DNA from: Athalassotoga saccharophila
GTDB lineage: Bacteria; Thermotogota; Thermotogae; Mesoaciditogales; Mesoaciditogaceae
Length of the DNA stretch: 64,000 nt
Assembly (NCBI RefSeq): GCF_009936215.1
Contig: NZ_AP019551.1
Coordinates: forward strand, 1,698,708-1,762,707
Direction of reading: 5' to 3'
Shown: positions 1-64,000 of the stretch, piece by piece
Position numbering within the stretch: position 1 is the stretch's first letter
Layout: each line of letters begins with the position of its first letter
Translations under genes and position numbers: made by a program
The notes under the pieces: model-generated
Seen by the model: the letters and a program-made list of their open reading frames with translations, nothing else
Told to the model about the DNA's origin: nothing
Database searches by the model: none

Positions 1-946
1 GGACCATCGAATTGTAATAACTCTCGTAACCATTCAAAGTCACCGAAACGTTGTGGTATCCACTGCTTAAGGTTAGAGTTTGATTCCCGTTTCCGACAAA
101 TTGACCGTCGACATATACATTGGCAGATGAAGGATTGACACTTATCGAAAGAGTACCATTTATCTGTTGCTGAATTGGAACAAGGGGAATGTTGATATTC
201 TTTTCCTCGCCAATGCCTATATAAATTTCCCCGTTCCATGGCTGATAACCGTTCATCGAGATCGAGAGGTTATGGTATCCGGCAGATACGCTAAAAGCAA
301 CAGGGCTATTTCCCGAATACTTTCCATCCAAAATCACATGTGCCCCAGACGGAACCGTTTGAACATTTAGCAAAGTCTTGACTCCGGCGTTAAGATAAAA
401 GTATGTCCATGCAGTCCATTTTTGGGGGGACACAACAATCGATTTGACGATTGCCTCCTTGAATTTTACAAAATCTTCCTTTTGAACTGTTTCGAATTCC
501 AAAAAAGGATTTTTCTCTGACAAAGTTCCTCCGAGTTCCAAAGGCTGCGATGAAAGTACAAATTCCACAAGTTCTATACCGGATCGCGTGCCAGATACCG
601 TCAACGTGTAAGAAGATCCGGAAGGTATTTTGTAAGTTCCGGGTTTAAAGAAATTCTCTTTTTGGTAGTAATTTGGGAAGATCTGGGTTACATTACCGTA
701 CTGTGGCATATCAAATATGTAAAGGTACCCTTCCTTCTTTAATTTGACCGTGAAATAGATCTTCTCGCCAGATTTGTACTCACTTCCTTCAGGCTTATTC
801 ATCGAAACGGCTATAACGTCATTCGGTTCCAAAGTTATCAATTTTGCCGAAGCGAGAGATTCTACCTCGGATGGTATCTTCGCCTCTGCCGCTATCATGA
901 TCCCCCCGATCAACAGCAGAAAAGACAGTAAAAATATCTTTCTCAT
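1..946 (-). CDS. Secreted DUF4384/PEGA-domain protein, 3' end beyond the window
   Basis: The reading frame is open from an ATG at 946 to the left edge (315 codons), so the C-terminus is missing. The start follows a strong AAAGGAGG 12 bases upstream. The first ~20 residues are a signal peptide (MRKIFLLSFLLL...). Residues ~45-140 look like a DUF4384 domain (KSGEKIYFTV, then GYLYIFDMPQYG). From ~residue 195 there are two PEGA-type repeats, recognisable by VPSGAHVILDGKYSG and the matching NPSSANVYVDGQFVG, each followed by a GYHN(L/V)S strand. PEGA repeats usually occur in cell-surface or envelope proteins. It lies 22 bases behind apgM and is probably read through from it. The exact role is unknown; an envelope-exposed ligand- or glycan-binding protein is likely. 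Confidence 0.8.
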   Translation of the reverse strand, partial: MRKIFLLSFLLLIGGIMIAAEAKIPSEVESLASAKLITLEPNDVIAVSMNKPEGSEYKSGEKIYFTVKLKKEGYLYIFDMPQYGNVTQIFPNYYQKENFFKPGTYKIPSGSSYTLTVSGTRSGIELVEFVLSSQPLELGGTLSEKNPFLEFETVQKEDFVKFKEAIVKSIVVSPQKWTAWTYFYLNAGVKTLLNVQTVPSGAHVILDGKYSGNSPVAFSVSAGYHNLSISMNGYQPWNGEIYIGIGEEKNINIPLVPIQQQINGTLSISVNPSSANVYVDGQFVGNGNQTLTLSSGYHNVSVTLNGYESYYNSMV

Positions 947-968
947 GGATACCTCCTTTCTTTACATA

Positions 969-2192
969 TCATGCCCCGTATTTTTCAAGTCTCATGGCGT
1001 TTGCCATAAGCAAAGTCATGATATGCTTTGCCTCTATGGTACCGAGAGATCCGCGCGCACAGGATTTCTCATCGAACCTGTCGGCAAGACCATACCTTGA
1101 ATATTTCGAATGAATCAGCAATGGCACCGGATGCCAACTGTGGCCACCAACAAGTGAAGGAGTTGAGTGATCGCCGGTTATCGCTATCACATCGGGCTTG
1201 AGCGACATAATCTGCGGTATGGCTCTGTCAACTATTTCTATAACATCCACCTTTGCAAGGAAATTCCCGTCCTCCCCGTAAGAATCCGTGTGTTTTACGT
1301 GGAAATAAAAGAAATCGTATTTGTTGTAATTTTGTCTAAGTACTTTTATTTCTGCCTCCAAACTTCCCTCTTCATCATCCACGTGTGGCACGTCGAGTAT
1401 ATCCATACCAACCAATTTCGCGAGTCCTCTGTACATTGGATAAGTCGCTATGGCCGCACTTCTCAATTTGTAAACTTCCGGAAATTTCGGTAGAATCGGA
1501 TGCTTTGAAAAGCCTCTTACAAGGCATCCAGTTATCTTTCCATTGTCTTTCAAAAGTTCTGCAACCTGCTTTATGAATTTGTTGACGATATCGGACGTTT
1601 TCTTGGCTTTTGGATCTGTGACGGTGGTATAGACCATCTTTTCTCCGTCTTTTTGGGGATCGGCATCTGTGAGTTCATCTGAAAGTCCTTCACCAGTCAA
1701 CTTCAGGACGAACCTGTGCTCGATGCCCGGATAGACATGTACCTTTACGCCGTCTATTTCTTTTATGTTTGCATTTATCTTTTCACATGCCTTGACATTT
1801 TCCTCTGTTGCAGGCCTTCCTGCCCTTCTGTCAACGACAATATCGCCTTTAAAGGTCGCAAAATTTCCCCTTGCCACGACATCTTTTTCGGACACATCGA
1901 TGCCTATTCCGAGCGCTTCAAGAATGCCTCTTCCTATTTGATATTTCACCGGATCATATCCAAATAATCCGAGATGGCCCGGGCCACTTCCGGGAGTTAT
2001 CCCTGGCAAGACTGGTATGCTTAGCCCAAGATCTGAAGACTTTGCAAGCAAATCCAAATTTGGTTTGTTCGCGCCTTCTAACTCGGTCATTCCTCCAAGA
2101 TTTGGAGCGCCACCGAGTCCATCCATAACAAGAAGAATTATCTTTGTGTCATTCTTCACAACCAATTTGCCGACAAATTCCTGTATATCCAT
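969..2192 (-). CDS. apgM: Cofactor-independent phosphoglycerate mutase, archaeal type (ApgM)
   Basis: Interconverts 3- and 2-phosphoglycerate in glycolysis and gluconeogenesis in the cytoplasm. The 407-residue protein has the alkaline-phosphatase-superfamily layout: metal-binding LLVMDGLGG near the N-terminus, the ApgM hallmark PGSGPGHLGLFGYDP with the catalytic serine at ~68, and C-terminal metal ligands in ITGDHSTPS and GGHSWHP. The length matches the ~400-residue archaeal family and is shorter than the ~510-residue GpmI. The ATG is placed by GGAGGTCC nine bases upstream. It follows the sugar-transport genes by 45 bases but has its own extended -10 promoter, so it can be expressed independently of the LacI operon. 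Confidence 0.92.
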   Translation of the reverse strand: MDIQEFVGKLVVKNDTKIILLVMDGLGGAPNLGGMTELEGANKPNLDLLAKSSDLGLSIPVLPGITPGSGPGHLGLFGYDPVKYQIGRGILEALGIGIDVSEKDVVARGNFATFKGDIVVDRRAGRPATEENVKACEKINANIKEIDGVKVHVYPGIEHRFVLKLTGEGLSDELTDADPQKDGEKMVYTTVTDPKAKKTSDIVNKFIKQVAELLKDNGKITGCLVRGFSKHPILPKFPEVYKLRSAAIATYPMYRGLAKLVGMDILDVPHVDDEEGSLEAEIKVLRQNYNKYDFFYFHVKHTDSYGEDGNFLAKVDVIEIVDRAIPQIMSLKPDVIAITGDHSTPSLVGGHSWHPVPLLIHSKYSRYGLADRFDEKSCARGSLGTIEAKHIMTLLMANAMRLEKYGA

Positions 2193-2224
2193 TTTGGACC
2201 TCCGCGGTTTTCAATTTTCAGTTT

Positions 2225-2233
2225 ATTATATCA
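2225..2233 (-). promoter_or_regulatory. Extended -10 promoter of apgM
   Basis: On the minus strand TGATATAAT (TGnTATAAT) lies ~32 bases before the apgM start and just after the upstream permease stop. No good -35 is visible at 17 bases, as is usual for extended -10 promoters. Confidence 0.5.
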
Positions 2234-2237
2234 CATT

Positions 2238-3119
2238 TCAACCTTTAACGGCGCTGGATGTGGAGGTCTCGACGAAGTATCTCTGGAACGAGAGAAATAT
2301 TATTATCATTGGGACTGTCATAAGCAAAGAGGCGGCCATCATGAGTTGCCAGAAGGTGTAATAAGAGGTTCTAAAGTAATTGAGTCCCATCGCAAGGGTA
2401 AACATGTCTTTGTTGGATGTAACTATCAAAGGCCAGAAGAAATCATTCCACGTGCCCATAAAAGTGTATATGGCAAGGGTCGCAAAGGCTGGAAGGGCAA
2501 CCGGGGAATCTATCTGCCAAAACCTTCTGAAGATTCCGGCTCCGTCAACTTTCGCAGCCTCATCGAGTTCATCCGGTATAGACATGTAAAACTGTCTCAT
2601 TAGAAAAAGCCCCGTTACAGATGCCACTTTTGGAAAGATAAGGCCTACATAGGTATTCACAAGGTTAAAATTGACGAGTAAGTTGTAAACAGGAATTATG
2701 GTAACGGGAAATGGCACCATAAGAGTTCCAAGAAGCAAGGTAAAGATGTAATTTCGACCCGGAAATTTCAATTTTGCAAAGGCGTATCCGGCCATCGCGT
2801 CTAAGATCAAATTTCCCAGTGTTACAAATCCCGCGTATATTATTGTGTTCAAGATCCATCTTGCGTAAGGCGTTACGGTAAAGACCTGTCCGTAATTTGA
2901 AAGGGTTGCGGGAGCACCAAAGACCTCCGGTGGGATTTTAAAGATGTTTATTTCCGGAGGCCACTGCATTATGTTAACGCCGGTAGGTTTTCCGTTAAGT
3001 ATGTAATTCATCGGAGCCACCGAGACAAGAAATGCCCATATAAAAGGAGTAAGGGATATTAGGGCATAAATTATCAAAACGATGTAAGAAACTTTTCTTG
3101 CGATCTCCCATTTTCTCAT
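2238..3119 (-). CDS. Sugar ABC transporter permease, MalG type
   Basis: Inner-membrane subunit of a carbohydrate importer (CUT1 family), pairing with the permease encoded just upstream. The 293-residue protein has about six membrane helices and the ATPase-docking EAA loop, readable as DELDEAAKVDGAGIFRRFW near residue 190. The first loop, between helix 1 and helix 2, is somewhat long and carries WPPEINIFKIPPEV. The start is an ATG with GAGGTG six bases upstream, 8 bases after the previous stop. No ABC ATPase is encoded in this operon, so a shared MsmX/MalK-type ATPase elsewhere is expected. The sugar cannot be read from this subunit; the neighbouring glucosidase points to an alpha-glucoside. 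Confidence 0.9.
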   Translation of the reverse strand: MRKWEIARKVSYIVLIIYALISLTPFIWAFLVSVAPMNYILNGKPTGVNIMQWPPEINIFKIPPEVFGAPATLSNYGQVFTVTPYARWILNTIIYAGFVTLGNLILDAMAGYAFAKLKFPGRNYIFTLLLGTLMVPFPVTIIPVYNLLVNFNLVNTYVGLIFPKVASVTGLFLMRQFYMSIPDELDEAAKVDGAGIFRRFWQIDSPVALPAFATLAIYTFMGTWNDFFWPLIVTSNKDMFTLAMGLNYFRTSYYTFWQLMMAASLLMTVPMIIIFLSFQRYFVETSTSSAVKG

Positions 3120-3127
3120 GTTCCACC

Positions 3128-4282
3128 TCAGAAGTAACTTTCTTCTTTAACGACTTTCCTTTGAACCAAAGTCAATACCATTATGAATGCGAGAAAGAAT
3201 ACCGCTATGGCCGACGCGTATCCCATCTGATTGTAATTGAAGGCATTGACGTATATGTACATCGCCGTTGTGTAATTTTGCTGATTTTGAATGAGAAAAT
3301 ATATCTGATCGAAGACCTGAAGGGTACCAATAAGTCCGAGCGTTACAACGTAAGAGATCTGAGGTTTCACAAGTGGCATTATTATCTTCCAAAATCTCGT
3401 CCATCCCGTTGCTCCATCGAGTTCTGAGGCCTCTATGAGATCTTTTGGAATGTTTTGAAGTCCGGCAAGAAAAACGATCATGAAATATCCCGCTGTCGTC
3501 CATATGTTCATAGCCATTACGGCAGGCAGGGCAGTCGATGTGTTTGAAAGCCAGTCAATTGGAGGAATACCAATAAATCCCAAAAATCTGTTTATTATTC
3601 CGGGTTTGGCATAAAGCAACATGAATAACATCGAGATCGCGGCAGACGAGGTTATAGATGGGATGTAAAAACTCAATTTGAAAAACTTTATACCCCTTAT
3701 CTTTTGATTTGCCGCCACGGCAAGCAAAAGCGCTATGAAAGTTTGGACTGGAGTAACGATTATGGAGAAAAAGATGGAATTCCATAGGGTTTTCCAAAAG
3801 AGAGAATCATTTATCATCTGATAAAAATTTTTCAATCCCACCCATGCAGGCGTATACCCCGAAAACATCTCCTTGTACTTTGACATGTACTCCGACATGA
3901 ATTGAGATCCATTCATTCTTTTGTTAGTTTTTAAACCGACGAAATCTTCCATCAACTTTTTCGAATCAAAATACTTTTCTATCATCGCCTTTTGATCTTT
4001 GTCAAGTTTTATTCCCAACTGAGTTTGTATAAAATCGGCAGGATCAAACTGGGAAAGTAAATCCTTTACGTTGAGATCCTTCATGCTGAAAATAAGCAAA
4101 TATTGCTCTAATTGATCTTGAAGATTGAAGGTGTTTTTGTACTCCATCTGGCGCAAGGGATTGTAATTTGTGAAACTGTAATAAATGGAAGCAAATATTG
4201 GATATATGACAAAGACTCCTACTACGATTATTATCGGCAATATGAAAAGATAACCTGCGATCCACTCTCTTACTCTTTTCAA
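3128..4282 (-). CDS. Sugar ABC transporter permease, MalF type, with a large first extracytoplasmic loop
   Basis: Second membrane subunit of the CUT1 importer. The EAA loop reads EASELDGATGWTRFWKIIMP. At 384 residues it is about 80-90 longer than usual CUT1 permeases. The excess lies between helix 1 (ends ~residue 30) and the usual pre-helix-2 motif WVGLKNFYQM near ~145, forming a charged, probably helical extracytoplasmic domain rich in Lys, Asp, Gln and Met. This position differs from the P2 loop of E. coli MalF, so it is probably an independent insertion that contacts the binding protein. The start is TTG at 4282, with GGGGTGAT (complementary to the 16S 3' end) five bases upstream. An attenuator-like hairpin precedes it. 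Confidence 0.88.
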   Translation of the reverse strand: MKRVREWIAGYLFILPIIIVVGVFVIYPIFASIYYSFTNYNPLRQMEYKNTFNLQDQLEQYLLIFSMKDLNVKDLLSQFDPADFIQTQLGIKLDKDQKAMIEKYFDSKKLMEDFVGLKTNKRMNGSQFMSEYMSKYKEMFSGYTPAWVGLKNFYQMINDSLFWKTLWNSIFFSIIVTPVQTFIALLLAVAANQKIRGIKFFKLSFYIPSITSSAAISMLFMLLYAKPGIINRFLGFIGIPPIDWLSNTSTALPAVMAMNIWTTAGYFMIVFLAGLQNIPKDLIEASELDGATGWTRFWKIIMPLVKPQISYVVTLGLIGTLQVFDQIYFLIQNQQNYTTAMYIYVNAFNYNQMGYASAIAVFFLAFIMVLTLVQRKVVKEESYF

Positions 4283-4297
4283 AATATCACCCCAAAA

Positions 4298-4321
4298 ATC
4301 GGGGAGGTTTTCCTCCCCGAT
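4298..4321 (-). terminator. Intercistronic hairpin with U-tract between binding protein and permease genes
   Basis: A 10-bp GC-rich stem (ATCGGGGAGG / CCTCCCCGAT) with an AAAA loop on the transcript is followed by TTTTT, directly after the binding-protein stop. It has the form of an intrinsic terminator and lies inside an operon, so partial termination is likely. The downstream SD (GGGG) could alternatively pair with CCCC of the 3' arm. Confidence 0.7.
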
Positions 4322-4322
4322 C

Positions 4323-5558
4323 TCATTGTTGAGAAGCCCAGTTATTCCAGTTTTGCGTTATGTAATTTACAGCCTGATCTACCGTCACTTTATTCTGCCA
4401 TATGTTGTAAAGTTCGCTGTTTATGTTATCTAACAATTTCGAAGAGTTCCCGTTTGGAGTGGGTATAAACCATCCATGACCGTAATTTACCTGCTCAACG
4501 AAGACTTTGTCGGCGGGATTTTCAAAAACATTCTCGGATTTCTGGATAGAAAATCTCGTCGGGATAACTCCAAGTCTCTCGGTGAAGATCTTCATTCCAT
4601 CCGTAAGAAGGAATTCCATTGCCTTCCATGCGGCGTCCTTATCAGGAGTGCTTCTCGACATGGCATAGCAAACTGTGTATATCATAGTCGCACGCGTCTT
4701 TTCCATTGGCATTACGGTCATTCCAAAGTTTATCTGTGGATATGTCTCTTTAAGGAATGAATACGCCCATGGACCTTCCATTATCATGGCAACTTTGCCG
4801 CGTCCGAAGGCATCTCCATTCCATCCGGCGCCGACATCGGAAGGCTGAATCGCGACATTGTATTTATTGTGGAGATCGAAGTAAAATTGTATTGCCTGAA
4901 TTGCCTGAGAGGAATTGAGAACTGGCTGCATTTGAGAATTGACAACCTCTCCACCGTTTTGAAATATAAATGGCATAACACGATCAAGTGCATTTGGGCT
5001 CAAAGAAAGAGCGTAAATTCCGTCCTGAGGATGATTCAACTTTTGTGCGGCATTAAGCATGTCCTGCCATGTCCAGTTGTCCGTGGGATAAGGCACGTTG
5101 TACTTGTCAAAGATGTCTTTGTTGTAGAAAAGGGCCAAAGTGGAGAAGTCCTTCGGGAATCCATATATGTGGCCATTGTATTCAAAGGGCTGGAGCAAAG
5201 AGGTCGCAAAGTCGGAAACAGGGAAATCGTATTTCTTTACGAAGTAATCAAGCGGATAAACAGCGCCAGATCTTATGAATTGTTGAGCATACGATGAATC
5301 AAGGTAGAAAATGTCAGGGGCCGTGCCCGCAGAAAGTTCACTCGTCAATTTGACAAGGTAATCGCCCGGTATTGGCTGGTACTGTAATTCTATCTGACCT
5401 GCATATTTTTGATTGAAGGCCTTAACAACGCTTTCCATAGCCTGTTGCTCGACGGGAGAAGAAACCCAACCACCGAGGGTTACGACTGTCACCGCAAAGA
5501 GTCCGATAGAAAGTACCGACATCAGTCCGATGACCAAAAGAAATACTCTGCTTTTCAC
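4323..5558 (-). CDS. Sugar ABC transporter substrate-binding protein (SBP family 1)
   Basis: Extracytoplasmic solute-binding protein that delivers an oligosaccharide to the two downstream permeases. The frame is open further upstream, but the start is set at GTG 5558. There GGAGGG sits seven bases upstream and a clean signal peptide (VKSRVFLLVIGLMSVLSIGL) follows. The GTG shares its first base with the last base of the glucosidase TAG stop, suggesting translational coupling. The mature ~390 residues show family features: an N-terminal strand VVTLGGWVSSP, FEYNGHIYGFPKDF, and FGRGKVAMIMEGPWAYSF near the middle. There is no lipobox cysteine after the signal, so it may be periplasmic or anchored by its signal. 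The ligand is unknown. Confidence 0.9.
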   Translation of the reverse strand: MKSRVFLLVIGLMSVLSIGLFAVTVVTLGGWVSSPVEQQAMESVVKAFNQKYAGQIELQYQPIPGDYLVKLTSELSAGTAPDIFYLDSSYAQQFIRSGAVYPLDYFVKKYDFPVSDFATSLLQPFEYNGHIYGFPKDFSTLALFYNKDIFDKYNVPYPTDNWTWQDMLNAAQKLNHPQDGIYALSLSPNALDRVMPFIFQNGGEVVNSQMQPVLNSSQAIQAIQFYFDLHNKYNVAIQPSDVGAGWNGDAFGRGKVAMIMEGPWAYSFLKETYPQINFGMTVMPMEKTRATMIYTVCYAMSRSTPDKDAAWKAMEFLLTDGMKIFTERLGVIPTRFSIQKSENVFENPADKVFVEQVNYGHGWFIPTPNGNSSKLLDNINSELYNIWQNKVTVDQAVNYITQNWNNWASQQ

Positions 5559-7321
5559 TAAAATCCCTCCTTTAAGATTTTTGATATTACAAACTCGGCT
5601 CCCACTGACCAGAGCTGAGGTGAACATGCAACCGGATAAGGAACTAAATATTCATTTCCACCAAACAATTCTGGCAATCTCCAGTTGAAATGACGGGCAG
5701 ATTTGAAAAGCGCTTTCGATAACTTTATCGATTCTTTCTTAAAACCCCTCTCATACATTCCAAGCGCTATTATAGATGTATCATGAGGCCATACGGATCC
5801 GTTGTGATAGGCAATTGGGTTGTACGCCGCCATCTTTGAAGACATCGTCCTTATGCCCCATCCAGTAAACATATCGGGATCCATAAGTCTCTTCGTCACA
5901 AGATATGCCCTATCATCATCGATAATTCCACTTATAAGACAATGACCGGGATTTGAAGTTATAGAATCGACCCGATCACCGTTGCCGTCTATGGCGAGAG
6001 CAAAAAATTTCTCTTTTTCCATCCAGAAATCCTCGTTAAAATTCTTCTTTAGAGAGATGGCCTTATCAAGAAAATGCTTTGACAATTCTCCGCTGTAAAA
6101 CTTTGAAAGTGTCATGTAGGCCTCGTAAAGATATGCCTGAACTTCGACAAGTTTAACTGGCGGTGTGGCCATTTTACCGTTCGAAAAGACTACAGAATCT
6201 CCAGAGTCTTTCCATCCCTGATTCGAAAGCCCGTTTGGAGATTTAGATCTGTAATACAAATAACCACGCGAATCAACACTTTCATCCAAATATTTTGCGG
6301 CCAGATCTATTGATTCTTTTAACTCATCGAAGATCCTTCCGTACATTTTTTGGTACCTTCCAACGGCCAGCAAAAATAGGGGTGTCGCATCTATGCTTCC
6401 ATAATACTCGGAAAAAGGCACCTTCCCAGACAGCGCATATTCTCCAACTCTTATTTCGTGGACGATCTTGCCGGGCACCGCGTCCTTTTCGTCGTCCCTT
6501 TTCTTTGACTGAGTTAAGGCCAGGATCTTCAAAATATCGTGCGCAAGTTCCGGAAAAAGATCCATCGTCTGGATTGCAAAGACAATCGAGTCTCTTCCGA
6601 AAATAGTGGCGAACCACGGAAGGCCGGCCGCGGGAAAATGACCATATTTTGTATCCATCAAAAGCATTCTCACGTCTTCGGCGGCACGTTTTATCATGGC
6701 AGAACCTTTTTTATTGAAGTTAAATTCCACCTTTTTGGGTTCAATCGAAAAAAGTTCTGTGCCATAAGTTTTCTTTTTGAATTTTACGTAAGGAAATATA
6801 TCGAAGGAGATTTCTGCATGATCTTTAGGATCAATGACTACTTCTGAAACACTTCCCTTTACGATGACCTTGTGTTCTAAATACTCGCTTTTGTACGTTG
6901 CGATCTCTTCTCCATCTTTTCTTTCAATTTTGACCTCTCTTTTTTCCGTCTTATCTGACCTTATTTCGAATATATCGTTGAAAGTGTAATCGATTACATT
7001 TTTAAGATGCAAAAAGACTTTCTCATTTGAATAATTCAAAAAATCATAACTTACTCTCAATTTCTGACCGTCAACTCTGTATTCAACCTTTAAAAGCAGA
7101 TCCTTATCGTGGAAACTTGAAGGAGACTTTGCCATAAACCAAAAAAAGACAGAATCATTTTTGTACTCTCCAAGACTTAGGAAATCGAATCTTTGAGAAA
7201 TCTCGGGAACGATTTTTCCTATCATCCTTGTGTCCATGTAATAAAGTCCTTCTGATTTTCCCTCGATAAAGCCATTTTCTCCTATCAAAGCCATTAAATT
7301 GCCGGATTTTAAAGTGTACAA
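5558..7321 (-). CDS. Glycogen-debranching-type alpha-glucosidase (GDE N-terminal domain plus (alpha/alpha)6 barrel)
   Basis: A predicted cytoplasmic glycoside hydrolase that would process imported alpha-glucosides. Residues ~1-190 match the bacterial glycogen-debranching N-terminal domain (GLYYMDTRMIGKIVPEIS). The rest is an amylo-1,6-glucosidase-like (alpha/alpha)6 barrel with FGRDSIVF, QGWKDSGDSV, WPHDTSIIALGMYERG and LPELFGG. At 587 residues it is shorter than many relatives (~700). Two starts are possible: GTG 7330, which overlaps the lacI stop (GTGA), or TTG 7321. The second is preferred because AGGGAG lies eight bases upstream. No signal peptide is seen. A perfect 14-base copy of the LacI operator lies inside this gene (6985-6998). 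Substrate specificity cannot be assigned from sequence. Confidence 0.82.
   Translation of the reverse strand: MYTLKSGNLMALIGENGFIEGKSEGLYYMDTRMIGKIVPEISQRFDFLSLGEYKNDSVFFWFMAKSPSSFHDKDLLLKVEYRVDGQKLRVSYDFLNYSNEKVFLHLKNVIDYTFNDIFEIRSDKTEKREVKIERKDGEEIATYKSEYLEHKVIVKGSVSEVVIDPKDHAEISFDIFPYVKFKKKTYGTELFSIEPKKVEFNFNKKGSAMIKRAAEDVRMLLMDTKYGHFPAAGLPWFATIFGRDSIVFAIQTMDLFPELAHDILKILALTQSKKRDDEKDAVPGKIVHEIRVGEYALSGKVPFSEYYGSIDATPLFLLAVGRYQKMYGRIFDELKESIDLAAKYLDESVDSRGYLYYRSKSPNGLSNQGWKDSGDSVVFSNGKMATPPVKLVEVQAYLYEAYMTLSKFYSGELSKHFLDKAISLKKNFNEDFWMEKEKFFALAIDGNGDRVDSITSNPGHCLISGIIDDDRAYLVTKRLMDPDMFTGWGIRTMSSKMAAYNPIAYHNGSVWPHDTSIIALGMYERGFKKESIKLSKALFKSARHFNWRLPELFGGNEYLVPYPVACSPQLWSVGAEFVISKILKEGF
6985..6998. 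promoter_or_regulatory. Intragenic copy of the LacI operator
   Basis: TGTAATCGATTACA, identical to the inner 14 bases of the palindrome at the lacI promoter, about 1,360 bases away centre to centre. It encodes NVIDYT in the glucosidase. It could be an auxiliary operator for looping or a roadblock, or it could be chance. Confidence 0.45.
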
Positions 7322-7326
7322 CGCGA

Positions 7327-8328
7327 TCACTCCCTAAATGTTGAATTTCTTTTGACAAGGAAAACGTCGAGTACCTTTGATTCAACCTGTTTGCCGTTGA
7401 GCATGTCTATGAGAATCATAGCCGCATTCTTTCCAACTTCATTTATGGGCTGTCTTACAGTCGTAAGAGATGGGTTTACCATTGCCGACAATGGAACATC
7501 GTCAAAACCTACAATCGGTACATCGCGTCCGACCTTTAATCCCGCTTCCTCGATGGCGACCATTGCGCCGGTTGCCATGAAGTCTCCCGACACAAAGATG
7601 CCATCGAAAGAAAGATTTTTTAGCGCTTCTTTGGTAAGAAGATACCCGTTCTCTCTGTCCGAATTCTTTTCCACATATTTTACGAGATCCTCATCGTATT
7701 CTATACCTCTCTCCTTATGGGCCCTTATATATCCAGCCAATCTGTATCTCGTTGCGGCATGACCTTTTGGACCATTTATGAATAAGATTCTCTTGCACCC
7801 AACTTCAAAAAGATGATCTGTCGCTATAAAGCCACCTTTTTCGTTGTCTGTGTCAACGTATTCATAAATTCCCACGTTATTCGGCCTTCCTATGACGACA
7901 AATGGTATTCCAAACTTCCTCAACGCAAAGATCCTCTCATCTCCGTCCATAACATCGAAAAGTATCAGACCATCGACCAGTCCTTTGGCGGCTATCTCAA
8001 GGTAAGAATTCGAATTTCCCTTCTTTTCAGTCGAGATCACAAGATGGTAATCGAGATCTGAAAGTACGCCGCTCATTCCATGGATAAACTCGACAAAATA
8101 GGGAAAAGATATGAAATAATCGAGATCGTGAGATATAACTATGCCAATTCCGTTGCTCGAACTCGTCCTGAGGCTCTTGGCAGAATGATTTGGAAAGTAA
8201 TTCAATCTTTTGATGGTTTCGACAACGCGCCTTTCCGTTTCCGGATCTACATTTCCGAGACGATTTATAACTCTCGACACAGTTGCGACAGAAACATTCG
8301 CAGCCTTTGCAACATCCTTTATAGTCAT
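7327..8328 (-). CDS. LacI-family transcriptional regulator of the glucoside operon
   Basis: Sugar-responsive DNA-binding protein of 333 residues. The N-terminal helix-turn-helix reads TIKDVAKAANVSVATVSRVIN and is followed by the hinge (YFPNHSAKSLRT) and a periplasmic-binding-protein-like effector domain ending in the typical VPIVGFDDVPLSAMVNPSLTTVRQP. The start is ATG 8328 with GAGGTG six bases upstream; a GTG three codons earlier overlaps that SD. It is the first gene of its own operon (regulator, glucosidase, binding protein, two permeases). A perfect palindrome in its promoter implies autoregulation and control of the whole operon, probably relieved by an alpha-glucoside. Confidence 0.93.
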   Translation of the reverse strand: MTIKDVAKAANVSVATVSRVINRLGNVDPETERRVVETIKRLNYFPNHSAKSLRTSSSNGIGIVISHDLDYFISFPYFVEFIHGMSGVLSDLDYHLVISTEKKGNSNSYLEIAAKGLVDGLILFDVMDGDERIFALRKFGIPFVVIGRPNNVGIYEYVDTDNEKGGFIATDHLFEVGCKRILFINGPKGHAATRYRLAGYIRAHKERGIEYDEDLVKYVEKNSDRENGYLLTKEALKNLSFDGIFVSGDFMATGAMVAIEEAGLKVGRDVPIVGFDDVPLSAMVNPSLTTVRQPINEVGKNAAMILIDMLNGKQVESKVLDVFLVKRNSTFRE

Positions 8329-8343
8329 CAAATACACCTCTTT

Positions 8344-8386
8344 ATGTAATCGATTACATTATAATCATATCAGATGATCTTTTCAA
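8344..8386 (-). promoter_or_regulatory. Promoter and perfect LacI-type operator of the glucoside operon
   Basis: Minus strand: -35 TTGAAA (8386-8381), 17-base spacer, -10 TATAAT (8363-8358). The 16-base perfect palindrome ATGTAATCGATTACAT (8359-8344) overlaps the end of the -10 and the start site. A repressor bound here would block initiation of the operon starting with lacI. Confidence 0.85.
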
Positions 8387-8476
8387 ATTCTTTTACGAAC
8401 GAAATTCGGCAATTTTAGATGAAATACTCCATTTTAAGGTTATTTAATTTCATAATCCTCAAAATATCTCTTTATC

Positions 8477-8490
8477 AATCTTTAAAGATT
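8477..8490. promoter_or_regulatory. Perfect 14-base palindrome in the divergent intergenic region
   Basis: AATCTTTAAAGATT followed by CTTTTTT, between the lacI promoter and the purine-type operon. It has no loop, so it looks more like a dimeric protein site than a hairpin. AT-rich palindromes arise by chance fairly easily. The rest of the 8387-8555 region shows nothing else convincing. Confidence 0.35.
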
Positions 8491-8559
8491 CTTTTTTCGT
8501 ACAAAATGGATCAAAAAATCGAAACAAAAATTTTCTTTGGTATGCAAAAGATTTAAAAG

Positions 8560-8568
8560 TGGTAAAAT
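8560..8568 (+). promoter_or_regulatory. Extended -10 promoter of the purine/hydantoin-type operon
   Basis: TGGTAAAAT (TGn plus a -10 hexamer), 36 bases before the first start codon. No good -35 is seen. A second TTTGGTATGC sequence lies at 8536-8545 and resembles the TTTGGTATA core seen at other promoters in this window. Confidence 0.45.
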
Positions 8569-8604
8569 TTATTTAGTGTGATCTGCAAAGAGGAGGAGAT
8601 CGTC

Positions 8605-9750
8605 ATGATAAAGAAATTAAGAATAATGACTCCAGGACCCACACCTGTACCGGTAGATGTTTTGCTCGAAGGGGCACGCGAAACTCTTTATCACAGAAAT
8701 CCAGAATTTTTGAAAATGTTAGAGACGGCATCGAATGATTTAAAGAGCGTTTTCAGAACTAATGGACACGTTTTCATCTTGGCATCTTCGGGAACAGGTT
8801 CCATGGAGGCGGCGGTGGCGAATACTGTAAACCCGGGGGACAAGGTTATAGCGGTAGTAGGTGGCAAATTCGGCGAGAGGTGGGCAGACCTTTGCAAGGC
8901 ATACAATGCAAATATGATCGAGTTGGATATCGAATGGGGGGATTACCTAAGGCCAGAACAGATTGAGAAGTTGTTAAAAGAAAATCCAGACGTGAAGGTT
9001 GTCTTTACAACCTTAAGCGAAACATCGACGGGCGTTGTTAACGATATAAAGTCAATAGCCGAGATCGTGAAAAAGACAAATGCGCTCCTTGTCGTAGACG
9101 CTGTAAGCGGAATCCTTGCAGAACCTCTTGAGACCGATCTGTGGGGTGTTGACATCGTCGTCGCCGGCTCTCAAAAAGCCTTCATGATGCCTCCAGGCCT
9201 TGCATTCGTTGCGGTGTCCGGTGAAAAGGCATGGAAAAGGATCGAAGAGGTTAAGTCTCCGAGGTACTATTTCGATCTGAGGGCATACAAAAAATCCTAC
9301 ACCGATACCCCTTACACGGGGGCGGTAAATCTCGTCTACCAATTAAACAAAGGTCTCGAAATGATAAAGTCCGAAGGAATTGAAAATGTCTGGGCGCGCC
9401 ACGCCATCTTTGGAAATGCCGTCAGAAAAGGTGTGAAGGCATTAGGGCTCGAACTCTTCGCGAAAAAACCCGGAAACGTCGTGACGGCCGTCAAGGTGCC
9501 GGAAGGCATTGATGGATCGAAATTCTTGAAATTTTGTCGCGAGGAATATGGGATGGTCTTTTCGGAAGGGCAATCCCACCTAAAGGGAAAGATCTTCAGA
9601 GTTTCAAATCTCGGTTATGTCGATAAATTGGACATAATATCAGCAATTGCAACGATAGAGATGGCAATGAACAAATTTGGAAAGAAGGTACCGATGGGAG
9701 CAGGCGTGAAGGCTGCCGAAGAGGTACTTTTGGGAGATGAAAGATCATGA
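8605..9750 (+). CDS. Class V (AGXT/serine-glyoxylate type) PLP aminotransferase
   Basis: Fold-type I PLP enzyme of 381 residues, first gene of the seven-gene operon. The family shows in TPGPTPVP at the N-terminus, SSGTGSMEAA (cofactor phosphate loop), VVDAVSGILAEP (the Asp holding the pyridine ring) and VAGSQKAFMMPPG with the Schiff-base Lys at ~191. ATG 8605 is chosen because GAGGAGGAG precedes it. It overlaps the SerA-like gene by ATGA. In other Thermotogota, as I recall, this enzyme paired with SerA makes serine, transferring an amino group to phosphohydroxypyruvate. Alternatives suggested by the operon are ureidoglycine-glyoxylate (PucG-like) or beta-alanine aminotransferase. The family is sure; the substrate is not. 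Confidence 0.87.
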   Translation: MIKKLRIMTPGPTPVPVDVLLEGARETLYHRNPEFLKMLETASNDLKSVFRTNGHVFILASSGTGSMEAAVANTVNPGDKVIAVVGGKFGERWADLCKAYNANMIELDIEWGDYLRPEQIEKLLKENPDVKVVFTTLSETSTGVVNDIKSIAEIVKKTNALLVVDAVSGILAEPLETDLWGVDIVVAGSQKAFMMPPGLAFVAVSGEKAWKRIEEVKSPRYYFDLRAYKKSYTDTPYTGAVNLVYQLNKGLEMIKSEGIENVWARHAIFGNAVRKGVKALGLELFAKKPGNVVTAVKVPEGIDGSKFLKFCREEYGMVFSEGQSHLKGKIFRVSNLGYVDKLDIISAIATIEMAMNKFGKKVPMGAGVKAAEEVLLGDERS

Positions 9751-10664
9751 AGTTCAAAGTTTTAGTCAACGATCCTCTTGCTCCAGATGCGATAAAGATC
9801 CTAAAAAACGCGAATTTAGAGGTAGAGGAGAGAGAATATTCGAAAGAAGATCTGCCAAAGCACATTGGAGAATACGATGGAATAATAGTAAGAAGTGCGA
9901 CAAAGGTTACAAAAGAGGTCATAGAGGCTGGAAAAAAGTTAAAGGTCATAGGACGTGCCGGAGTCGGCCTCGATAACATAGATTTAAACGCTGCGAAAGC
10001 GCACAATGTAACTGTCTTGAGCACTCCCACGGCAAATGCGATAAGCGTTGCAGAACTCGTTTTTGGGTTTATGATCTCGGTATCGCGCCACATTGTAACT
10101 GGCACTGCAACTTTAAGAGATGGAAAGTGGGAAAAGAAAACCCTTGAAGGAGTTGAACTTTACGGCAAAACCCTCGGCATAATAGGCTTTGGAAATATAG
10201 GGGCAGAGGTTGCAAAAAGGGCCTTTGCATTTGGAATGAAGGTCATAACCTACGATGTAATTCAAAACAAGCGCGGTCTTGAGGTCGAATTCGTTCCTTT
10301 AAATGATCTCCTTAAAAATTCAGATTACATAACTGTCCACCTTCCACTTTTGGATTCGACAAAACACATAATATCCGATGCACAATTCTCGATGATGAAA
10401 AAATCCGCGATTTTTGTTCATGCGGCACGTGGCGGGATAGTAGATGATAGGGCACTTTTGAACGCTCTAAAGACCGGCAAAATCGCAGGCGCTGCCCTTG
10501 ATGTCTTTGAATCAGAACCATTGGACGAGATCGGCCGCCAGATCGTCTCGATGCCAAATGTTGTCGCAACGCCGCATCTTGGCGCCTCAACGATAGAAGC
10601 ACAGGGCAGGGTGGGACGTGAGATAGCGGAAAAAATCGTAGAATTCTTCAAAGGGGTGAAGTGA
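9747..10664 (+). CDS. serA: D-3-phosphoglycerate dehydrogenase-like 2-hydroxyacid dehydrogenase (short form)
   Basis: NAD-dependent D-2-hydroxyacid dehydrogenase of 305 residues. It has the substrate segment GRAGVGLDNID, the Rossmann motif GFGNIGAEVAKRAFAFG, catalytic Arg in HAARGGIVDDRAL, Glu in DVFESEPL and His in VATPHLGAST. It lacks the C-terminal ACT/ASB regulatory domains of longer SerA proteins, so no serine feedback site is present. The gene overlaps the aminotransferase by 4 bases and ends directly before the YgeY start. With the aminotransferase it would give the first two steps of the phosphorylated serine pathway. In this operon it could instead act on glyoxylate, hydroxypyruvate or another 2-oxoacid. 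Confidence 0.85.
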   Translation: MKFKVLVNDPLAPDAIKILKNANLEVEEREYSKEDLPKHIGEYDGIIVRSATKVTKEVIEAGKKLKVIGRAGVGLDNIDLNAAKAHNVTVLSTPTANAISVAELVFGFMISVSRHIVTGTATLRDGKWEKKTLEGVELYGKTLGIIGFGNIGAEVAKRAFAFGMKVITYDVIQNKRGLEVEFVPLNDLLKNSDYITVHLPLLDSTKHIISDAQFSMMKKSAIFVHAARGGIVDDRALLNALKTGKIAGAALDVFESEPLDEIGRQIVSMPNVVATPHLGASTIEAQGRVGREIAEKIVEFFKGVK

Positions 10665-11864
10665 ATGGTATCTCCACAGGACATATTGAAAAAGGCCTAC
10701 GAGTACGAAAAAGATGTCGCGCAATTTTTGAGAGACATAGTGGCCATTCCAAGTTATTCCGGTCAGGAAAAGGCCGTTGTTGACAGAATCGCAGCGGAGA
10801 TGAAAAAGGTTGGCTTCGACGAGATCAAAATAGATGGCCTTGGGAATATCTTTGGAAGAATTGGGAATGGAAAGACGAAGATAGCCATGGATGCGCATAT
10901 CGATGTTGTCGGGATTGGAGATCCAACCCAGTGGAAACATGATCCTTTTAAGGGTAAGGTGGAAAATGGGATAATTTACGGAAGGGGCGCCGGAGATCAA
11001 AAGGCCGGCATGGCCTCTATGGTGTATGCCGGGAAGATAATAAAAGATCTTCATCTTGAAGGAGATTACACACTCTACGTTGTTGGATCTGTGATGGAAG
11101 AGGAATGCGATGGATTATGCTGGCAATACATAGTCAAAGAGGATAAATTCATTCCAGATTACGTTGTAATAACGGAACCTACGAATCTCAATATCTACAG
11201 GGGCCACAGGGGAAGAATAGAGGTTGAAATCAGGACGAAGGGTAAATCTGCTCACGCGGCAATGCCGGAGCGTGGAGAAAATGCCATCTACAAAATGGCA
11301 AGGATAATTTTGGGAATTGAAAAGTTAAATGAGAAACTCAAAGTCGATCCATTTTTGGGAAAGGGGACGGTTGTGGTATCACAGATCTTCTTCAAATCCC
11401 CATCAGAAAATGCTGTCGCCGATGAGTGCACGATCCATATAGACAGAAGGCTTACAGCGGGAGAAACAAAAGAAAGTGCCATCGAAGAGTTCAAAAAGGT
11501 TATAAAAGAGGCCGGAGTTGAGGCCGAGGTGATCGAGTTAACCTACCATGGAAAGGCCTACACGGGGAAGGAATACTCTGCGGAAAAGTATTTCAGAACA
11601 TGGGTTATGGACGAAAAATCCGAAGTAGTTCAGGCCGCCGTCAAGACCTACAGAGAACTTTTTGGATCTGAGCCCAAGGTAGACAAATGGAATTTTTCAA
11701 CCAATGGAGTCGCAACGGCAGGTCTTTTCAAAATACCGACCGTGGGCTTTGGCCCTGCTAATGAGATATATGCCCACGGTATTGACGATCAGGCACCAAT
11801 AGATCATCTTGTAAAAGCGGCTGCTTTTTACGCATATTTACCTCAAAAAATAGTGAAGGAGTGA
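10665..11864 (+). CDS. ygeY: M20-family metallohydrolase, YgeY type
   Basis: Zinc-dependent amide hydrolase of the M20 peptidase/deacylase clan, 399 residues. Metal ligands and catalytic residues are all visible: DAHIDVVG, GRGAGDQKAGMASMV, the Glu pair in MEEECDG, TEPT, and YAHGIDDQAPIDHL near the end. KWKHDPFKGKVENG-like spacing and GAGDQKAGM are typical of the YgeY branch, which sits in anaerobic purine/uric acid gene clusters. It is usually annotated as a putative selenium-metabolism hydrolase. The ATG abuts the preceding TGA, with GGGGTG nine bases upstream. The YgfK/YgeW/HyuA/SsnA-type neighbours support a role in ring-opened purine or ureide hydrolysis. It could also be an N-carbamoyl amino acid hydrolase. 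Confidence 0.85.
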   Translation: MVSPQDILKKAYEYEKDVAQFLRDIVAIPSYSGQEKAVVDRIAAEMKKVGFDEIKIDGLGNIFGRIGNGKTKIAMDAHIDVVGIGDPTQWKHDPFKGKVENGIIYGRGAGDQKAGMASMVYAGKIIKDLHLEGDYTLYVVGSVMEEECDGLCWQYIVKEDKFIPDYVVITEPTNLNIYRGHRGRIEVEIRTKGKSAHAAMPERGENAIYKMARIILGIEKLNEKLKVDPFLGKGTVVVSQIFFKSPSENAVADECTIHIDRRLTAGETKESAIEEFKKVIKEAGVEAEVIELTYHGKAYTGKEYSAEKYFRTWVMDEKSEVVQAAVKTYRELFGSEPKVDKWNFSTNGVATAGLFKIPTVGFGPANEIYAHGIDDQAPIDHLVKAAAFYAYLPQKIVKE

Positions 11865-11868
11865 TAAA

Positions 11869-12879
11869 ATGGGTACTCTGTTGCGCGGAAGACATTTCAT
11901 TACGACGCAAGATTTCACAAAGGAAGAAATCGATCTGATGTTAGAAACTTCCTTTGATCTCAAAAGGAGGTTTGCAAGGGATGAGTTAACGCCATGGCTG
12001 CTCTACAAAACGGTCTTCATGATCTTCTACGATGAATCGACAAGGACAAGAAACTCAATAGAGGCCGGTATAACCCAGTTAGGCGGCCATGCCCATTATC
12101 TCGTGCCTGAAATGATGCAGGCGCATCATGGAGAAACGCCCGCCGACACGGCCAAGGTTTTGAGCAGATTCGGTCATGCGATAGCGGTAAGACATTGCGC
12201 ATTCGGACAGGGAAATAAGTTCTTAAGAGATCTCGCGGCAAATTCGAATGTTCCAGTTTTGAACCTTCAGGATGATGTCTACCATCCAATGCAGGTTTTA
12301 GCCGATCTGATGACCATTCAAGAAAGGTTTGGAAAGAACCTAAAAGGTCTTAAGGTTGGAATAAGTTGGGCTTACGCGGAAAGCCATCTTAAACCACTTT
12401 CGGTACCTCAATCTCAGATATTACTCTTTGCAAGGTATGGAATGGACATAACTCTTGCCTATCCGGAGGGATTCGATCTGATGCCGGACATCGTCAAGCA
12501 GGCAAAACTCAACGCCGAGGCCGGAGAAGGTAAGTTGACGATAACGCATAATATGGATGAGGCATTCAAAGATGCGGACGTCGTCATTCCAAAATCATGG
12601 GGAGGATTTTACACTATACCCAATCCATTGGAAGCAGACAAATACAAGGACAAAATATGGGCCGAGGCTGCAAAGCACAAGGACTGGATATGCGACGAAA
12701 GAAGAATGAGCCTTACAAAGAAACATTCGGTGTACATGCATGCCCTTCCGGCAGATCGCGGAAAAGAGGTTGTTGATTCGGTTATAGATGGCCCACATTC
12801 GATAGTTTGGGACGAGGCCGAAAACAGGCTTCACACGGCGAAGGCTGTTATGGCCTTGACTATGGGAGGAAGGCCTTGA
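11869..12879 (+). CDS. ygeW: Knotted carbamoyltransferase, YgeW type
   Basis: Member of the aspartate/ornithine carbamoyltransferase family, 336 residues. The carbamoyl-phosphate site is intact: STRTR at 57-61 and YHPMQVLADL (HPxQ). The second-substrate region reads HALPADRGKEV, unlike the HCLPA of ornithine carbamoyltransferase, and fits the YgeW branch of still debated substrate. It would either carbamoylate an amine or, more likely in a breakdown operon, phosphorolyse a ureido compound to carbamoyl phosphate, which can yield ATP via carbamate kinase. No carbamate kinase gene is in the window. The ATG is 4 bases after the YgeY stop with an AAGGAG SD. Confidence 0.87.
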   Translation: MGTLLRGRHFITTQDFTKEEIDLMLETSFDLKRRFARDELTPWLLYKTVFMIFYDESTRTRNSIEAGITQLGGHAHYLVPEMMQAHHGETPADTAKVLSRFGHAIAVRHCAFGQGNKFLRDLAANSNVPVLNLQDDVYHPMQVLADLMTIQERFGKNLKGLKVGISWAYAESHLKPLSVPQSQILLFARYGMDITLAYPEGFDLMPDIVKQAKLNAEAGEGKLTITHNMDEAFKDADVVIPKSWGGFYTIPNPLEADKYKDKIWAEAAKHKDWICDERRMSLTKKHSVYMHALPADRGKEVVDSVIDGPHSIVWDEAENRLHTAKAVMALTMGGRP

Positions 12880-14273
12880 ACGATTTGGGAATAACAGGTG
12901 GAAAGATCTTTGACGGCTTCAGATCGTACATTGCGAATATTTACATCAGAGATGGTCGCATAACTGCGATCACCTCTGATTATCTCGAATCAAAAGAAAA
13001 TTACTCTGCTGTTGGCAAGTACGTTATGCCCGGCCTTATAGATCCTCACGTGCATTTTTCGCTTTCTTTGGGTAAATACAGATCGGCAGACGATTTTGAA
13101 TCTGGATCTGTAAGTGCCGCCTTTGGAGGAATTACGACTTACATCGATTTTTTAGATCCGGTTACACACGAAAATGAAATAGAGGAAAAGTTTTTAAAAA
13201 GATTGAAAGAGGCAAAAAATTCTCACATAGATTATTCATTCCACATGACTATAGCCCATCCGGACATCGATCCGGTTACCCTTGCAAAACGCACTCTCGC
13301 CTTAGGAATAAATAGCATAAAAACCTTCACAACCTACAGCACATCAAACCGCATGACAGATAACGGATATATTTTGGATTTACTCTCGATAACGAGGAAA
13401 TATGGAATAATCGAAACCTTTCACGCTGAAGATGACGCCATAATACTTCACAGATCGAAGATAAAAGAAAAGCACTTGCCTCAGGATCTCCCATTTTTGC
13501 ATCCTTCTGAATCTGAAGCATCGGCTGCCATGAGTATAGTGACAATGGCAAAATTGACAAATGGTCAGGCTTACATCGTTCACAATTCGAGCGGCCTTTC
13601 AGTTCAAATGATAAAGCAGTTAGACGCTTTCGAAAATGTGAGACTTGAAACGTGTCCTCAATATCTTGTCCTAAATGATACTCTGTATGAAAGAGACGAT
13701 GCTTATCTTTACACATTGGTTCCTCCTTTAAGATCTCGCTTGGAATCATTTTACCTTTACGAGGCACTCAAAGATGGATCGATCTCGACTGTCGGAACTG
13801 ATCACTGTCCATTCACAAAAGCAGAAAAGTTTGAAAACAGGCTCAATTACGATTCGATGCCAAATGGAATCGGTGGGGTTGAGACATCCTTCGTTTTGCT
13901 TTACAACAAGGATCGATCGGAAAAAATCATCAACGATCTTGTGAGAGTGCAAAGTGTCAACGTTGCCGAAACCTTTGGCCTTAAAAACAAGGGAAAGATC
14001 GTCGTAGGTGCCGATGCAGATATAGCGATCTTCGATCCGACTTTTAAATGGACAATTGGCATATCAAATCTCCACACAAAGGCGGACTACACGCCATATG
14101 AAGGAAGAGATGTGATCGGCAAATTCGTCTCTGTCTTATCGAGAGGAAGATTCGTCATCAAAGACGGAGAATTTGTCGGAAAAAGGCTAAGAGGAAAGTT
14201 CGTAAAAAGGAGGAAAGTCTTTTGGCCTACACGATCGGAAATGCCGTTATTTACACGGGAGATGAACTTATAG
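12876..14273 (+). CDS. hyuA: Dihydropyrimidinase/hydantoinase-family amidohydrolase (HyuA)
   Basis: Binuclear-zinc cyclic amidohydrolase of 465 residues that opens hydantoin- or dihydropyrimidine-like rings. Metal ligands are present: DPHVH (His58, His60), the carbamylated Lys in SIKTF near 150, FHAEDDA, YIVHNSS and the Asp in GTDHCPF. The frame is open further upstream inside ygeW. TTG 12876 is chosen because GGGAGGA lies five bases upstream and it overlaps the ygeW stop as TTGA. The C-terminal tail overlaps the next gene by 52 bases, and its last ~17 codons may be non-essential. In purine-degradation clusters HyuA is thought to act on a ring intermediate after xanthine or uric acid reduction. 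Confidence 0.9.
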   Translation: MNDLGITGGKIFDGFRSYIANIYIRDGRITAITSDYLESKENYSAVGKYVMPGLIDPHVHFSLSLGKYRSADDFESGSVSAAFGGITTYIDFLDPVTHENEIEEKFLKRLKEAKNSHIDYSFHMTIAHPDIDPVTLAKRTLALGINSIKTFTTYSTSNRMTDNGYILDLLSITRKYGIIETFHAEDDAIILHRSKIKEKHLPQDLPFLHPSESEASAAMSIVTMAKLTNGQAYIVHNSSGLSVQMIKQLDAFENVRLETCPQYLVLNDTLYERDDAYLYTLVPPLRSRLESFYLYEALKDGSISTVGTDHCPFTKAEKFENRLNYDSMPNGIGGVETSFVLLYNKDRSEKIINDLVRVQSVNVAETFGLKNKGKIVVGADADIAIFDPTFKWTIGISNLHTKADYTPYEGRDVIGKFVSVLSRGRFVIKDGEFVGKRLRGKFVKRRKVFWPTRSEMPLFTREMNL

Positions 14274-15508
14274 AAGACGGTTACGTCTCCTTTGAAGATC
14301 ATATAATCTCGGCCGGTAAGATGGGTGATTTGAAATCAAAGATAGATTACAACGCACACGGAATGCTTTTAATGCCGGCGTGGATCAACGCACACACCCA
14401 TATTTATTCGTCTCTCGCGAGAGGAATGAACATTCAATTCAACCCAAAAACATTTACCCAGATACTCGATCAACTATGGTGGAAACTCGATAGAAATTTA
14501 GGCCGTGCCGAAATAGAGGCAAGCGCTTACGCGGCTGCGGCCGATCTTATTCACGCAGGTGTATCGACGATCTTCGATCACCATTCAAGCCAGAACTTCA
14601 TCAAAGGATCTTTATCCATTTTAAAAAGTGTCATTGTCGATACTGCCGGAATGAGAGGAATTTTCTGCCACGAAACGAGCGATAGAGATGGAACCCAGAT
14701 CGAGTCTATAGAAGAAAATTTAGATTTTTACAAATCGAATAGATCCAATACAGTTTCCGGCATGATGGGATTGCACGCTTCATTTACCTTAAGCGATACC
14801 ACCCTAAGAGACGTTTCGAAAGCGTGCGATGGAAAGGTACCAATCCATATCCATGTTGCCGAAGGGATAGAAGACGAGTTGTATTCGATAAACGATTATG
14901 GTATCAGAATAATCGAAAGACTTGACAAATATGGACTAACCATCCCAAATTCTATCTATGCGCATTGCATACATATAGACGAATCCGAGGCAGAGACGAT
15001 AGGCAAAAGCAGAGGATTTATAGCAAATGCGACCCAGTCTAATATGAACAACGCCGTTGGGATAGCGGACATAAAAATGCTAAGTAAACACACGAAGGTA
15101 GTCATAGGCGATGATGGATTCGGCTTTTCTCCACCCTTCGATTTGAGAATAACCCCTCTCGGTCAGAAGATCGCAAAAAATTCTCCAACTGCCTTTTCGA
15201 CTGTCGATTTGAAATCTTTGATAGACAATACCTTTGAACTCGCATCTAACCATCTCAACTCAAAGTTTGGAAAGATAAAGACCGGATATGCGGCCGATCT
15301 TATGCTAATAGATTACAGATCCCCAACGCCTATGATCAAAGAGAACTTCTGGGATCATATATTCTTTGGAATTGGTGCACCGGTAAGATCTCTCTTTATC
15401 AACGGCAAACCCGTAATGATAGATGGTGAAATAAAGACCTTCGATGAAGGTGAAGCGAAAAAAGAGTCCAGAAGGATAGCCCAAATTCTGTGGGACAAAT
15501 TAAAGTAA
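14222..15508 (+). CDS. ssnA: SsnA-type amidohydrolase/aminohydrolase
   Basis: Amidohydrolase-superfamily protein of 428 residues related to guanine/cytosine deaminase-like enzymes and to SsnA of the purine-degradation cluster. Metal-site residues: WINAHTHIYSSLARGM (His58, His60), HVAEG, YAHCIHIDESE and the Asp in VIGDDGFGFSP. The SsnA signature of a GDDGFG-like loop followed by a short C-terminal beta domain (TGYAADLMLIDYRSPTP) is present. The start is TTG with AAAAGGAGGAAAG upstream, 52 bases inside the end of hyuA. Proposed role: deamination or hydrolysis of a purine-derived ring or ureide. Confidence 0.86.
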   Translation: MAYTIGNAVIYTGDELIEDGYVSFEDHIISAGKMGDLKSKIDYNAHGMLLMPAWINAHTHIYSSLARGMNIQFNPKTFTQILDQLWWKLDRNLGRAEIEASAYAAAADLIHAGVSTIFDHHSSQNFIKGSLSILKSVIVDTAGMRGIFCHETSDRDGTQIESIEENLDFYKSNRSNTVSGMMGLHASFTLSDTTLRDVSKACDGKVPIHIHVAEGIEDELYSINDYGIRIIERLDKYGLTIPNSIYAHCIHIDESEAETIGKSRGFIANATQSNMNNAVGIADIKMLSKHTKVVIGDDGFGFSPPFDLRITPLGQKIAKNSPTAFSTVDLKSLIDNTFELASNHLNSKFGKIKTGYAADLMLIDYRSPTPMIKENFWDHIFFGIGAPVRSLFINGKPVMIDGEIKTFDEGEAKKESRRIAQILWDKLK

Positions 15509-15521
15509 GGGGGGAGAAAAG

Positions 15522-16601
15522 ATGGATCTTTCTACCGAAATAGCAGGACTTAAACTCGAAAACCCTCTAATGCCGGCAGCAGGCCCGCTGACGGGCGATG
15601 ATAAAAAAATGAAATACGTAGCCTCTCTCGGTGTTGGAGCAATGGTGACAAAGACGATCTCCACCGAGGCAGCAAAGGTCCCAAGGCCCTGTATCGTCGC
15701 AACAAAAGATTACGTTGTAAACGCAGAGTTGTGGTCAGAATATGGACCAGACAAATGGATAGAGGAATTCTTGCCGGGAATTCAATCTTTAAGAATTCCA
15801 AAGATCATAAGCATAGGATATTCAAAATCACAGATAGAATATCTCGTGCCACGATTAAAAGATTTCGGAGATGCCTTTGAAATCTCAACCCATTACACCG
15901 GAAAGGATATAGCACCAATAATCGAGATCGCAAAAAGCGCGATAAAATTATCGAAAAAACCCGTATTCATGAAGGTTAGCCCTCACATGCCTGATCCCGT
16001 AGAATTCGCTCAAAAAATGAAGGAAATCGGTGTATCTGGCATAGTCGCCGTTAACTCTTTTGGACCCGTTTATTACGTTGATCCAAAGTTCGGTCATCCA
16101 ACTCTCGGATCTGAGAATAGATATGGCTGGATCTCCGGACCGATAATAAAGCCAATCGCGCTTTCAATAGTCCTGAGAATAAAGCAAAACGTCGATATAC
16201 CGGTCATTGGAGTTGGGGGAGTAAGGACTGCCGACGATCTCGTCGATTTTCTTGAAGTTGGGGCATCGGCCGTCGGAATGCTTTCATCCGCTTTGATATA
16301 CGGTAAAGAACAGTACAGAAGGATAATCAGCGGTCTTGAGATGGCTCTGAAAAAAAGAGGATACGCGTCCTTAAAAGACGCGATAGGGAGCAAAATCGAA
16401 AAAAAACCTGCTGAATTCACGGTGAGAAATCCTCAAATAGATACTCAAAAGTGCACACTTTGTAAAATGTGCGAATATGTATGCCCCTACTTTGCCATAA
16501 CGGTAACAGATCACGTTGAGGTTGACACAGATGCATGCTTTGGATGTGGACTGTGTCAGACAAGGTGTCCGGTCGATGCGATAAGCGGTGTACTTGGATA
16601 A
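15522..16601 (+). CDS. PreA-like dihydropyrimidine/dihydroorotate dehydrogenase with two 4Fe-4S clusters
   Basis: An FMN-dependent TIM-barrel oxidoreductase (~residues 1-300) fused to a bacterial-type ferredoxin domain. The barrel shows LENPLMPAAGPLTG, PVFMKVSPHM, VAVNSFGP, GVGGVRTADDL and GASAVGMLSSALIYG. The C-terminal clusters are CTLCKMCEYVCP and CFGCGLCQTRCP. This layout matches PreA, the catalytic subunit of NAD-dependent dihydropyrimidine dehydrogenase. It is also the barrel part of much larger YgfK proteins (~1,000 residues), but at 359 residues it is only that module. No PreT/FAD partner lies beside it. As the last gene of the operon it probably supplies the ring-reducing step, with electrons from an unlinked partner or ferredoxin. 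Confidence 0.85.
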   Translation: MDLSTEIAGLKLENPLMPAAGPLTGDDKKMKYVASLGVGAMVTKTISTEAAKVPRPCIVATKDYVVNAELWSEYGPDKWIEEFLPGIQSLRIPKIISIGYSKSQIEYLVPRLKDFGDAFEISTHYTGKDIAPIIEIAKSAIKLSKKPVFMKVSPHMPDPVEFAQKMKEIGVSGIVAVNSFGPVYYVDPKFGHPTLGSENRYGWISGPIIKPIALSIVLRIKQNVDIPVIGVGGVRTADDLVDFLEVGASAVGMLSSALIYGKEQYRRIISGLEMALKKRGYASLKDAIGSKIEKKPAEFTVRNPQIDTQKCTLCKMCEYVCPYFAITVTDHVEVDTDACFGCGLCQTRCPVDAISGVLG

Positions 16602-16618
16602 CTTTGCAAAATTATAAC

Positions 16619-16651
16619 AACAATTCCGGCATGATTGCCGGAATTTGTTTT
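16619..16651 (+). terminator. Intrinsic terminator of the purine/hydantoin-type operon
   Basis: AATTCCGGCA / TGCCGGAATT stem with a TGAT loop, extended by flanking A-T pairs to about 13 bp and followed by TTTTT. It lies 18 bases after the stop of the PreA-like gene. The remainder of 16652-16769 is AT-rich with nothing recognised. Confidence 0.9.
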
Positions 16652-16769
16652 TACATTCAGTATGTAGAGATAAATTCTGAATTATCATGAAATTTTATGA
16701 AATAGAAAGATTATTTAATTTATTGTTTATTTTCAACTATATTTGGCAAAAAAACACGATATTTAGCGT

Positions 16770-16815
16770 TTGATCGGGATAGAAAATTATAATATAATTT
16801 TTGAAAACGTTTGCA
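16770..16815 (+). promoter_or_regulatory. Promoter and LacI-type operator of the ribose-type transport operon
   Basis: -35 TTGATC (16770-16775), 17-base spacer, -10 TATAAT (16793-16798). Four bases further, TGAAAACGTTTGCA (16802-16815) is a 12/14 palindrome with the central CG typical of LacI/CcpA-type operators. It lies between the -10 and the regulator start codon, so autorepression is likely. Confidence 0.8.
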
Positions 16816-16826
16816 AGGTGAAGAAA

Positions 16827-17840
16827 ATGGTAAGCGGAAAGAGCATAAAAGATGTTGCAAAAGTAGCAGGCGTTTCAATTTCAACGGTATCGAGGGTTTT
16901 AAATGACTCACAAAATGTGAGTTCAGAACTCAAACAAAAGGTTTTAGATGCAGTCCAAAACCTCGGATATCGTTCGAATACAATTGCCCGCGCCCTAAAG
17001 GGAATGCCAACAAAGACTTTAGGACTTTTAATACCAACAATTGAAAATCCTTTCTTCCCTTCAATGGTAAGAGGAGTTCAGGACGAAGCGCATCGAAATG
17101 GATATTCGGTTTTTCTTTGCAACACTGATGGGTCACGAATCATAGAGGAAAGACAGTTCAAATTATTACTTGATAAAAAGGTTGACGGTATAATACTTGT
17201 TGCCTCCAAATATACAACGAGATATTTAAAAAATGGTATGGAATTTCCGATTGTCATGATCGATAGATACGTTAATTCGCCAAATTTTTCATATGTGACC
17301 GTTGATCACACTATGGGAGTAAGGCTTGCCATTGAACATTTGTACTCCCTTGGCCATAGAAAGATAGCATTTCTCGGATCAAAATTGCTTTCATCTGGAG
17401 CGAGAGAACGTTTTCAATCCTACAAAAGATACATCGAAGAATTCAAGATGAAATTCGATGATTCGCTCATAGTGCTCGGGGAATATACCTATGAAAGCGG
17501 CATAAAAATGGTCGAAGAATTGATGAAAAGAAAGGTAAAATTCGATTCAATTTTATGCGGAAATGATCTCATAGCATTTGGAGTTATCGAGGGATTAAAG
17601 AATTATGGGATAAGGGTTCCAAAGGATGTTTCTGTTGTTGGATACGATGATATAACCTTTTCTTCTTACCACAATCCCAAACTCACAACGATACGCCAAC
17701 CGACTTACGAAGTCGGACAGATGGCCACAAGAATAGTCATAGACATGATCTCCGGTGCAGATAGAAGGGTTAAGCATATAAAGATAGAACCTTCCCTTGT
17801 AATCAGAGAAACGACGCGCAAAAGAGGAAGTGAAATTTAG
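16827..17840 (+). CDS. LacI-family regulator of the ribose-type ABC operon
   Basis: 337-residue repressor: helix-turn-helix SIKDVAKVAGVSISTVSRVLN, hinge RSNTIARALKG, effector domain LGLLIPTIENPFFPSMVRG and C-terminal VVGYDDITFSSYHNPKLTTIRQPTYE-type segment (RbsR/CcpA-like). ATG 16827 is chosen over an upstream in-frame start because AAGGTG lies six bases before it, and the longer version would swallow the -10 and operator. Its TAG stop shares a base with the GTG of the ATPase gene, so regulator and transporter are co-transcribed. The inducer is probably the transported pentose or similar sugar. Confidence 0.93.
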   Translation: MVSGKSIKDVAKVAGVSISTVSRVLNDSQNVSSELKQKVLDAVQNLGYRSNTIARALKGMPTKTLGLLIPTIENPFFPSMVRGVQDEAHRNGYSVFLCNTDGSRIIEERQFKLLLDKKVDGIILVASKYTTRYLKNGMEFPIVMIDRYVNSPNFSYVTVDHTMGVRLAIEHLYSLGHRKIAFLGSKLLSSGARERFQSYKRYIEEFKMKFDDSLIVLGEYTYESGIKMVEELMKRKVKFDSILCGNDLIAFGVIEGLKNYGIRVPKDVSVVGYDDITFSSYHNPKLTTIRQPTYEVGQMATRIVIDMISGADRRVKHIKIEPSLVIRETTRKRGSEI

Positions 17841-19339
17841 TGGATATATTAAAAGTAGAAGAAATAAAAAAGAGTTTTTCGGGCGTTAATGTCTTGAAAA
17901 ATATAAATTTATCCATAAAATCTGGAGAATTGCACGCAATTGTCGGGGAAAATGGGGCTGGAAAATCAACTCTTATGAAGATCATTGCGGGAGAACTCGA
18001 ACCCGATTCTGGCAAAATATATCTGAATGGAAAAGAGGTCCAATTCCATTCTCCCTTAGATGCAATTAACTCTGGAATCGCTTTGATACATCAGGAATTC
18101 AGTCTTGTGCCTCAATTAACGGTTTACGAGAATATCTTTCTTGGAAGGGAAATATCAAAAAGATTTTTAGGAATAAATTTTGTTGACAGGAAAGAAATGA
18201 AAAAGGAAGCGCAAGCCGTTCTAAAGACATTTGGCATTGAAAATATACCTGTAGATTCCAAAATAAAAGATTTAAGTGTTGCAAACAAACAACTGACAGA
18301 AATAGCAAAAGCCTTATCAACAAATTCAAAAATTTTGATAATGGACGAACCTACGGCCGCTCTTACTTTAAGAGAAACTGAAAAACTCTTTTCTATATTG
18401 ACGAACTTAAAATCGAATGGTGTGACCATAATATTTATCTCGCATCGTCTTGAAGAGATCTTTCAAATTGCCGACTCTGTTTCAATTCTTAGAAATGGCG
18501 AATTGATAGCCACAAAACAAATAAACGAGGTTTCCATGGAAGAAATCGTCAGCATGATGATAGGAAAAAGTATGAGTAACAGATTCCCTCCGAAGCCTTC
18601 AAAAAAGATCGGCGATAAATTCTTCGAAGCAAGAAACCTTTCCTCAGACTCATTTAAGGGTATAAATTTTTCATTGCGTAAAGGAGAAATACTTGGCATA
18701 GCAGGCCTTGTAGGATGCGGTAACACACAGGTTGGAGAAAGCATATACGGCCTTAGAAAGTTCGACGGAGAAATATATTTCGAAGGCAAGAAGATAAACA
18801 TTTCGAAGCCAACAGATGCGATAGAACATGGGATCTTTCTTGTTCCCGAAGACAGGCATGATCTTGGCCTTGTTTTGCAATTAAGCGTTAAAGAAAATCA
18901 TTCTTTGCCAAATCTCGATCTATTTTCTAAGGTCGGCTTTGTTTCAACCTCTATTGAAAAGAAATCGGTAAAGGATACGATTTCATACCTTAACACTAAG
19001 GTAAGCAGTATAAATCAAAGAGTCGACAATTTAAGCGGGGGAAATCAGCAAAAAGTTGTTCTTGGAAAATGGCTCGTAAGATCCCCGAAGATTTTGATCC
19101 TCGATGAACCCACAAGGGGAATAGATGTTGGGGCAAAATTTGAAATCTACAAATTCATATACGAGCAATCTTCTAAAGGAGTGGGGATAATATTGATCTC
19201 TTCAGAACTTGCCGAAGTATTGAATCTCTCTGACAGGATTCTCGTTATGAGCGAAGGAAGAATAACTGGAGAATTAGATCCTCAAAGTGCCACACAGGAA
19301 GATATTCTAAGATTGGCTGTAAAGGGAAAGGAGTCTTGA
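17840..19339 (+). CDS. Ribose-type ABC importer ATPase (tandem ABC domains, RbsA/XylG family)
   Basis: 499-residue fused ATPase of the CUT2 family. The first domain has GENGAGKST, the Q-loop IHQEFSLVPQLT, ILIMDEPTAAL and FISHRLEE. The second has the degenerate GLVGCGNTQ expected for this family, then LSGGNQQKVVLGKWL, ILILDEPTRGIDVG and ISSELAEVL. Start GTG 17840 overlaps the regulator stop by one base, the SD being GGAAG within the regulator end. It energises the RbsC-like permease encoded two bases downstream. Substrate class: monosaccharide (ribose, xylose, inositol or similar); it cannot be narrowed from this subunit. Confidence 0.94.
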   Translation: MDILKVEEIKKSFSGVNVLKNINLSIKSGELHAIVGENGAGKSTLMKIIAGELEPDSGKIYLNGKEVQFHSPLDAINSGIALIHQEFSLVPQLTVYENIFLGREISKRFLGINFVDRKEMKKEAQAVLKTFGIENIPVDSKIKDLSVANKQLTEIAKALSTNSKILIMDEPTAALTLRETEKLFSILTNLKSNGVTIIFISHRLEEIFQIADSVSILRNGELIATKQINEVSMEEIVSMMIGKSMSNRFPPKPSKKIGDKFFEARNLSSDSFKGINFSLRKGEILGIAGLVGCGNTQVGESIYGLRKFDGEIYFEGKKINISKPTDAIEHGIFLVPEDRHDLGLVLQLSVKENHSLPNLDLFSKVGFVSTSIEKKSVKDTISYLNTKVSSINQRVDNLSGGNQQKVVLGKWLVRSPKILILDEPTRGIDVGAKFEIYKFIYEQSSKGVGIILISSELAEVLNLSDRILVMSEGRITGELDPQSATQEDILRLAVKGKES

Positions 19340-19340
19340 A

Positions 19341-20291
19341 ATGACGATATCAAAATCAAATGGTTTCATAAGAAAATACGGAGTTATCTTTGGTCTTGTG
19401 GGTATAATAATATTTTTTGCCATTGAATCTCCAAATTATTTTTTCACTCCTTCAAACTTTATACTCATTTCCAAGCAATCTTCCATAAACATATTGCTTG
19501 CTTTAGGAGAAATGTTTGTGATCTTGACGGCAGGTATAGATCTCTCGGTAGGGGCAATTGCCGGACTTGTGGGCGCTGTTTCGGCCGGTACAATAGTCGC
19601 GACGGGTAATCTTTTTCTTGGGCTTGCAGCAGGAATTGGAGTTGGAATTGCCTTCGGGCTCATAAATGGGGTTATAGTAGCCTTTGCGAAGGTACCTGCC
19701 TTTATAGCAACTCTTGCAACGATGTCTGCAATAACAGGCATTACACTTATATACACGCAGGGCGAGCCTATATGGAATTTACCCTCGTCTTTTGATTTTA
19801 TAGGGCAGGGAAATCTTGCAGATATTCCATTTTCAATAATTTTAATGGCCCTTGCCTTTATTGCTGCATGGATCATACTCGAAAAAACCAAGTACGGACG
19901 GCACGTTTATGCTGTCGGTGGTAACATAAAGGCATCGAGAGCGGCAGGTATAAAGATATCCGCAGTTCTCGTAAGTGTTTACGCAATAAGCGGTCTTCTA
20001 TCTGCCATTGGTGGTATCGTGCTTGCATCACGGCTTGGAACGGCCGAACCAACAGCAGGTTCAGGTTATGAACTTGATGCCATAGCGGCAGTTGTTTTGG
20101 GAGGCACAAGTCTCTTCGGTGGAGAAGGATGGGTTGTGGGAACGATAATCGGTGGTTACATAATAGCCGTCTTAAACAATGGAATGACGATAATGAATAT
20201 CTCTGCGTACTATCAAGAAGTGGTAAAAGGGTTAGTCATATTGCTTGCCGTCATGCTTACAAGTTTTGGTAAGAAATATTGGAATGAATAG
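19341..20291 (+). CDS. Ribose-type ABC importer permease (RbsC family)
   Basis: 316-residue integral membrane protein with 8-10 hydrophobic segments. Family landmarks are LTAGIDLSVGAIAGLVGA, KVPAFIATLATMSA, GRHVYAVGGNIKASRAAGI (the cytoplasmic ATPase-contact loop) and LDAIAAVVLGGTSLFGGEG. The ATG is one base past the ATPase stop, with AAAGGAG upstream. A hairpin with a U-tract begins at the stop codon. It forms the membrane channel of the CUT2 importer with the tandem ATPase and the downstream binding protein. Confidence 0.94.
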   Translation: MTISKSNGFIRKYGVIFGLVGIIIFFAIESPNYFFTPSNFILISKQSSINILLALGEMFVILTAGIDLSVGAIAGLVGAVSAGTIVATGNLFLGLAAGIGVGIAFGLINGVIVAFAKVPAFIATLATMSAITGITLIYTQGEPIWNLPSSFDFIGQGNLADIPFSIILMALAFIAAWIILEKTKYGRHVYAVGGNIKASRAAGIKISAVLVSVYAISGLLSAIGGIVLASRLGTAEPTAGSGYELDAIAAVVLGGTSLFGGEGWVVGTIIGGYIIAVLNNGMTIMNISAYYQEVVKGLVILLAVMLTSFGKKYWNE

Positions 20292-20309
20292 GGCTTAGGC
20301 CCTAATTTT
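20289..20309 (+). terminator. Attenuator-like hairpin between permease and binding-protein genes
   Basis: TAGGGC / GCCCTA stem with a TTAG loop, then ATTTTT, overlapping the permease TAG stop. It is short (6 bp) but GC-rich. It lies inside the operon, two bases before the AGGGAGG SD of the next gene, so it may act as a partial terminator or a 3' stabiliser. Confidence 0.55.
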
Positions 20310-20325
20310 TAGGGAGGTGGATAAA

Positions 20326-21234
20326 GTGAAAACGTTTTTAGTGGTGGCGTTGATGATCGCGGGTATCGCGGCACTTTCGATGGCGATGACTATTGGTTTT
20401 TGCGTTTCAACGCTTAACAACCCTTACTTCGTTTCCTTTACAAATGGAGCAAAGGCTGAAGCCCAGTTACTTGGCATCAATTTGATCGTTATGAACGCAA
20501 ATAACAGCAACAGCACCCAGTTAAATCAGGTCGAAGATCTGATCCAAAGAAAAGTAGATGCCATTATTTTGAATCCAACGGATTCTGACGCACTTGTTCC
20601 GGCAGTTATTGCCGCAAACAAAGCAGGAATACCAGTCATCACACTTGACAGATCTGTAAATGGCGGACGTGTTGCAATGTACATCGCTTCCGATAACGTT
20701 GAATATGGAAGATTGGAGGCCCAATACGCGGTAAAATTGCTCAACGGAAGTGGAAATGTAGTCCTTCTTACGGGTATTCCGGGGGCATCCGCAACGCGTG
20801 ACAGAACGAAGGGTATAATGGAAGTTCTGTCCCAGTATCCGAATATGAAAATAGTTGCAAACCAGACTGCACAGTTTGATATGGCCACGGCAATGTCAGT
20901 TATGGAATCAATTCTCGTTGCACATCCGGATGTGAATGTCGTGATAGCAGAAAATGACGAAATGGCACTTGGAGCGATTCAGGCCATAAAAGCGGCGGGA
21001 AAGAGTGGAATAATAGTCATAGGAGGAGATGGAATTCCTCAGGGAATTCAGGCCGTGAAAAATGGAACTGAAGCCGTAGATATCGCCCAGCAACCATACA
21101 AAATGGCAGCCCTTGGAGTCTCTGCGGCCTTCTTTGTCGTTAACGGCATAAGTCTCAATCCTACAAGCCTTTCAATGCCTCTATTTCCTGTGACTAAAGA
21201 TAACGTTGATCAGTGGATAGCAAGTGGAGATTAA
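20326..21234 (+). CDS. Ribose-type ABC importer substrate-binding protein (RbsB family)
   Basis: Secreted sugar-binding protein of 302 residues. GTG 20326 is preferred over a GTG three codons upstream because AGGGAGG lies eight bases before it; the earlier codon sits inside that SD. The signal peptide is MKTFLVVALMIAGIAALSMA. The mature protein has TIGFCVSTLNNPYFVSF, VDAIILNPTDSDAL, GIPVITLDRSVNGG, VVLLTGIPGASATRDRTKG and VIAENDEMALGA, all typical of RbsB-like proteins. The gene is last in the operon, as in rbsDACB. Its start codon lies in TGAAAACGTTTTTA, which resembles the upstream operator. Confidence 0.93.
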   Translation: MKTFLVVALMIAGIAALSMAMTIGFCVSTLNNPYFVSFTNGAKAEAQLLGINLIVMNANNSNSTQLNQVEDLIQRKVDAIILNPTDSDALVPAVIAANKAGIPVITLDRSVNGGRVAMYIASDNVEYGRLEAQYAVKLLNGSGNVVLLTGIPGASATRDRTKGIMEVLSQYPNMKIVANQTAQFDMATAMSVMESILVAHPDVNVVIAENDEMALGAIQAIKAAGKSGIIVIGGDGIPQGIQAVKNGTEAVDIAQQPYKMAALGVSAAFFVVNGISLNPTSLSMPLFPVTKDNVDQWIASGD

Positions 21235-21240
21235 TAAAGA

Positions 21241-21272
21241 AAAAAGATAGGCACGTAAGTGCCTATCTTTTT
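21241..21272. terminator. Bidirectional terminator between convergent operons
   Basis: A 14-bp stem AAAAAGATAGGCAC / GTGCCTATCTTTTT with a GTAA loop ends in T runs on both strands. It serves the plus-strand RbsB-like gene and the minus-strand FGGY kinase, whose last codons (from 21263) lie in the right arm. Confidence 0.9.
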
Positions 21273-22822
21273 GTTTCGGGATAATTCGTTATCTTTCTTA
21301 TGTTTTTGTACAATTTTTTTAGTTTTGGATATATACGCAGGTACACGTCTTTGAAGAGTTTCTGATAAAGTTCGTTATTTTTGGCATTCGGAAGAAATTC
21401 TTTTTGAAATCTTACCATATTATTGGTGGCATTTTCAAAGTTATTGTAAACTCCAATTCCGACACTTGCGACCATGGCCGATCCTAAACCTGCCGCTTCA
21501 TTAGTCTCACTTTTTTGAACGGGCCTTCCAAAGATATCTGCCATGATTTGACACACGTCATCGCTTTTGGCTCCCCCGCCCGACACTGAAATATTCTCGA
21601 TTTTTATCCTTCCGTTCTTTTCTATATTTTGAAGACCTTCAAAGAGCGCATATCCTATACCTTCTATCATTGCCCTGTACATGTGAGATCGCGTGTGAAT
21701 TTCTCCAAAACCTATAAAGGAACCCTTTGCCTCGGGCATTTTCAAACCCGGTCCCCAGTAAGGCTGTGCGATAAGTCCCAAAGATCCGGCCGGAACCTTT
21801 GAAATCATCTCGTCCAACAATGCCTCTTCAAAGATGCCAAGCCTTTCCGCGTCTAACCTTTCTTTAAATCCGAATTCATTTTTAAACCATGTAACCATCC
21901 AAAAGCCTCTGAAAACGGAGACAGAAGGATTGTAAGCACCGGGAATAACGGCGGGATACGCGGGCATGAATCTTACAGGCTCGAAGTATTTTTTCGATAT
22001 TACCTGAATTGAAGCCATCGTGCCGAGACTTACATTAGATCTTTTGCTGTCTACACAACCGCTACCAAGTGCCTCGCAACTTTTGTCCGATCCACTGGCA
22101 ATAACGGGTGTTCCCTCCAAAAGTCCTGTCATTTGGGCCGCACGTGAGTTAATCTTTCCTATCTCTTTGGATGGCTCTACAAGGTCAGGCAATTTCTCTG
22201 GCTCCACGTAAAAAAGAATCGAGGAGATATCCTTTTGAGCGGCCCATCTCCTATTTTTGTAATCAAAGGGAATATGACCGACCTGAGATGAGACTGAGTC
22301 GGTGAACTTTCCCGTTAGCATGAAATTAAAAAAGCCGGAGACCTGCAAAAATTTATAAGTATTCTTCCATATCTCTGGCTGATTATTCCTTATCCAGTCA
22401 ATCTTACTTTCACTTTGAAGGATTCTAACTGGTTCATCCATTCCCGCAATAAGATGAGAAAGATGCATTAAAAGAGGCCTTTTTCTAAGGTTTACGAAAT
22501 TTTTCCTTTGATCAAGCCAAAGAATGGCTGGCCTAAGTGGATTTCCTTCTCTGTCCACATTGACTACCGTATCGCTAAGCGTTGTAATGGTTATGGCCGA
22601 CACTCTTTTTTCAAAATCTTTCATTTGATCTCTTAAAGCATTTATCGCATCTAAAAAAGCCTTCCAGTAAACCTTTACATCCTGTTCGGCCCATCCGGGA
22701 TATAAACTCACGTAAGGTTCATATTCAACTTTTGAAAAGGCTGATATTTTGCCGGTAAAATCAAAAAGAAAGGCCCTTAAACTCTGCGTTCCGCAATCTA
22801 TGGAAAAAATTAAATCCTTCAT
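21263..22822 (-). CDS. FGGY-family carbohydrate kinase
   Basis: 519-residue sugar kinase of the xylulokinase/ribulokinase family, transferring phosphate from ATP to a pentulose, polyol or related sugar. The N-terminal phosphate-binding segment is FSIDCGTQSLRAFLFDF. AILWLDQRK and GWAEQDVKVYW are typical, and the C-terminal FGGY region contains ISVSGGGAKSDDVCQIMADIFGRPV. The start overlaps murA (ATGA). The gene faces the ribose-type ABC operon across a shared terminator and might phosphorylate the imported sugar. Operon membership with murA suggests it is read from the cell-wall side instead. The exact sugar is unknown. Confidence 0.88.
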   Translation of the reverse strand: MKDLIFSIDCGTQSLRAFLFDFTGKISAFSKVEYEPYVSLYPGWAEQDVKVYWKAFLDAINALRDQMKDFEKRVSAITITTLSDTVVNVDREGNPLRPAILWLDQRKNFVNLRKRPLLMHLSHLIAGMDEPVRILQSESKIDWIRNNQPEIWKNTYKFLQVSGFFNFMLTGKFTDSVSSQVGHIPFDYKNRRWAAQKDISSILFYVEPEKLPDLVEPSKEIGKINSRAAQMTGLLEGTPVIASGSDKSCEALGSGCVDSKRSNVSLGTMASIQVISKKYFEPVRFMPAYPAVIPGAYNPSVSVFRGFWMVTWFKNEFGFKERLDAERLGIFEEALLDEMISKVPAGSLGLIAQPYWGPGLKMPEAKGSFIGFGEIHTRSHMYRAMIEGIGYALFEGLQNIEKNGRIKIENISVSGGGAKSDDVCQIMADIFGRPVQKSETNEAAGLGSAMVASVGIGVYNNFENATNNMVRFQKEFLPNAKNNELYQKLFKDVYLRIYPKLKKLYKNIRKITNYPETKR

Positions 22823-24075
22823 GAAACCTCTCTATCTATTTGAATGATTTCCGCGAATATTCCCATATCCTTTAACTTTTCCAGAAGGTTTTCGTATCCT
22901 CTGAATATTATCTCGAATTTATCTATCTCGCTTGGGCCATCTGCCATTGCGGCCGCAAAGGTTATCGTTGCCGTCTCCCTCAAATCATTTCCTACAAGCA
23001 TGGCTCCATGCAATTTTGAAGGCTTTATGTTTATTTTATTTCCATCGACGGATATATCTGCTCCCATCTTCTTCAATTCTTCGACATGCTTGAACCTGCT
23101 CTCAAAGACTCTTTCAACTATCTCAGATGGCCCTTCGGAAGAGAAGCCAAGAAGGGCCATCTGGGGCTGAAGATCCGTTGGAAATTCGGGATAAGGACCT
23201 GTCATGAAATGAAATCCCTTTACATTCGATGGATAAATCACCAATGAGTTCGGAAGCACCTCTATTTTCGAGCCTATTTTTTTTAGAAAATTCACAACGT
23301 TGTCTATCTCATTTCCTATGCCGTTTATCTTGAGCGTACCGCCGGTTGAAAGCGCTCCTATCATGTAAGTGCCGGCCTCTATTCTGTCACCTATTATAGA
23401 ATAAATTGTGCTATCAAGGTTTTCTACCCCATCGATCCTTATCCTGTCCGTTCCTATTCCAGATATTCTGGCGCCCATCGAGATGAGAAATCTTCCAAGA
23501 TCGACAACTTCAGGTTCCCTCGCGCAATTCGAAATTTCGACCGTCGTGCCCTTAAGCAAAACAGAAGTCATCATGAGATGCTCCGTCGCACCAACACTTG
23601 GAAAGCGCATCTCTATCTTGACATTGCGTGGAGACTTCACAAAATTCGCTTCTATGAAATCTCCTTCTTCTTTTATATCGATGCCAAGTTTTCTCAATCC
23701 CTCCAGATGAATATCTATGGGTCTTTCTCCTATCTGACACCCACCGGGATAAAGTATTCTTGATCGGCCAGTTCTCACAGCGAGAGGACCGAGCAAAAGG
23801 ATAGAAGCCCTTATTTTAGATCCAAGGTCTTTTATCTCTCCATTTAAATTAGATACTCTTGCGGTAACTTTATTTTTTGTGAAATTAACGCTGACTCCCG
23901 CTGCCCGTATCATGGATATCATCTCGGCAACGTCAGATATGTCCGGTATTTTCTCGATTAGAACCTCTTTAGATATAAGAGTTAAAGACGCAAGGACTGG
24001 AAGGGCAGAGTTTTTCGCCCCTCCCACACTTACCTCTCCTTCGATCTTTGAATTACCCCTGATCTTTGCTTTCAC
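22819..24075 (-). CDS. murA: UDP-N-acetylglucosamine 1-carboxyvinyltransferase
   Basis: First committed enzyme of peptidoglycan precursor synthesis, transferring enolpyruvate from PEP to UDP-GlcNAc. The 418-residue protein shows GGAKNSALPVLAS with Lys21-Asn22 of the active site, and the catalytic loop YPGGCQIGERPIDIH with Cys at ~113, so it is expected to be fosfomycin-sensitive. GPYPEFPTDLQPQ is the conserved substrate loop. Start GTG 24075 lies 23 bases inside the end of the membrane-protein gene, with AGAGG eight bases upstream. It overlaps the FGGY kinase by 4 bases, so the two are likely translationally coupled. Confidence 0.95.
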   Translation of the reverse strand: MKAKIRGNSKIEGEVSVGGAKNSALPVLASLTLISKEVLIEKIPDISDVAEMISMIRAAGVSVNFTKNKVTARVSNLNGEIKDLGSKIRASILLLGPLAVRTGRSRILYPGGCQIGERPIDIHLEGLRKLGIDIKEEGDFIEANFVKSPRNVKIEMRFPSVGATEHLMMTSVLLKGTTVEISNCAREPEVVDLGRFLISMGARISGIGTDRIRIDGVENLDSTIYSIIGDRIEAGTYMIGALSTGGTLKINGIGNEIDNVVNFLKKIGSKIEVLPNSLVIYPSNVKGFHFMTGPYPEFPTDLQPQMALLGFSSEGPSEIVERVFESRFKHVEELKKMGADISVDGNKINIKPSKLHGAMLVGNDLRETATITFAAAMADGPSEIDKFEIIFRGYENLLEKLKDMGIFAEIIQIDREVS

Positions 24076-24736
24076 CTTTTTTACCTCTTTTCAGCCCCAT
24101 TTGTATTGCGACAGAAAGTATGGATAAAACAAGGAATATCGCCACAAAAACAGTTAAAATCGCGAGATTTTTTCCGCTCACAAGAACATTAAGAAGGTCT
24201 GTGGATTTAACGTTAAAATAACCTGAAAGAGGAATGAGGATGGCAAATGATGTGACGAGCCCGCCTATTGCCGCCATTGCCGTTCCAACCGTTCTTCTTT
24301 CGTTGAATATAGTTATAAGACCAAAGATCAAACCAAAAATGACGAAAACGCCAACCTTTACCCATTGACTATGATTTATGCTCAAACTAAGCGCCGATAC
24401 GATCCAGTTGTATATGTAATATGATATCATCCCACCGGCGATAAAACCAAGCATGAAGAGTGCGAATTTGTAAAGGGCCACAAATAAAGAGGTAATAAGA
24501 AAGGCGATTATCAAGACCAAAACGATATGAAATATCTCTGCATTGGATGGAGATATCGTGAAATTTTTGATCACGTAATTGGTCCACAAATACTGGCCTA
24601 AATATAGTCCTGCCATAAGTCCTATGATTGCAAGAGATATTCTCACAAGATAGTAACCAAAAAAGGTTAAAACAAAACCAACTATCAAAACAACAGGCCA
24701 ATAGGTGACCAAAAAATTTGATAAATTCAAATTCAT
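24053..24736 (-). CDS. DUF4203-type multi-pass membrane protein
   Basis: 227-residue inner-membrane protein with about seven hydrophobic segments and little else. The repeating GLxAGLYLGQYLW and GLIFGLITIFNERR pattern fits the DUF4203 (TMEM198-like) family of unknown function. ATG 24736 is chosen because AAGGAGGGG lies four to five bases upstream, and it overlaps the holA stop (ATGA). It sits between holA and murA in a run where every neighbouring pair overlaps. No enzymatic motif is visible. A structural or channel-like envelope role is possible, but this is inference. Confidence 0.7.
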   Translation of the reverse strand: MNLNLSNFLVTYWPVVLIVGFVLTFFGYYLVRISLAIIGLMAGLYLGQYLWTNYVIKNFTISPSNAEIFHIVLVLIIAFLITSLFVALYKFALFMLGFIAGGMISYYIYNWIVSALSLSINHSQWVKVGVFVIFGLIFGLITIFNERRTVGTAMAAIGGLVTSFAILIPLSGYFNVKSTDLLNVLVSGKNLAILTVFVAIFLVLSILSVAIQMGLKRGKKGESKDQG

Positions 24737-25647
24737 ATTACCCCTCCTTTTACCCACCTGCTCACAAGATCGATGATCTCAAAGAAAGGATCATTTCCGT
24801 TTTTTACTCTTATTTCTGCATCTTGAAAATCTTCTATCAATTTGTTTACTCTATCGTAATCCCATATCTGCAAAACATTCCTTCTTTTCTTTCCCCCCAA
24901 AGGGAAACCGACAAGATCTGCCACCTGTGGAACAGGAATTGAGAAGGTTTTCGAGATCTGCTTGACATCGTCCCATGAATATTCCGATTTCACATCAGAC
25001 AAAAGTTTCCCGACTATGATCGCTGTTTTTTCAAGGCCTCTGAGTATTACCATCGGATGTATATCCTGAATAAGAACTTTCAAAGATTTCAAAGACGAAG
25101 GGTCCCTTTCAAAAAAAGCCCTGTAGAAATCAAAGGCAAATGGTACGGCGTAAGAAGGGACTATCTTTTCGATATCTTCGTAAGAAGGAGTTTTTGAAAA
25201 TATGGAAATTTTCTCTATCTCCTTCGCTATCAAATCCAAATTCCACGTTCTGTTTAAGATCAATTCTTTTCCCTTTTCGTCTATTTTAACACCAAAGAAA
25301 TGACAAATGTTCTCTATTTCTTCCATCCATCCATTTATGTCCCATTGTTTCGGACTTGAAAGGTCTTCAAATCCGAACTTTTTTATCAAATCGGGATCTC
25401 CTGACGTTATAAAGATATCCCGATCACAGGAAGAAAGATTTTTCATCAGCCAATTTCTCTCTTCCTTTTCCCACTTATCTATTGACTTCAAAAGCAAATC
25501 TTTTTCCCCAAAAAGCGAATTCGAAAATAATTCTAACTTCAATCTTTCTATCTTTGAAGGAGTATCAGGCTTGACAGTAGAGAATTCTTTTCCTTCCAAA
25601 AATCTTTTTAGTTTCCACTCCGAATCAACCAGTAATGCCTTTATCAT
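24733..25647 (-). CDS. holA: DNA polymerase III delta subunit (clamp-loader), divergent
   Basis: 304-residue protein with the overall features of HolA: an N-terminal RecD/ATPase-like domain without a Walker A lysine, a central segment LNRTWNLDLIAKEIEKISIF (the helix that follows the lid domain), and a C-terminal helical collar domain ending in a CTP-like IEDFQDAEIRVKNGNDPF (typical delta: DxxiKtG). It would open the sliding clamp during clamp loading. The ATG lies 23 bases inside the ROK kinase gene. It matches the usual delta length slightly short (~320-340). The call rests on fold-like motifs and length, so divergence leaves moderate doubt. Confidence 0.68.
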   Translation of the reverse strand: MIKALLVDSEWKLKRFLEGKEFSTVKPDTPSKIERLKLELFSNSLFGEKDLLLKSIDKWEKEERNWLMKNLSSCDRDIFITSGDPDLIKKFGFEDLSSPKQWDINGWMEEIENICHFFGVKIDEKGKELILNRTWNLDLIAKEIEKISIFSKTPSYEDIEKIVPSYAVPFAFDFYRAFFERDPSSLKSLKVLIQDIHPMVILRGLEKTAIIVGKLLSDVKSEYSWDDVKQISKTFSIPVPQVADLVGFPLGGKKRRNVLQIWDYDRVNKLIEDFQDAEIRVKNGNDPFFEIIDLVSRWVKGGVI

Positions 25648-26563
25648 TCCTTAATTCCTCAAAACACATCGAGGCCGCGCCATATATACCGGCATCGTCG
25701 ACAAGATTGCTCAATACTATTTTGTAAGTTCCCCAGAAAGATCTCATGACATTTTCGTGGGTCTTCTTTTCTATGCCATCGAGCAAGAACTGACCTGCCC
25801 TCGATACCCCTCCTCCGATCACTATTATTTCTGGATTGAATATGTGAACGAATGATCCTATCGCTATTCCAAGGGCATCTGTTACCCTTTCGAAGACTTT
25901 AACACCGAGAGGATCTCCTTTTTTGGCCGCATCCATGACTTCTTTTGCGCTGAATTCTTTTATGATCGTGTCCGGATACCTCTCTTTCCATTCGCGCGCA
26001 AGTCTCGAAATGCCTGTCGCCGATGCTATGGTCTCAAGGCATCCATGATTTCCGCAACCGCATAGATATCCATTTGGCTCGACTACGACATGGCCGAGTT
26101 CTGCCCCTATACCGGTCGAACCTCTGAATACTTTATCATCGCAGATGATTCCTCCACCAACACCGGTTCCGAGAGTAAGACCGAGGACGTTTTTGTATCC
26201 CTTCGCGACTCCAAACCATTTTTCTCCAACCGCAAAGGCATTCGCGTCATTTTCGACGACGACTCTTAATCCCACCTTAGAAGAGATGGCCGAAGCGAGA
26301 GGAACATTTATCCATCCGGGAAAGTTCGGTGAAAACCTTACAACACCATTTTCATGGTCTATCGATCCAGGGGATCCTATACCTATCATCTTTATCTCTT
26401 TGTCATTTATTTCTTTTATGGCCTGGGCTATCCTTTGGGTAACTGATTCGAATCCCTCTTCTGTCTTTGTGTCTATGACTTTCTTTTTCGAGATATTACC
26501 ATTCTCATCGACAACTCCCATTGCAACCTTTGTACCACCAAGATCGATTCCAAGTACCTTCAC
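25625..26563 (-). CDS. ROK-family glucokinase
   Basis: ATP-dependent glucose kinase of the ROK family, 312 residues. Motifs: phosphate-1 LGIDLGGTKVAMGVVD, catalytic ENDANAFAVGE, GLTLGTGVGGGII, and the ROK zinc site CGCGNHGCLET with its upstream His in ELGHVVV. GTG 26563 is chosen over a GTG three codons earlier because GAGGTG lies six bases upstream of it and overlaps the earlier codon. It heads an overlapping five-gene run (ROK, holA, DUF4203, murA, FGGY). It could phosphorylate glucose released by the debranching-type glucosidase elsewhere in the window. Confidence 0.92.
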   Translation of the reverse strand: MKVLGIDLGGTKVAMGVVDENGNISKKKVIDTKTEEGFESVTQRIAQAIKEINDKEIKMIGIGSPGSIDHENGVVRFSPNFPGWINVPLASAISSKVGLRVVVENDANAFAVGEKWFGVAKGYKNVLGLTLGTGVGGGIICDDKVFRGSTGIGAELGHVVVEPNGYLCGCGNHGCLETIASATGISRLAREWKERYPDTIIKEFSAKEVMDAAKKGDPLGVKVFERVTDALGIAIGSFVHIFNPEIIVIGGGVSRAGQFLLDGIEKKTHENVMRSFWGTYKIVLSNLVDDAGIYGAASMCFEELRNDKGITG

Positions 26564-26598
26564 AAGATCCACCTCTTTATTTTTCTTCCTTTATATGT

Positions 26599-26604
26599 TA
26601 GAAT
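26599..26604 (+). promoter_or_regulatory. -10 element of the SRP RNA gene
   Basis: TAGAAT six bases before the likely RNA 5' end at ~26610. The region at -35 (around 26576-26581) is only T-rich. It diverges from the ROK kinase gene. Confidence 0.45.
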
Positions 26605-26609
26605 CTTTA

Positions 26610-26890
26610 TGAACACCATGCTAAGCGGGGAGTCAGCGGTTCCCTTAACCCGAAATCCGCTTTACGCGGGGCTGAAGGCCGATCTGAGGCTGGCAGGGGT
26701 AAGAAATGGGACTTTCTTCGAGAACGTTGAAGACAAGGTCCTGTGCGACGGGAAACCACGAACCTGGTCAGGTCCGAGAGGAAGCAGCCATAAGTGGACC
26801 TTTCCGTGCGACACGGGAGTGCTTTGTCGGAGTCCTTCGAAAAAGTAACCGCTTGTTCCTGTCCAGTCAAAGGCGGATGCATGGTGTTCA
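26610..26890 (+). ncRNA. ffs: Signal recognition particle RNA, large bacterial type with Alu domain
   Basis: The universally conserved S-domain loop is present at 26766-26788: GTCAGGTCC, a GAGA tetraloop, then GGAAGCAGC, the Ffh-binding asymmetric loop. The 5' end TGAACACCATGC (26610-26621) pairs perfectly with GCATGGTGTTCA (26879-26890). This defines a ~281-base closed RNA, the size of Bacillus- and Thermotoga-type SRP RNA with an Alu domain, rather than the ~114-base E. coli 4.5S form. It guides Ffh and FtsY in co-translational membrane targeting. It lies on the plus strand between two minus-strand genes and ends two bases from the HD-GYP stop. No poly-T terminator is seen after it. Confidence 0.95.
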
Positions 26891-26892
26891 TT

Positions 26893-27756
26893 CTATACTT
26901 CCATCTCCATCATCCTGACGAATTTTTCCGTCAATTCCGGATCAAACATTATGCCAGAATTCTCTTTTATCATCTCAACTGCCTCGTATTTTTCAAGAGG
27001 CCTTGTGGATATTTCCGAAGAAACGGTGTTTGTGGCCTCATCGAAAAAATCGCAGATCCCTATTATTCGCGCGTAATATGGAATTTCTTTTCCCTTGAGT
27101 TTGTCTGGATATCCTTTTCCGTCCCATCTCTCGTGGTGGCTTCGCGCCACAGGAGCCGCATCCATTAAAATGCCAGTCGTCGCTAAAAATATAGATCCAA
27201 CAACGGTATGGTCGCGCCCTGTGTGGAGCCAATTTCTTATTCTTGTCGGTGAAAAGAGCAAAATCTGCTCAAGGCCTATCTTACCGACATCGTGCAGCAT
27301 TGCATACTCGACAAGTTTGTCGAGATCCTCTCCATTTATCCCGAGATATTCCCCGAATTTCTTCGCGAGTTTGGCAACTCTTTCCGAATGACTCATGCCA
27401 TTCATATCTTCAACTTCTCCGTTTATTATGAAAGACTCGAGCATTCTTACAAAGAGAATTCTAAATCTGTTTTTGTAAATAAACGAATTTTCAAAATTGT
27501 CTACAAGTGATATGGCCGTACCGATCGCAAGAAAAACGTCATCGCTTTCGATGTGAGAGACACGACCTTCGTAATGGATATCAAAAGCTCCATCCTTCAT
27601 GACGCAGACAGGCCTTGAATCATTCACGATATGGTCCGAAAGAATCACGGAAGCATTTTGAAGATCGACGATTTCGACGGAATCTTCGATCGTTGATTTG
27701 TCAAAATCGATGTTGTCCACGTAAATCTTTATTTTGTAATTCATGTCGATCACCAC
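26893..27756 (-). CDS. HD-GYP domain phosphohydrolase (putative cyclic-di-GMP phosphodiesterase)
   Basis: Predicted c-di-GMP hydrolase of ~287 residues. The C-terminal ~170 residues form an HD-GYP domain: SHSERVAKLAKKFGEYLGI, the metal pair in YAMLHDVGKIG, HHERWDGKGYPDKLKGKEIPYYARIIGICDFFDE. The GYP motif is exact. The N-terminal ~110 residues are not recognised and may be a sensory domain; there is no membrane segment. The start is uncertain: GTG 27756 overlaps the site-2 protease stop, while ATG 27744 is four codons in with a weak GGTG before it. A GGDEF protein at 46.8 kb in this window could be its synthetic counterpart. Confidence 0.88.
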   Translation of the reverse strand: MVIDMNYKIKIYVDNIDFDKSTIEDSVEIVDLQNASVILSDHIVNDSRPVCVMKDGAFDIHYEGRVSHIESDDVFLAIGTAISLVDNFENSFIYKNRFRILFVRMLESFIINGEVEDMNGMSHSERVAKLAKKFGEYLGINGEDLDKLVEYAMLHDVGKIGLEQILLFSPTRIRNWLHTGRDHTVVGSIFLATTGILMDAAPVARSHHERWDGKGYPDKLKGKEIPYYARIIGICDFFDEATNTVSSEISTRPLEKYEAVEMIKENSGIMFDPELTEKFVRMMEMEV

Positions 27757-28424
27757 ACGAATAGTCTGGCAGAATTCATAACGAGCCAGTTAACGGCAGG
27801 GTTAAGGATAATATAAACAACGCCCAAAAGTATGAGAACAAATAGAATTATCGTGCCGTATATCTCGTATTTCAAGATCCAGTTCATGTATTTCGACGGC
27901 AAAAATGCGTCAAGTACCTTTGAGCCATCGAGAGGGGGTATAGGTATAAGGTTGAAAACGAATAGGACGTAACTTATGTAAATGAATATTCCGAATGCGT
28001 CGGCAAAATAAGACATGTATGGATTCGTCACAATGGTTGGCAGGGGAAGGATGGGTGCATACCTTGCGTAAAGAAAAAGATCCGATCTTATGTATATGAA
28101 TTCGGCTATAAAGCCGGTAACGAGGTTTGCGATCGGCCCTGCAAGAGAGACTATTACCATGTCTCTGCGCGGATTCCTCAATTTCCAAAAACTTATTGGC
28201 ACCGGCCTTGCCCAGCCGAAATGGAAGAATATAAGCGCAAGAGTTCCAATCGGATCGAGATGTTTTAATGGATTTAAAGTTAGCCTTCCAGCCCTTTTTG
28301 CCGTATCATCTCCGAGCATATAGGCGGCAAGACCGTGGAAATATTCATGAAGCACAATCGCCATCAAGACGGCAGGAACAGTTTCAAGCGCTTCAAAAAG
28401 AAAGACTCTTATGTCATTTAGCAT
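27750..28424 (-). CDS. Site-2 protease-like membrane metallopeptidase (M50)
   Basis: Intramembrane zinc protease of 224 residues with about five to six membrane segments. The zinc-binding HEYFHG motif is in the first core helix, and the third ligand segment IPPLDGSKVL is near residue 165. NPLKHLDPIGTLALIFFHFGWARPVPIS is typical of the short M50B/rhomboid-like group. The ATG has GGAGG five bases upstream and lies 11 bases inside the RluD gene. Substrate unknown; such short proteins usually lack a PDZ domain, as here. Its place near LspA suggests envelope protein processing, but that is inference. Confidence 0.9.
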   Translation of the reverse strand: MLNDIRVFLFEALETVPAVLMAIVLHEYFHGLAAYMLGDDTAKRAGRLTLNPLKHLDPIGTLALIFFHFGWARPVPISFWKLRNPRRDMVIVSLAGPIANLVTGFIAEFIYIRSDLFLYARYAPILPLPTIVTNPYMSYFADAFGIFIYISYVLFVFNLIPIPPLDGSKVLDAFLPSKYMNWILKYEIYGTIILFVLILLGVVYIILNPAVNWLVMNSARLFVW

Positions 28425-29325
28425 GTTTTCCTCCAGACAATTTTACGATCATCTGCTTAAAGTCCTCGGGAAGAGGAGCAACAAATCTCATACGTTCGCC
28501 GCTAATGGGATGGTTTATCTCAAGGACCGCGGCGTGAAGCATCTGCCTTTGACAATCAAAATCGTTATTTTTCTTACCATATATTTTATCACCTAAGACT
28601 GGATTTCCCAAATAACTCATGTGGACCCTTATTTGGTGGGTACGGCCAGTCATGATTTTCACGGCTATAAGTGAGGCTATCCCGAATTTCTTTACAACCT
28701 TGTAAATCGTGTGGGAAGGCCTTCCCCAGTTTAAAACGTCCATTCTCGTTCTAACCTGAGGATTTCTCGCTATGGGAGCAAGTATTTCCCCCTCCTTCTG
28801 GTTGGGAGTACCATTAACTATTGCGAGGTACATTTTCGAGGTTTGTCTTGCTTTGAACTGGGCGGAGAGAATTCTTTGAACGTCGGGATTCTTGGCAACA
28901 ACGATTACACCCGTTGTATCTTTGTCAAGTCTGTGAACTATGTAAGGGAAAAAGGATCCCTTAGAGTACCATAAAAGCGCATTGACAAGAGTTCCAGTCG
29001 TTTTTTTAAGCGTTGGATGTGTGACAAGACCGCTCTGTTTATTGACGACTATTATCGAATCATCTTCGTAAATGATCTTAAGAGGAATTTCTTCTGGATT
29101 TATCTGAGGAATCTCTGGAGGAGGGAAGGTCGCCTCGATGACATCTCCTACTTTCAATTTGTATGAAGGTTTTACGATTTTTGAGTTGACCTTTATCTTG
29201 CCAGATCTTATGAGATTCTGAATCACTGTTCTTGAGGTTTTAGAAGGGGCAAATTCCATCATGGCAAGATCTATCCTGTTTCTTGCCTCACGATTTGTAA
29301 TGGTTATTCTAAGACTTTCTTCCAT
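28414..29325 (-). CDS. rluD: 23S rRNA pseudouridine synthase, RluA/RluD family
   Basis: 303-residue pseudouridine synthase. An S4 RNA-binding domain (residues ~15-75, TVIQNLIRSGKIKVN) precedes the catalytic domain with VHRLDKDTTGVIVVAKN, whose Asp is the nucleophile, and GRTHQIRVHMSYLGNPVLGDKIYG. This matches RluD (helix 69 of 23S rRNA), though RluA/C-type specificity cannot be excluded. It overlaps lspA upstream by 17 bases and the M50 gene downstream by 11. The lspA-rluD adjacency is common in bacteria. Confidence 0.92.
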   Translation of the reverse strand: MEESLRITITNREARNRIDLAMMEFAPSKTSRTVIQNLIRSGKIKVNSKIVKPSYKLKVGDVIEATFPPPEIPQINPEEIPLKIIYEDDSIIVVNKQSGLVTHPTLKKTTGTLVNALLWYSKGSFFPYIVHRLDKDTTGVIVVAKNPDVQRILSAQFKARQTSKMYLAIVNGTPNQKEGEILAPIARNPQVRTRMDVLNWGRPSHTIYKVVKKFGIASLIAVKIMTGRTHQIRVHMSYLGNPVLGDKIYGKKNNDFDCQRQMLHAAVLEINHPISGERMRFVAPLPEDFKQMIVKLSGGKHAK

Positions 29326-29761
29326 AACTTCTTTTCAAAAAATATATTCCAAGTCCTATTGCACCTGCAACTACGCAGGAATCCGCGACGTTAAAAACGG
29401 GCCACCATCCTATCTGTATGAAATCAACAACGTAACCAAAAATGGGTCTACTTATCAAATTATTTGATATGGCCCCTCCTATGAGTAAACCCATCGAAAG
29501 GCGAAAAAAGTGCGATTTATCCTTCCACAAAAATGAAAAAAGTACTATGCCGGCAATTATCGTGATTGTCAAATATTCAACAAAGTTATCTTTGAATTCG
29601 AAAAGGCTAAAGCCAACCCCGGTATTTTTAACGTAAAATATGTTTATAAAATGTCCCACAACGGGAATACTCTCCCACAGAGACATTTTTGTAGAGACAA
29701 TGTACTTCGTGAGTTGATCTGCTATTACAACGATTGCCGCTACGATCCATTGAAAGATCAT
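29309..29761 (-). CDS. lspA: Lipoprotein signal peptidase (signal peptidase II)
   Basis: Aspartyl membrane protease that removes signal peptides from prolipoproteins. The 150-residue protein has four hydrophobic segments, ADQLTKYIV after helix 1, YVKNTGVGFSLF, and both catalytic aspartates in GYVVDFI and FNVADSC. The usual GNLIDR box is altered to NNLISRP. Several lipobox proteins in the window (for example the papain-like and propeller lipoproteins) would be its substrates. The ATG has only a weak SD, and translation may be coupled to cheR, which ends 3 bases upstream. Confidence 0.93.
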   Translation of the reverse strand: MIFQWIVAAIVVIADQLTKYIVSTKMSLWESIPVVGHFINIFYVKNTGVGFSLFEFKDNFVEYLTITIIAGIVLFSFLWKDKSHFFRLSMGLLIGGAISNNLISRPIFGYVVDFIQIGWWPVFNVADSCVVAGAIGLGIYFLKRSYGRKS

Positions 29762-29764
29762 GAT

Positions 29765-30544
29765 TCACACTTTTCTGTAGAAAAAAGGTTCTATTGGCTG
29801 GAGACCGATCTGGAAAGCGTTGAAGATCCTCTCAGTTCCGCCTATGAAAAGTATACCGCCACTTTTTAAAGATTTGGCAAAATTGGCATACAATTTATCC
29901 TTGATATCTGCTTCAAAGTATATGACAACATTTCTGCATATTATCGCGTAAAAATCCCTGTCAAAGGGATCTGACAGCATGTTATGCCTTTTGAAATTAA
30001 CTCTCCGTTTAACTCTGTCCGAAATCTTCCAGTGTGAACCGTCTATTTGTGTGAAGTACTTTGCAAGCAGAGATTTATCAACGTTGATAAGAGACTTTGA
30101 CTCGTAGATTCCATCTTTTGCGATATCCAAAGCATCATTGTCTATGTCCGTTGCCAAAACGTTGAATCCTGCGGGGGCATTTAACTCTTCGAGAATTATC
30201 CCGACTGTGTATGGCTCTTCTCCCGTTGCACATCCCGCACTCCATATCTTGGCAATACTCGATTTTTTCATTTCGGAGGAGACAAAAGATTTGAATTTTT
30301 CCCATCTATCTGGATTTCTGAAAAATTCCGAAACATTTATGGTTATTCTGTCGAAGAATTCCTTTTCCTTTGACGGATCCTCTTTTAGAAGTTTTAAGTA
30401 ACTGTCGTAATCGTCAAAACCGTACCTTTTCATCAAAAGATCGACTCTTCTTTTCATCCTTTCTATTTTATAACCGGACATATCAAAATTAAGATGCCTT
30501 CTTATCTCTTCAGCAAATTTCATGAAAGATTTGTCGTCTAACAA
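29765..30544 (-). CDS. cheR: Chemotaxis protein methyltransferase CheR
   Basis: S-adenosylmethionine-dependent methyltransferase that modifies glutamates on chemoreceptors. The 259-residue protein has an N-terminal helical domain (MSGYKIERMKRRVDLLMKRYG) and ITINVSEFFRNPDRWE. The SAM fold shows IWSAGCATGEEPYTV, VLATDIDNDALDIA and IICRNVVIYFE. Start TTG 30544 has GGAGG seven bases upstream, two bases after the preceding TGA. No receptor or other che gene is in the window; its place in a housekeeping cluster is unusual but tight. Confidence 0.94.
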   Translation of the reverse strand: MLDDKSFMKFAEEIRRHLNFDMSGYKIERMKRRVDLLMKRYGFDDYDSYLKLLKEDPSKEKEFFDRITINVSEFFRNPDRWEKFKSFVSSEMKKSSIAKIWSAGCATGEEPYTVGIILEELNAPAGFNVLATDIDNDALDIAKDGIYESKSLINVDKSLLAKYFTQIDGSHWKISDRVKRRVNFKRHNMLSDPFDRDFYAIICRNVVIYFEADIKDKLYANFAKSLKSGGILFIGGTERIFNAFQIGLQPIEPFFYRKV

Positions 30545-30545
30545 T

Positions 30546-31484
30546 TCAAAACCTCCATTTCATTCCCGTCCACAAAACCGGAGAAGGTGGCTGGATTCCA
30601 ATAAGATTTCCATTTGAAGCGATATCCACAAAAAGATCGAGATCGCTCGATATCGGTTTTGTGTAAGATATATATCCTCCAATACCATAAATTGGCTGGT
30701 ATTGACTTACGTAATATCCAGAAAATGAGATCATCACATTTCCATTCAAAAATTCGAATGGAATCTGTCCTTCGATCTCAAGTTCCTTTTCAGTCATCGC
30801 AAAAGACAAAGAAAGATCGTTGACCTTGTAGGAGGATATCCATGCATATCGAGAAGGTGTCTGGTACTCTACGTTCGGAAAAAGGTTAATGGAATCAGAA
30901 AAGGCAATAAGCGTATTGGAAAAATTACCATAATTTCCAGCAATCCCGACTCCATAAGCATTTCCACTTTTTCCAGTTATCAAAAAGACTGGCCCTAACT
31001 TCGTTATCATCAAAAAAGCATTTTCGTACCAGAAAGTATCAAGGTAGATAAAACTTTTTAACCTTGCAAAATAAGTCCCTCTATCGTAAGCGAATGAAAG
31101 TTCGTTATTTCCTGCCTTTCCATTTAAAAAAACACTCCATCCGCCCGGAAGAGTACCAACATCCCAAGGCGTCAAAAATGAATTCGAATGCGTAGATGTT
31201 GCTCCATATTCAACTTTAAAGATATTCCAATCAAAATCAACGTACTTGAAAAGTTGCGATGCGTAAGGCGTGAAAAAGATCGTGTTATTTCCGGCATAAA
31301 TGGATGTAGAAAAGTAAGCCTCAACCTTTGCAACCCAGAACTCAAGATCCATTTGAACGGCGGAATTCAATGTGAAATTCGAAGATATGGATGGACCAAC
31401 GGACAAAAAAATGGTACTTCTTGGAGCACCAAAAGCAAAAAGACCTATCAAAAGTGCCAATCCAAACAGTACCACCTTTTTCAA
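30546..31484 (-). CDS. Secreted beta-barrel-like envelope protein, unknown function
   Basis: No known family is recognised. TTG 31484 with AAGG eight bases upstream gives a clear signal peptide (MKKVVLFGLALLIGLFAFGA); a GTG three codons earlier overlaps the PHP stop. The 312-residue product is rich in alternating aromatic and polar residues (FWVAKVEAYFSTSIYAGN, YVSQYQPIYGIGGYIS) and ends in Trp-Arg-Phe. A terminal aromatic residue is the usual beta-signal of outer-membrane proteins. A barrel in the outer toga-like layer is the best inference. It is co-directional with PHP and cheR. Confidence 0.6.
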   Translation of the reverse strand: MKKVVLFGLALLIGLFAFGAPRSTIFLSVGPSISSNFTLNSAVQMDLEFWVAKVEAYFSTSIYAGNNTIFFTPYASQLFKYVDFDWNIFKVEYGATSTHSNSFLTPWDVGTLPGGWSVFLNGKAGNNELSFAYDRGTYFARLKSFIYLDTFWYENAFLMITKLGPVFLITGKSGNAYGVGIAGNYGNFSNTLIAFSDSINLFPNVEYQTPSRYAWISSYKVNDLSLSFAMTEKELEIEGQIPFEFLNGNVMISFSGYYVSQYQPIYGIGGYISYTKPISSDLDLFVDIASNGNLIGIQPPSPVLWTGMKWRF

Positions 31485-31489
31485 ATCGA

Positions 31490-32323
31490 TCACCTTGCGA
31501 TCTTCAAAAGTTCGAGAATGACTTCCCTTGGAACGTCCATTATTTCTATTGGATATGTGCCTTCGTGGTAGTCAGTTCCAACAGTTATCTTCAGTCCATG
31601 AATTCTTCCAATCTCATGATAGAATTTGGACTGGGCCGTTGTGTGCTGTGAATGGTAGGCCTCTATCCCGTCGAGACCCCATTCCATCATCTTCATTATG
31701 TCCATCTCTTCGAGCCCAACCTTGACGTTGTTTTTGTAAAGACCGGGATGTGCAAGCACTGCCCATCCACCGGCGAGATGGATCCTGTGAATGGCCTCAC
31801 GCGGATCAAGCCCTCTTGGCGGAACGTAGGCTCTTCCCTTGTCTCCTATGAGTTCGGGAGTAAAGGCATCTTTAAAGGCTTTTATATATCCTTTTTGCAA
31901 AAGGGCTCTTGCAACATTTGGCCTTCCGACAAATGGTCCGGGCGATTGTTCCATTACGTCATCAAAGGTTATGTTATAACCTAAATCGTTCAATTTTTTG
32001 ACCGTTTGACGAACTTTTTCAACTCTTTCTTCAAATCTAACGCGCAAAAAATCGTTGAAATCCTTATCATCAGGATCGAAATCGTATCCGAGTATGTGAA
32101 CCTCTCCGTCTTCATACATCGTTGAAATTTCAACGCCCGGGATCAACTTTATTCCCAAACGTGGCGCTATCTCGAGTGCTTCTTTTACGCCATTTATCGA
32201 ATCGTGATCTGTCAAAGATGCAAAGACAACATTCCCTCCGGCAACTATTTCAAGCACATCTCTTACGGGGAAAACACCGTCGGAGTGATTACTGTGAAAA
32301 TGAAGGTCGACACGCTGGAGCAT
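31490..32323 (-). CDS. PHP-domain phosphoesterase
   Basis: 277-residue PHP-domain protein related to RNase AM/YciV-type 3',5'-nucleoside bisphosphate phosphatases. Metal ligands: VDLHFHSNHSDG (two His and Asp), SLTDHDSINGV, PGVEIST, ILGYDFDPDD, AHPGLYKN and TVGTDYHEG near the end. The core matches the family size of ~280. It is 4 bases after yebC, with no obvious SD at ATG 32323, so coupling to yebC is likely. Expected role: hydrolysis of pAp-like or short RNA 5' ends in the cytoplasm. Confidence 0.88.
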   Translation of the reverse strand: MLQRVDLHFHSNHSDGVFPVRDVLEIVAGGNVVFASLTDHDSINGVKEALEIAPRLGIKLIPGVEISTMYEDGEVHILGYDFDPDDKDFNDFLRVRFEERVEKVRQTVKKLNDLGYNITFDDVMEQSPGPFVGRPNVARALLQKGYIKAFKDAFTPELIGDKGRAYVPPRGLDPREAIHRIHLAGGWAVLAHPGLYKNNVKVGLEEMDIMKMMEWGLDGIEAYHSQHTTAQSKFYHEIGRIHGLKITVGTDYHEGTYPIEIMDVPREVILELLKIAR

Positions 32324-32327
32324 TTTA

Positions 32328-33086
32328 TCAGCCGATTCTCGACATTATTTCTTCGAGTTCCTTGTCATCGATATCGAAATTAGAATAGACCTCCTGAACG
32401 TCATCGAGTTCTTCGAGGGCATTTATGAGTTGGAGAACTTTTTCGGCATCCTTTCCGGTTACGTGAACGTTCATCTTGGACACGAAGGTGGGCTCATACG
32501 AGTCTATTTTGTACTCATCCTTCAAAGCATCCACAACCTTGTAAAGGGCCTCTGGCTGTGTCATTATCGTGTACGTGTCTTCATCTTCTTTTATGTCTTC
32601 GGCTCCGGCATCTATCGCCTTCATCATGAATTCGTCCGGATCGGAGACATTCTCTTTTGACACAGTTATGACACCTTTTCTTTCAAACTGCCACGAGACG
32701 CTACCGCCCTCTGCAATACTTCCACCGTACTTTGTGAGCACATGCCTGATATCCGCAATAGTTCTATTTTTATTATCGGTCAATGTGCTTATGTAAAGGG
32801 CAACTCCTGCCGGTGCATAACCTTCGTACATTATTTCTTCGTAATTGACACCTTCAAGTTCACCGGTTCCTCTTTTTATGGCCCTTTCGACGGTATCTTT
32901 GGGCATATTAGCTTCTCTTGCCTTTTCAACTGCCACTCTAAGGCGTGGATTCATGTCTGGATCTCCACCACCCGAACGTGCCGCAACCGTTAACTCTCTT
33001 ATTATCTTTGTGAACTCGGCTGACTTTTTGCTGTCTTGCGCTTCTTTTCTGTGTTTTATATTGGCCCACTTATTGTGACCGGACAT
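32328..33086 (-). CDS. YebC/PmpR-family DNA-binding regulator or translation factor
   Basis: 252-residue member of the highly conserved YebC/PmpR (TACO1) family. [25 protein letters not shown] at the N-terminus is the family signature, followed by [32 protein letters not shown] and [13 protein letters not shown]. Members act as transcription regulators or, as recently shown for some, assist ribosomes at difficult proline-rich sequences. The ATG has AGGAGGG seven bases upstream. It begins an eight-gene minus-strand run reaching to 26.9 kb. Confidence 0.95.
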
Positions 33087-33119
33087 TAAAATCCCTCCTG
33101 ATTTTTAACTTTTCAAAAT

Positions 33120-33147
33120 ATTTTACCATAATCAAATTCCATAGCAA
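33120..33147 (-). promoter_or_regulatory. Promoter of the yebC gene run
   Basis: -35 TTGCTA (33147-33142), 16-base spacer, -10 TAAAAT (33125-33120) with an extended TGG before it, ~34 bases before the yebC start. The spacer contains GGAATTTG, a block also seen in the recurring promoter element. Confidence 0.65.
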
Positions 33148-33151
33148 AATC

Positions 33152-34240
33152 TTATCTTAACGCTATGCCAACATTTTGCAATTCGTATTTTCTGCTTCCA
33201 AGGCCTATCTTTTCAGCGTGCGCAAGTTGTGCCTCCCAAGATACATCCGGATGTGCTTCTTTGAAAGGATCCTTTCCAACCTGCTTTATCACAAGATCTA
33301 TGCATGCCTGATCGAGCGCTACAGGATCTGTACTTGCGGCAATGCCTATGTCTGGAGCGACAGGAGGACGGTTAATCGACCAGCAATCGCAATCAGGAGA
33401 AACATTCGTTATAAAAGATACGAACAATCCCTTTTTATCTTTGAGAACGGCCTTTGTGTATTCGGCTATTTTCATACTCAAAAGTTCTGAAGAGGCATTC
33501 CATTGCGGGACCATGGCACCGTAATTGCACATGGCAACGCACTGACCACAACCTATACACGTATCGTAATCTATGACGGCATACCTTTTTCCATTCTCGA
33601 ATTTCACGACCTTGACGGCACCGGTAGGACAGTACCTCTCGCACATTCCGCAGGCCGTACAGTTATCAACGTTCACAACTGGCTTTGATGTGGAATGTTG
33701 CTCGAGTTTGCCCGCTCTCGAGGCCGATCCCATTCCAAGATTCTTCAAAGTGCCGCCAAAACCAGTCTGCTCATGACCTTTAAAATGGGTAATGGCTATG
33801 ATAACATCTGCAAGCGCTATTGCAGAACCTATCTTCGCATTTTTTACGTACTCGCCATCGATGGGAACCTCTGTCTCATCATTTCCTCTAAGCCCGTCGG
33901 CTATTATTACTGGCATTCCAGTAACTTCTTGAGCAAAACCGTTGACCGTTGCGGTCCAGAGATGATCGACGGCATTCGTTCTACTGCCTTTGTAAAGCGT
34001 GTTTGCATCCGTAAGGAATGGCTTCCCGCCAAGTGATTTGATTCTGTCCGCTATAACCCGGGTGTAATTTGGTCTTATGTAGGCCATATTCCCGTATTCT
34101 CCAAAGTGAATCTTTACAGCGACAAGATCGTCCTTTTTAATTATCCGGGAAATGCCGGCTTTCTCCACAAGGATTCTCAATTTGTCAAGCAGCCCCATTC
34201 CCGGCGTTGTCGTCATATCCGTAAAATAAACAACAGACAT
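33152..34240 (-). CDS. DUF362 protein with 2[4Fe-4S] ferredoxin domain
   Basis: 362-residue iron-sulfur protein of the DUF362 family. Two cluster motifs near residues 190-240 are CTACGMCERYCP and CIGCGQCVAMCN, inserted in the DUF362 fold (VAVKIHFGEYGNMAYIRP, KGHEQTGFGGTLKNLGMG). Family members are common in anaerobes and are presumed electron carriers or regulators, but the reaction is not settled. The ATG has AAGGAGG six bases upstream. It follows the larCBE genes by 63 bases and might be co-expressed with them. Confidence 0.85.
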   Translation of the reverse strand: MSVVYFTDMTTTPGMGLLDKLRILVEKAGISRIIKKDDLVAVKIHFGEYGNMAYIRPNYTRVIADRIKSLGGKPFLTDANTLYKGSRTNAVDHLWTATVNGFAQEVTGMPVIIADGLRGNDETEVPIDGEYVKNAKIGSAIALADVIIAITHFKGHEQTGFGGTLKNLGMGSASRAGKLEQHSTSKPVVNVDNCTACGMCERYCPTGAVKVVKFENGKRYAVIDYDTCIGCGQCVAMCNYGAMVPQWNASSELLSMKIAEYTKAVLKDKKGLFVSFITNVSPDCDCWSINRPPVAPDIGIAASTDPVALDQACIDLVIKQVGKDPFKEAHPDVSWEAQLAHAEKIGLGSRKYELQNVGIALR

Positions 34241-34303
34241 GGTAAATCCTCCTTTTCAATTAATCAACCTTTCTTAATTTGCGTGCATTCGTAATCGATC
34301 ATC

Positions 34304-35509
34304 TCAAAGTTCAAAAGAAGAATAAACATTCATGTAAACTTCTTTGATGGGCACACGAAAATCAGACGATATTTTCTTGCAATCTTCGTACTCTGGAGAG
34401 AAGTTGACCACCTTTCCGTTAAGCAGTCCGACTTTAACCCTTACCTTTCCCCATTTTGTCTTTACCTCTCTCATTTCCCTTTCGAGAGTTTCCCTCTCGG
34501 CATCAAAGATCCTAACTCCAAGTGTCGTAGTCTCCGTTAAAAGTATGGCATTCAACTTTTCTACATTCTGTTCTTCTGCGATCACGCTTATTTTAATGGC
34601 CGGGCGGTTCTTTTTCATCTGAATAGGTGTAAAATAAACGTCTAAAGCGCCTTCGTGAAATAATTTTTCCATTATCGACTCGTAAAATTGTGGATTCATA
34701 TCATCTATATTCGTCTCTATGACCTTTACCCTTTTAGAAATCCTTTCCACTCTTCCAAGACTTACTCTCAAAAGATTTGGTATCTCTATCTCATAGGTGC
34801 CGGCACCGTATCCGATCTTCTCCACACTCATAAGCGGCCTCGGTCCAAAATAAGAGGACAGCGTCGTTATTATTGCAGCCCCCGTAGGTGTTGTGAGTTC
34901 TTTTTCTGTTCCGCTCGAATATATCGGGACATTCTTTAAAAGTTCGGCGGTGGCCGGAGCCGGAACGGGTAATTTCCCATGTGCGGCCATCACATATCCC
35001 TGACCTGTGTTTATGGGGGAAGCGTATATCCTGTCAATTCCCAGCATTTCGAGTCCTATGACAGATCCCACTATGTCAACGATGGCATCGACCGCCCCAA
35101 CTTCGTGAAAATGAATCTCATTTATATCTGTTCTGTGAACCTTCGCCTCGGCCTTTGCAAGGTTCATAAAGATCGCCTTACTTTTTTCCTTCACGTTCTT
35201 TGAAAGTTCACTCGAGTCTATTATTTTATTTATATCTTCCAGATTTCTTCCGTGATGATGATCGTGATCGCCATGATGATCGTGATCCTCATCGTGATCG
35301 TGATGATGCAATTTCACATCAACGTAGGTTCCTCCTATGTGAGACCTTGAAACTTTTTGAGCCGTTATTTCATACTCATCTTCCAAATGTAATTTTCCAA
35401 GTTCGGATTTCAAAAGTTCAAGATCGAGCCCGAGATCTATCAAAGATCCAAGGGTCATATTTCCGCTTATACCTGAAAACATTTCGAAATAGGCGTCCAC
35501 AAAGATCAC
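34304..35509 (-). CDS. larC: Nickel-pincer cofactor biosynthesis protein LarC (single full-length frame)
   Basis: CTP-dependent nickel insertase that completes the pincer nucleotide cofactor of lactate racemase-type enzymes. The 401-residue protein has FSGISGNMTLGSLIDLG, IHFHEVGAVDAIVDIVGS and TTPTGAAIITTL, and a His/Asp-rich stretch (HHHDHDEDHDHHGDHDHHHG) near 70-90 suited to Ni binding. Lactobacillus larC needs a frameshift joining larC1 and larC2; here both halves lie in one frame. GTG 35509 overlaps larB by GTGA. A GTG three codons in (35500) with GAGGAG eight bases upstream is an alternative start. Confidence 0.92.
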   Translation of the reverse strand: MIFVDAYFEMFSGISGNMTLGSLIDLGLDLELLKSELGKLHLEDEYEITAQKVSRSHIGGTYVDVKLHHHDHDEDHDHHGDHDHHHGRNLEDINKIIDSSELSKNVKEKSKAIFMNLAKAEAKVHRTDINEIHFHEVGAVDAIVDIVGSVIGLEMLGIDRIYASPINTGQGYVMAAHGKLPVPAPATAELLKNVPIYSSGTEKELTTPTGAAIITTLSSYFGPRPLMSVEKIGYGAGTYEIEIPNLLRVSLGRVERISKRVKVIETNIDDMNPQFYESIMEKLFHEGALDVYFTPIQMKKNRPAIKISVIAEEQNVEKLNAILLTETTTLGVRIFDAERETLEREMREVKTKWGKVRVKVGLLNGKVVNFSPEYEDCKKISSDFRVPIKEVYMNVYSSFEL

Positions 35510-36258
35510 TCCTCTCCGATTTTGTTTATGAGACTCGCAAGGTAGGCAGCGCCAAAGCCGTTGTCTATGTTCACAACCCCGATACCGCCAGAACAGTTGT
35601 TGAGCATGGTCAAAAGTGGTGCAAGACCGTTAAAATTGGCACCGTAACCTACACTTGTGGGAACGGCTATGATCGGCTTTTTGACAAGGCCCGCAACTAC
35701 GCTTGGCAAGGCACCGTCCATTCCCGCTATCACGATTATAACCTTTGCACTGTCGAGAAGATCTACATTGTAAAGAATTCTATGAATTCCGGCAACTCCA
35801 ACATCCACAAGTCTTGATACCTTGTTTCCCATTATGCGCGCTGTTTCAAAACATTCCTCCAAAACAGGTAGATCAGACGTTCCCGCACTTATTATCAATA
35901 TAGAACCCTTTTCAGAAGGTTTTTCCCTTTCTATCGTTATGGTCCTCCCGACATGGTTGTATCGGGCCTGCGGGAAGATTTTTTTGACCATTTCGAATGT
36001 AGAATGATTCGCCCTTGTACCGAGCAAATTCAGAGAATATTTTCCCAACTCTTCAAAGATTTTTACGACCTGATCGTCACTTTTGCCCTCGCAAAAGATC
36101 ACCTCTGGAAAATCTCTTCTTCTCGATCTGTCAACATCTACACGCGCAAAATTTATATCTTTATATCCGGGATCTAAGATAAGTTCGATCGCCCTTTCAA
36201 CACCTATTTTTCCCGATTTGAGTTCTTCAAGTATATTTTTTAGATCCTTTCCTATCAT
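35506..36258 (-). CDS. larB: Nickel-pincer cofactor biosynthesis protein LarB
   Basis: Carboxylates and hydrolyses nicotinic acid adenine dinucleotide to start pincer cofactor synthesis. The 250-residue protein resembles PurE (AIR carboxylase) in its C-terminal half: ILIISAGTSDLPVLEECFETA, DVGVAGIHRI, IIVIAGMDGALPSVVAGL and VGYGANFNGLAPLLTMLN. The N-terminal region carries DVDRSRRRDFPEVIFCEGK. The ATG overlaps the larE stop (ATGA) with GAGGTG five bases upstream. The PurE-like active-site layout and the lar neighbours make the call secure. Confidence 0.93.
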   Translation of the reverse strand: MIGKDLKNILEELKSGKIGVERAIELILDPGYKDINFARVDVDRSRRRDFPEVIFCEGKSDDQVVKIFEELGKYSLNLLGTRANHSTFEMVKKIFPQARYNHVGRTITIEREKPSEKGSILIISAGTSDLPVLEECFETARIMGNKVSRLVDVGVAGIHRILYNVDLLDSAKVIIVIAGMDGALPSVVAGLVKKPIIAVPTSVGYGANFNGLAPLLTMLNNCSGGIGVVNIDNGFGAAYLASLINKIGEE

Positions 36259-37061
36259 TTTAACACCTCATTTAAACTCCCACTTCTGTATCCTTCAAGA
36301 TCAAGGGTAACATAATTGAAGCCCATTTCCTTTGCCATCTTTACTATTTGATCTTTATTTTCCATCAACTTAGAAAAGTCTTCTGGTAATACTTCTATTC
36401 TCAAAGTCCTCTCATCGTGGTATCTCGCCCTGTGAACTTTGAGATTCAAAGTCTCGAGATACGACTCCATCTTTGAAATCTTTCCAATTTTTTCCATCGT
36501 TATTCTTGTGCCGTATGGAAAACGAGTTGCAAGACATGTCTGAGGGAATTTGTCCCAGGTCGGAAGATTCATTTGTTTCGAAAGTTCTCTTATCTCTTCC
36601 TTTGTCAATTTTGTATCCTTCAAAGGACTTAATATGCCGAGTTCAGAAAGGGCTTTAAGGCCGGGCCTGTAATCTTTGGATATATCATCGTAATTGGTAC
36701 CATCAACTATGACCATTCCTTCCCTTTGCGCGATCTCTTTTAACTTTGAAAAGGTCATGTATTTACAATAATAGCACCTCAGAGGATCATTTTTGGCAAA
36801 ATCTTCATTCATAGTTTCGTCCAGATCTATTATCATATGCTTTACGTTCAACTCTTTTGCGATTTTAATGGCCTGAGAATTTTCATTTTCAAATCTTATG
36901 GGAGAAGAAACCGTCACAGCCATAACGTTATCTCTTCCAAGAGTATCAAGCGCGAATTTAAGAAGAAAGGTGCTATCCACCCCTCCCGAAAAGGCCACAA
37001 CGACCTTTTTCATCTTTATCAACGAAGACCTCAAATCTTCTATTTTTTCTTCCTTTTTCAT
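36255..37061 (-). CDS. larE: ATP-dependent sacrificial sulfur transferase LarE, three-cysteine type
   Basis: Adds sulfur to the pincer nucleotide precursor. The 268-residue PP-loop protein has AFSGGVDSTFLLK (residues ~23-35), PLRCYYCK with Cys96 and Cys99, and PQTCLATRFPYG with Cys176. Lactobacillus LarE sacrifices its single conserved cysteine at the last position. The extra CxxC here fits the [4Fe-4S]-dependent LarE group, which can donate sulfur catalytically. GGAGGATG lies upstream of the ATG. No larA (lactate racemase-type apoenzyme) is in the window, so the client enzyme is encoded elsewhere. Confidence 0.92.
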   Translation of the reverse strand: MKKEEKIEDLRSSLIKMKKVVVAFSGGVDSTFLLKFALDTLGRDNVMAVTVSSPIRFENENSQAIKIAKELNVKHMIIDLDETMNEDFAKNDPLRCYYCKYMTFSKLKEIAQREGMVIVDGTNYDDISKDYRPGLKALSELGILSPLKDTKLTKEEIRELSKQMNLPTWDKFPQTCLATRFPYGTRITMEKIGKISKMESYLETLNLKVHRARYHDERTLRIEVLPEDFSKLMENKDQIVKMAKEMGFNYVTLDLEGYRSGSLNEVLK

Positions 37062-37084
37062 TTCAACACATCCTCCACATATTT

Positions 37085-37115
37085 TAAAGCCCCGCTTTTA
37101 CGGGGCTTTATTTTT
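37085..37115. terminator. Hairpin between the radical SAM gene and larE
   Basis: TAAAGCCCCG / CGGGGCTTTA stem with a 6-base loop. On the plus strand it ends in TTTTT. On the minus strand, where the flanking genes lie, only a short U run inside the stem foot follows (CTTTAAAAT). It probably ends the radical SAM transcript and separates it from the lar genes. Confidence 0.7.
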
Positions 37116-37127
37116 ATGAATTCTCTT

Positions 37128-38681
37128 TTACTTTCCTACCGCACCTGTTTTTTCAAGGTGTTTGACTTCTTTTATCGCGGCCTGAAGGAAATCGTAATCG
37201 AGAATGAAAGGATATTTCTTTGCCCATTCGAAGATCTTGTCAGGATTGTTCTGGAACCACAATCTGTCAAGTCCTTCTCCATGTGAAGTGCCTTTTTGCT
37301 TTATCTCTTCTATATTTTTCGTGAATTCTTTCTCCCATACAGGGTCAAGTTCTTTGTGAATGTTCTTGGAATATTCATCAAGTGCCGGTACGAGTTTTGT
37401 GACGACCAGTTCGGATGCACCCTTGTCTGTCGATTTCGCATGATGCTTTGCAACGACCTCTCTTAAGACCCACGGATTGTCTATTATCATACAAGGGGTA
37501 AGAAGGTTGTCCGAATGTGGCTGGTGGAACCTTATATCGGCAAGGAATGGAGATTGCAGAATTTCAACGAGAGACTTTTCTTTTATATTGTCAGTTGCGA
37601 AATGGGTAAATATACATGGTTCAACGTATCCTTCGCTGTTTATGTGAAGGTACCTTCTTCCTCCGGCTATACATCCACCAACGGAAGGCGCGTCATTCCA
37701 AAAGTCCATAAGGAAGTATGGCTTTCTTGCCCTTAGCGATCTTACAAAATCTCCCATTGCCTTTCTCTGGGATGGAAGAGGCATAAGATCAACTTCTGGA
37801 TCCCTTCCAACTGGCATAAAGAGGAAAAGCCACGAGAAGAAAGCGCCCTTCTCTATCCAGAAATCGTAAAGTTCATCGGAGGTCAACTGTTCAAAATTCG
37901 TTCTCATGAAGACAAATGAATTCCCGAAGATAACTCCCCTTTCTCTTAGCCTGTCGGCCGCAGCGAGGACTTTAGCGTAGACGCCTTTTCCCCTTATGTA
38001 ATCGGTCTCCTCTTCCCAGCCATTCACGCTAAGAACTGGATAAACGTTTCCGAGTTCTCTTATCTGATCGGCAACTTTGTCAGTTATAAAGGTTGAATTG
38101 GTGAAGATCATGAAAAGTGCATCGTTGTGCTTCTTTATGAGAGGATAAAGTTCTGCCCATCTGACGAATGGCTCTCCACCAAGGATCGTGTAGAAATACG
38201 TTCCTATTGCCTTTCCCTGTGTTATTATACTGTCCACAAGTTCGATTGGCATATCATCCTGTCTTGAATATTCGCTCGCATAGCAACCTATACAGTTGAG
38301 ATTGCATCTCATCGTTGGACTTATAAGGATCGTGTAGGGAGCGGCAAATCCATTCTTGGCTATCGTTTCTTCTTTATTGTATTTGAGCCAGCCGAGGTTT
38401 ACATTTATAAGGAAGTTTGTAAAGAAGGTCTTGACCACATGTTTGTCCTTCTTGAAAAGGTTTATAAGCCATTGTCTTGAACCCGGATTCTTCTGAACCC
38501 AGTCCGCGAATTTAGAAAGATTATCAGTTCCTCCTATGGTATGCTCTAATTTTTTTAGGGATTCAATGGCTTTATCAAAATTCGCTTCCGGATCTTTAAC
38601 TATATAATCTATATACCCTCCAAGAACTGCATTGATAGCCATCTTTGTAGCCTTATCCTTGATTTCACTGCCTATTCCCAT
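37128..38681 (-). CDS. Radical SAM protein with C-terminal SPASM-like cysteines, unknown substrate
   Basis: 517-residue radical SAM enzyme. The cluster motif CNLNCIGC (CxxxCxxC) lies near residue 130 after a ~120-residue helical N-terminal region (KLEHTIGGTDNLSKFADWVQ). ILGGEPFVRW is the GGE-like SAM contact. GGCIAGGRRYLHINSEGYVEPCIFTHF and TPCMIIDN supply SPASM/twitch-type auxiliary cluster ligands. The long N- and C-terminal extensions are unusual. It stands alone with its own near-consensus promoter, an operator-like palindrome and a terminator; no peptide substrate gene is evident. Family certain, reaction unknown. ATG 38681 has AAAGGAG upstream. Confidence 0.85.
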   Translation of the reverse strand: MGIGSEIKDKATKMAINAVLGGYIDYIVKDPEANFDKAIESLKKLEHTIGGTDNLSKFADWVQKNPGSRQWLINLFKKDKHVVKTFFTNFLINVNLGWLKYNKEETIAKNGFAAPYTILISPTMRCNLNCIGCYASEYSRQDDMPIELVDSIITQGKAIGTYFYTILGGEPFVRWAELYPLIKKHNDALFMIFTNSTFITDKVADQIRELGNVYPVLSVNGWEEETDYIRGKGVYAKVLAAADRLRERGVIFGNSFVFMRTNFEQLTSDELYDFWIEKGAFFSWLFLFMPVGRDPEVDLMPLPSQRKAMGDFVRSLRARKPYFLMDFWNDAPSVGGCIAGGRRYLHINSEGYVEPCIFTHFATDNIKEKSLVEILQSPFLADIRFHQPHSDNLLTPCMIIDNPWVLREVVAKHHAKSTDKGASELVVTKLVPALDEYSKNIHKELDPVWEKEFTKNIEEIKQKGTSHGEGLDRLWFQNNPDKIFEWAKKYPFILDYDFLQAAIKEVKHLEKTGAVGK

Positions 38682-38714
38682 TCAGATCATACTCCTTTCC
38701 TTGTCCGTCGAAAA

Positions 38715-38776
38715 TTTTACCGAACGGTCAAAATTAAACTCAAGTTCATTGTACAAAAATTTTTTTCTTTTGTCAA
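38715..38776 (-). promoter_or_regulatory. Near-consensus promoter with TetR-type operator before the radical SAM gene
   Basis: -35 TTGACA (38776-38771), 17-base spacer, -10 TACAAT (38753-38748). Nine bases after the expected start, TTTGACCGTTCGGTAAAA (38732-38715) is a near palindrome with ACCG / CGGT arms. Its shape resembles TTTGACTGGAAGGTCAAA in front of tetR. Confidence 0.75.
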
Positions 38777-38810
38777 TAGGTCTATTTGGAAAAGATTTTC
38801 GAACATCGAA

Positions 38811-39950
38811 TCATCCTCCAAAATACGGGACATACATGCTGTTTACCTCTATTTTCCATAAAGGGGCAGATGAAAGATTTTTGAATTCGTTCTCCGTTAT
38901 CATTGGCTGTCTCCAAAATCCATTGTCTCCCCAAGAAGTTCCCCACGAATTTTCAAGAATCCACACAGGTCCATAATCGATCCCGTCGTACGTCCAGTTA
39001 TCATCCCAGCCTACAAGAAGAGCGGCATGACCTCCTTCAAATTGTGCCGATGGTGAAGGTCCTGGATATACCCAACCATTTGGGCCGGCAGGCTCATTCA
39101 AATCGAATGTGTCGAAGTCAGAGTAGACGTCTAACTGGACTGCGAGTCCACCGTACTCGATTATTGCGCTCTTTATCGTGTTTATAAAGGTTGTATAACT
39201 TGAAAATTGCCATGGATTTATCACAAGCGTAGAGACAGGCTTCACAAGATGGTAAGGCCATGAATCATTTGATGGATCCCATAAAATGTATGGATATCCA
39301 ACTTCATTGCCTTGAGAATTTAGATAATACCCGTAATAGAGAAAATCACTGGCCAGAGGGACTCCGCGTCTTACAAGATTATAAAACGCGAAAAACAAAT
39401 TTCCACCTTCATCTTCATTTGTTTCCTGATAGGAAAGAGTTTTGTTCCCGATTATATTCCAGTTTGCGTTGTTGTAAGAGACAAACTGGGTCGAAAGAGC
39501 CGGAGAGGAAGGGTTCGATATGAACGGGTAATCGGATTGAACTCGGGCACTTCCAAGTTGGACTTCCATAGCGCTTTCGAGAGATTCAACAGTTGCAAAT
39601 GCCCAGCATGTGTTGTTGTATCCCTGATCACCAACGTCGGGGATATTCCCACCCTTGGAAAATGTCAAAAGATTCGGGTTGTAATCACTCGGCAAAGATG
39701 AGAGCACAGGACCAAGCAGTACCTGTTGGGTCAAGGAGATCTCGTTTTGGGAAGCGATAAGTTGTGGCAGGACTTCTGTGCCTGAAGAGAATGGTCTTAC
39801 GTTCTCAAACCATTGCTCGAGAAAATCGCGTGGCATTAGTATATTACCGAGAGCAGGGCGGATTTGAGAGGTACTTCGATTAATCAACATACAGCCCGAA
39901 AGTAAAAGAATCAAAATCATTATCGAGATCAAAAAAATCGCTTTTCTCAT
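38811..39950 (-). CDS. Papain-like (C1A) cysteine peptidase lipoprotein
   Basis: 379-residue extracytoplasmic peptidase. ATG 39950 with GGAGG upstream gives a lipoprotein signal peptide MRKAIFLISIMILILLLSGC with the lipid-anchored Cys20. The catalytic Cys is at ~115 in GDQGYNNTCWAFATVESLE (papain: QGxCGSCWAF), His in FEGGHAALLVGWDD and Asn in ILENSWGTSWGDNGF. It would sit on the outer face of a membrane and degrade proteins or peptides. It follows the beta-propeller lipoprotein with a one-base overlap (TAATG), implying joint function. No propeptide inhibitor domain is obvious, although residues 25-100 could serve as one. Confidence 0.88.
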   Translation of the reverse strand: MRKAIFLISIMILILLLSGCMLINRSTSQIRPALGNILMPRDFLEQWFENVRPFSSGTEVLPQLIASQNEISLTQQVLLGPVLSSLPSDYNPNLLTFSKGGNIPDVGDQGYNNTCWAFATVESLESAMEVQLGSARVQSDYPFISNPSSPALSTQFVSYNNANWNIIGNKTLSYQETNEDEGGNLFFAFYNLVRRGVPLASDFLYYGYYLNSQGNEVGYPYILWDPSNDSWPYHLVKPVSTLVINPWQFSSYTTFINTIKSAIIEYGGLAVQLDVYSDFDTFDLNEPAGPNGWVYPGPSPSAQFEGGHAALLVGWDDNWTYDGIDYGPVWILENSWGTSWGDNGFWRQPMITENEFKNLSSAPLWKIEVNSMYVPYFGG

Positions 39951-41098
39951 TACTGCCTCCCCGTATGATAAATATCGTGCATGAACATGGGCCATCCAGC
40001 GGCAGGCATCGATTCAAATACGGATATTTCATAGAATTTTCCGTTATCGCATCCGAAGTATATCTTACCGTTGTAAAGGACGGGATTCGATTCGACGCTA
40101 TATCCCACATTCACGTGACCCAAAATCTGGCCGGAGGGATCTATCTCATAAAATTCGTATCCCGATGCGACGTAAATTGCATTTTCTCCAATTAGCGCAG
40201 ATGACGATATGCCACCTTCAGAATTAAGATTCACACTCCACAAAATTTGACCATTTTTGGAGTTTATCGCGTAAAAATTTCCATCAATAGTTCCAATGTA
40301 GACAACCCCATTTTGAGAGATTACGGGACTGCCGTAAATTTGAGATCCGTCTAAAGGATCTCTCCATCTTAAAGTTCCATCGGGACTGAAAGAGTACAGG
40401 CCATCTGATCCAACATATATATCCCCATCAATTCCGATCGCCGCTGATGCATAAATTGGACCTGCAGTTTTGTACTGCCAGAGGATATTTCCAGAATTCA
40501 GGTTGACTGCATAAAAGATACCGCTATCTGAGCCGACAAAAAGGTTGATCCCGTTTGTAACAGGGCTTGCCCATATACCGCTCCCATTTGTGCCAACCGT
40601 TACAAGATAGGTCTTTGTCATTTCCGCCTCATTTATTTTGAAGATGTTACCGTAATTATCGATGACATAGACATTCCCATCGACGATGATCGGTGCCGAT
40701 ATCAGAGGATAATATGAAACCATCATCGTTTTGTAATTTGTAAATGGATAAGAGGCGTAAATCAACTGACCTTCATTGTTACCGACAAAGACCATATCAT
40801 TTGTGGCATCTATTGAAGGAGATGAATAAACTCCCGCATTACTCGAAAAGCACCAAGAAGCGGTAGATGAAATGACAAAAAGACCGCGTTGACCGCCCAC
40901 GAATACGTCTCCATTTTCCGAGACTGCAGGAGAAGAATATATCTGTCCTGTTGCCATAGGATTTTGTGGATTCACAAGTTCAAAACTTTTTACAGTGCCT
41001 ATAGAAGAAAGACCCGATTGCAATTTCACACATCCAGAAAGCATTAAAACGATAAACAAAATCGAAAAAAATAAAAGAAAAAGATTCAGCCTTTTCAA
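39950..41098 (-). CDS. PQQ-type beta-propeller lipoprotein
   Basis: 382-residue lipoprotein. The frame extends upstream, but TTG 41098 has GAGGTG six bases before it and begins a lipobox signal (LFFSILFIVLMLSGC, Cys23). The rest is seven to eight repeats of the PQQ-like blade, each with a G-x-(I/V)-Y/F-V-G strand then L-x-W or similar: VFVGGQRGLFVIS, LFVGSDSGIFYAVN, VYIGTIDGNFYAIN, IYFGCDNGKFYEIS. Such propellers are protein- or carbohydrate-binding scaffolds. PQQ itself need not be bound. It is encoded directly before the papain-like lipoprotein, so substrate presentation or complex formation is a reasonable guess. No enzymatic residues are seen. Confidence 0.85.
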   Translation of the reverse strand: MKRLNLFLLFFSILFIVLMLSGCVKLQSGLSSIGTVKSFELVNPQNPMATGQIYSSPAVSENGDVFVGGQRGLFVISSTASWCFSSNAGVYSSPSIDATNDMVFVGNNEGQLIYASYPFTNYKTMMVSYYPLISAPIIVDGNVYVIDNYGNIFKINEAEMTKTYLVTVGTNGSGIWASPVTNGINLFVGSDSGIFYAVNLNSGNILWQYKTAGPIYASAAIGIDGDIYVGSDGLYSFSPDGTLRWRDPLDGSQIYGSPVISQNGVVYIGTIDGNFYAINSKNGQILWSVNLNSEGGISSSALIGENAIYVASGYEFYEIDPSGQILGHVNVGYSVESNPVLYNGKIYFGCDNGKFYEISVFESMPAAGWPMFMHDIYHTGRQ

Positions 41099-41130
41099 TT
41101 TGCGCACCTCAAAGATTGAAAATACCAATT

Positions 41131-41160
41131 TAGTATACCAAAAAAATTCACATTCTGAAT
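41131..41160 (-). promoter_or_regulatory. Recurring promoter element before the propeller/peptidase operon
   Basis: Minus strand: ATTCAGAATG, then TGAATTTT, then TTTGG and -10 TATACT (41137-41132), ~33 bases before the TTG start. With one base deleted it matches the element at 43967-43998 and 63080-63111 at about 24-25 positions. Confidence 0.6.
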
Positions 41161-41226
41161 CAATGTTTATAAAGTTGTGAAATAGAGCATAAGACAAAAA
41201 CATCACTTTTTTCTCGACATAATTTG

Positions 41227-41235
41227 TGGTATAAT
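41227..41235 (+). promoter_or_regulatory. Extended -10 promoter of the Rrf2 operon
   Basis: TGGTATAAT, 23 bases before the Rrf2 start codon, with only a T-run at -35. It diverges from the propeller operon promoter about 90 bases away. Confidence 0.6.
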
Positions 41236-41257
41236 TTTCTGCGAGGTGATCAATTGA

Positions 41258-41701
41258 ATGCTTGATTTGTCCACAAAAAGTTCTTATGCGACCCGTGCAG
41301 TTTATGAACTCGCAAGGGCCTGGAATAAAGGACTTGAGAAATTGACTTTGAAAGAGATAGTCTCCAAGCAGGATGTGCCAACGGATTACATGGAGAAATT
41401 ACTTTTTCAGTTGAAAAAGGCGGGAATAGTCGTCACCATTAGAGGGAAAAATGGAGGATACGCGCTTGCGAAAAAACCTTCGGAGATAAGAATCTCCGAT
41501 ATCATTACTTTAATGGAAAATCCTACCAAAAGACTCAATTGCCTTGAGAGAGATAAGGGAAAGCAGCGGTGCGATATGTTCGATTACTGCATGATAAAAT
41601 ATGTCTGGAATGATGCCTATATGGCCATGACAAAGGCTCTTTCCAAATATACCTTTCAAGATTTAATCGATATGGAAAACAAATATTCGGCAAGATCATG
41701 A
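41258..41701 (+). CDS. Rrf2-family transcriptional regulator with three cysteines
   Basis: 147-residue winged-helix regulator. The HTH region is LTLKEIVSKQDVPTDYMEKLLFQLKKAGIV and the wing is RGKNGGYALAK, both typical of Rrf2/IscR. Cysteines at ~95, 105 and 111 (C-X9-C-X5-C) could bind an Fe-S cluster, as in IscR or NsrR, though the first spacing is longer than the C-X5-C-X5-C of IscR. The ATG follows GAGGTG by nine bases. It leads a three-gene operon ending in rubredoxin, so redox, iron or NO sensing is a fair inference. Confidence 0.9.
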   Translation: MLDLSTKSSYATRAVYELARAWNKGLEKLTLKEIVSKQDVPTDYMEKLLFQLKKAGIVVTIRGKNGGYALAKKPSEIRISDIITLMENPTKRLNCLERDKGKQRCDMFDYCMIKYVWNDAYMAMTKALSKYTFQDLIDMENKYSARS

Positions 41702-42138
41702 AGGAACTTTTAATAGACAGAAGCCAGGATTTTTTTCTTGTACTTGAGAGGGACAAATCAAATTGGCCCGATTTTTATTTTGAGTATGTCAAAAATGCGC
41801 CTTACATCTTTTCAAAGTATCACCAGATTTTTGGCCTTGACAATCAAAAAATATCCGATCACATAAGGCACTTTGAAAGAAGGTTTGTCGATAAGGTCTT
41901 TCAAAATCTTTCATATTTGGGCCCTTACAAATACGAAGTCGCAAGATCCTTTGTATCCAAATCAAATGAATTAGGACTCGATCCTGCCGGTTTTCATATC
42001 TACATCGTAGGCGCTCTCGACATTGAGCCGGTCATAAGGATAGACGAAAATAATATGATGATAGATGTACTTTCTCTCTTCAGAGAAGGCTTTGAGAATT
42101 TGGAAAAATTGGTTTTTGAAAAAATAAGAGGGAGATGA
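41698..42138 (+). CDS. Uncharacterised protein between Rrf2 and rubredoxin
   Basis: 146-residue soluble protein that I do not recognise. It has no signal peptide, membrane segment or cysteine. It is acidic/basic mixed and largely helical by composition, with aromatic-rich [19 protein letters not shown] at the N-terminus and [20 protein letters not shown] towards the end. The start overlaps the Rrf2 stop (ATGA) and its end overlaps the rubredoxin region, so it is translated as part of the same operon. Possibly a redox or metal stress partner of the rubredoxin, based only on context. Confidence 0.7.
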
Positions 42139-42143
42139 TCTTA

Positions 42144-42317
42144 ATGGCAGAAGATATGAGAAGTTATGTCTGCACCGTTTGCGGGTATGTCTACGATCCC
42201 AAAAAAGGAGATCCGGATAATGGCATCAAGCCGGGAACGCCTTTTTCCAAATTACCTGACGACTGGGTCTGTCCGGATTGTGGCGCTCCCAAGGATGCCT
42301 TTGAACCGATAGATTGA
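42144..42317 (+). CDS. Rubredoxin
   Basis: 57-residue one-iron electron carrier. The two Cys pairs that bind iron are [10 protein letters not shown] and [11 protein letters not shown], with the conserved [23 protein letters not shown]-type middle. ATG 42144 is preferred over one three codons earlier because GGGAG lies nine bases upstream. It is last in the Rrf2-unknown-rubredoxin operon and is followed directly by a terminator. It likely passes electrons to an oxygen- or peroxide-detoxifying enzyme not in the window. Confidence 0.95.
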
Positions 42318-42323
42318 AATAAT

Positions 42324-42356
42324 AAAATAACTCCACTTTCGTGGAGTTATTTTTTA
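42324..42356. terminator. Bidirectional terminator between rubredoxin and htrA
   Basis: A 13-bp stem with CACTTTCGTG at its top (loop TTTC, core ATAACTCCAC / GTGGAGTTAT), flanked by A and T runs. It ends the plus-strand rubredoxin operon and the minus-strand htrA gene. Confidence 0.9.
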
Positions 42357-42374
42357 GGGGGAGGGATTGGAAGA

Positions 42375-43796
42375 TCACTTTCCAAATATCGCCAGCATTT
42401 CCATACCCTGAGAATAAACGACCATGGTTACAGTTCCACCAGACGGTATGCTCTGGTAAACCCTTGAGAAGTCCTGAACGGAAGTGATCTTTTGGTTGTT
42501 CACGGACATTATAACGTCTCCCACTTCGAGTCCAGCCATGGCAGCGTTACTGCTCGGATCAACAGAGGTAACGACCACACCGCTAACTCCAGATGGGATC
42601 GAGTACTGAGTTGCATAGGCTGGCGTTATATTGGCAACTGTGAAGCCATTCGCGTTATAGACATTCGTGTTTTCAAATACGCTTTGAGATGAAAGTGTAA
42701 CGCTAAGGTTGAGATACTGTCCATCCCTGTAGACTTTTAGATTGACCGTATCTCCGGGGGCGTATTCGCTTATAACACTCACGAGTTTGTCCGCACCCGT
42801 TATTTTAACTCCATTAACCTCTACTATGACATCCTTTATTTTCAACCCGGCCTTTGCCGCTCCAGAATTGGGGTAAACACTCACCACAAGGGCTCCTGAA
42901 TCTATGTTTATTCCAAGATTCTGCGCAAGTGCCGGCGTCAGATCGGTAACCTGAATTCCCAGATATCCTGGCCCCTTGCCCTGAATTAGTCTGTTTATAA
43001 GCGTCTTAACTGTATTTATAGGTATGGCAAATCCAACGCCCTGTCCTTGAGAAGGAGAGATTATTGCCGTATTTATACCTATAACCCTGCCATGGATATC
43101 AACGAGAGGACCTCCACTGTTGCCGGGATTTATTGGTGCATCGGTCTGAATCATGTTGTAATAATATCCACTGTACCCGTTACCAGAAGGATTGGGTTTC
43201 GGAACTTTTCTGTTTATCGCGCTTACTATACCAGATGTCACTGTATAATCGAGACCGAATGGATTACCTATTGCGACTACGTATTCACCAACCTGAATAT
43301 CATCTGAATTTCCAAGCACCGCTGTCGGGAAAACGGTACCCGCAGGTGCTTCTATCTTTACGACTGCAAGATCATTTGTCGGATCTCCTCCGATCACCTT
43401 ACCGGTGTAAGTTTTACCGCTGAGTAAGGTTACCTGAACTGTCTGGGCATTTCCAACCACATGGTAATTCGTCACGACATAACCTTCAGAGTTAAATATT
43501 ATCCCGGATCCCAAATCACTTTCCTGTTGCTGTTGCTGTGGTTGAGGAGTTATACCGAAGAACTGTCTGAAGAAAGGATCGAGAGGATTTGAAATGGCCA
43601 CCGTTTGCGTGGCAACTATCCTTACAACTGCCGGTGATACCGCCTTTGCCACCACTATTACCGGACTTACAACATCCGGGTTCAAATAACCGTAAGGCTG
43701 TGTCGACGTTGCACTCGATGTATCTGCCGCGTAGGCAAAGGCACTTACAATCGCGATCATTAGGGTCATCACAACTAAAACTTTAAACTTCTTCAC
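42375..43796 (-). CDS. Periplasmic serine protease HtrA/DegP family, two PDZ domains
   Basis: 473-residue envelope protease/chaperone. Signal peptide is residues 1-24. The trypsin-like domain has the catalytic triad His112 (TNYHVVG), Asp142 (DPTNDLAVVKI) and Ser227 (PINPGNSGGPLV). Residues ~85-91 form a poly-Gln loop (PQPQQQQQ) in the LA-loop position. Two PDZ domains follow (YLGIQVTDLTPALAQNL and GVVVTSVDPSSNAAMAGLEVGDVI). It degrades or refolds damaged envelope proteins. The gene is monocistronic with a clean TTGTCA-17-TAAGAT promoter and a terminator. Confidence 0.95.
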   Translation of the reverse strand: MKKFKVLVVMTLMIAIVSAFAYAADTSSATSTQPYGYLNPDVVSPVIVVAKAVSPAVVRIVATQTVAISNPLDPFFRQFFGITPQPQQQQQESDLGSGIIFNSEGYVVTNYHVVGNAQTVQVTLLSGKTYTGKVIGGDPTNDLAVVKIEAPAGTVFPTAVLGNSDDIQVGEYVVAIGNPFGLDYTVTSGIVSAINRKVPKPNPSGNGYSGYYYNMIQTDAPINPGNSGGPLVDIHGRVIGINTAIISPSQGQGVGFAIPINTVKTLINRLIQGKGPGYLGIQVTDLTPALAQNLGINIDSGALVVSVYPNSGAAKAGLKIKDVIVEVNGVKITGADKLVSVISEYAPGDTVNLKVYRDGQYLNLSVTLSSQSVFENTNVYNANGFTVANITPAYATQYSIPSGVSGVVVTSVDPSSNAAMAGLEVGDVIMSVNNQKITSVQDFSRVYQSIPSGGTVTMVVYSQGMEMLAIFGK

Positions 43797-43842
43797 ATCT
43801 ACGCACCTCCTAAAGGTTTTTTCAATTTTTAGACGAAAAAGG

Positions 43843-43871
43843 ATCTTACTTGTTCAAAATTCAAATGACAA
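43843..43871 (-). promoter_or_regulatory. Promoter of htrA
   Basis: -35 TTGTCA (43871-43866), exactly 17 bases, -10 TAAGAT (43848-43843). The spacer contains TTTGAATTTTG, shared with the recurring element on the other side of this intergenic region. Confidence 0.75.
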
Positions 43872-43905
43872 GTGAAGAGTGAACAGTAAAGAGTAACAGT
43901 AAAAG
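43871..43905. repeat. Short degenerate AGTRA-type tandem repeat
   Basis: About 35 bases of imperfect 5-7-base units (AGTGAAG AGTGAAC AGTAAAG AGTAAC AGTAAAAG) between the htrA and CoA-transferase promoters. The rest of 43906-43966 shows nothing recognised. Confidence 0.6.
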
Positions 43906-43966
43906 ACTTTGTTGATTACTGATAAAGAGTTTTTGCTTGCCATCCGCTACGTGCAGTTTGCCGATC

Positions 43967-43998
43967 ATTCGGAATTTGAATTTTGTTTGATATATAAT
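43967..43998 (+). promoter_or_regulatory. Recurring promoter element before the CoA-transferase genes
   Basis: ATTCGGAATTTGAATTTT, G, TTTGA, then TATATAAT, 42 bases before the GTG start. It matches the thrC promoter element (63080-63111, other strand) at 30 of 32 positions. Confidence 0.7.
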
Positions 43999-44039
43999 AT
44001 TAAAAATTCAGAAATCGAGGTAAAGAGGAGGAGATCACG

Positions 44040-44687
44040 GTGCGTCTTTTAAGTGTGGAAGAGACCGTTAAGATGATTCCTGACGGTGCCGTTGTAATGG
44101 TTGGAGGATTTTTGGGAGTTGGATCTCCAAATGCACTGATAGACGAGATCGTAAGACAAAAAAGATCAAGCATTACGATAATAGCCAATGACACGGCCTT
44201 CCCCGATAGAGGGGTTGGAAAGATCATCGTTAACAAACTCGCAAAGAAGGTCATTGTCTCCCATATCGGAACAAATCCAGAGACTCAAAAACAGATGATA
44301 GAAGGATCAATCGAGGTAGAACTCGTTCCGCAGGGGACACTTGTCGAAAAGATAAGGGCCGGTGGACTTGGACTTGGGGGAATCTTGACTCCAACGGGAG
44401 TTGGCACGATAATCGCGGAAGGAAAGCAGATCATGAATATAGAAGGAAAGGATTACATGCTTGAACTTCCCCTAAAGGCTGATTTTGCCATCATAAAGGC
44501 AAAGAGAGCCGATTGCAATGGAAATCTCGTCTATTCTTTGACTGCAAGAAATTTCAATCCCATAATGGCAACGGCGGCCTCGACCGTGATCGCAGAGGTA
44601 GAAGAGATTTTGCCCGTTGGAACTATACCACCGGATGAAGTTCACACGCCAGGCATCTTCATAGATTACATTGTAAAGGGCAGGTGA
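44040..44687 (+). CDS. atoD: Acyl-CoA:acetate/3-oxoacid CoA-transferase, alpha subunit
   Basis: Alpha subunit (215 residues) of a two-subunit family I CoA-transferase that moves CoA between short-chain acids such as acetoacetate, butyrate and acetate. Signature: PDGAVVMVGGFLGVGSPNALIDEIV at the N-terminus, SHIGTNPETQKQ, VPQGTLVEKIRAGGLGLGGILTPTGVGT and YMLELPLKADFAIIKAKRAD. Start GTG follows GAGGAGGAG. It overlaps the beta-subunit gene region by a few bases. In an anaerobe it probably serves amino-acid or fatty-acid fermentation; no other gene of such a pathway lies beside it. Confidence 0.93.
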   Translation: MRLLSVEETVKMIPDGAVVMVGGFLGVGSPNALIDEIVRQKRSSITIIANDTAFPDRGVGKIIVNKLAKKVIVSHIGTNPETQKQMIEGSIEVELVPQGTLVEKIRAGGLGLGGILTPTGVGTIIAEGKQIMNIEGKDYMLELPLKADFAIIKAKRADCNGNLVYSLTARNFNPIMATAASTVIAEVEEILPVGTIPPDEVHTPGIFIDYIVKGR

Positions 44688-44689
44688 AA

Positions 44690-45343
44690 ATGATGGATCC
44701 GAAATTCATAATAGCGAAAAGAGTTGCAAAAGAACTAAGGGATGGTCAACTTGTCAACCTTGGAATAGGAATACCCACTCTCGTGGTTGATTACATTCCA
44801 AAGAATGTAAGGGTGCTCTTTCAATCGGAAAATGGAATAATAGGAATGAGTCCTTTGCCGGAAGAAGGGCTTGAGCATCCAGACCTTACGAATGCAGGCG
44901 CAAATTACGTGGGCGCGATTCCGGGGGCAGCCTGCTTTGACAGTGCACTTTCCTTTGGGATAATAAGAGGAGGACATCTCGATCTCACAGTGCTTGGAGG
45001 TTTACAAGTCGACGAAGAAGGCCATCTTGCCAACTGGATGGTCCCGGGCAAAATGATTCCCGGCATGGGAGGTGCAATGGATCTTGTAACCGGCGCAAAA
45101 CGCGTCATCGTTGCAATGACCCACACATCGAAAGGAGATCCAAAGATAGTCAAAAGATGTACATTGCCCCTAACATCCATAAGAAGGGTCGATCTTATCG
45201 TTACAGAGATGGCCGTCATAGAACCAACAGACGAAGGACTTGTTTTGAAAGAGATCTCACCTGAGGTAAGGCTTGAAGAAGTTGTAAAGTCGACAGAAGC
45301 CTCTTTGATAATACCAAAAGATCTTAAAGTGATGGAAGTGTAA
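44690..45343 (+). CDS. atoA: Acyl-CoA:acetate/3-oxoacid CoA-transferase, beta subunit
   Basis: Beta subunit of 217 residues, carrying the catalytic glutamate in LFQSENGIIGMSPLP, which forms the glutamyl-CoA intermediate. Further family segments are VNLGIGIPTLVVDYIP, LDLTVLGGLQVDEEGHLANWMVPGK and GMGGAMDLV. ATG 44690 is preferred over GTG 44684 (which overlaps the alpha stop) because GGCAGG then has proper spacing. The residues after the common domain (KRCTLPLTSIRRVD) are typical of AtoA-like proteins. It forms the enzyme with the upstream subunit. No terminator is visible in 45344-45400. Confidence 0.92.
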   Translation: MMDPKFIIAKRVAKELRDGQLVNLGIGIPTLVVDYIPKNVRVLFQSENGIIGMSPLPEEGLEHPDLTNAGANYVGAIPGAACFDSALSFGIIRGGHLDLTVLGGLQVDEEGHLANWMVPGKMIPGMGGAMDLVTGAKRVIVAMTHTSKGDPKIVKRCTLPLTSIRRVDLIVTEMAVIEPTDEGLVLKEISPEVRLEEVVKSTEASLIIPKDLKVMEV

Positions 45344-45400
45344 TTATGTTTTTGACCATATTTGTTATATACTGAATTCAACTTAAAAGCCGAAGCGATA

Positions 45401-45428
45401 GGAATTTGCACTTTGTTTGGTATAGAAT
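45401..45428 (+). promoter_or_regulatory. Recurring promoter element before pepC
   Basis: GGAATTTG, then CACTTTG, TTTGG and TATAGAAT, ~29 bases before the TTG start. It matches the thrC element at 24 of 28 positions. A conventional reading as TTGCAC-16-TAAAAT is also possible. Confidence 0.6.
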
Positions 45429-45456
45429 AAAATAAATTCGAAAGGAGAGGATCGAT

Positions 45457-46791
45457 TTGAAAATAAGTCTCGAAGACTTAAAAAAATTCAGGGAAAACTT
45501 TGAATCTTCCGAAAAGAACGTAGTCGCAATGAATGCCGCCTCGAACTGTGCCATCAACACCGCGGCGCTTAACAGAGTTCATGCCCAGAGCATGAACAGA
45601 GTTTTTTCAAATGAGATAAAGACAAGGGGCGTTACGAATCAAAAGAAGAGTGGAAGATGCTGGATGTTTGCTGGCCTTAATCTTCTGAGGGAAAGTGTTG
45701 CGGATAAATTGAATCTTGAAAATTTTGAACTTTCCCAAAGTTATCAGATGTTTTACGATAAACTTGAAAAAGCGAATTACTTTCTCGAGAGTATAATCGA
45801 GACAGGAAAAGAGGACCTTCACGGTAGGTTAGTCATGTGGATTCTTTCGAAGCCCGTCGAAGATGGGGGTCAGTGGGGCATGTTCGTCGATCTTGTCGAG
45901 AAATATGGAGTGCTTCCAAAAGAATTGATGGACGAGAGTTTCCAGACGAGCGATTCGGCGACCATGAACAGATTGCTCGACACAAAGTTGAGAGAAGATG
46001 CCATGATTTTGAGAAAGATGATCGAGAAAAATGAATCCGAAAAGCATATCCAGTCAAAGAAAGTCGAAATGTTAGATGAGATATACAGGATACTTTCCAT
46101 AAATATGGGCCTTCCTCCTCAAACCTTTGATTACGAGTACAAAGATAAAGATGGAAATTTCCACAGAATAGAGAATATAACGCCGGTAGAATTTTACAAG
46201 GAGTTTGGATTTCCTCTCGAAGATACCGTAAGCGTAATAAATTGTCCAACGCCAGACAAGCAATTCATGAAGACGTATACAGTCCAGTACCTCGGGAATG
46301 TAATCGGAGGAAAGGGTATAACGTATTTAAACCTTGACCTCAAAGACTTCAAAGAGATGGCAAAAAAGGCGATTTTAGATGGGAACCTTACATGGTTTAC
46401 AGCCGATGTTGGAAAGATGATGGAAAGGGAAAAGGGAATTCTCGACACAGAGATATACGACTTTGAGAAACTCTATGGGACGAAATTCATATTCGATAAG
46501 TCAAGCCGTCTCGATTACGGTGACAGTCTCATGACTCACGCAATGGTCTTTACTGGAATTGACATAAACAGCGAAGGCAAGATCACGAAATGGAAGGTTG
46601 AAAACAGTTGGGGCGATCAGATAGGAGACAAGGGATATTTCATAATGAGCGATTCTTGGTTCGACCAGTACGTCTACGAAATAGTCGTTGACAAAAAATA
46701 CCTTTCTAAAGAGATGAAAAAGGCTCTAAAGGAAAAGCCTGTCATTCTTCCTCCATGGGATCCAATGGGATCCGTTGCGTTTGCAAGATGA
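45457..46791 (+). CDS. pepC: Aminopeptidase C / bleomycin hydrolase (C1B family)
   Basis: 444-residue cytoplasmic cysteine aminopeptidase, typically a hexamer that trims peptides from the N-terminus. Catalytic Cys68 is in NQKKSGRCWMFAGLNLLR, His in GDSLMTHAMVFTGID and Asn in WKVENSWGDQIGDKGYF. The N-terminal NAASNCAINTAALNR segment and the C-terminal extension (PVILPPWDPMGSVAFAR) fit the family; there is no signal peptide. Start TTG 45457 follows AAAGGAGAGG. It overlaps the GGDEF gene by ATGA. It would complete breakdown of peptides taken up by the cell. Confidence 0.95.
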   Translation: MKISLEDLKKFRENFESSEKNVVAMNAASNCAINTAALNRVHAQSMNRVFSNEIKTRGVTNQKKSGRCWMFAGLNLLRESVADKLNLENFELSQSYQMFYDKLEKANYFLESIIETGKEDLHGRLVMWILSKPVEDGGQWGMFVDLVEKYGVLPKELMDESFQTSDSATMNRLLDTKLREDAMILRKMIEKNESEKHIQSKKVEMLDEIYRILSINMGLPPQTFDYEYKDKDGNFHRIENITPVEFYKEFGFPLEDTVSVINCPTPDKQFMKTYTVQYLGNVIGGKGITYLNLDLKDFKEMAKKAILDGNLTWFTADVGKMMEREKGILDTEIYDFEKLYGTKFIFDKSSRLDYGDSLMTHAMVFTGIDINSEGKITKWKVENSWGDQIGDKGYFIMSDSWFDQYVYEIVVDKKYLSKEMKKALKEKPVILPPWDPMGSVAFAR

Positions 46792-48473
46792 AGGATAAAA
46801 GAAATTTTCTCATTTTCTCGATTTTAATTCTCAATCTTTTTTACGTTCTCCTCTTGCTTAACGGCTCGATAAGCAGAAGAGATGATCTTTTGATCTTCTT
46901 CATTCTGCTTACGGCCTCTTATCTGAGCCATTCTTTTGGCGTGATAAGATTTGGAAAATTTGCCGTATCTTTAAGTTTTTTCTTTCTTTTTCCGATGCTT
47001 GTCATCTTCGGACCCGTCGTCACATCCATCGTGGCTTATTTAATTGTACTTTTCCAATACGCAAAGATAGATATACCACGGAGAATTTATGGTGGGGTCC
47101 AGTACGCTCTCTCCTACGCGACTGCCGGCTTTGCGCTGAATTATGCCGGCGTCAGCGTGTGGGGAATAATATTGGCATTTTTTGTCTTCAAAATAATGAA
47201 CTTCATACTCGTCGATCTTTTTCTTTACTATTATTATGGAAGATACAAAGACTTCATAACCTCTCTAAAATATCTCTCTTTAGAAAGCGGTGTCTTTGCG
47301 CTTGCCCTTCCGATGGCATACTTTCTCTACTTTTCAAATGGTTATATAACGTATTTCATTCTTTACACGCTTATCTTCCCAATACTTTTGACATATTTGT
47401 TGTCTGTCGAGAGCAACGCGAGAATGGAACTTGAAAGGGAAAGAGACGCGCTTTCTAAAAATGTGAATCAACTCAAGCGCGTGCTCGAAGTTTCTGAAAT
47501 GCTAAAGTCAAATGTTCCGCTTGTCGATCTTATGATGAAGGTTGCATCTATAATCCAAAAGGACCTTGGATGGGAATATGCACTCGTAAGCCTTGTCAAG
47601 CCTGACGGAAGTATTGACAGGATAGCATACGCGGGTATTTCAAATGAAGATTTCCAAAGGCTTCGTCAAAATCCTCCAACTCTTGCCTTTGTCAAGAGTC
47701 TCATGAGAGATGAGTACAAGATCTCAAACTCATATTTTATCCCGGAAGAGGCGAATGTAAACCTTCCTGACGAGATGGTCTACGTCGGAAATTACGATGT
47801 AAAAGACGCGGACAGTTGGAAAGATAGAGATCTTCTATGGGTTCCGATATACGACAAATCCGGAAGAATGATAGCCTACATCTCTCCGGACAAACCTGCA
47901 AGCGGCAAAAGGCCCAAGATCGAGGATATAACCATACTCGAGATCTTTGCCAATCAGGTCTTAATAGCGCTTGAAAATTCGAGCGAATTCGAAACACTTC
48001 AGGAGAAAGCCATCCGCGATCAACAAACCGGTCTTTACAATCACACCGAATTTTACAACAGACTTGATAAATTCGTCAAAGAAAACGAAAGATTCGCGCT
48101 TTTGATGATGGACATAGACGATTTCAAACTTGTAAATGATTCTTACGGTCACCAGATGGGAGATTTAATCATAGAATACCTCGCAGACAAAATAAAAAAT
48201 TCGATAAGGCATGGTGATATCGCGGCAAGGTACGGAGGAGATGAATTTTCCGTTATATTGAAGGACATAGACAAATCAACGGCAAGATCCATCGCCGAGC
48301 GTTTGCGCATCTCTGTCGCTCAGGGAAACCCTCCCGTCAAGATAACCATAAGTATAGGCATCGCTTCGTATCCCGTCGATTCATCGAGTTCTAACGGTAT
48401 AGTCGCATCGGCCGATAGAGCGTTATATCTTGCAAAGATGAGAGGAAAAAATCAGGTCTCCTTCTCAAACTAA
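46788..48473 (+). CDS. Membrane-bound GAF-GGDEF diguanylate cyclase
   Basis: 561-residue c-di-GMP synthase. The first ~170 residues are a six-helix membrane domain (MASE-like). A coiled-coil linker (ERERDALSKNVNQLKRVLEVSEML) leads to a GAF domain (~205-395) and a C-terminal GGDEF domain. The active site ARYGGDEFSVIL is intact, preceded by the RHGD inhibitory-site motif, so product feedback is expected. ATG 46788 overlaps the pepC stop (ATGA); an earlier in-frame ATG lies inside pepC and lacks an SD. Its linkage to a peptidase hints at control by peptide nutrition. The HD-GYP protein at 26.9 kb may hydrolyse the signal. Confidence 0.92.
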   Translation: MKDKRNFLIFSILILNLFYVLLLLNGSISRRDDLLIFFILLTASYLSHSFGVIRFGKFAVSLSFFFLFPMLVIFGPVVTSIVAYLIVLFQYAKIDIPRRIYGGVQYALSYATAGFALNYAGVSVWGIILAFFVFKIMNFILVDLFLYYYYGRYKDFITSLKYLSLESGVFALALPMAYFLYFSNGYITYFILYTLIFPILLTYLLSVESNARMELERERDALSKNVNQLKRVLEVSEMLKSNVPLVDLMMKVASIIQKDLGWEYALVSLVKPDGSIDRIAYAGISNEDFQRLRQNPPTLAFVKSLMRDEYKISNSYFIPEEANVNLPDEMVYVGNYDVKDADSWKDRDLLWVPIYDKSGRMIAYISPDKPASGKRPKIEDITILEIFANQVLIALENSSEFETLQEKAIRDQQTGLYNHTEFYNRLDKFVKENERFALLMMDIDDFKLVNDSYGHQMGDLIIEYLADKIKNSIRHGDIAARYGGDEFSVILKDIDKSTARSIAERLRISVAQGNPPVKITISIGIASYPVDSSSSNGIVASADRALYLAKMRGKNQVSFSN

Positions 48474-49577
48474 TTCCGAAAGCACAAGGGCAGAAAATTT
48501 CATTCCCTCTTTTGTGAACCTTAAAAATCCGTCTTTACTTTCAAGAAAATATCCTCTGAATTTATCCAATTTTTCAAGGTAGATCGCCGTGAGTTCAGAT
48601 CCAAATTTAGTTCTCAAGTCATTCTCATTTATTCCGCGAGCAAGTCTTAACCCCATGAAGATTGTTTCGCCTATCTCTTCTTTTAGACTGTTATTTTTGT
48701 GATATTCGTACGGCAACAAATTCGATCTTATCTTTGCGAAATAATCATTTATGTCTGAAAGATTTACAGATCTCTCGGTTCCAATGTGGCTGCCGGCAGA
48801 GACTCCTATTCCCAGATACTCACCATTTTCCCAGTAGTTGATGTTGTGAATAGATGGCTTTTCTAAGGTCCAAGAACTCAACTCGTACCTTTTGTAGCCA
48901 AAATTCTCAAGGCCATCTACTATGGTATCGTACATCCTTTCCGATATTTCTTCAGATGGCAATCTTGCAACGCCGGCGTTGACCATGGAATAGAGCGGCG
49001 TTCCTTCGTGCAATTCAAGTTCGTAAAACGAGATGTGATCAGGTCGCGTGCTTTCTATTATCCTTAGATCTGACTCTACATCTGAAAGTCTTTCAAATGG
49101 AAGATTGTACATAAGATCGATATTGACATTGTTAAAGTATTTTCTGACAATATAATACCTTTTCAAAAAATCCTCAAGAGTATAAGGCCTTCCTATGACT
49201 TTCAAAATTTCATTCGAACTGCTCTGAAGTCCAAGGCTTATCCTGTTAACGCCAAGATCCTTCAACCGGTGACACTTATCATCTGTAACATCTTCAGGAT
49301 TCATTTCAAGAGTTATCTCTTGCGCATTTATTTCAAACGCTGATTCTATTTTCTTCATCAATTTTGAAATGTAGCCCACATCCACGTGGCTTGGGGTGCC
49401 CCCTCCGAAATACATGGTAAAGACTTCGAAGTTCTTGCAGGATCGAAGATCGATCTCCTTTTCCATCGCTTCGAAGTAAGAAGGAATGAGTTTTTCATTT
49501 ACAACGGATGTGAAATCACAGTAGACACATTTTCTCGAGCAAAAAGGTACATGGACGTACAAAGAAATTTTAGTTTT
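48465..49577 (-). CDS. hemW: Radical SAM heme chaperone HemW-like protein
   Basis: 370-residue radical SAM protein formerly annotated as oxygen-independent coproporphyrinogen oxidase. SLYVHVPFCSRKCVYCDF has the CxxxCxxC motif at the N-terminus. FGGGTPSHVD, TLEMNPEDV, NRISLGLQSSS and VNIDLMYNLPF follow in HemW order, and the C-terminal HTH-like tail is present. TTG 49577 is chosen because it gives the standard short N-terminus; the SD (AGGGGG) is weak and distant. It overlaps the barrel gene end by 8 bases, and its own end meets the GGDEF gene convergently (9-base overlap). It probably supplies heme to membrane enzymes. Confidence 0.9.
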   Translation of the reverse strand, partial: KTKISLYVHVPFCSRKCVYCDFTSVVNEKLIPSYFEAMEKEIDLRSCKNFEVFTMYFGGGTPSHVDVGYISKLMKKIESAFEINAQEITLEMNPEDVTDDKCHRLKDLGVNRISLGLQSSSNEILKVIGRPYTLEDFLKRYYIVRKYFNNVNIDLMYNLPFERLSDVESDLRIIESTRPDHISFYELELHEGTPLYSMVNAGVARLPSEEISERMYDTIVDGLENFGYKRYELSSWTLEKPSIHNINYWENGEYLGIGVSAGSHIGTERSVNLSDINDYFAKIRSNLLPYEYHKNNSLKEEIGETIFMGLRLARGINENDLRTKFGSELTAIYLEKLDKFRGYFLESKDGFLRFTKEGMKFSALVLSELV

Positions 49578-50373
49578 CAACGGATAAATATACCGCCCCC
49601 TGATTGTACCCAAAGGTCAACTGATTTTCTCCATCCATGAAGATCGTGTAAATTGCGGGACCGTATTGCGAAAAAGAGGCCCTCAAAAACCAGTTGTTTC
49701 CCATCGTCGCAGAGGAAGAAGACAAGCCTATCGCGGGAGCAAAACCTTTTTCATTGTATGCAGTTCCAGCATCTAAGGATATGCCAAGTTTTTTGATTTC
49801 AAATCCGCCTGTGAGAAAGTAAAGATTTCCGACCTCATTTGTCGTCAAAAAAGATGCTTTCCATGGATTATACGAGAGATCGAGGTTTGCCATACCCTGA
49901 AAATCAGATTGAAAGACAAGATAGAAGTGAGTTTGAGCGTAAAGTGAAAGGTTAGAAAAGACGAACTGGGTTGTACCAGTCATGTCAACGCCAAAATTAC
50001 CGAGAGCGTAATTTCCAAGTTCTAAATTTAGATCGTAAAAGATCGGTGCCATCGTTCTCATCGTCTCATATTGAAAGTATCCAACCGGCTCGATAGGGTT
50101 AAGATCGAATCCGAGAGCCGCAACGTATTTAGTTTTTCCGACCATCAAATCTATGAAGCCGACCCTTTGCCTGTCTATAAAGGTCTTCGAAAAGCCTACC
50201 GCTCCAAAGACGCCTGTTGTTCCAACAGATTCAAGAAAAACGAGATTGCCAATTTCTTGAGAATAAGAAGTTGTCCATTGTGTACCGAAAAATGGAAAGA
50301 TTTTAAAAGCGTTGGATGCAAAGATCGTAACTCCCGTTAACCCCACAATTAAAATCACAATGAATTTTTTCAT
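49570..50373 (-). CDS. Second secreted beta-barrel-like envelope protein, unknown function
   Basis: No known family is recognised. ATG 50373 with GGAGGAGAG upstream gives a signal peptide MKKFIVILIVGLTGVTIFA; an earlier in-frame start lies inside prmA. The 267-residue product is strand-rich with alternating aromatic residues (FFGTQWTTSYSQEIGNLVFL, YGPAIYTIFMDGENQLTFGY). It has no cysteines in the mature part and ends NQGAVYLSVEN rather than in an aromatic residue. It resembles the 30.5 kb protein in style, not closely in sequence. An outer-layer barrel is plausible. It overlaps prmA by ATGA and hemW by 8 bases. Confidence 0.55.
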   Translation of the reverse strand: MKKFIVILIVGLTGVTIFASNAFKIFPFFGTQWTTSYSQEIGNLVFLESVGTTGVFGAVGFSKTFIDRQRVGFIDLMVGKTKYVAALGFDLNPIEPVGYFQYETMRTMAPIFYDLNLELGNYALGNFGVDMTGTTQFVFSNLSLYAQTHFYLVFQSDFQGMANLDLSYNPWKASFLTTNEVGNLYFLTGGFEIKKLGISLDAGTAYNEKGFAPAIGLSSSSATMGNNWFLRASFSQYGPAIYTIFMDGENQLTFGYNQGAVYLSVEN

Positions 50374-51167
50374 ACATCTCTCCTCCAAATAAACCCGCAC
50401 CATGAATTTTCACAATTTTTATCCACCATCTTGAATCCCTTTTCAACGTAAAAATCTTCAAGTGCCCTTTCATGAGATCTGTCTATTCCCGAAACCACAA
50501 AATATGCACCGGCCGGAATGAAATCAACCATCTTTATCACAAGATCGTAATAAAGATTTGCCACAATGACATCGAATTTCTCATCAATACCATTTAAAAG
50601 ATCGTTCTGCCTTACCTCGTAATAAACGTTGTTTATCCGCGCAGTCTCCAACGCCTGAGAAATGGCGAGTTTATCCACGTCCAAGGCTAAAACCCTTGAG
50701 GCTCCAAGTTTTACGGCAAAAGCCGATAGGATCCCGCTTCCACATCCAACATCACACACGGTCGATCCTGGTTTTACAACTTTTTTGAGAAATCTTATCG
50801 CTATTTTGGTGCTCTCGTGTTCTCCCGTTCCAAAGGCCATTCCGGGTATTACTCTAACGGTTATGCCATCCGGATCCTTGAATTTATCTGGATTTGGATT
50901 AACGTAAAGTCCATCTCCAACGTCCACTATCTTCAAACTGTCCGCCCATTTCTTTATCCAGTCTTCATCCGTTACAACTTCGATCTCATACTCTATGCCC
51001 ATCTCGGCCAGATCGATTTCTTCGTCGCAAAAGAGATGAAAATATTCCTCATCTCCTTCTGGAAGCGATTCAGAGTAAAAATCACACCATCCCTTTGCGC
51101 ACAGATACTCCATGATCTGGTCTGACTCACTTTTCTTTACCTTGAACTTAAAAGCCCTTCTTTCCAT
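50370..51167 (-). CDS. prmA: Ribosomal protein L11 methyltransferase
   Basis: 265-residue SAM-dependent enzyme that methylates ribosomal protein L11. The hallmark PGMAFGTGEHESTKIAIRFL lies near the middle, followed by VCDVGCGSGILSAFAVKLGASRVLALDVD and DVIVANLYYDLVIKMV (NPPY-like NL). The N-terminal substrate-recognition domain is present (~85 residues). The ATG sits at the upstream end of a minus-strand run of prmA, the barrel protein and hemW, diverging from tetR. Confidence 0.94.
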   Translation of the reverse strand: MERRAFKFKVKKSESDQIMEYLCAKGWCDFYSESLPEGDEEYFHLFCDEEIDLAEMGIEYEIEVVTDEDWIKKWADSLKIVDVGDGLYVNPNPDKFKDPDGITVRVIPGMAFGTGEHESTKIAIRFLKKVVKPGSTVCDVGCGSGILSAFAVKLGASRVLALDVDKLAISQALETARINNVYYEVRQNDLLNGIDEKFDVIVANLYYDLVIKMVDFIPAGAYFVVSGIDRSHERALEDFYVEKGFKMVDKNCENSWCGFIWRRDV

Positions 51168-51187
51168 TTGTACTCCTTATTTCCCAG

Positions 51188-51237
51188 TTGAATTTTTACA
51201 ACAAATATGATATCATTTTTTTGACTGGAAGGTCAAA
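51188..51237 (+). promoter_or_regulatory. tetR promoter with autoregulatory operator
   Basis: -35 TTGAAT (51188-51193), 17 bases, -10 TATCAT (51211-51216). Directly after it lies the inverted repeat TTTGAC-N6-GTCAAA (51220-51237), perfect in both 6-base arms, about 20 bases before the start codon. Confidence 0.8.
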
Positions 51238-51257
51238 GTCAGAAAGAGGTTATGAAT

Positions 51258-51809
51258 ATGACGGTAAGACAGAATGGAGTCAGAGAAAGTATATTGGAAG
51301 CCGCAAAGGTGGCTTTTTCTTCGAAGTCTTACGCCGACGTTTCAATGGAAGACATAGCCAAACTCGCCAATGTTAAAAAACCTTTGATATATTATTACTT
51401 TCCAAGTAAGGAAGAACTTTTCAAGGCAACATGGGACGAGGCCTTCCACAAACTCGAAGACAAGGTCTTCGGAATATCTGAAAATGACAACAAATACGTC
51501 AGAAAAGCGAAGGCCTTCCTGAGGGCATATATAGATTTTCTCAGAAATGATAGACAATCCCTTAGACTCATAGAAAGAGAAAAGACGCGCTTTTATTCCG
51601 AGACCGGATCGAGTTGGCAGCACATAAAAACCGAGTACGACGGCTTCGTGAACAGGGTGGCCGATGTACTTTCCACCGAGATCGACACTGACTCAAAAGA
51701 ATACGCGCGAGCCATAACCGACATAGTCGGATCCTCTGCACTTTTGCCGGAGGGACAAATGTCTCCCGACACCATCGAACTTATAATAATAAAAGGACTT
51801 GCAAAGTAA
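51258..51809 (+). CDS. TetR-family transcriptional regulator
   Basis: 183-residue repressor. The N-terminal HTH reads AAKVAFSSKSYADVSMEDIAKLANVKKPLIYYYFPSKEELF, an almost ideal TetR helix-turn-helix; the C-terminal ligand domain is divergent as usual. ATG 51258 is chosen since AGAGG has eight-base spacing; an ATG two codons earlier would have two. The promoter carries a perfect TTTGAC-N6-GTCAAA repeat, so it is probably autorepressed. A similar operator precedes the radical SAM gene at 38.7 kb, a possible distant target. The effector is unknown. Confidence 0.92.
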   Translation: MTVRQNGVRESILEAAKVAFSSKSYADVSMEDIAKLANVKKPLIYYYFPSKEELFKATWDEAFHKLEDKVFGISENDNKYVRKAKAFLRAYIDFLRNDRQSLRLIEREKTRFYSETGSSWQHIKTEYDGFVNRVADVLSTEIDTDSKEYARAITDIVGSSALLPEGQMSPDTIELIIIKGLAK

Positions 51810-51886
51810 TAAAACACAAACAAATGCCCCGATAAGACAGTGACAGGAGAAAGAGCAAAAAGTGAAGGTTAAAGATGTAAAAGTTG

Positions 51887-51892
51887 TATAAT
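51887..51892 (+). promoter_or_regulatory. -10 element before the zinc peptidase operon
   Basis: TATAAT, 22 bases before the ATG. The -35 region (TGAAGG) is poor. Confidence 0.4.
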
Positions 51893-51913
51893 ACTCATGA
51901 GGTGATGGAAAAT

Positions 51914-52597
51914 ATGATTTTGTGGTTTGCTTCAATGGTGCTTTTGATTCCGGCCATAATTCTTGCCGTATGGGCACAGGTAAAGGTTACATCTACATTC
52001 AAAAAATATTCTCAGGTGAGATCTTCTGCAAATGTAACGGGCGCAAAACTTGCCCGCATGTTGCTCGATGCCAATGGCCTTTACGATATAAAAATTGAAA
52101 GGACGCCGGGCCAACTTACAGATCACTACGATCCAAGGTCCAAAGTTATAAGGCTGTCCGACGTAACTTATTCGAGCGATTCAATCGCGGCGCTTGGTGT
52201 GGTGGCCCATGAAACGGGCCATGCCGTCCAGCATGCCCATCATTACGTACCTTTGATACTTAGAGACGCAATAGTACCGACCGCGAATATAGGGTCAAGC
52301 CTTTCGTGGATAATATTCTTCCTTGGCCTTATATTCTACAGCCAATTTTTGATGCAGATAGGAATAATTCTGTTCAGTTTCTTTGTGATATTCACGCTTG
52401 TGACACTTCCAGTTGAACTCGATGCCTCACACAGGGCCCTTGTCATGCTAAAGAATGTCATGGCAATACCCCAAGGAGAGGTTTCGATGGCAAGAAAGGT
52501 CCTCAACGCCGCCGCCATGACATACGTGGCAAGCGTCGCGATGGCCGCATTGCAGTTGCTTAGACTTATACTCATATCGAACATGGTAAGAAGATGA
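51914..52597 (+). CDS. Membrane zinc metallopeptidase, YugP type
   Basis: 227-residue integral membrane protein of the zinc peptidase 2 (YugP) family. The active-site helix reads VVAHETGHAVQHAHHY (HExxH). One N-terminal and three to four C-terminal hydrophobic segments are seen, and LPVELDASHRAL supplies the third ligand Glu/Asp region. ATG 51914 has GAGGTG nine bases upstream. In many bacteria this gene lies next to rsmB/rlmN, as here, where it overlaps rsmB by 4 bases. Substrate unknown. Confidence 0.9.
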   Translation: MILWFASMVLLIPAIILAVWAQVKVTSTFKKYSQVRSSANVTGAKLARMLLDANGLYDIKIERTPGQLTDHYDPRSKVIRLSDVTYSSDSIAALGVVAHETGHAVQHAHHYVPLILRDAIVPTANIGSSLSWIIFFLGLIFYSQFLMQIGIILFSFFVIFTLVTLPVELDASHRALVMLKNVMAIPQGEVSMARKVLNAAAMTYVASVAMAALQLLRLILISNMVRR

Positions 52598-53826
52598 ATT
52601 CTCGAATCGTAGCGCTTGAGATCCTGAAAGAAGGGATCTCGAATTTTTTTATATCAAGAACTTCATGGGAAAAGACCGTAAAATTCAAAGATGAAGACAG
52701 GGCATTTATAAGGAAGATCGTGTACGGCACTTTAAGGTATTACTTCGAGTTAAATAAACAGATCGATCTTTTTTTGAAAAATCCAAAAAACACTCCTCCA
52801 TACATCAAAAGCATACTGATAATGGGGGCTTACGAACTGATAGAGATGAAAACACCGTCTTATGCCGTCGTCAACGAGTACACAAAGATCTCACCTCCCA
52901 AGTTCAAAGGCCTTGTCAACGCGATCTTAAGGAGAATATCCGAGGTAGCGAATGAAATCGATCTTGGCACAGGCCTTCCCCAGTGGCTCTACGATAAGTT
53001 AGAATCTCAGTTTGGTGAAAATTTCGACATGTTTTTGAAGAGCATAGAATCGCATGAAATTTCGCTGAGATCTGTAAACAAAAGTCAGGATGAGATAATC
53101 GGAGATTTTATATCACACGGCATTCAGGCATATCCGATGCACTTCTCTCCATGGGGAATCAAATGTCCGGAAGGGATTGATCTTAACACTTTCAAACAAT
53201 TCGAAAATGGCGATTTCACATTTCAGGATGAGTCCTCACAACTTGTCGGTATCGTTGTCAATCCCAAAAAAGGAGAAAAAATTTTAGATGCCTTCGGAGG
53301 AGTTGGAACGAAGACGACGCATCTCATTCAAATGGAGCCTGAATCTTCGATCTTTTACAACGATCTTAGCAGATCCAAAAGTTCGATCGCTATGGACAAT
53401 TTCAAAAGATTACGGAAAATGCCTTCAAAAATAATGAGTTTGGACATTTTAAATGACGAGATAGATGAAAAATTTGATAAAATACTTGTTGATGCACCAT
53501 GTACGGCACTTGGAACGATAGGAAAACATCCGGACTTGCTTTTGAGGATAACGGAAAGGGACATAGAAGAAAAGTCAGAGATGCAATTGAAGATGATAGA
53601 CAAATTATGGAATAACCTTTCGATCGGCGGGACTCTGGTCTATTCCGTGTGCACGGTAACAAAAGAAGAAACGGATGGTGTGATCGAAAAATTTCTTTCA
53701 ACGCACAAAGGAAGATCTGTAGATCCTTTTGATGGGGTTTTCGATTTTGATTTTAACGGTTTTGGAGTTCAACTTCTGAAATGGATGGAGGGTTTTTACA
53801 TTTCCAAAATCATCAAGGAAGGTTAA
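52594..53826 (+). CDS. rsmB: 16S rRNA m5C967 methyltransferase RsmB
   Basis: 410-residue rRNA methyltransferase. An N-terminal NusB-like domain (~1-130; IVYGTLRYYFELNKQIDLFL) precedes the SAM domain with KGEKILDAFGGVGTKTTHLIQ, ILVDAPCTALGTIGKHPDL (conserved Pro-Cys) and LVYSVCTVTKEETD with the catalytic Cys. It overlaps the YugP gene (ATGA) and sits 3 bases before rlmN, forming an rRNA-modification/ribosome-maturation operon with rsgA. Confidence 0.92.
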   Translation: MNSRIVALEILKEGISNFFISRTSWEKTVKFKDEDRAFIRKIVYGTLRYYFELNKQIDLFLKNPKNTPPYIKSILIMGAYELIEMKTPSYAVVNEYTKISPPKFKGLVNAILRRISEVANEIDLGTGLPQWLYDKLESQFGENFDMFLKSIESHEISLRSVNKSQDEIIGDFISHGIQAYPMHFSPWGIKCPEGIDLNTFKQFENGDFTFQDESSQLVGIVVNPKKGEKILDAFGGVGTKTTHLIQMEPESSIFYNDLSRSKSSIAMDNFKRLRKMPSKIMSLDILNDEIDEKFDKILVDAPCTALGTIGKHPDLLLRITERDIEEKSEMQLKMIDKLWNNLSIGGTLVYSVCTVTKEETDGVIEKFLSTHKGRSVDPFDGVFDFDFNGFGVQLLKWMEGFYISKIIKEG

Positions 53827-53829
53827 AAA

Positions 53830-54846
53830 ATGGAAAATATTCTCGATTACGATTTTAACGGCTTAAAAAGTAAATTGGAATCTGAAGGTCTTGAATCTTA
53901 CAGGGCCATTCAGATCTTTGACTGGATATATCAAAAACACATTATCTCATTTGCGGCCATGACGAACATTTCAAAACAATTAAGAGAATCTTTGAGTTTG
54001 AAATTTTCAATAGATCTACCAGAACTTGTAAAAAAATCAAAATCCTTAGATGGAACTGTTAAATTCTTGTGGAAATACAAAGACGGAAATACCGTCGAAT
54101 CAGTTATCTTGAGATATCCGGATAGGATAAGCGGATGTATATCTTCTCAAGTGGGATGTCCTTTGAATTGCGCCTTTTGTGCCACCGGTATGTCTGGATA
54201 CATAAGAAACCTTACCTCCGGAGAGATAATCGGCCAAATTCTCGGGATGGAAATTGAGGAAAATGAAAAGATAAACAACATCGTTTTCATGGGTATGGGA
54301 GAGCCCATGCTCAATTACGATGAAGTCATGAGAGCCATAAGAGTTATAACGGATCCGAAGGCCTTCAAAATAAGTCAAAGAAGGGTCTCCGTCTCCACTG
54401 CCGGTATAGTAGATGGAATAATAAAGATGGCCAACGAACCTCTCGATTTAGTCCTCTCCATTTCTTTACACGCTCCAACAGACGAGAAAAGGTCTTCAAT
54501 CATGCCCATAAATAAAAAATACAATCTCAAATCGCTCATCGAAAGCGTAAAGACGTATCAAAGAATTAAAAATAGGCGTGTGACCTTTGAATACATATTG
54601 TTCGATCATTTCAACGATACTATAGAGGACGCAAAAAATCTCGTGAAACTTCTCGAAGACATAAAGTGCAACGTTAATCTCATAAGATACAACGATACTG
54701 GATCTGGCTTTTTAAAATCGACAGATCAAAGAGCCAGCGAATTTGAAAAATTCCTCAAAGAAAATGGAATTGAGGCAGTCATAAGGGCAGAAAAGGGCGC
54801 GGACATAGATGCGGCATGCGGTCAGTTAAGGAGACGGACACTTTGA
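53830..54846 (+). CDS. rlmN: 23S rRNA A2503 / tRNA A37 C2-methyltransferase RlmN
   Basis: 338-residue radical SAM methyltransferase. GCPLNCAFCATGMSGYIRNL contains the CxxxCxxC cluster motif. The second essential Cys is in DIDAACGQLRRR at the extreme C-terminus, and FMGMGEPMLNYD and VSVSTAGIVDGI are family landmarks. It methylates C2 of A2503 in 23S rRNA and A37 in some tRNAs. The stop overlaps the rsgA TTG start. A Cfr-like role is less likely given the context and length. Confidence 0.95.
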   Translation: MENILDYDFNGLKSKLESEGLESYRAIQIFDWIYQKHIISFAAMTNISKQLRESLSLKFSIDLPELVKKSKSLDGTVKFLWKYKDGNTVESVILRYPDRISGCISSQVGCPLNCAFCATGMSGYIRNLTSGEIIGQILGMEIEENEKINNIVFMGMGEPMLNYDEVMRAIRVITDPKAFKISQRRVSVSTAGIVDGIIKMANEPLDLVLSISLHAPTDEKRSSIMPINKKYNLKSLIESVKTYQRIKNRRVTFEYILFDHFNDTIEDAKNLVKLLEDIKCNVNLIRYNDTGSGFLKSTDQRASEFEKFLKENGIEAVIRAEKGADIDAACGQLRRRTL

Positions 54847-55721
54847 AAAATGGAATCATAGTATCCTTCAATTCGGGCTTTGTAACGGTCGTCGACGAAT
54901 CAGATGGAAAAGAGATCCTCTGTTCTCTAAGGGGAAGGTTTAAAATAACCGGCACGAAACCTCTTGTCGGAGACAGGGTTGAGTACATAGTTGAGGGAGA
55001 CAGGGGAAGGGTCGAGTCGATCCTGCCGAGGCACAACGTACTCGAAAGGCCAAAGGTCTCTAACGTGGATCAGGCAGTTGCCGTATTTTCGATCTCGACG
55101 CCAATGGTACCTTTATCCATTGTAGACAGAACGGTAGCGAACATATCCAAAACTCTTGCGGAAATTTTGATCGTTTTAAACAAAATAGACATAACGGACA
55201 GATCGAAGGTAGAAGAGTTCAAAAAGATTTACGAAGTCTACAAAGTATTTCTCGTTAGCGCACATCTCGGGACAGGAATAGAGGATCTAAGAAAAAATCT
55301 CGAAAAGAAGATCTCGGTCTTTGCAGGACCATCAGGGGTTGGAAAATCTTCTATAATAAACTCACTTCTGAGCGCGAATTTGAAAACCGGTAATATTTCG
55401 AAAACGAACTTTGGAAAGCACACAACAACGGCCGTTTCACTTTTAAAAATAGAAGGTGGAGGTTTTGTGCTCGATACGCCCGGTTTTACGACGGTTGAAT
55501 TCGATGACCTGAAACCGGAAGAGGTTCAAAAACTCTTTCCAGAGATATTCAACGCCTCACATAAATGTCTTTTCGACGATTGCGTTCACGATCTTGAACC
55601 GGGCTGTCATGTGAAAGAAATGGTTGAAAATGGCACGATACCAAAGAGCCGTTACGAGAATTATCTCTCAATACTTCGTGAGGTAAGAGAAAAGGAGGGC
55701 AAATTTGAAAAGAAACGTTAA
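54843..55721 (+). CDS. rsgA: Small-subunit ribosome maturation GTPase RsgA
   Basis: 292-residue circularly permuted GTPase. Order of motifs: N-terminal OB fold (LRGRFKITGTKPLVGDRVEY), G4 NKIDI, G1 GPSGVGKSS, G2/G3 KHTTT and DTPGF, and a C-terminal zinc knuckle HKCLFDDCVHDLEPGCHV. The frame is open upstream, but TTG 54843 follows GGAGACGG by six bases and overlaps the rlmN TGA. It helps the final assembly of the 30S subunit. In Firmicutes the stp-prkC phosphatase/kinase pair lies between rlmN and rsgA; here it is absent. Confidence 0.95.
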   Translation: MKNGIIVSFNSGFVTVVDESDGKEILCSLRGRFKITGTKPLVGDRVEYIVEGDRGRVESILPRHNVLERPKVSNVDQAVAVFSISTPMVPLSIVDRTVANISKTLAEILIVLNKIDITDRSKVEEFKKIYEVYKVFLVSAHLGTGIEDLRKNLEKKISVFAGPSGVGKSSIINSLLSANLKTGNISKTNFGKHTTTAVSLLKIEGGGFVLDTPGFTTVEFDDLKPEEVQKLFPEIFNASHKCLFDDCVHDLEPGCHVKEMVENGTIPKSRYENYLSILREVREKEGKFEKKR

Positions 55722-56364
55722 ATTATCGCCATCTGTGCTTTCTGCAGATTTCACAAAACTTGGCGAGGAGATAAAAAAAGTAGAACCTTTATCTGATTAC
55801 ATACATTTAGACGTTATGGACGGACATTTCGTACCGAATATAACGTACGGCCTTATAATTGGCGAGGCCATAAAGAGAGTCACAAAAGTTCCGGTAGATA
55901 CGCACTTGATGATCGAAAATCCAGAGATGTTCGTCGATGACTTCTGCGAAATATCCGAGATCGTCTCGGTGCATTACGAATCGACCCGTCATCTTAACAG
56001 ACTTATAAATAGAATCAAAGATCACGACAGGAAGGCCTTCGTGGCGATAAATCCCCACACAATCGTTGAATTGATCAAAGACGTAATAATGGACATAGAC
56101 GGTGTGCTTGTCATGAGCGTTAATCCGGGCTTTGGGGGCCAGAAATTCATTCCAAATACCATTAACAAGATAAGAACTCTCGACGAGATGAGAAAGGAGT
56201 TGGGGCTGACCTTTGAGATAGAGGTTGACGGTGGAATAAACGAAGAAACATTCAAATCCGTCATCAAGGCTGGCGTCGATATAATCGTAACCGGAAATTA
56301 CGCTTTTTCGGCCGAAGATCCGATAGACGTTTTAAGAAGAATAAAGGAATTCAACCCGGATTAG
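55705..56364 (+). CDS. rpe: Ribulose-phosphate 3-epimerase
   Basis: Interconverts ribulose 5-phosphate and xylulose 5-phosphate in the pentose phosphate pathway. The 219-residue TIM-barrel shows LSPSVLSADF, HLDVMDGHFVPNITYG, DTHLMIENPE, MSVNPGFGGQKFI and EVDGGINEETF, with metal ligands intact. Start TTG 55705 has AAGGAGGG upstream and lies 17 bases inside rsgA. Its end overlaps the convergent ogt gene by 14 bases. Products could feed from the FGGY kinase and the ribose-type importer in the window. Confidence 0.95.
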   Translation: MKRNVKLSPSVLSADFTKLGEEIKKVEPLSDYIHLDVMDGHFVPNITYGLIIGEAIKRVTKVPVDTHLMIENPEMFVDDFCEISEIVSVHYESTRHLNRLINRIKDHDRKAFVAINPHTIVELIKDVIMDIDGVLVMSVNPGFGGQKFIPNTINKIRTLDEMRKELGLTFEIEVDGGINEETFKSVIKAGVDIIVTGNYAFSAEDPIDVLRRIKEFNPD

Positions 56365-56791
56365 TCCATCGCCGTTCATGAGACAAAAGCCATCTTTTTC
56401 TCCATACCCCTCCTGCATATCCACCGATTCCATCTGCACGTACGACTCTATGGCATGGAATCACGATCATTAAAGGATTTTTGGCAAGCGCATTTCCGAC
56501 GCTTCTCGATAAGTGCTTGTTTCCAAGCATGATCGCAATATCTGAATAAGTCATAACCTCACCAAATGGAATCTGCGATACGATTTCATATACCCTTTTT
56601 TGAAAATCGCTCCCACGTATATCGAACTTAACAGAGAAGGCTTTTCTATCTCCATAGAAATATTCGTCAAGTTGGGATATGAAGTATTCAAGGCGAGGAT
56701 CCTCAATTAGATCTGAATCGGTGAATTCGATCTCGAATATCCCGTCATTTGACGCGGATATTTTAATTTTGCCTACTGGAGAATCGTACAC
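56351..56791 (-). CDS. ogt: Methylated-DNA-protein cysteine methyltransferase
   Basis: Suicide repair protein that removes O6-alkyl groups from guanine. The 146-residue product has the helix-turn-helix PFGEVMTYSDIA, NALAKNPLMIVIPCHRVV with the acceptor Cys in PCHRV, and GGYAGGVWRKRWLLSHE. GTG 56791 is the only normal start giving the usual N-terminus, but no SD is visible; it may rely on coupling to birA, which ends 22 bases upstream. Confidence 0.93.
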   Translation of the reverse strand: MYDSPVGKIKISASNDGIFEIEFTDSDLIEDPRLEYFISQLDEYFYGDRKAFSVKFDIRGSDFQKRVYEIVSQIPFGEVMTYSDIAIMLGNKHLSRSVGNALAKNPLMIVIPCHRVVRADGIGGYAGGVWRKRWLLSHERRWTNPG

Positions 56792-56813
56792 AGCGGTTGA
56801 TACATCTTCAAAA

Positions 56814-57539
56814 TCACTGTGAATTTTCAGCGAAATCCACCTCCGATGGTTTGACCCTCTCTTTTATTCCATTCCTTTCGACGACTAAGTAATCGGAAAA
56901 GACGTTAACGACTGTGCCTGTCTGAATTCCGGACGGATATATCAACTTAACCTTTGTGCCCTTTTTGAAGATGATGTAATTTCTCCAGAGATTGGTTATC
57001 AAATTTCTCTGGCCCTTGGTTATGTAATTGTGAAGATTTATCGATTCAGAATGTATTTTTCTAAGCAAACGCGAAAGTTCCCATTCTTTGCCAGTGATCT
57101 GCCTTAGAGAGATCGCGCTCCCGACCTCTTTGGGCGGATCGTTATTTACGTTTATCCCTGCACCCACAATGATTATTTTTTTTGAACCGTAATGAATTAT
57201 TTCGGTCAAAATTCCACCGAGTTTTTTATGATGGTAATAAATATCATTTGGCCATTTTATTCCTATACCTTCAACTTTTGATTTGCCAAGTACCCTTACG
57301 ATCGAGACAGCCATCATCTTAGTGTATATATTGGGATCTCTCGGAAGAACCGAAGGTTTAAAAATTATAGAAAACCATAAGCCCCCTTCGGGCGAGTACC
57401 ATACTCTTTCGCCTTTTCCGCGGCCCGCGCTTTGTTTGATTGCCCATATTATATCCCCGCTATTTAAGATGTTTACCATTCTCTTTGCGACTTCATTTGT
57501 GGAATCCACCTCATCGTAGGAGTAAAGATGCTCAATCAT
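56814..57539 (-). CDS. birA: Biotin-[acetyl-CoA carboxylase] ligase, without DNA-binding domain
   Basis: 241-residue biotin protein ligase (class I, lacking the N-terminal HTH of E. coli BirA, so it is not a repressor). Motifs: DEVDSTNEVAKRM, QSAGRGKGERVWYSPEGGLWFSI (biotinyl-AMP loop), GIKWPNDIYYHHKKLGGILTE and GAGINVNNDP. A short C-terminal SH3-like domain (TVVNVFSDYLVVERNG) is present. It overlaps mscS by 8 bases. It would biotinylate a carboxylase or decarboxylase not encoded here. Confidence 0.94.
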   Translation of the reverse strand: MIEHLYSYDEVDSTNEVAKRMVNILNSGDIIWAIKQSAGRGKGERVWYSPEGGLWFSIIFKPSVLPRDPNIYTKMMAVSIVRVLGKSKVEGIGIKWPNDIYYHHKKLGGILTEIIHYGSKKIIIVGAGINVNNDPPKEVGSAISLRQITGKEWELSRLLRKIHSESINLHNYITKGQRNLITNLWRNYIIFKKGTKVKLIYPSGIQTGTVVNVFSDYLVVERNGIKERVKPSEVDFAENSQ

Positions 57540-58413
57540 TTAATTTATCGCCAACTTTGATCTTTCCGTCTAAATGAACATTGAGTTGATTGTATGGAAT
57601 AGAGATGCCATTCTTTGTGAATTCTCTAAAAATATCCATTCCAAGGGCAATCTGGACATCAAAATAATCTTTTCTTAAAACCCAAAAGTGGATCGAAAAA
57701 TTAACGGATGAACTTCCAAAACCGTCGAATGTAACGTAATTTGAAACGACAGAAGAGGGATCATCTTCAATGAAAGGCCCTTTATAAACAAGAGGTTCCT
57801 CATCCATAACCTTTTTGAGCAAGTCAGGTATTATCTTCATCTTTTCAGGGCTAAGAGAATAGGGAACACCTACCGACATATCGAGCCTTCTCGATAATCC
57901 TGGCCAGTATTTCGTCACATTTGAAGACCAGACGGCAGAGTTGGGGATGTGGATTCTCTTCCCGTCCCATGTGTCTATGATGGTATGGTTAAACTTTACT
58001 TCCCGGACTGTACCGCTCATACCGTTTATGTCAACCGCGTCCCCTTCGTTGACGGCATCTGTTATTATAACCATAAGGCCGCTGAAGAAATTGCTCAAAG
58101 GCGTTTGAAGCGCAAGACCCAATATGACGCCTGCGATTCCCAAACTCGTTAACAATGGCCAGATGTTGATGTTGAATTCGGCTATTATGATCATTATCGC
58201 TATGAAGATGAAAATGGTTTTGAGAATAGTCCTCGTAGTGTTGGGAGCCCTTAAATTTTTACCGGTTATGCGGGCCGCTCTGTTTACGACCTTTCCAATG
58301 TAATCTCCAAAATAATAAGCAATAATAATCAAAGCAACGGCTATTATCGTACGGATAAAATAGTAGAAAAAGGCGGTATTCTCAAATCCTGTAGATGCCG
58401 TTGGTGTCGCCAT
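57532..58413 (-). CDS. Small-conductance mechanosensitive channel, MscS family
   Basis: 293-residue channel relieving osmotic downshock. Three N-terminal membrane helices (ending ~residue 115) include the pore helix LGIAGVILGLALQTPLSNFFSGLMV. They are followed by the beta domain DAVNEGDAVDINGMSGTVREVKFNHTII and IHIPNSAVWSSNVTKYW. The C-terminal alpha/beta domain ends in a short tail. ATG follows GGAG by five bases, two bases behind panB. Its place in a cofactor-metabolism run seems incidental. Confidence 0.93.
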   Translation of the reverse strand: MATPTASTGFENTAFFYYFIRTIIAVALIIIAYYFGDYIGKVVNRAARITGKNLRAPNTTRTILKTIFIFIAIMIIIAEFNINIWPLLTSLGIAGVILGLALQTPLSNFFSGLMVIITDAVNEGDAVDINGMSGTVREVKFNHTIIDTWDGKRIHIPNSAVWSSNVTKYWPGLSRRLDMSVGVPYSLSPEKMKIIPDLLKKVMDEEPLVYKGPFIEDDPSSVVSNYVTFDGFGSSSVNFSIHFWVLRKDYFDVQIALGMDIFREFTKNGISIPYNQLNVHLDGKIKVGDKLND

Positions 58414-58415
58414 TT

Positions 58416-59180
58416 TTACTCCTCTTTAAAGATATTGTTTTCTGCCGGAAAGGTCCGTGACTTGACATCTTTTATGTATTCCAAAAGCGCTGTTTCGATC
58501 TCTTCATTGAGATTTGCGTACTTTTTTACGAATTTGGGCACTTTGCCGTCATTTATTCCAAGCAAATCGTGCCAGACAAGCACCTGACCGTCGCAATATC
58601 TTCCAGCGCCTATTCCTATCGTTGGTATGGAAAGACTCTCCGTTATCGATTTGGCAGTCTCTTCAACTGTCAATTCAAGGACTATCGAAAAAATACCGGC
58701 ATTCTCGAGAGATTTCGCAGATCTCATCATTCTCTCCTTATCCGGGCCTTTCCCCTGAACCCTGTAACCACCGATCTGGTTTACGGACTGGGGCGTAAGG
58801 CCTATGTGACCCATAACAGGTATGCCAGCATCCACAAGTTTTCTTACAAGTGAAGAAACTCTTTCCCCTCCCTCAACCTTGACTGCATTGGCGCCGGCCT
58901 TCATCAAACGTCCGGCATTCTTTATTCCTTCTTCATCGGAGATCTGGTAGGACATAAATGGCATATCACCAATTATGAATGAATTGGGTGCTCCACGCCT
59001 TACGGCCATGATGTGGCGTTCCATATCTTCCATCTCAACGTTAAGGGTAGATTCGTATCCCAACACCACATTTCCCAAAGAATCCCCGACAAGAATCATA
59101 TCTATTCCGGCACGATCGCACACCTTCGCGCTGAAATAATCGTAAGCGGTTACAACCACTATTGGTTCCTTACCCTTCAT
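58416..59180 (-). CDS. panB: 3-methyl-2-oxobutanoate hydroxymethyltransferase (ketopantoate synthase)
   Basis: First committed enzyme of pantothenate/CoA synthesis. The 254 residues from ATG 59180 carry VVTAYDYFSAKVCDRAGIDMILVGDSLGNVVLGYEST, GANAVKVEGG, GHIGLTPQSVNQIGGYRVQGK and PTIGIGAGRYCDGQVLVWHD. The usual N-terminal helix (like VTVLDLLKMKG) is encoded in frame just upstream (59181-59210: LKLNILKILQ) without an ATG, GTG or TTG, after a TGA at 59211-59213. Start is therefore either ATG 59180 (weak SD) or a CTG at 59204. It overlaps the DUF2520 gene by 11 bases. Confidence 0.93.
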   Translation of the reverse strand: MKGKEPIVVVTAYDYFSAKVCDRAGIDMILVGDSLGNVVLGYESTLNVEMEDMERHIMAVRRGAPNSFIIGDMPFMSYQISDEEGIKNAGRLMKAGANAVKVEGGERVSSLVRKLVDAGIPVMGHIGLTPQSVNQIGGYRVQGKGPDKERMMRSAKSLENAGIFSIVLELTVEETAKSITESLSIPTIGIGAGRYCDGQVLVWHDLLGINDGKVPKFVKKYANLNEEIETALLEYIKDVKSRTFPAENNIFKEE

Positions 59181-60000
59181 CTGAAGAATTTTGAGAATGT
59201 TCAGTTTTAATCACCCTCTCTCTGAGAATCTGGGCAAATTTACCGTAGAGTATACCTATGTCTGGATCGAGATCCATCAATGCCATTCTTTCTGCCTCAA
59301 CAAGGTGGTAATCTCCGCGCACCACAGGACCTGTGAGTGCTCCTCTTATTCCGAGAGACTGAACATTTTCAACTGCCTGCTTAGAAAGAAAAGTCGAAAT
59401 CTCACGGGCAGTTTCGCTGTCTAAACCCGCCATTGAATACAATTCGTTCGATATTTCCTGAATACCGACCACAAAGTTCGAGGCAAAGACGGCCGCGACA
59501 TGGTAGAATATCTTCTTTTCTTCGGCAATTTCGCTGAATTTTATACCAAGACTTCCAAAAAGTTCACGGATTATCTCCTTTCCTTTTTTGTTTCCGTCCA
59601 TCACGAAATGGATTTCATTTATTCTTTCCCATATTCTCGAATTTGCAAATGAGGCATTTGGATGGATCGAAAACCTTCCAATTTCCATCTCGTCGCACTC
59701 TCTCAATATCGAAGAAGGATAAGCGCCGCTGAAATGTCCGACGGCCTTAACGCCAGCAAGTTTGTCTTTTACACCCAAAAAGATCTGCCTTATCCTGTCA
59801 TCGTTGACGCCTATCAAAAGCACATCACATCCACCGATTTCATCGATCGATGACGGAATTCCATCTCCAATGAACTCAACGGCCCTCTTTGAAGAGTCCA
59901 AAGAGGAATTGACGACATGATTTATTTTGTGGCCCTTGCTTGAAAGGTACTTTCCAAAGGTCTTACCGACCCTTCCCGCTCCGATGATATCGAATACCAA
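59170..60000 (-). CDS. DUF2520 Rossmann-fold oxidoreductase, candidate PanG-type ketopantoate reductase
   Basis: 276-residue NAD(P)-binding protein. The N-terminal Rossmann domain has IIGAGRVGKTFGKYL and DVLLIGVNDDRI. AVGHFSGAYPSSIL and the C-terminal helical DUF2520 domain (FYHVAAVFASNFVVGIQEIS; LTGPVVRGDYHLVE) follow. This two-domain layout is like 6-phosphogluconate dehydrogenase-type reductases. PanG, an alternative ketopantoate reductase in some bacteria, belongs to this kind of protein as I recall. The direct overlap with panB supports the same role here. Start TTG 60000 has AAGGAG nine bases upstream. The function is inferred from context. Confidence 0.75.
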   Translation of the reverse strand: MVFDIIGAGRVGKTFGKYLSSKGHKINHVVNSSLDSSKRAVEFIGDGIPSSIDEIGGCDVLLIGVNDDRIRQIFLGVKDKLAGVKAVGHFSGAYPSSILRECDEMEIGRFSIHPNASFANSRIWERINEIHFVMDGNKKGKEIIRELFGSLGIKFSEIAEEKKIFYHVAAVFASNFVVGIQEISNELYSMAGLDSETAREISTFLSKQAVENVQSLGIRGALTGPVVRGDYHLVEAERMALMDLDPDIGILYGKFAQILRERVIKTEHSQNSSDEG

Positions 60001-60003
60001 ATC

Positions 60004-60834
60004 TTAACTCCTTTCAAGAATGTAGTTGAACCTGTATATCAAATTCCGGCAAAGCCTTCTTCTGTACTCGGCACTTCCACGCACATCGTCTATGGGCTTA
60101 ACACCGCTGTAAGCCATCATCGAAATCTCTCTTATCAAATCTTCGTCCAACTTTTTATCACGGGTGAATTCCTCTATTTCGTGCATTCTCAAAACAGTCG
60201 GTCCGACAGATCCAAAGGCGATCCTCATTTCTTTGACGATACCATCCTCAATTTTGAAAAGAGATCCAATACTCGCAATAGAGATTGTCATAGAATTCCT
60301 CTGACCAACCTTTTCAAAATACCTGTGTGTCCATTCTTCCTTCTCTATTATAATGCTCTTTACATACTCTTTGTGATCTAAAATGGTCTGGCCCGGCCCC
60401 CGAACGAATTCTCCCACCGAATACCTTTTCCCATTTGATACTTCCACTTTGGCATCCAAAAGGTAGAGGGCAAGAAGTCCATCTCCTGCAGGAGAAGCAT
60501 TAATCAGATTTCCGACAAGCGTTGCCCTATTTCTTATCTGTGGAGATCCTATCGAATAGATCGCATCGTAAAGTATGGGAAATGCTTTTTTTACAGGCTC
60601 AAAATCCAAAAGTTCCGAATAGGTGACATTTGCGCCGATTATCAATTCTTTACCGTCAAAGCCGAGCGCGTGGAATGTTGGAACTCTCAAAGTGCTCACT
60701 ATTTTAGATGGATTTATCTTTCCAATCCTCATTTTTACGAGGAGATCCGTTCCTCCTGCCATTATCATACTCTTTTCATCGTATATTTCATCTCTGAATT
60801 CTCTCTCATTTTTTGGCATGACAAATTTAGCCAT
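60004..60834 (-). CDS. Xanthine dehydrogenase-type FAD-binding subunit
   Basis: 276-residue FAD subunit of a molybdenum hydroxylase (xanthine dehydrogenase, CO dehydrogenase medium-subunit family). FAD contacts: SMIMAGGTDLLVKM and GSPQIRNRATLVGNLINASPAGDGL. The C-terminal CO_deh_flav_C domain is present (EYRRRLCRNLI). ATG 60834 is chosen because AAGGGG has nine-base spacing; it overlaps the MocA-like gene by 8 bases. It would pass electrons from the 2Fe-2S subunit to NAD or another acceptor. The molybdenum-binding subunit is not in the window. Confidence 0.9.
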   Translation of the reverse strand: MAKFVMPKNEREFRDEIYDEKSMIMAGGTDLLVKMRIGKINPSKIVSTLRVPTFHALGFDGKELIIGANVTYSELLDFEPVKKAFPILYDAIYSIGSPQIRNRATLVGNLINASPAGDGLLALYLLDAKVEVSNGKRYSVGEFVRGPGQTILDHKEYVKSIIIEKEEWTHRYFEKVGQRNSMTISIASIGSLFKIEDGIVKEMRIAFGSVGPTVLRMHEIEEFTRDKKLDEDLIREISMMAYSGVKPIDDVRGSAEYRRRLCRNLIYRFNYILERS

Positions 60835-61375
60835 CCTCACCAGCCCCTTCCAAATCTTCGGGAAGATCAACATCAAAAACACAGGATCGCGTCCATTCGA
60901 AGGTTAGATATTCACTCTTCATTATTAAATCCCTTAAACCTCTGTCTCCTTCTATTTCGTAAGCGCTTTTGAAATAATTCGATGGTATAAAGACCGGAAA
61001 ACCCTTTATGCCGTTGAAATTGGGAAAGACTATTTTGTCCTTTGACAAACTTACGACCTTCTGGACGAGTTGAGAATCTATTTCGGGCATATCTCCCAAA
61101 AATATGATAACGTCTCTTCCGTTTGCCGCCGTAAGACCCAACTTTATCGAATTAGAGAGACCCAAATCCGGATTTTTGTTCAAAATTATCTCTAACTTTT
61201 TAACACTTATCTTTGAAAGATCCAATTTTTCAGAAACGATCAAAAATCCATTTGAAAAATTTTCTTCGACGACGTTTATCGTCCATTGAATTAAAGGTTT
61301 ACCCTTGTAAGGGTAATTCAATTTCTGGACTCCAAACCTCCTGCTCTCTCCCGCCGCAAGGATTATGGGAATCAA
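60827..61375 (-). CDS. Molybdenum cofactor cytidylyltransferase-like protein (MocA/YgfJ type)
   Basis: 182-residue nucleotidyltransferase of the MobA/MocA fold that charges molybdopterin with CMP for xanthine dehydrogenase-type enzymes. The N-terminal loop IILAAGESRRFGVQKLNYPYKGK and the metal-site FLGDMPEID are diagnostic, and GLSNSIKLGL is the ribose-binding part. It overlaps the 2Fe-2S gene (ATGA) upstream and the FAD gene downstream. YgfJ-type genes are typical companions of purine-degrading hydroxylases, including selenium-dependent ones. MobA (GMP) activity is less likely given the context. Confidence 0.87.
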   Translation of the reverse strand: MIPIILAAGESRRFGVQKLNYPYKGKPLIQWTINVVEENFSNGFLIVSEKLDLSKISVKKLEIILNKNPDLGLSNSIKLGLTAANGRDVIIFLGDMPEIDSQLVQKVVSLSKDKIVFPNFNGIKGFPVFIPSNYFKSAYEIEGDRGLRDLIMKSEYLTFEWTRSCVFDVDLPEDLEGAGEDG

Positions 61376-61824
61376 ACCTTTCCTGCCGCCTTCTTTACGG
61401 CCTCGATTATTCTAAAATATCCTGTGCACCTGCAAAGATTCCCCTCAAGTCCTTTCTTTATATCCTCTTCGGAAGGATGGGGATTTTTCATGAGTAGAGC
61501 CTTTGTAGACATTTCCATTCCGGGCGTACAAAAACCACACTGGACGGCTCCTATCTCCGCAAATGCTTCCTGGACGGGATCGAGTTTATCCTTACCAAGG
61601 CCTTCGGTCGTCAAAACATCCGTTCCGTCGAGTTCGGGCGCCAGCATAAGACACGAAACAACATTCTTACCGTTGACGATGATCGTGCAGGCTCCGCATT
61701 CTCCCTCGCCACATCCTTCTTTCACGCTTTTCATTCCTATTCTTCTTAGAAAATCGAGAGCCCTCTCATCTTCCTCAACATTTTCTTCTCTTTCCTCTCC
61801 GTTCAATTTGAATTTTATTATCAT
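61372..61824 (-). CDS. Xanthine dehydrogenase-type 2Fe-2S subunit
   Basis: 150-residue electron-transfer subunit with two [2Fe-2S] clusters. The plant-ferredoxin-type cluster has GCGEGECGACTIIV plus a fourth Cys at ~58 (Cys38, 43, 46, 58). The second, all-helical domain has CGFCTPGMEMSTKALL and LEGNLCRCTGYFRI. ATG has AGGAGG upstream, 9 bases after the threonine synthase-like gene. It would link the missing molybdenum subunit to the FAD subunit. The family includes xanthine, nicotinate and CO dehydrogenases; the MocA-like neighbour favours a purine hydroxylase. Confidence 0.93.
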   Translation of the reverse strand: MIIKFKLNGEEREENVEEDERALDFLRRIGMKSVKEGCGEGECGACTIIVNGKNVVSCLMLAPELDGTDVLTTEGLGKDKLDPVQEAFAEIGAVQCGFCTPGMEMSTKALLMKNPHPSEEDIKKGLEGNLCRCTGYFRIIEAVKKAAGKV

Positions 61825-61833
61825 TGAAGCCTC

Positions 61834-63057
61834 CTATATTATCCCGCTCTTTCTTAGCGCATCCTTAACGCTTGATGGATCGGCCTTGACGTAATTGACC
61901 TGACCGGTGAAATTTCTCGCCGATCTTATGTCCTTAAGACCATTTCCGGTGATGAAAACAACGACACTTTTTCCGTGAAGATCCTTTGCGATCTTTTTAA
62001 GGCCTGCGTAGGCAGTCGATCCGGCAGGCTCGGCAAAAACACCGCTTTCGCGCGCGAGTTCGATTATGGCATGACCTATTTCTTCGTCCGTTACAGAAAC
62101 GAAGTATCCTCCCGATTCTTTGACCCATTTGCATGCCTTCAAAACATCTCTTGGTTTTCCAACGCTTATACTGTCGGCGATCGAATGGGCATCTATATCG
62201 ACAGGCTTATCGAAATGACCAGATTCAAAGGTTCTCATGACGGCGTTGGCTCCTTCGGCCTGTACACCGATTATTTGAGGAATCCTATCAGTAAATCCCG
62301 CCATCTTCATATCTTTAAATCCTTTGTATATAGAACTGACAACAGTCCCATCGCCCACACTTACAATCGCAACATCCGGCACATGGCCTATCTGGATGGG
62401 AACCTCCATCGATCCTGTCTTTTTGCCCTCGAGAAGGTATGGATTTATCGCAGAATTTCTCGTATACCATCCAAATTCTTCTCCTATCTCCATCGAAAGA
62501 TCGAAGGCCTCATCGTAACTTCCATCTACGGCCATAACGGTTGATCCGTAAACCAAAAGTTGCGTTATCTTGGCCTCGGGAGCGGTTTTTGGCACGAAGA
62601 TAACGCTCTTCATTCCAGAAGCCGCGCTTAACCCAGCCAGAGATGAGGCGGCATTTCCGGTAGAGGCGCAGTAGACGATCTCTTTCTTTAAGGCCTTTGC
62701 CTTTGATATCGCCATGGCCGTCGCCCTGTCTTTGTAAGAGGCCGTCGGATTTCTTCCATCATCCTTTATCCACAAATTTGAAAGGCCCAATTTTTTTGCC
62801 ATCTCTTTTTTCTCGTAAATCGGCGTATTTCCTATAAAAAGTGGTACTTCGTAATCATTTCTTTCAAGGGGCAGAAGTTCTTTAAAGGCCCAAATACCCT
62901 TGGATCTGAGATCTTCCAAAGAAATATCGACCTTTGGATATTTCTCAAAGACAATCTCTAACGTGCCAAGTCTTGGACCACATTTTGGGCAGGTGTAGAT
63001 ATTCTCATCCGGATCGTAAGTGGAACCACAATTTAAACATCTCAAAAAATAACTCAA
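61834..63057 (-). CDS. thrC: Threonine synthase-like PLP enzyme with zinc ribbon
   Basis: 407-residue fold-type II PLP enzyme. An N-terminal zinc ribbon (Cys7, Cys10, Cys23, Cys26) precedes the PLP domain with NPTASYKDRATAM, whose Lys binds PLP, then STGNAASSLAGLSAASGMKSVIFVPK, GDGTVVSSIYKGF and GNGLKD near the end. This matches archaeal/bacterial threonine synthase (O-phosphohomoserine to threonine). TTG 63057 is chosen because AAAGGGG lies eight bases upstream. No thrB, hom or other threonine gene is near; it is co-directional with xdh genes. A 2,3-diaminopropionate lyase-like role cannot be excluded from context. Confidence 0.85.
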   Translation of the reverse strand: MSYFLRCLNCGSTYDPDENIYTCPKCGPRLGTLEIVFEKYPKVDISLEDLRSKGIWAFKELLPLERNDYEVPLFIGNTPIYEKKEMAKKLGLSNLWIKDDGRNPTASYKDRATAMAISKAKALKKEIVYCASTGNAASSLAGLSAASGMKSVIFVPKTAPEAKITQLLVYGSTVMAVDGSYDEAFDLSMEIGEEFGWYTRNSAINPYLLEGKKTGSMEVPIQIGHVPDVAIVSVGDGTVVSSIYKGFKDMKMAGFTDRIPQIIGVQAEGANAVMRTFESGHFDKPVDIDAHSIADSISVGKPRDVLKACKWVKESGGYFVSVTDEEIGHAIIELARESGVFAEPAGSTAYAGLKKIAKDLHGKSVVVFITGNGLKDIRSARNFTGQVNYVKADPSSVKDALRKSGII

Positions 63058-63079
63058 TTTTCTATCCCCTTTCTTTTCA

Positions 63080-63111
63080 ATTATATACCAAATAAAATTC
63101 AAATTCCGAAT
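63080..63111 (-). promoter_or_regulatory. Recurring promoter element before thrC-xdh genes
   Basis: Minus strand: ATTCGGAATTTGAATTTT, A, TTTGG, TATATAAT, 22 bases before the TTG start. 30 of 32 positions match the atoD copy. MeaB ends only 10 bases upstream. Confidence 0.7.
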
Positions 63112-63120
63112 AGTCCGATC

Positions 63121-64000
63121 TCATTTGGAGCACAATTTTTTCATGAGTTCTTTTTCTATCTTTTCAATGTCCGTCTCTTCTGAATGGATACTTTGCATTA
63201 TCGTGTCTATCTTTCTTCTTAAAAAAGACTGGGCATGGAAAAAGACTCTCTTTTTTCTTTTTGTCGCAAATGTGCCATCAGCCTTTATCCTTTCAAATCT
63301 CGAATCGAGTGCTTTTATCAAATCCTCCACTCCATCTCCGGTTATAGAATTGGCCAAGATGACCGGAATGTCTTTACCGCCGAACTTTATGATTCCCTCG
63401 AGTTTCGTCTTAAGACTTATCGAGGCCGGATTGTCAGACTTGTTAACAACAAAGATATCGGCTATCTCCATAATGCCGGCCTTCATCATTTGAATCTCAT
63501 CTCCACCGTCTGGAGAAAGCAAAAGCACAACCGTGTCTGCGATATTTGCAACCTCTGTGTCCGACTGTCCAACTCCAACGGTCTCTATTAAAACCATGTC
63601 CATATCGAAAGTCTCAAAAGCGTCACAAACTTCGAAGATCGAAGGAGATAATCCTCCAAGCGCACCGCGGCTTGCAAAACTCCTTATGAAGACATTTTGA
63701 TCCGTTGCGTGAGATTGCATCCTTATTCTGTCTCCCAAAAGCGCACCGCCGCTAAAGGGGCTCGAAGGGTCTACCGCTATCACTCCAACTCTTCTGTTGG
63801 ATGATTTAGAAAGAATGGCATTTATGATGCTCGATTTTCCAACGCCCGGGCTTCCGGTTATTCCAACAACGTGGGCGTCTTTTCTTTGAAGACGGGATAT
63901 TATCCTGTTTGCCGCGACGGGATCACTCTCGCAAATGGAGAGCAACTTCGCGAAAGATTTTCTATCCTTGGAAGAAATGCCATTTATGATTTGAGACTCA
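63121..64000 (-). CDS. MeaB/ArgK-family GTPase, 5' end beyond the window
   Basis: The reading frame is open from the right edge, beginning ESQIINGISSKDRKSFAKLL, so the start lies outside. The product is a P-loop GTPase of the MeaB (methylmalonyl-CoA mutase chaperone) family: VVGITGSPGVGKSSIINAIL, IAVDPSSPFSGGALLGDRIRMQ, VLIETVGVGQSDTEVANIAD and VVNKSDN. The C-terminal dimerisation helix region (FLRRKIDTIMQS) is present. It protects a B12-dependent mutase from inactivation or loads its cofactor. No mutase gene is seen here; it may lie beyond the edge. Confidence 0.9.
   Translation of the reverse strand, partial: ESQIINGISSKDRKSFAKLLSICESDPVAANRIISRLQRKDAHVVGITGSPGVGKSSIINAILSKSSNRRVGVIAVDPSSPFSGGALLGDRIRMQSHATDQNVFIRSFASRGALGGLSPSIFEVCDAFETFDMDMVLIETVGVGQSDTEVANIADTVVLLLSPDGGDEIQMMKAGIMEIADIFVVNKSDNPASISLKTKLEGIIKFGGKDIPVILANSITGDGVEDLIKALDSRFERIKADGTFATKRKKRVFFHAQSFLRRKIDTIMQSIHSEETDIEKIEKELMKKLCSK

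Follow-up and report, generated by a model that had tools for sequence, protein, structure and literature searches.

Genes three to seven of a seven-gene operon in Athalassotoga saccharophila most probably encode the intermediate and downstream steps of the anaerobic reductive (yanthine) route of uric-acid breakdown, with the XdhD-type enzyme and a threonine-synthase-like PLP enzyme (TSPALP) encoded elsewhere in the genome. The direct basis of this reading is gene content, synteny, co-occurrence and signature residues. It supports a preliminary description of this DNA, which had related the operon to the purine cluster of gut bacteria that contains ygeW, ygeY, hyuA and ssnA. With it, the range of the anaerobic uric-acid pathway would grow beyond gut bacteria to include the Thermotogota, as an all-or-none trait across 103 genomes.

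Operon architecture and gene identities

The window, a stretch of 64,000 nucleotides from this Thermotogota genome, carries at 8605-16601 seven genes in close array on the forward strand, all of them found where they had been claimed. By homology, the first two encode a class V aminotransferase (BhcA/AGT-like, 8605-9750) and a SerA-like D-2-hydroxyacid dehydrogenase (9747-10664). They are followed by genes assigned by homology to YgeY, an M20 hydrolase predicted to cleave the second ureido group (10665-11864), and to a YgeW-type carbamoyltransferase that would yield carbamoyl phosphate (11869-12879), and then by genes for a HyuA-type cyclic amidohydrolase (12876-14273, with a TTG start at 12876), an SsnA-type aminohydrolase (14222-15508, with a TTG start at 14222) and UacX, a putative yanthine reductase recognised by domains, clade and motif (15522-16601). 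As the intergenic gaps within the block do not exceed 13 bp and three junctions overlap, a single transcript is very likely. The preliminary description had the unit running from a single promoter to a terminator; the terminator is present, with a 10-bp stem at 16622-16645 on the forward strand, but a single promoter is not supported by a promoter scan, which was uninformative, with 22 promoter-like matches against 21.9 expected by chance. The order YgeY-YgeW-HyuA-SsnA-UacX recurs across many Thermotogota families, so that this block is no chance arrangement. Among cultured species, Marinitoga lauensis has the stretch from YgeY to UacX.

YgeY, with 587 bits against an NCBIfam curated cut-off of 321 and 52% to E. 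coli YgeY, is the only operon protein above its curated cut-off. YgeW (218 against 453 bits), SsnA (381 against 444) and HyuA (334 against 393) remain below theirs and are thus regarded as divergent family members; the SsnA and HyuA homologs stand in conserved gene order, and the best-scoring family of HyuA is dihydropyrimidinase. YgeW shows 39% to its E. coli counterpart and contains the YgeW motifs. Together with the separate OTC and ATC that the genome encodes, these motifs rule out an ordinary OTC.

Proposed pathway

The reactions of XdhD, YgfK/UacX, SsnA, HyuA, YgeW, YgeY and YgeX were demonstrated for the E. coli and C. difficile enzymes, with UacX taking the place of YgfK in clostridia (Li et al., 2025; PMC12507026). 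By analogy, we infer that the orthologs described here perform the same reactions. Urate would be converted to yanthine by XDH2, a molybdenum enzyme of the XdhD type, and UacX, presumably with ferredoxin as electron donor, would abolish the aromaticity of yanthine. Two ring openings by SsnA and HyuA would give 2,3-diureidopropionate. From this, YgeW would release carbamoyl phosphate by phosphorolysis of one ureido group, with ATP formed via carbamate kinase, and YgeY would hydrolyse the other ureido group to leave 2,3-diaminopropionate, which TSPALP, instead of YgeX, may convert to pyruvate and ammonia. A second xanthine dehydrogenase system (XDH1), adenine deaminase and 8-oxoguanine deaminase would feed in bases.

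Carbamoyl phosphate, proposed earlier as the energy product, is likely to be just that, given YgeW in the operon and a carbamate kinase gene at C1:1802599, unlinked to the operon; as carbamate kinase is present in nearly all Thermotogota, its presence is unspecific evidence. The preliminary description had noted that ygeX and full ygfK are missing here; neither YgeX, sought in 103 genomes, nor YgfK produced a match above cut-off in the Thermotogota. No purine transporter was identified.

XDH systems, distribution and the molybdenum cofactor

In close relatives, the operon block continues directly into the gene for the threonine-synthase-like enzyme and the XDH genes, and the cluster is unbroken in genomes G011 and G016 and in Mesoaciditoga WGFY01000074.1. 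The purine cluster, contiguous in these relatives, is broken up in the lineage of A. saccharophila: 60004-63102 lies in the window, on the reverse strand, and comprises TSPALP (61834-63102, its true start probably near 63054), an XDH 2Fe-2S subunit (61372-61824), a MocA-like molybdenum cofactor cytidylyltransferase (60827-61375) and an XDH FAD-binding subunit (60004-60882), both subunits probably belonging to XDH1. The XDH large subunits were found outside the window. Thus, the earlier picture of a rearranged pathway with missing parts is correct as to the rearrangement but not as to the truncation, since the genome has a candidate lyase as well as both XDH1 and XDH2. It also encodes the adenine and 8-oxoguanine deaminases. 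Mesoaciditoga comprises the nearest relatives with names.

XDH2 is located at about 294.4-298.0 kb of C1, and its part at about 295.7-298.0 kb (L071) carries Glu606 of XdhD. This residue is present in 48 of 48 XDH2 and in none of 59 XDH1 proteins, nor does E. coli XdhA have it. XDH2 groups with E. coli XdhD in the tree, the exact placement of the latter being unsure because of its long branch. Glu606 for XdhD and the absence of the N-x-S-C-P motif for UacX provide simple sequence markers.

Every one of the 103 Thermotogota genomes has either both UacX and XDH (67 genomes) or neither of them (36), and all genomes with YgeY (63), TSPALP (66) or SsnA (65) are among the 67. In the literature, we found nothing on this pathway for Thermotogota or Thermotoga and purine or uric-acid degradation, nor any growth experiments or enzyme assays with purines in a member of the phylum.

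MoaA and MoaC are required for molybdopterin synthesis. Neither was found in this genome or genus, and among the Thermotogota genomes that are nearly complete and carry XDH, about half lack them as well. As a consequence, the molybdenum enzymes may be without cofactor unless it is taken up; if there is no molybdopterin synthesis, the cofactor or a precursor would have to come from outside or be made by an unknown route. This exposes a puzzle, since the molybdenum enzymes look intact although no MoaA or MoaC can be recognised in the same genomes. It is conceivable, if somewhat doubtful, that a putative ThrC-derived PLP lyase catalyses the last step of the pathway in Thermotogota and in several lineages related to Bacillota and that, in addition, about half of those nearly complete genomes with XDH support two molybdenum hydroxylases while unable to make molybdopterin.

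The final enzyme and alternative readings

What could take the place of YgeX? Counted by locus, TSPALP is found at 28 and YgeX at 13, and the two are never together, which suggests that TSPALP is the likely replacement for YgeX as final enzyme and makes it one directly testable candidate. Residues invariant in ThrC (the R in NPYR-EGQK, GNAGN and AIRIGNP) are changed in 62 of 62 TSPALP sequences and kept in 6 of 6 Thermotogota ThrC; these changes in the pocket and the presence of a separate ThrC rule out TSPALP as the threonine synthase of the cell. No publication was found that connects threonine synthase to both uric acid and diaminopropionate. It is unlikely, though still the most probable of the alternatives considered here, that the pathway is correctly identified but that its diaminopropionate lyase is PALP463, a cysteine-synthase-like PLP enzyme beside XDH1, with some other role for TSPALP, or that TSPALP and PALP463 each act on a different stereoisomer. 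In favour of this is the linkage of PALP463 to XDH1 in Thermotogota and to TSPALP in Bacillota-related clusters; the mutual exclusion of TSPALP and YgeX speaks against it, and PALP463 is no substitute for YgeX because it also occurs beside YgeX, at four loci. That YgeX might be replaced by the aminotransferase and SerA is ruled out by the phylum-wide distribution of the two. A role of the pair as pathway steps, in which the lyase would give serine or a keto acid and the pair would turn this into glycerate via hydroxypyruvate, is hardly probable as well. In its favour, the pair overlaps with the start of the operon here and, in family f9 too, stands just before YgeY, but in most Thermotogota it is unlinked. 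Of the 103 Thermotogota genomes, 99 have the aminotransferase, almost always as a single close copy, and genomes devoid of purine genes are among them; in genus g3 of the same family it is on another contig. The TM1400-TM1401 pair of T. maritima has a serine role. The aminotransferase-SerA pair is probably housekeeping, the aminotransferase sharing the transcript and SerA being its partner.

The other alternatives concern the substrate. UacX, which has no FAD domain, combines a DHO_dh domain with two 4Fe-4S clusters, C-terminal as in PreA. The preliminary description had named a PreA-like dehydrogenase and considered reductive pyrimidine breakdown. In such a route, PreA/PydA would reduce uracil, HyuA, in keeping with its dihydropyrimidinase score, would open dihydrouracil, YgeY would take off the carbamoyl group, and beta-alanine and its semialdehyde would fall to the aminotransferase and SerA. 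However, the N-x-S-C-P motif, carried by E. coli PreA and by the six further proteins compared, PyrD included, is absent from 107 of 107 UacX-clade proteins. By the missing FAD domain, by motif and by a tree in which C. difficile UacX itself was not among the sequences, the last operon gene belongs to the UacX-type clade and not to PreA. As SsnA and YgeW would have no role in pyrimidine degradation, XDH and UacX co-occur strictly, and the aminotransferase occurs with or without purine genes, we regard this route as highly improbable and reject it on the UacX motif and the XDH co-occurrence. A related reductive route in which urate is not the main substrate is quite unlikely; the compound degraded would then be a ureide or a different purine, 8-oxo or hydroxylated, for instance one formed when hypoxanthine is hydroxylated. 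The divergence of SsnA, HyuA and YgeW and a genome with both XDHs and the adenine and 8-oxoguanine deaminases would accommodate it. Against it, XDH2 retains Glu606 of XdhD, and the gene order is that of UacX-type clostridial clusters.

Comparison with known systems

The uric-acid pathway proposed here shares with the UacX-type pathway of C. difficile a UacX without FAD domain, SsnA, HyuA, YgeY and an XdhD-type XDH, but has YgeW and the threonine-synthase-like enzyme where C. difficile has UacY and YgeX; the main text of that study does not mention Thermotogota (Li et al., 2025; PMC12507026). With the E. coli clusters ygeW-ygeX-ygeY-hyuA-yqeA and ygfK-ssnA-ygfM-xdhD it has in common YgeW, YgeY, HyuA, SsnA, XdhD and MocA, whereas YgfK and YgeX are lacking, carbamate kinase is unlinked, and the Fe-S and large subunits of XDH2 are separate proteins instead of being fused as in E. 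coli XdhD. The neighbourhood of UacX matches the gene set around 'dehydrogenase X1' (hyuA, ygeW, ygeY, ssnA and xdh), for which purine and pyrimidine catabolism was suggested in a main text that neither names Thermotogota nor discusses the lyase (Barba et al., 2013; PMC4016543); UacX is likened to X1 by gene context. Clusters of Izemoplasmatales, Bacilli and Erysipelotrichaceae contain UacX, SsnA, HyuA, YgeW, YgeY, TSPALP, XDH1 and XDH2, but differ in gene order and in having PALP463 beside TSPALP. When a cultured Izemoplasmatales bacterium is fed DNA and RNA, it raises XDH and Fe-S proteins of one cluster, which may or may not be the same one, and also dihydropyrimidinase and adenine deaminase (PMC10470597). 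In some Clostridium species, e.g. C. polyendosporum and C. algoriphilum, clusters that include UacX, YgeW and YgeX have the same YgeY-YgeW-HyuA-SsnA-UacX order followed by the XDH2 subunits, but a true YgeX where A. saccharophila has the threonine-synthase-like enzyme. By sequence, A. saccharophila seems to possess a variant of the pathway worked out in gut bacteria, here in the Thermotogota and with the last enzyme swapped.

Genomic organization and distribution

The operon lies in the window C1:1698708-1762707 of the Athalassotoga saccharophila genome (Thermotogota; 2.04 Mb, 91.6% complete), whose closest named relatives are Mesoaciditoga MAGs. As the preliminary description had it, seven tightly packed genes are followed by a terminator (16622-16645): an aminotransferase (8605-9750), a SerA-like dehydrogenase (9747-10664), YgeY (10665-11864), YgeW (11869-12879), HyuA (12876-14273), SsnA (14222-15508) and the putative yanthine reductase UacX (15522-16601). 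HyuA and SsnA start with TTG, each after a purine-rich ribosome-binding site read from the sequence. The single promoter also claimed there could not be demonstrated, as scanning yielded matches at chance level. YgeY is the sole operon protein above its own NCBIfam cut-off (587 bits versus 321), while YgeW, HyuA and SsnA are recognisable, yet fall below theirs; identities to the E. coli K-12 proteins are 52% (YgeY), 39% (YgeW), 35% (HyuA) and 31% (SsnA).

Of 103 Thermotogota genomes, 67 hold both UacX and xanthine dehydrogenase (XDH), and 36 hold neither. YgeY above cut-off (63 genomes), SsnA (65) and TSPALP (66), a threonine-synthase-like PLP enzyme encoded at 61834-63102 (-), occur exclusively within these 67, with Fisher p below 1e-22 for each co-occurrence when the relatedness of the genomes is ignored. 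Several families have an isolated YgeY gene, with UacX and TSPALP outside its stretch of contig.

In the relatives G011, G016 and Mesoaciditoga WGFY01000074.1, one unbroken block runs aminotransferase-SerA-YgeY-YgeW-HyuA-SsnA-UacX and directly on into TSPALP-Fe-S subunit-MocA-FAD subunit-XDH2 FAD-XDH2 Fe-S-XDH2 large. In A. saccharophila the same run is split into three pieces, at 8605-16601, at 60004-63102 (-) and at about 294.4-298.0 kb of the contig (L071). A further operon (L072, about 569-576 kb) encodes adenine deaminase, the XDH1 large subunit, an 8-oxoguanine deaminase scoring above its cut-off and a further PLP enzyme, PALP463. The genome-wide search suggested earlier for the XDH large subunit thus returns two, XDH2 at L071 and XDH1 at L072. 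Since Fe-S and FAD subunits of the kind encoded at 60004-61824 adjoin the XDH1 large subunit in Bacillota clusters, those of the window probably serve XDH1.

On either side of the second purine block of the window (58416-60000 and 63121-63945, -), and apparently in the same operon, lie genes for a MeaB-type GTPase, a Rossmann-like protein and a PanB-like protein. Genomes of family f7 (L043, L051-L053) show other layouts, with PALP463 before YgeY and XDH within the cluster, and L087 (G048) carries a more distant UacX (39%). At 33152-35509 (-), a nickel insertion protein (PF01969, LarC family) adjoins a DUF362 protein with ferredoxin-like clusters; these are possible lactate racemase cofactor genes.

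Assignment of the enzymes

What can be discerned about the individual steps? UacX has a DHO_dh domain and, at its C-terminal end, two 4Fe-4S clusters, but no FAD domain. In the tree it forms one clade with purine-cluster proteins of Clostridium, Bacilli and Izemoplasma, and E. coli PreA and PyrD fall outside this clade. The N-x-S-C-P motif, present in E. coli PreA, three PyrD and three PreA-like proteins, is absent from all 107 available proteins of this clade, 106 of which carry STHY. The "PreA-like" label is therefore not sustained and the alternative of reductive pyrimidine breakdown is disfavoured, as the missing motif speaks against uracil as a UacX substrate.

Glu606 of E. coli XdhD, proposed to orient the substrate and absent from XdhA (Li et al., PMC12507026), is found in 48/48 XDH2 and 0/59 XDH1 sequences (alignment of 109 proteins), and XdhD, albeit on a long branch, groups with XDH2. 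This pattern favours XDH2 as the candidate for conversion of urate to yanthine, and XDH1 would be the better candidate for hypoxanthine and xanthine oxidation.

As first noted, ygeX is missing: no match exceeds its cut-off in the 103 genomes, A. saccharophila included. A comparison of 51 named loci that span 15 kb or more, and are not independent, shows TSPALP in 28, YgeX in 13, both in none and neither in ten. TSPALP lies near UacX in Thermotogota, a spirochaete MAG, Izemoplasmatales, Bacilli and Vallitaleaceae, YgeX in Clostridiaceae. Although TSPALP has retained the SxKDR lysine, all 62 sequences are altered at residues invariant in six Thermotogota threonine synthases, with Leu or Met in place of the NPYR Arg, GDG in place of GNAGN and another motif in place of AIRIGNP. 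Because YgeX is absent or mutually exclusive with it, these residues are altered and a separate threonine synthase exists (C1:1052559), we propose TSPALP as a candidate diaminopropionate lyase. The cysteine-synthase-like PALP463 (463 aa; L072:6766-8157, C1 about 570.3-571.7 kb) could act instead, and it travels with XDH1 and adenine deaminase; however, in other phyla it accompanies either YgeX or TSPALP, and this co-occurrence with both is not that of a replacement.

The window YgeW shares the motifs WAY...KPLSVP and PKSW with E. coli YgeW; they are absent from OTC and ATC, which the genome carries separately. The carbamate kinase that had been suggested as a search target is present (C1:1802599), though nearly all Thermotogota possess one. 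The aminotransferase-SerA pair had been counted among the genes of the purine/hydantoin operon. The aminotransferase, however, occurs in 99/103 genomes (a count of this gene alone), nearly always as one close copy and also where purine genes are lacking, and genus g3 of the same family encodes it and the purine block on separate contigs. The pair is therefore best read as housekeeping that shares the operon transcript, probably in serine or glycerate metabolism, as in T. maritima.

Discussion

The cofactor supply complicates this picture. MoaA and MoaC, which catalyse the first two steps of molybdopterin synthesis, were not found in A. saccharophila or its genus, nor in about half of the near-complete XDH-bearing Thermotogota among the 103 genomes searched; three such genomes are single-contig (G022, G052, G080), and the moaC matches in G050 and G083 are partial and contain stops. 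Two XDHs are nevertheless kept, and MocA is in the cluster. The cells either take up the pterin or make it through a route that escapes recognition. The case for the proposed function of the cluster is weaker for this, though not overturned.

The reductive uric-acid pathway itself is already known. With purified enzymes of E. coli and C. difficile, Li et al. (2025; PMC12507026) demonstrated conversion of urate to yanthine by XdhD, yanthine reduction by YgfK, or by UacX in C. difficile, coupled to ring opening by SsnA, formation of 2,3-diureidopropionate in the HyuA step, its conversion to 2,3-diaminopropionate by YgeW or UacY together with YgeY, and cleavage to pyruvate and ammonia by YgeX; according to a commentary, the order of ureido group removal is still contested (PMC12990295). 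C. difficile grows on xanthine and urate via a selenium-dependent route (PMC11448449). The texts searched, mostly outside subscription papers, mention neither Thermotogota in this pathway nor a TSPALP substitution. In a cultured Izemoplasmatales bacterium, DNA and RNA upregulate XDH, Fe-S, dihydropyrimidinase and adenine deaminase genes (PMC10470597), indirect support for the functional reading if the cluster is the same. Finally, the window UacX is of the same kind as the "dehydrogenase X1" of Barba et al. (2013; PMC4016543), which likewise adjoins hyuA, ygeW, ygeY, ssnA and xdh.
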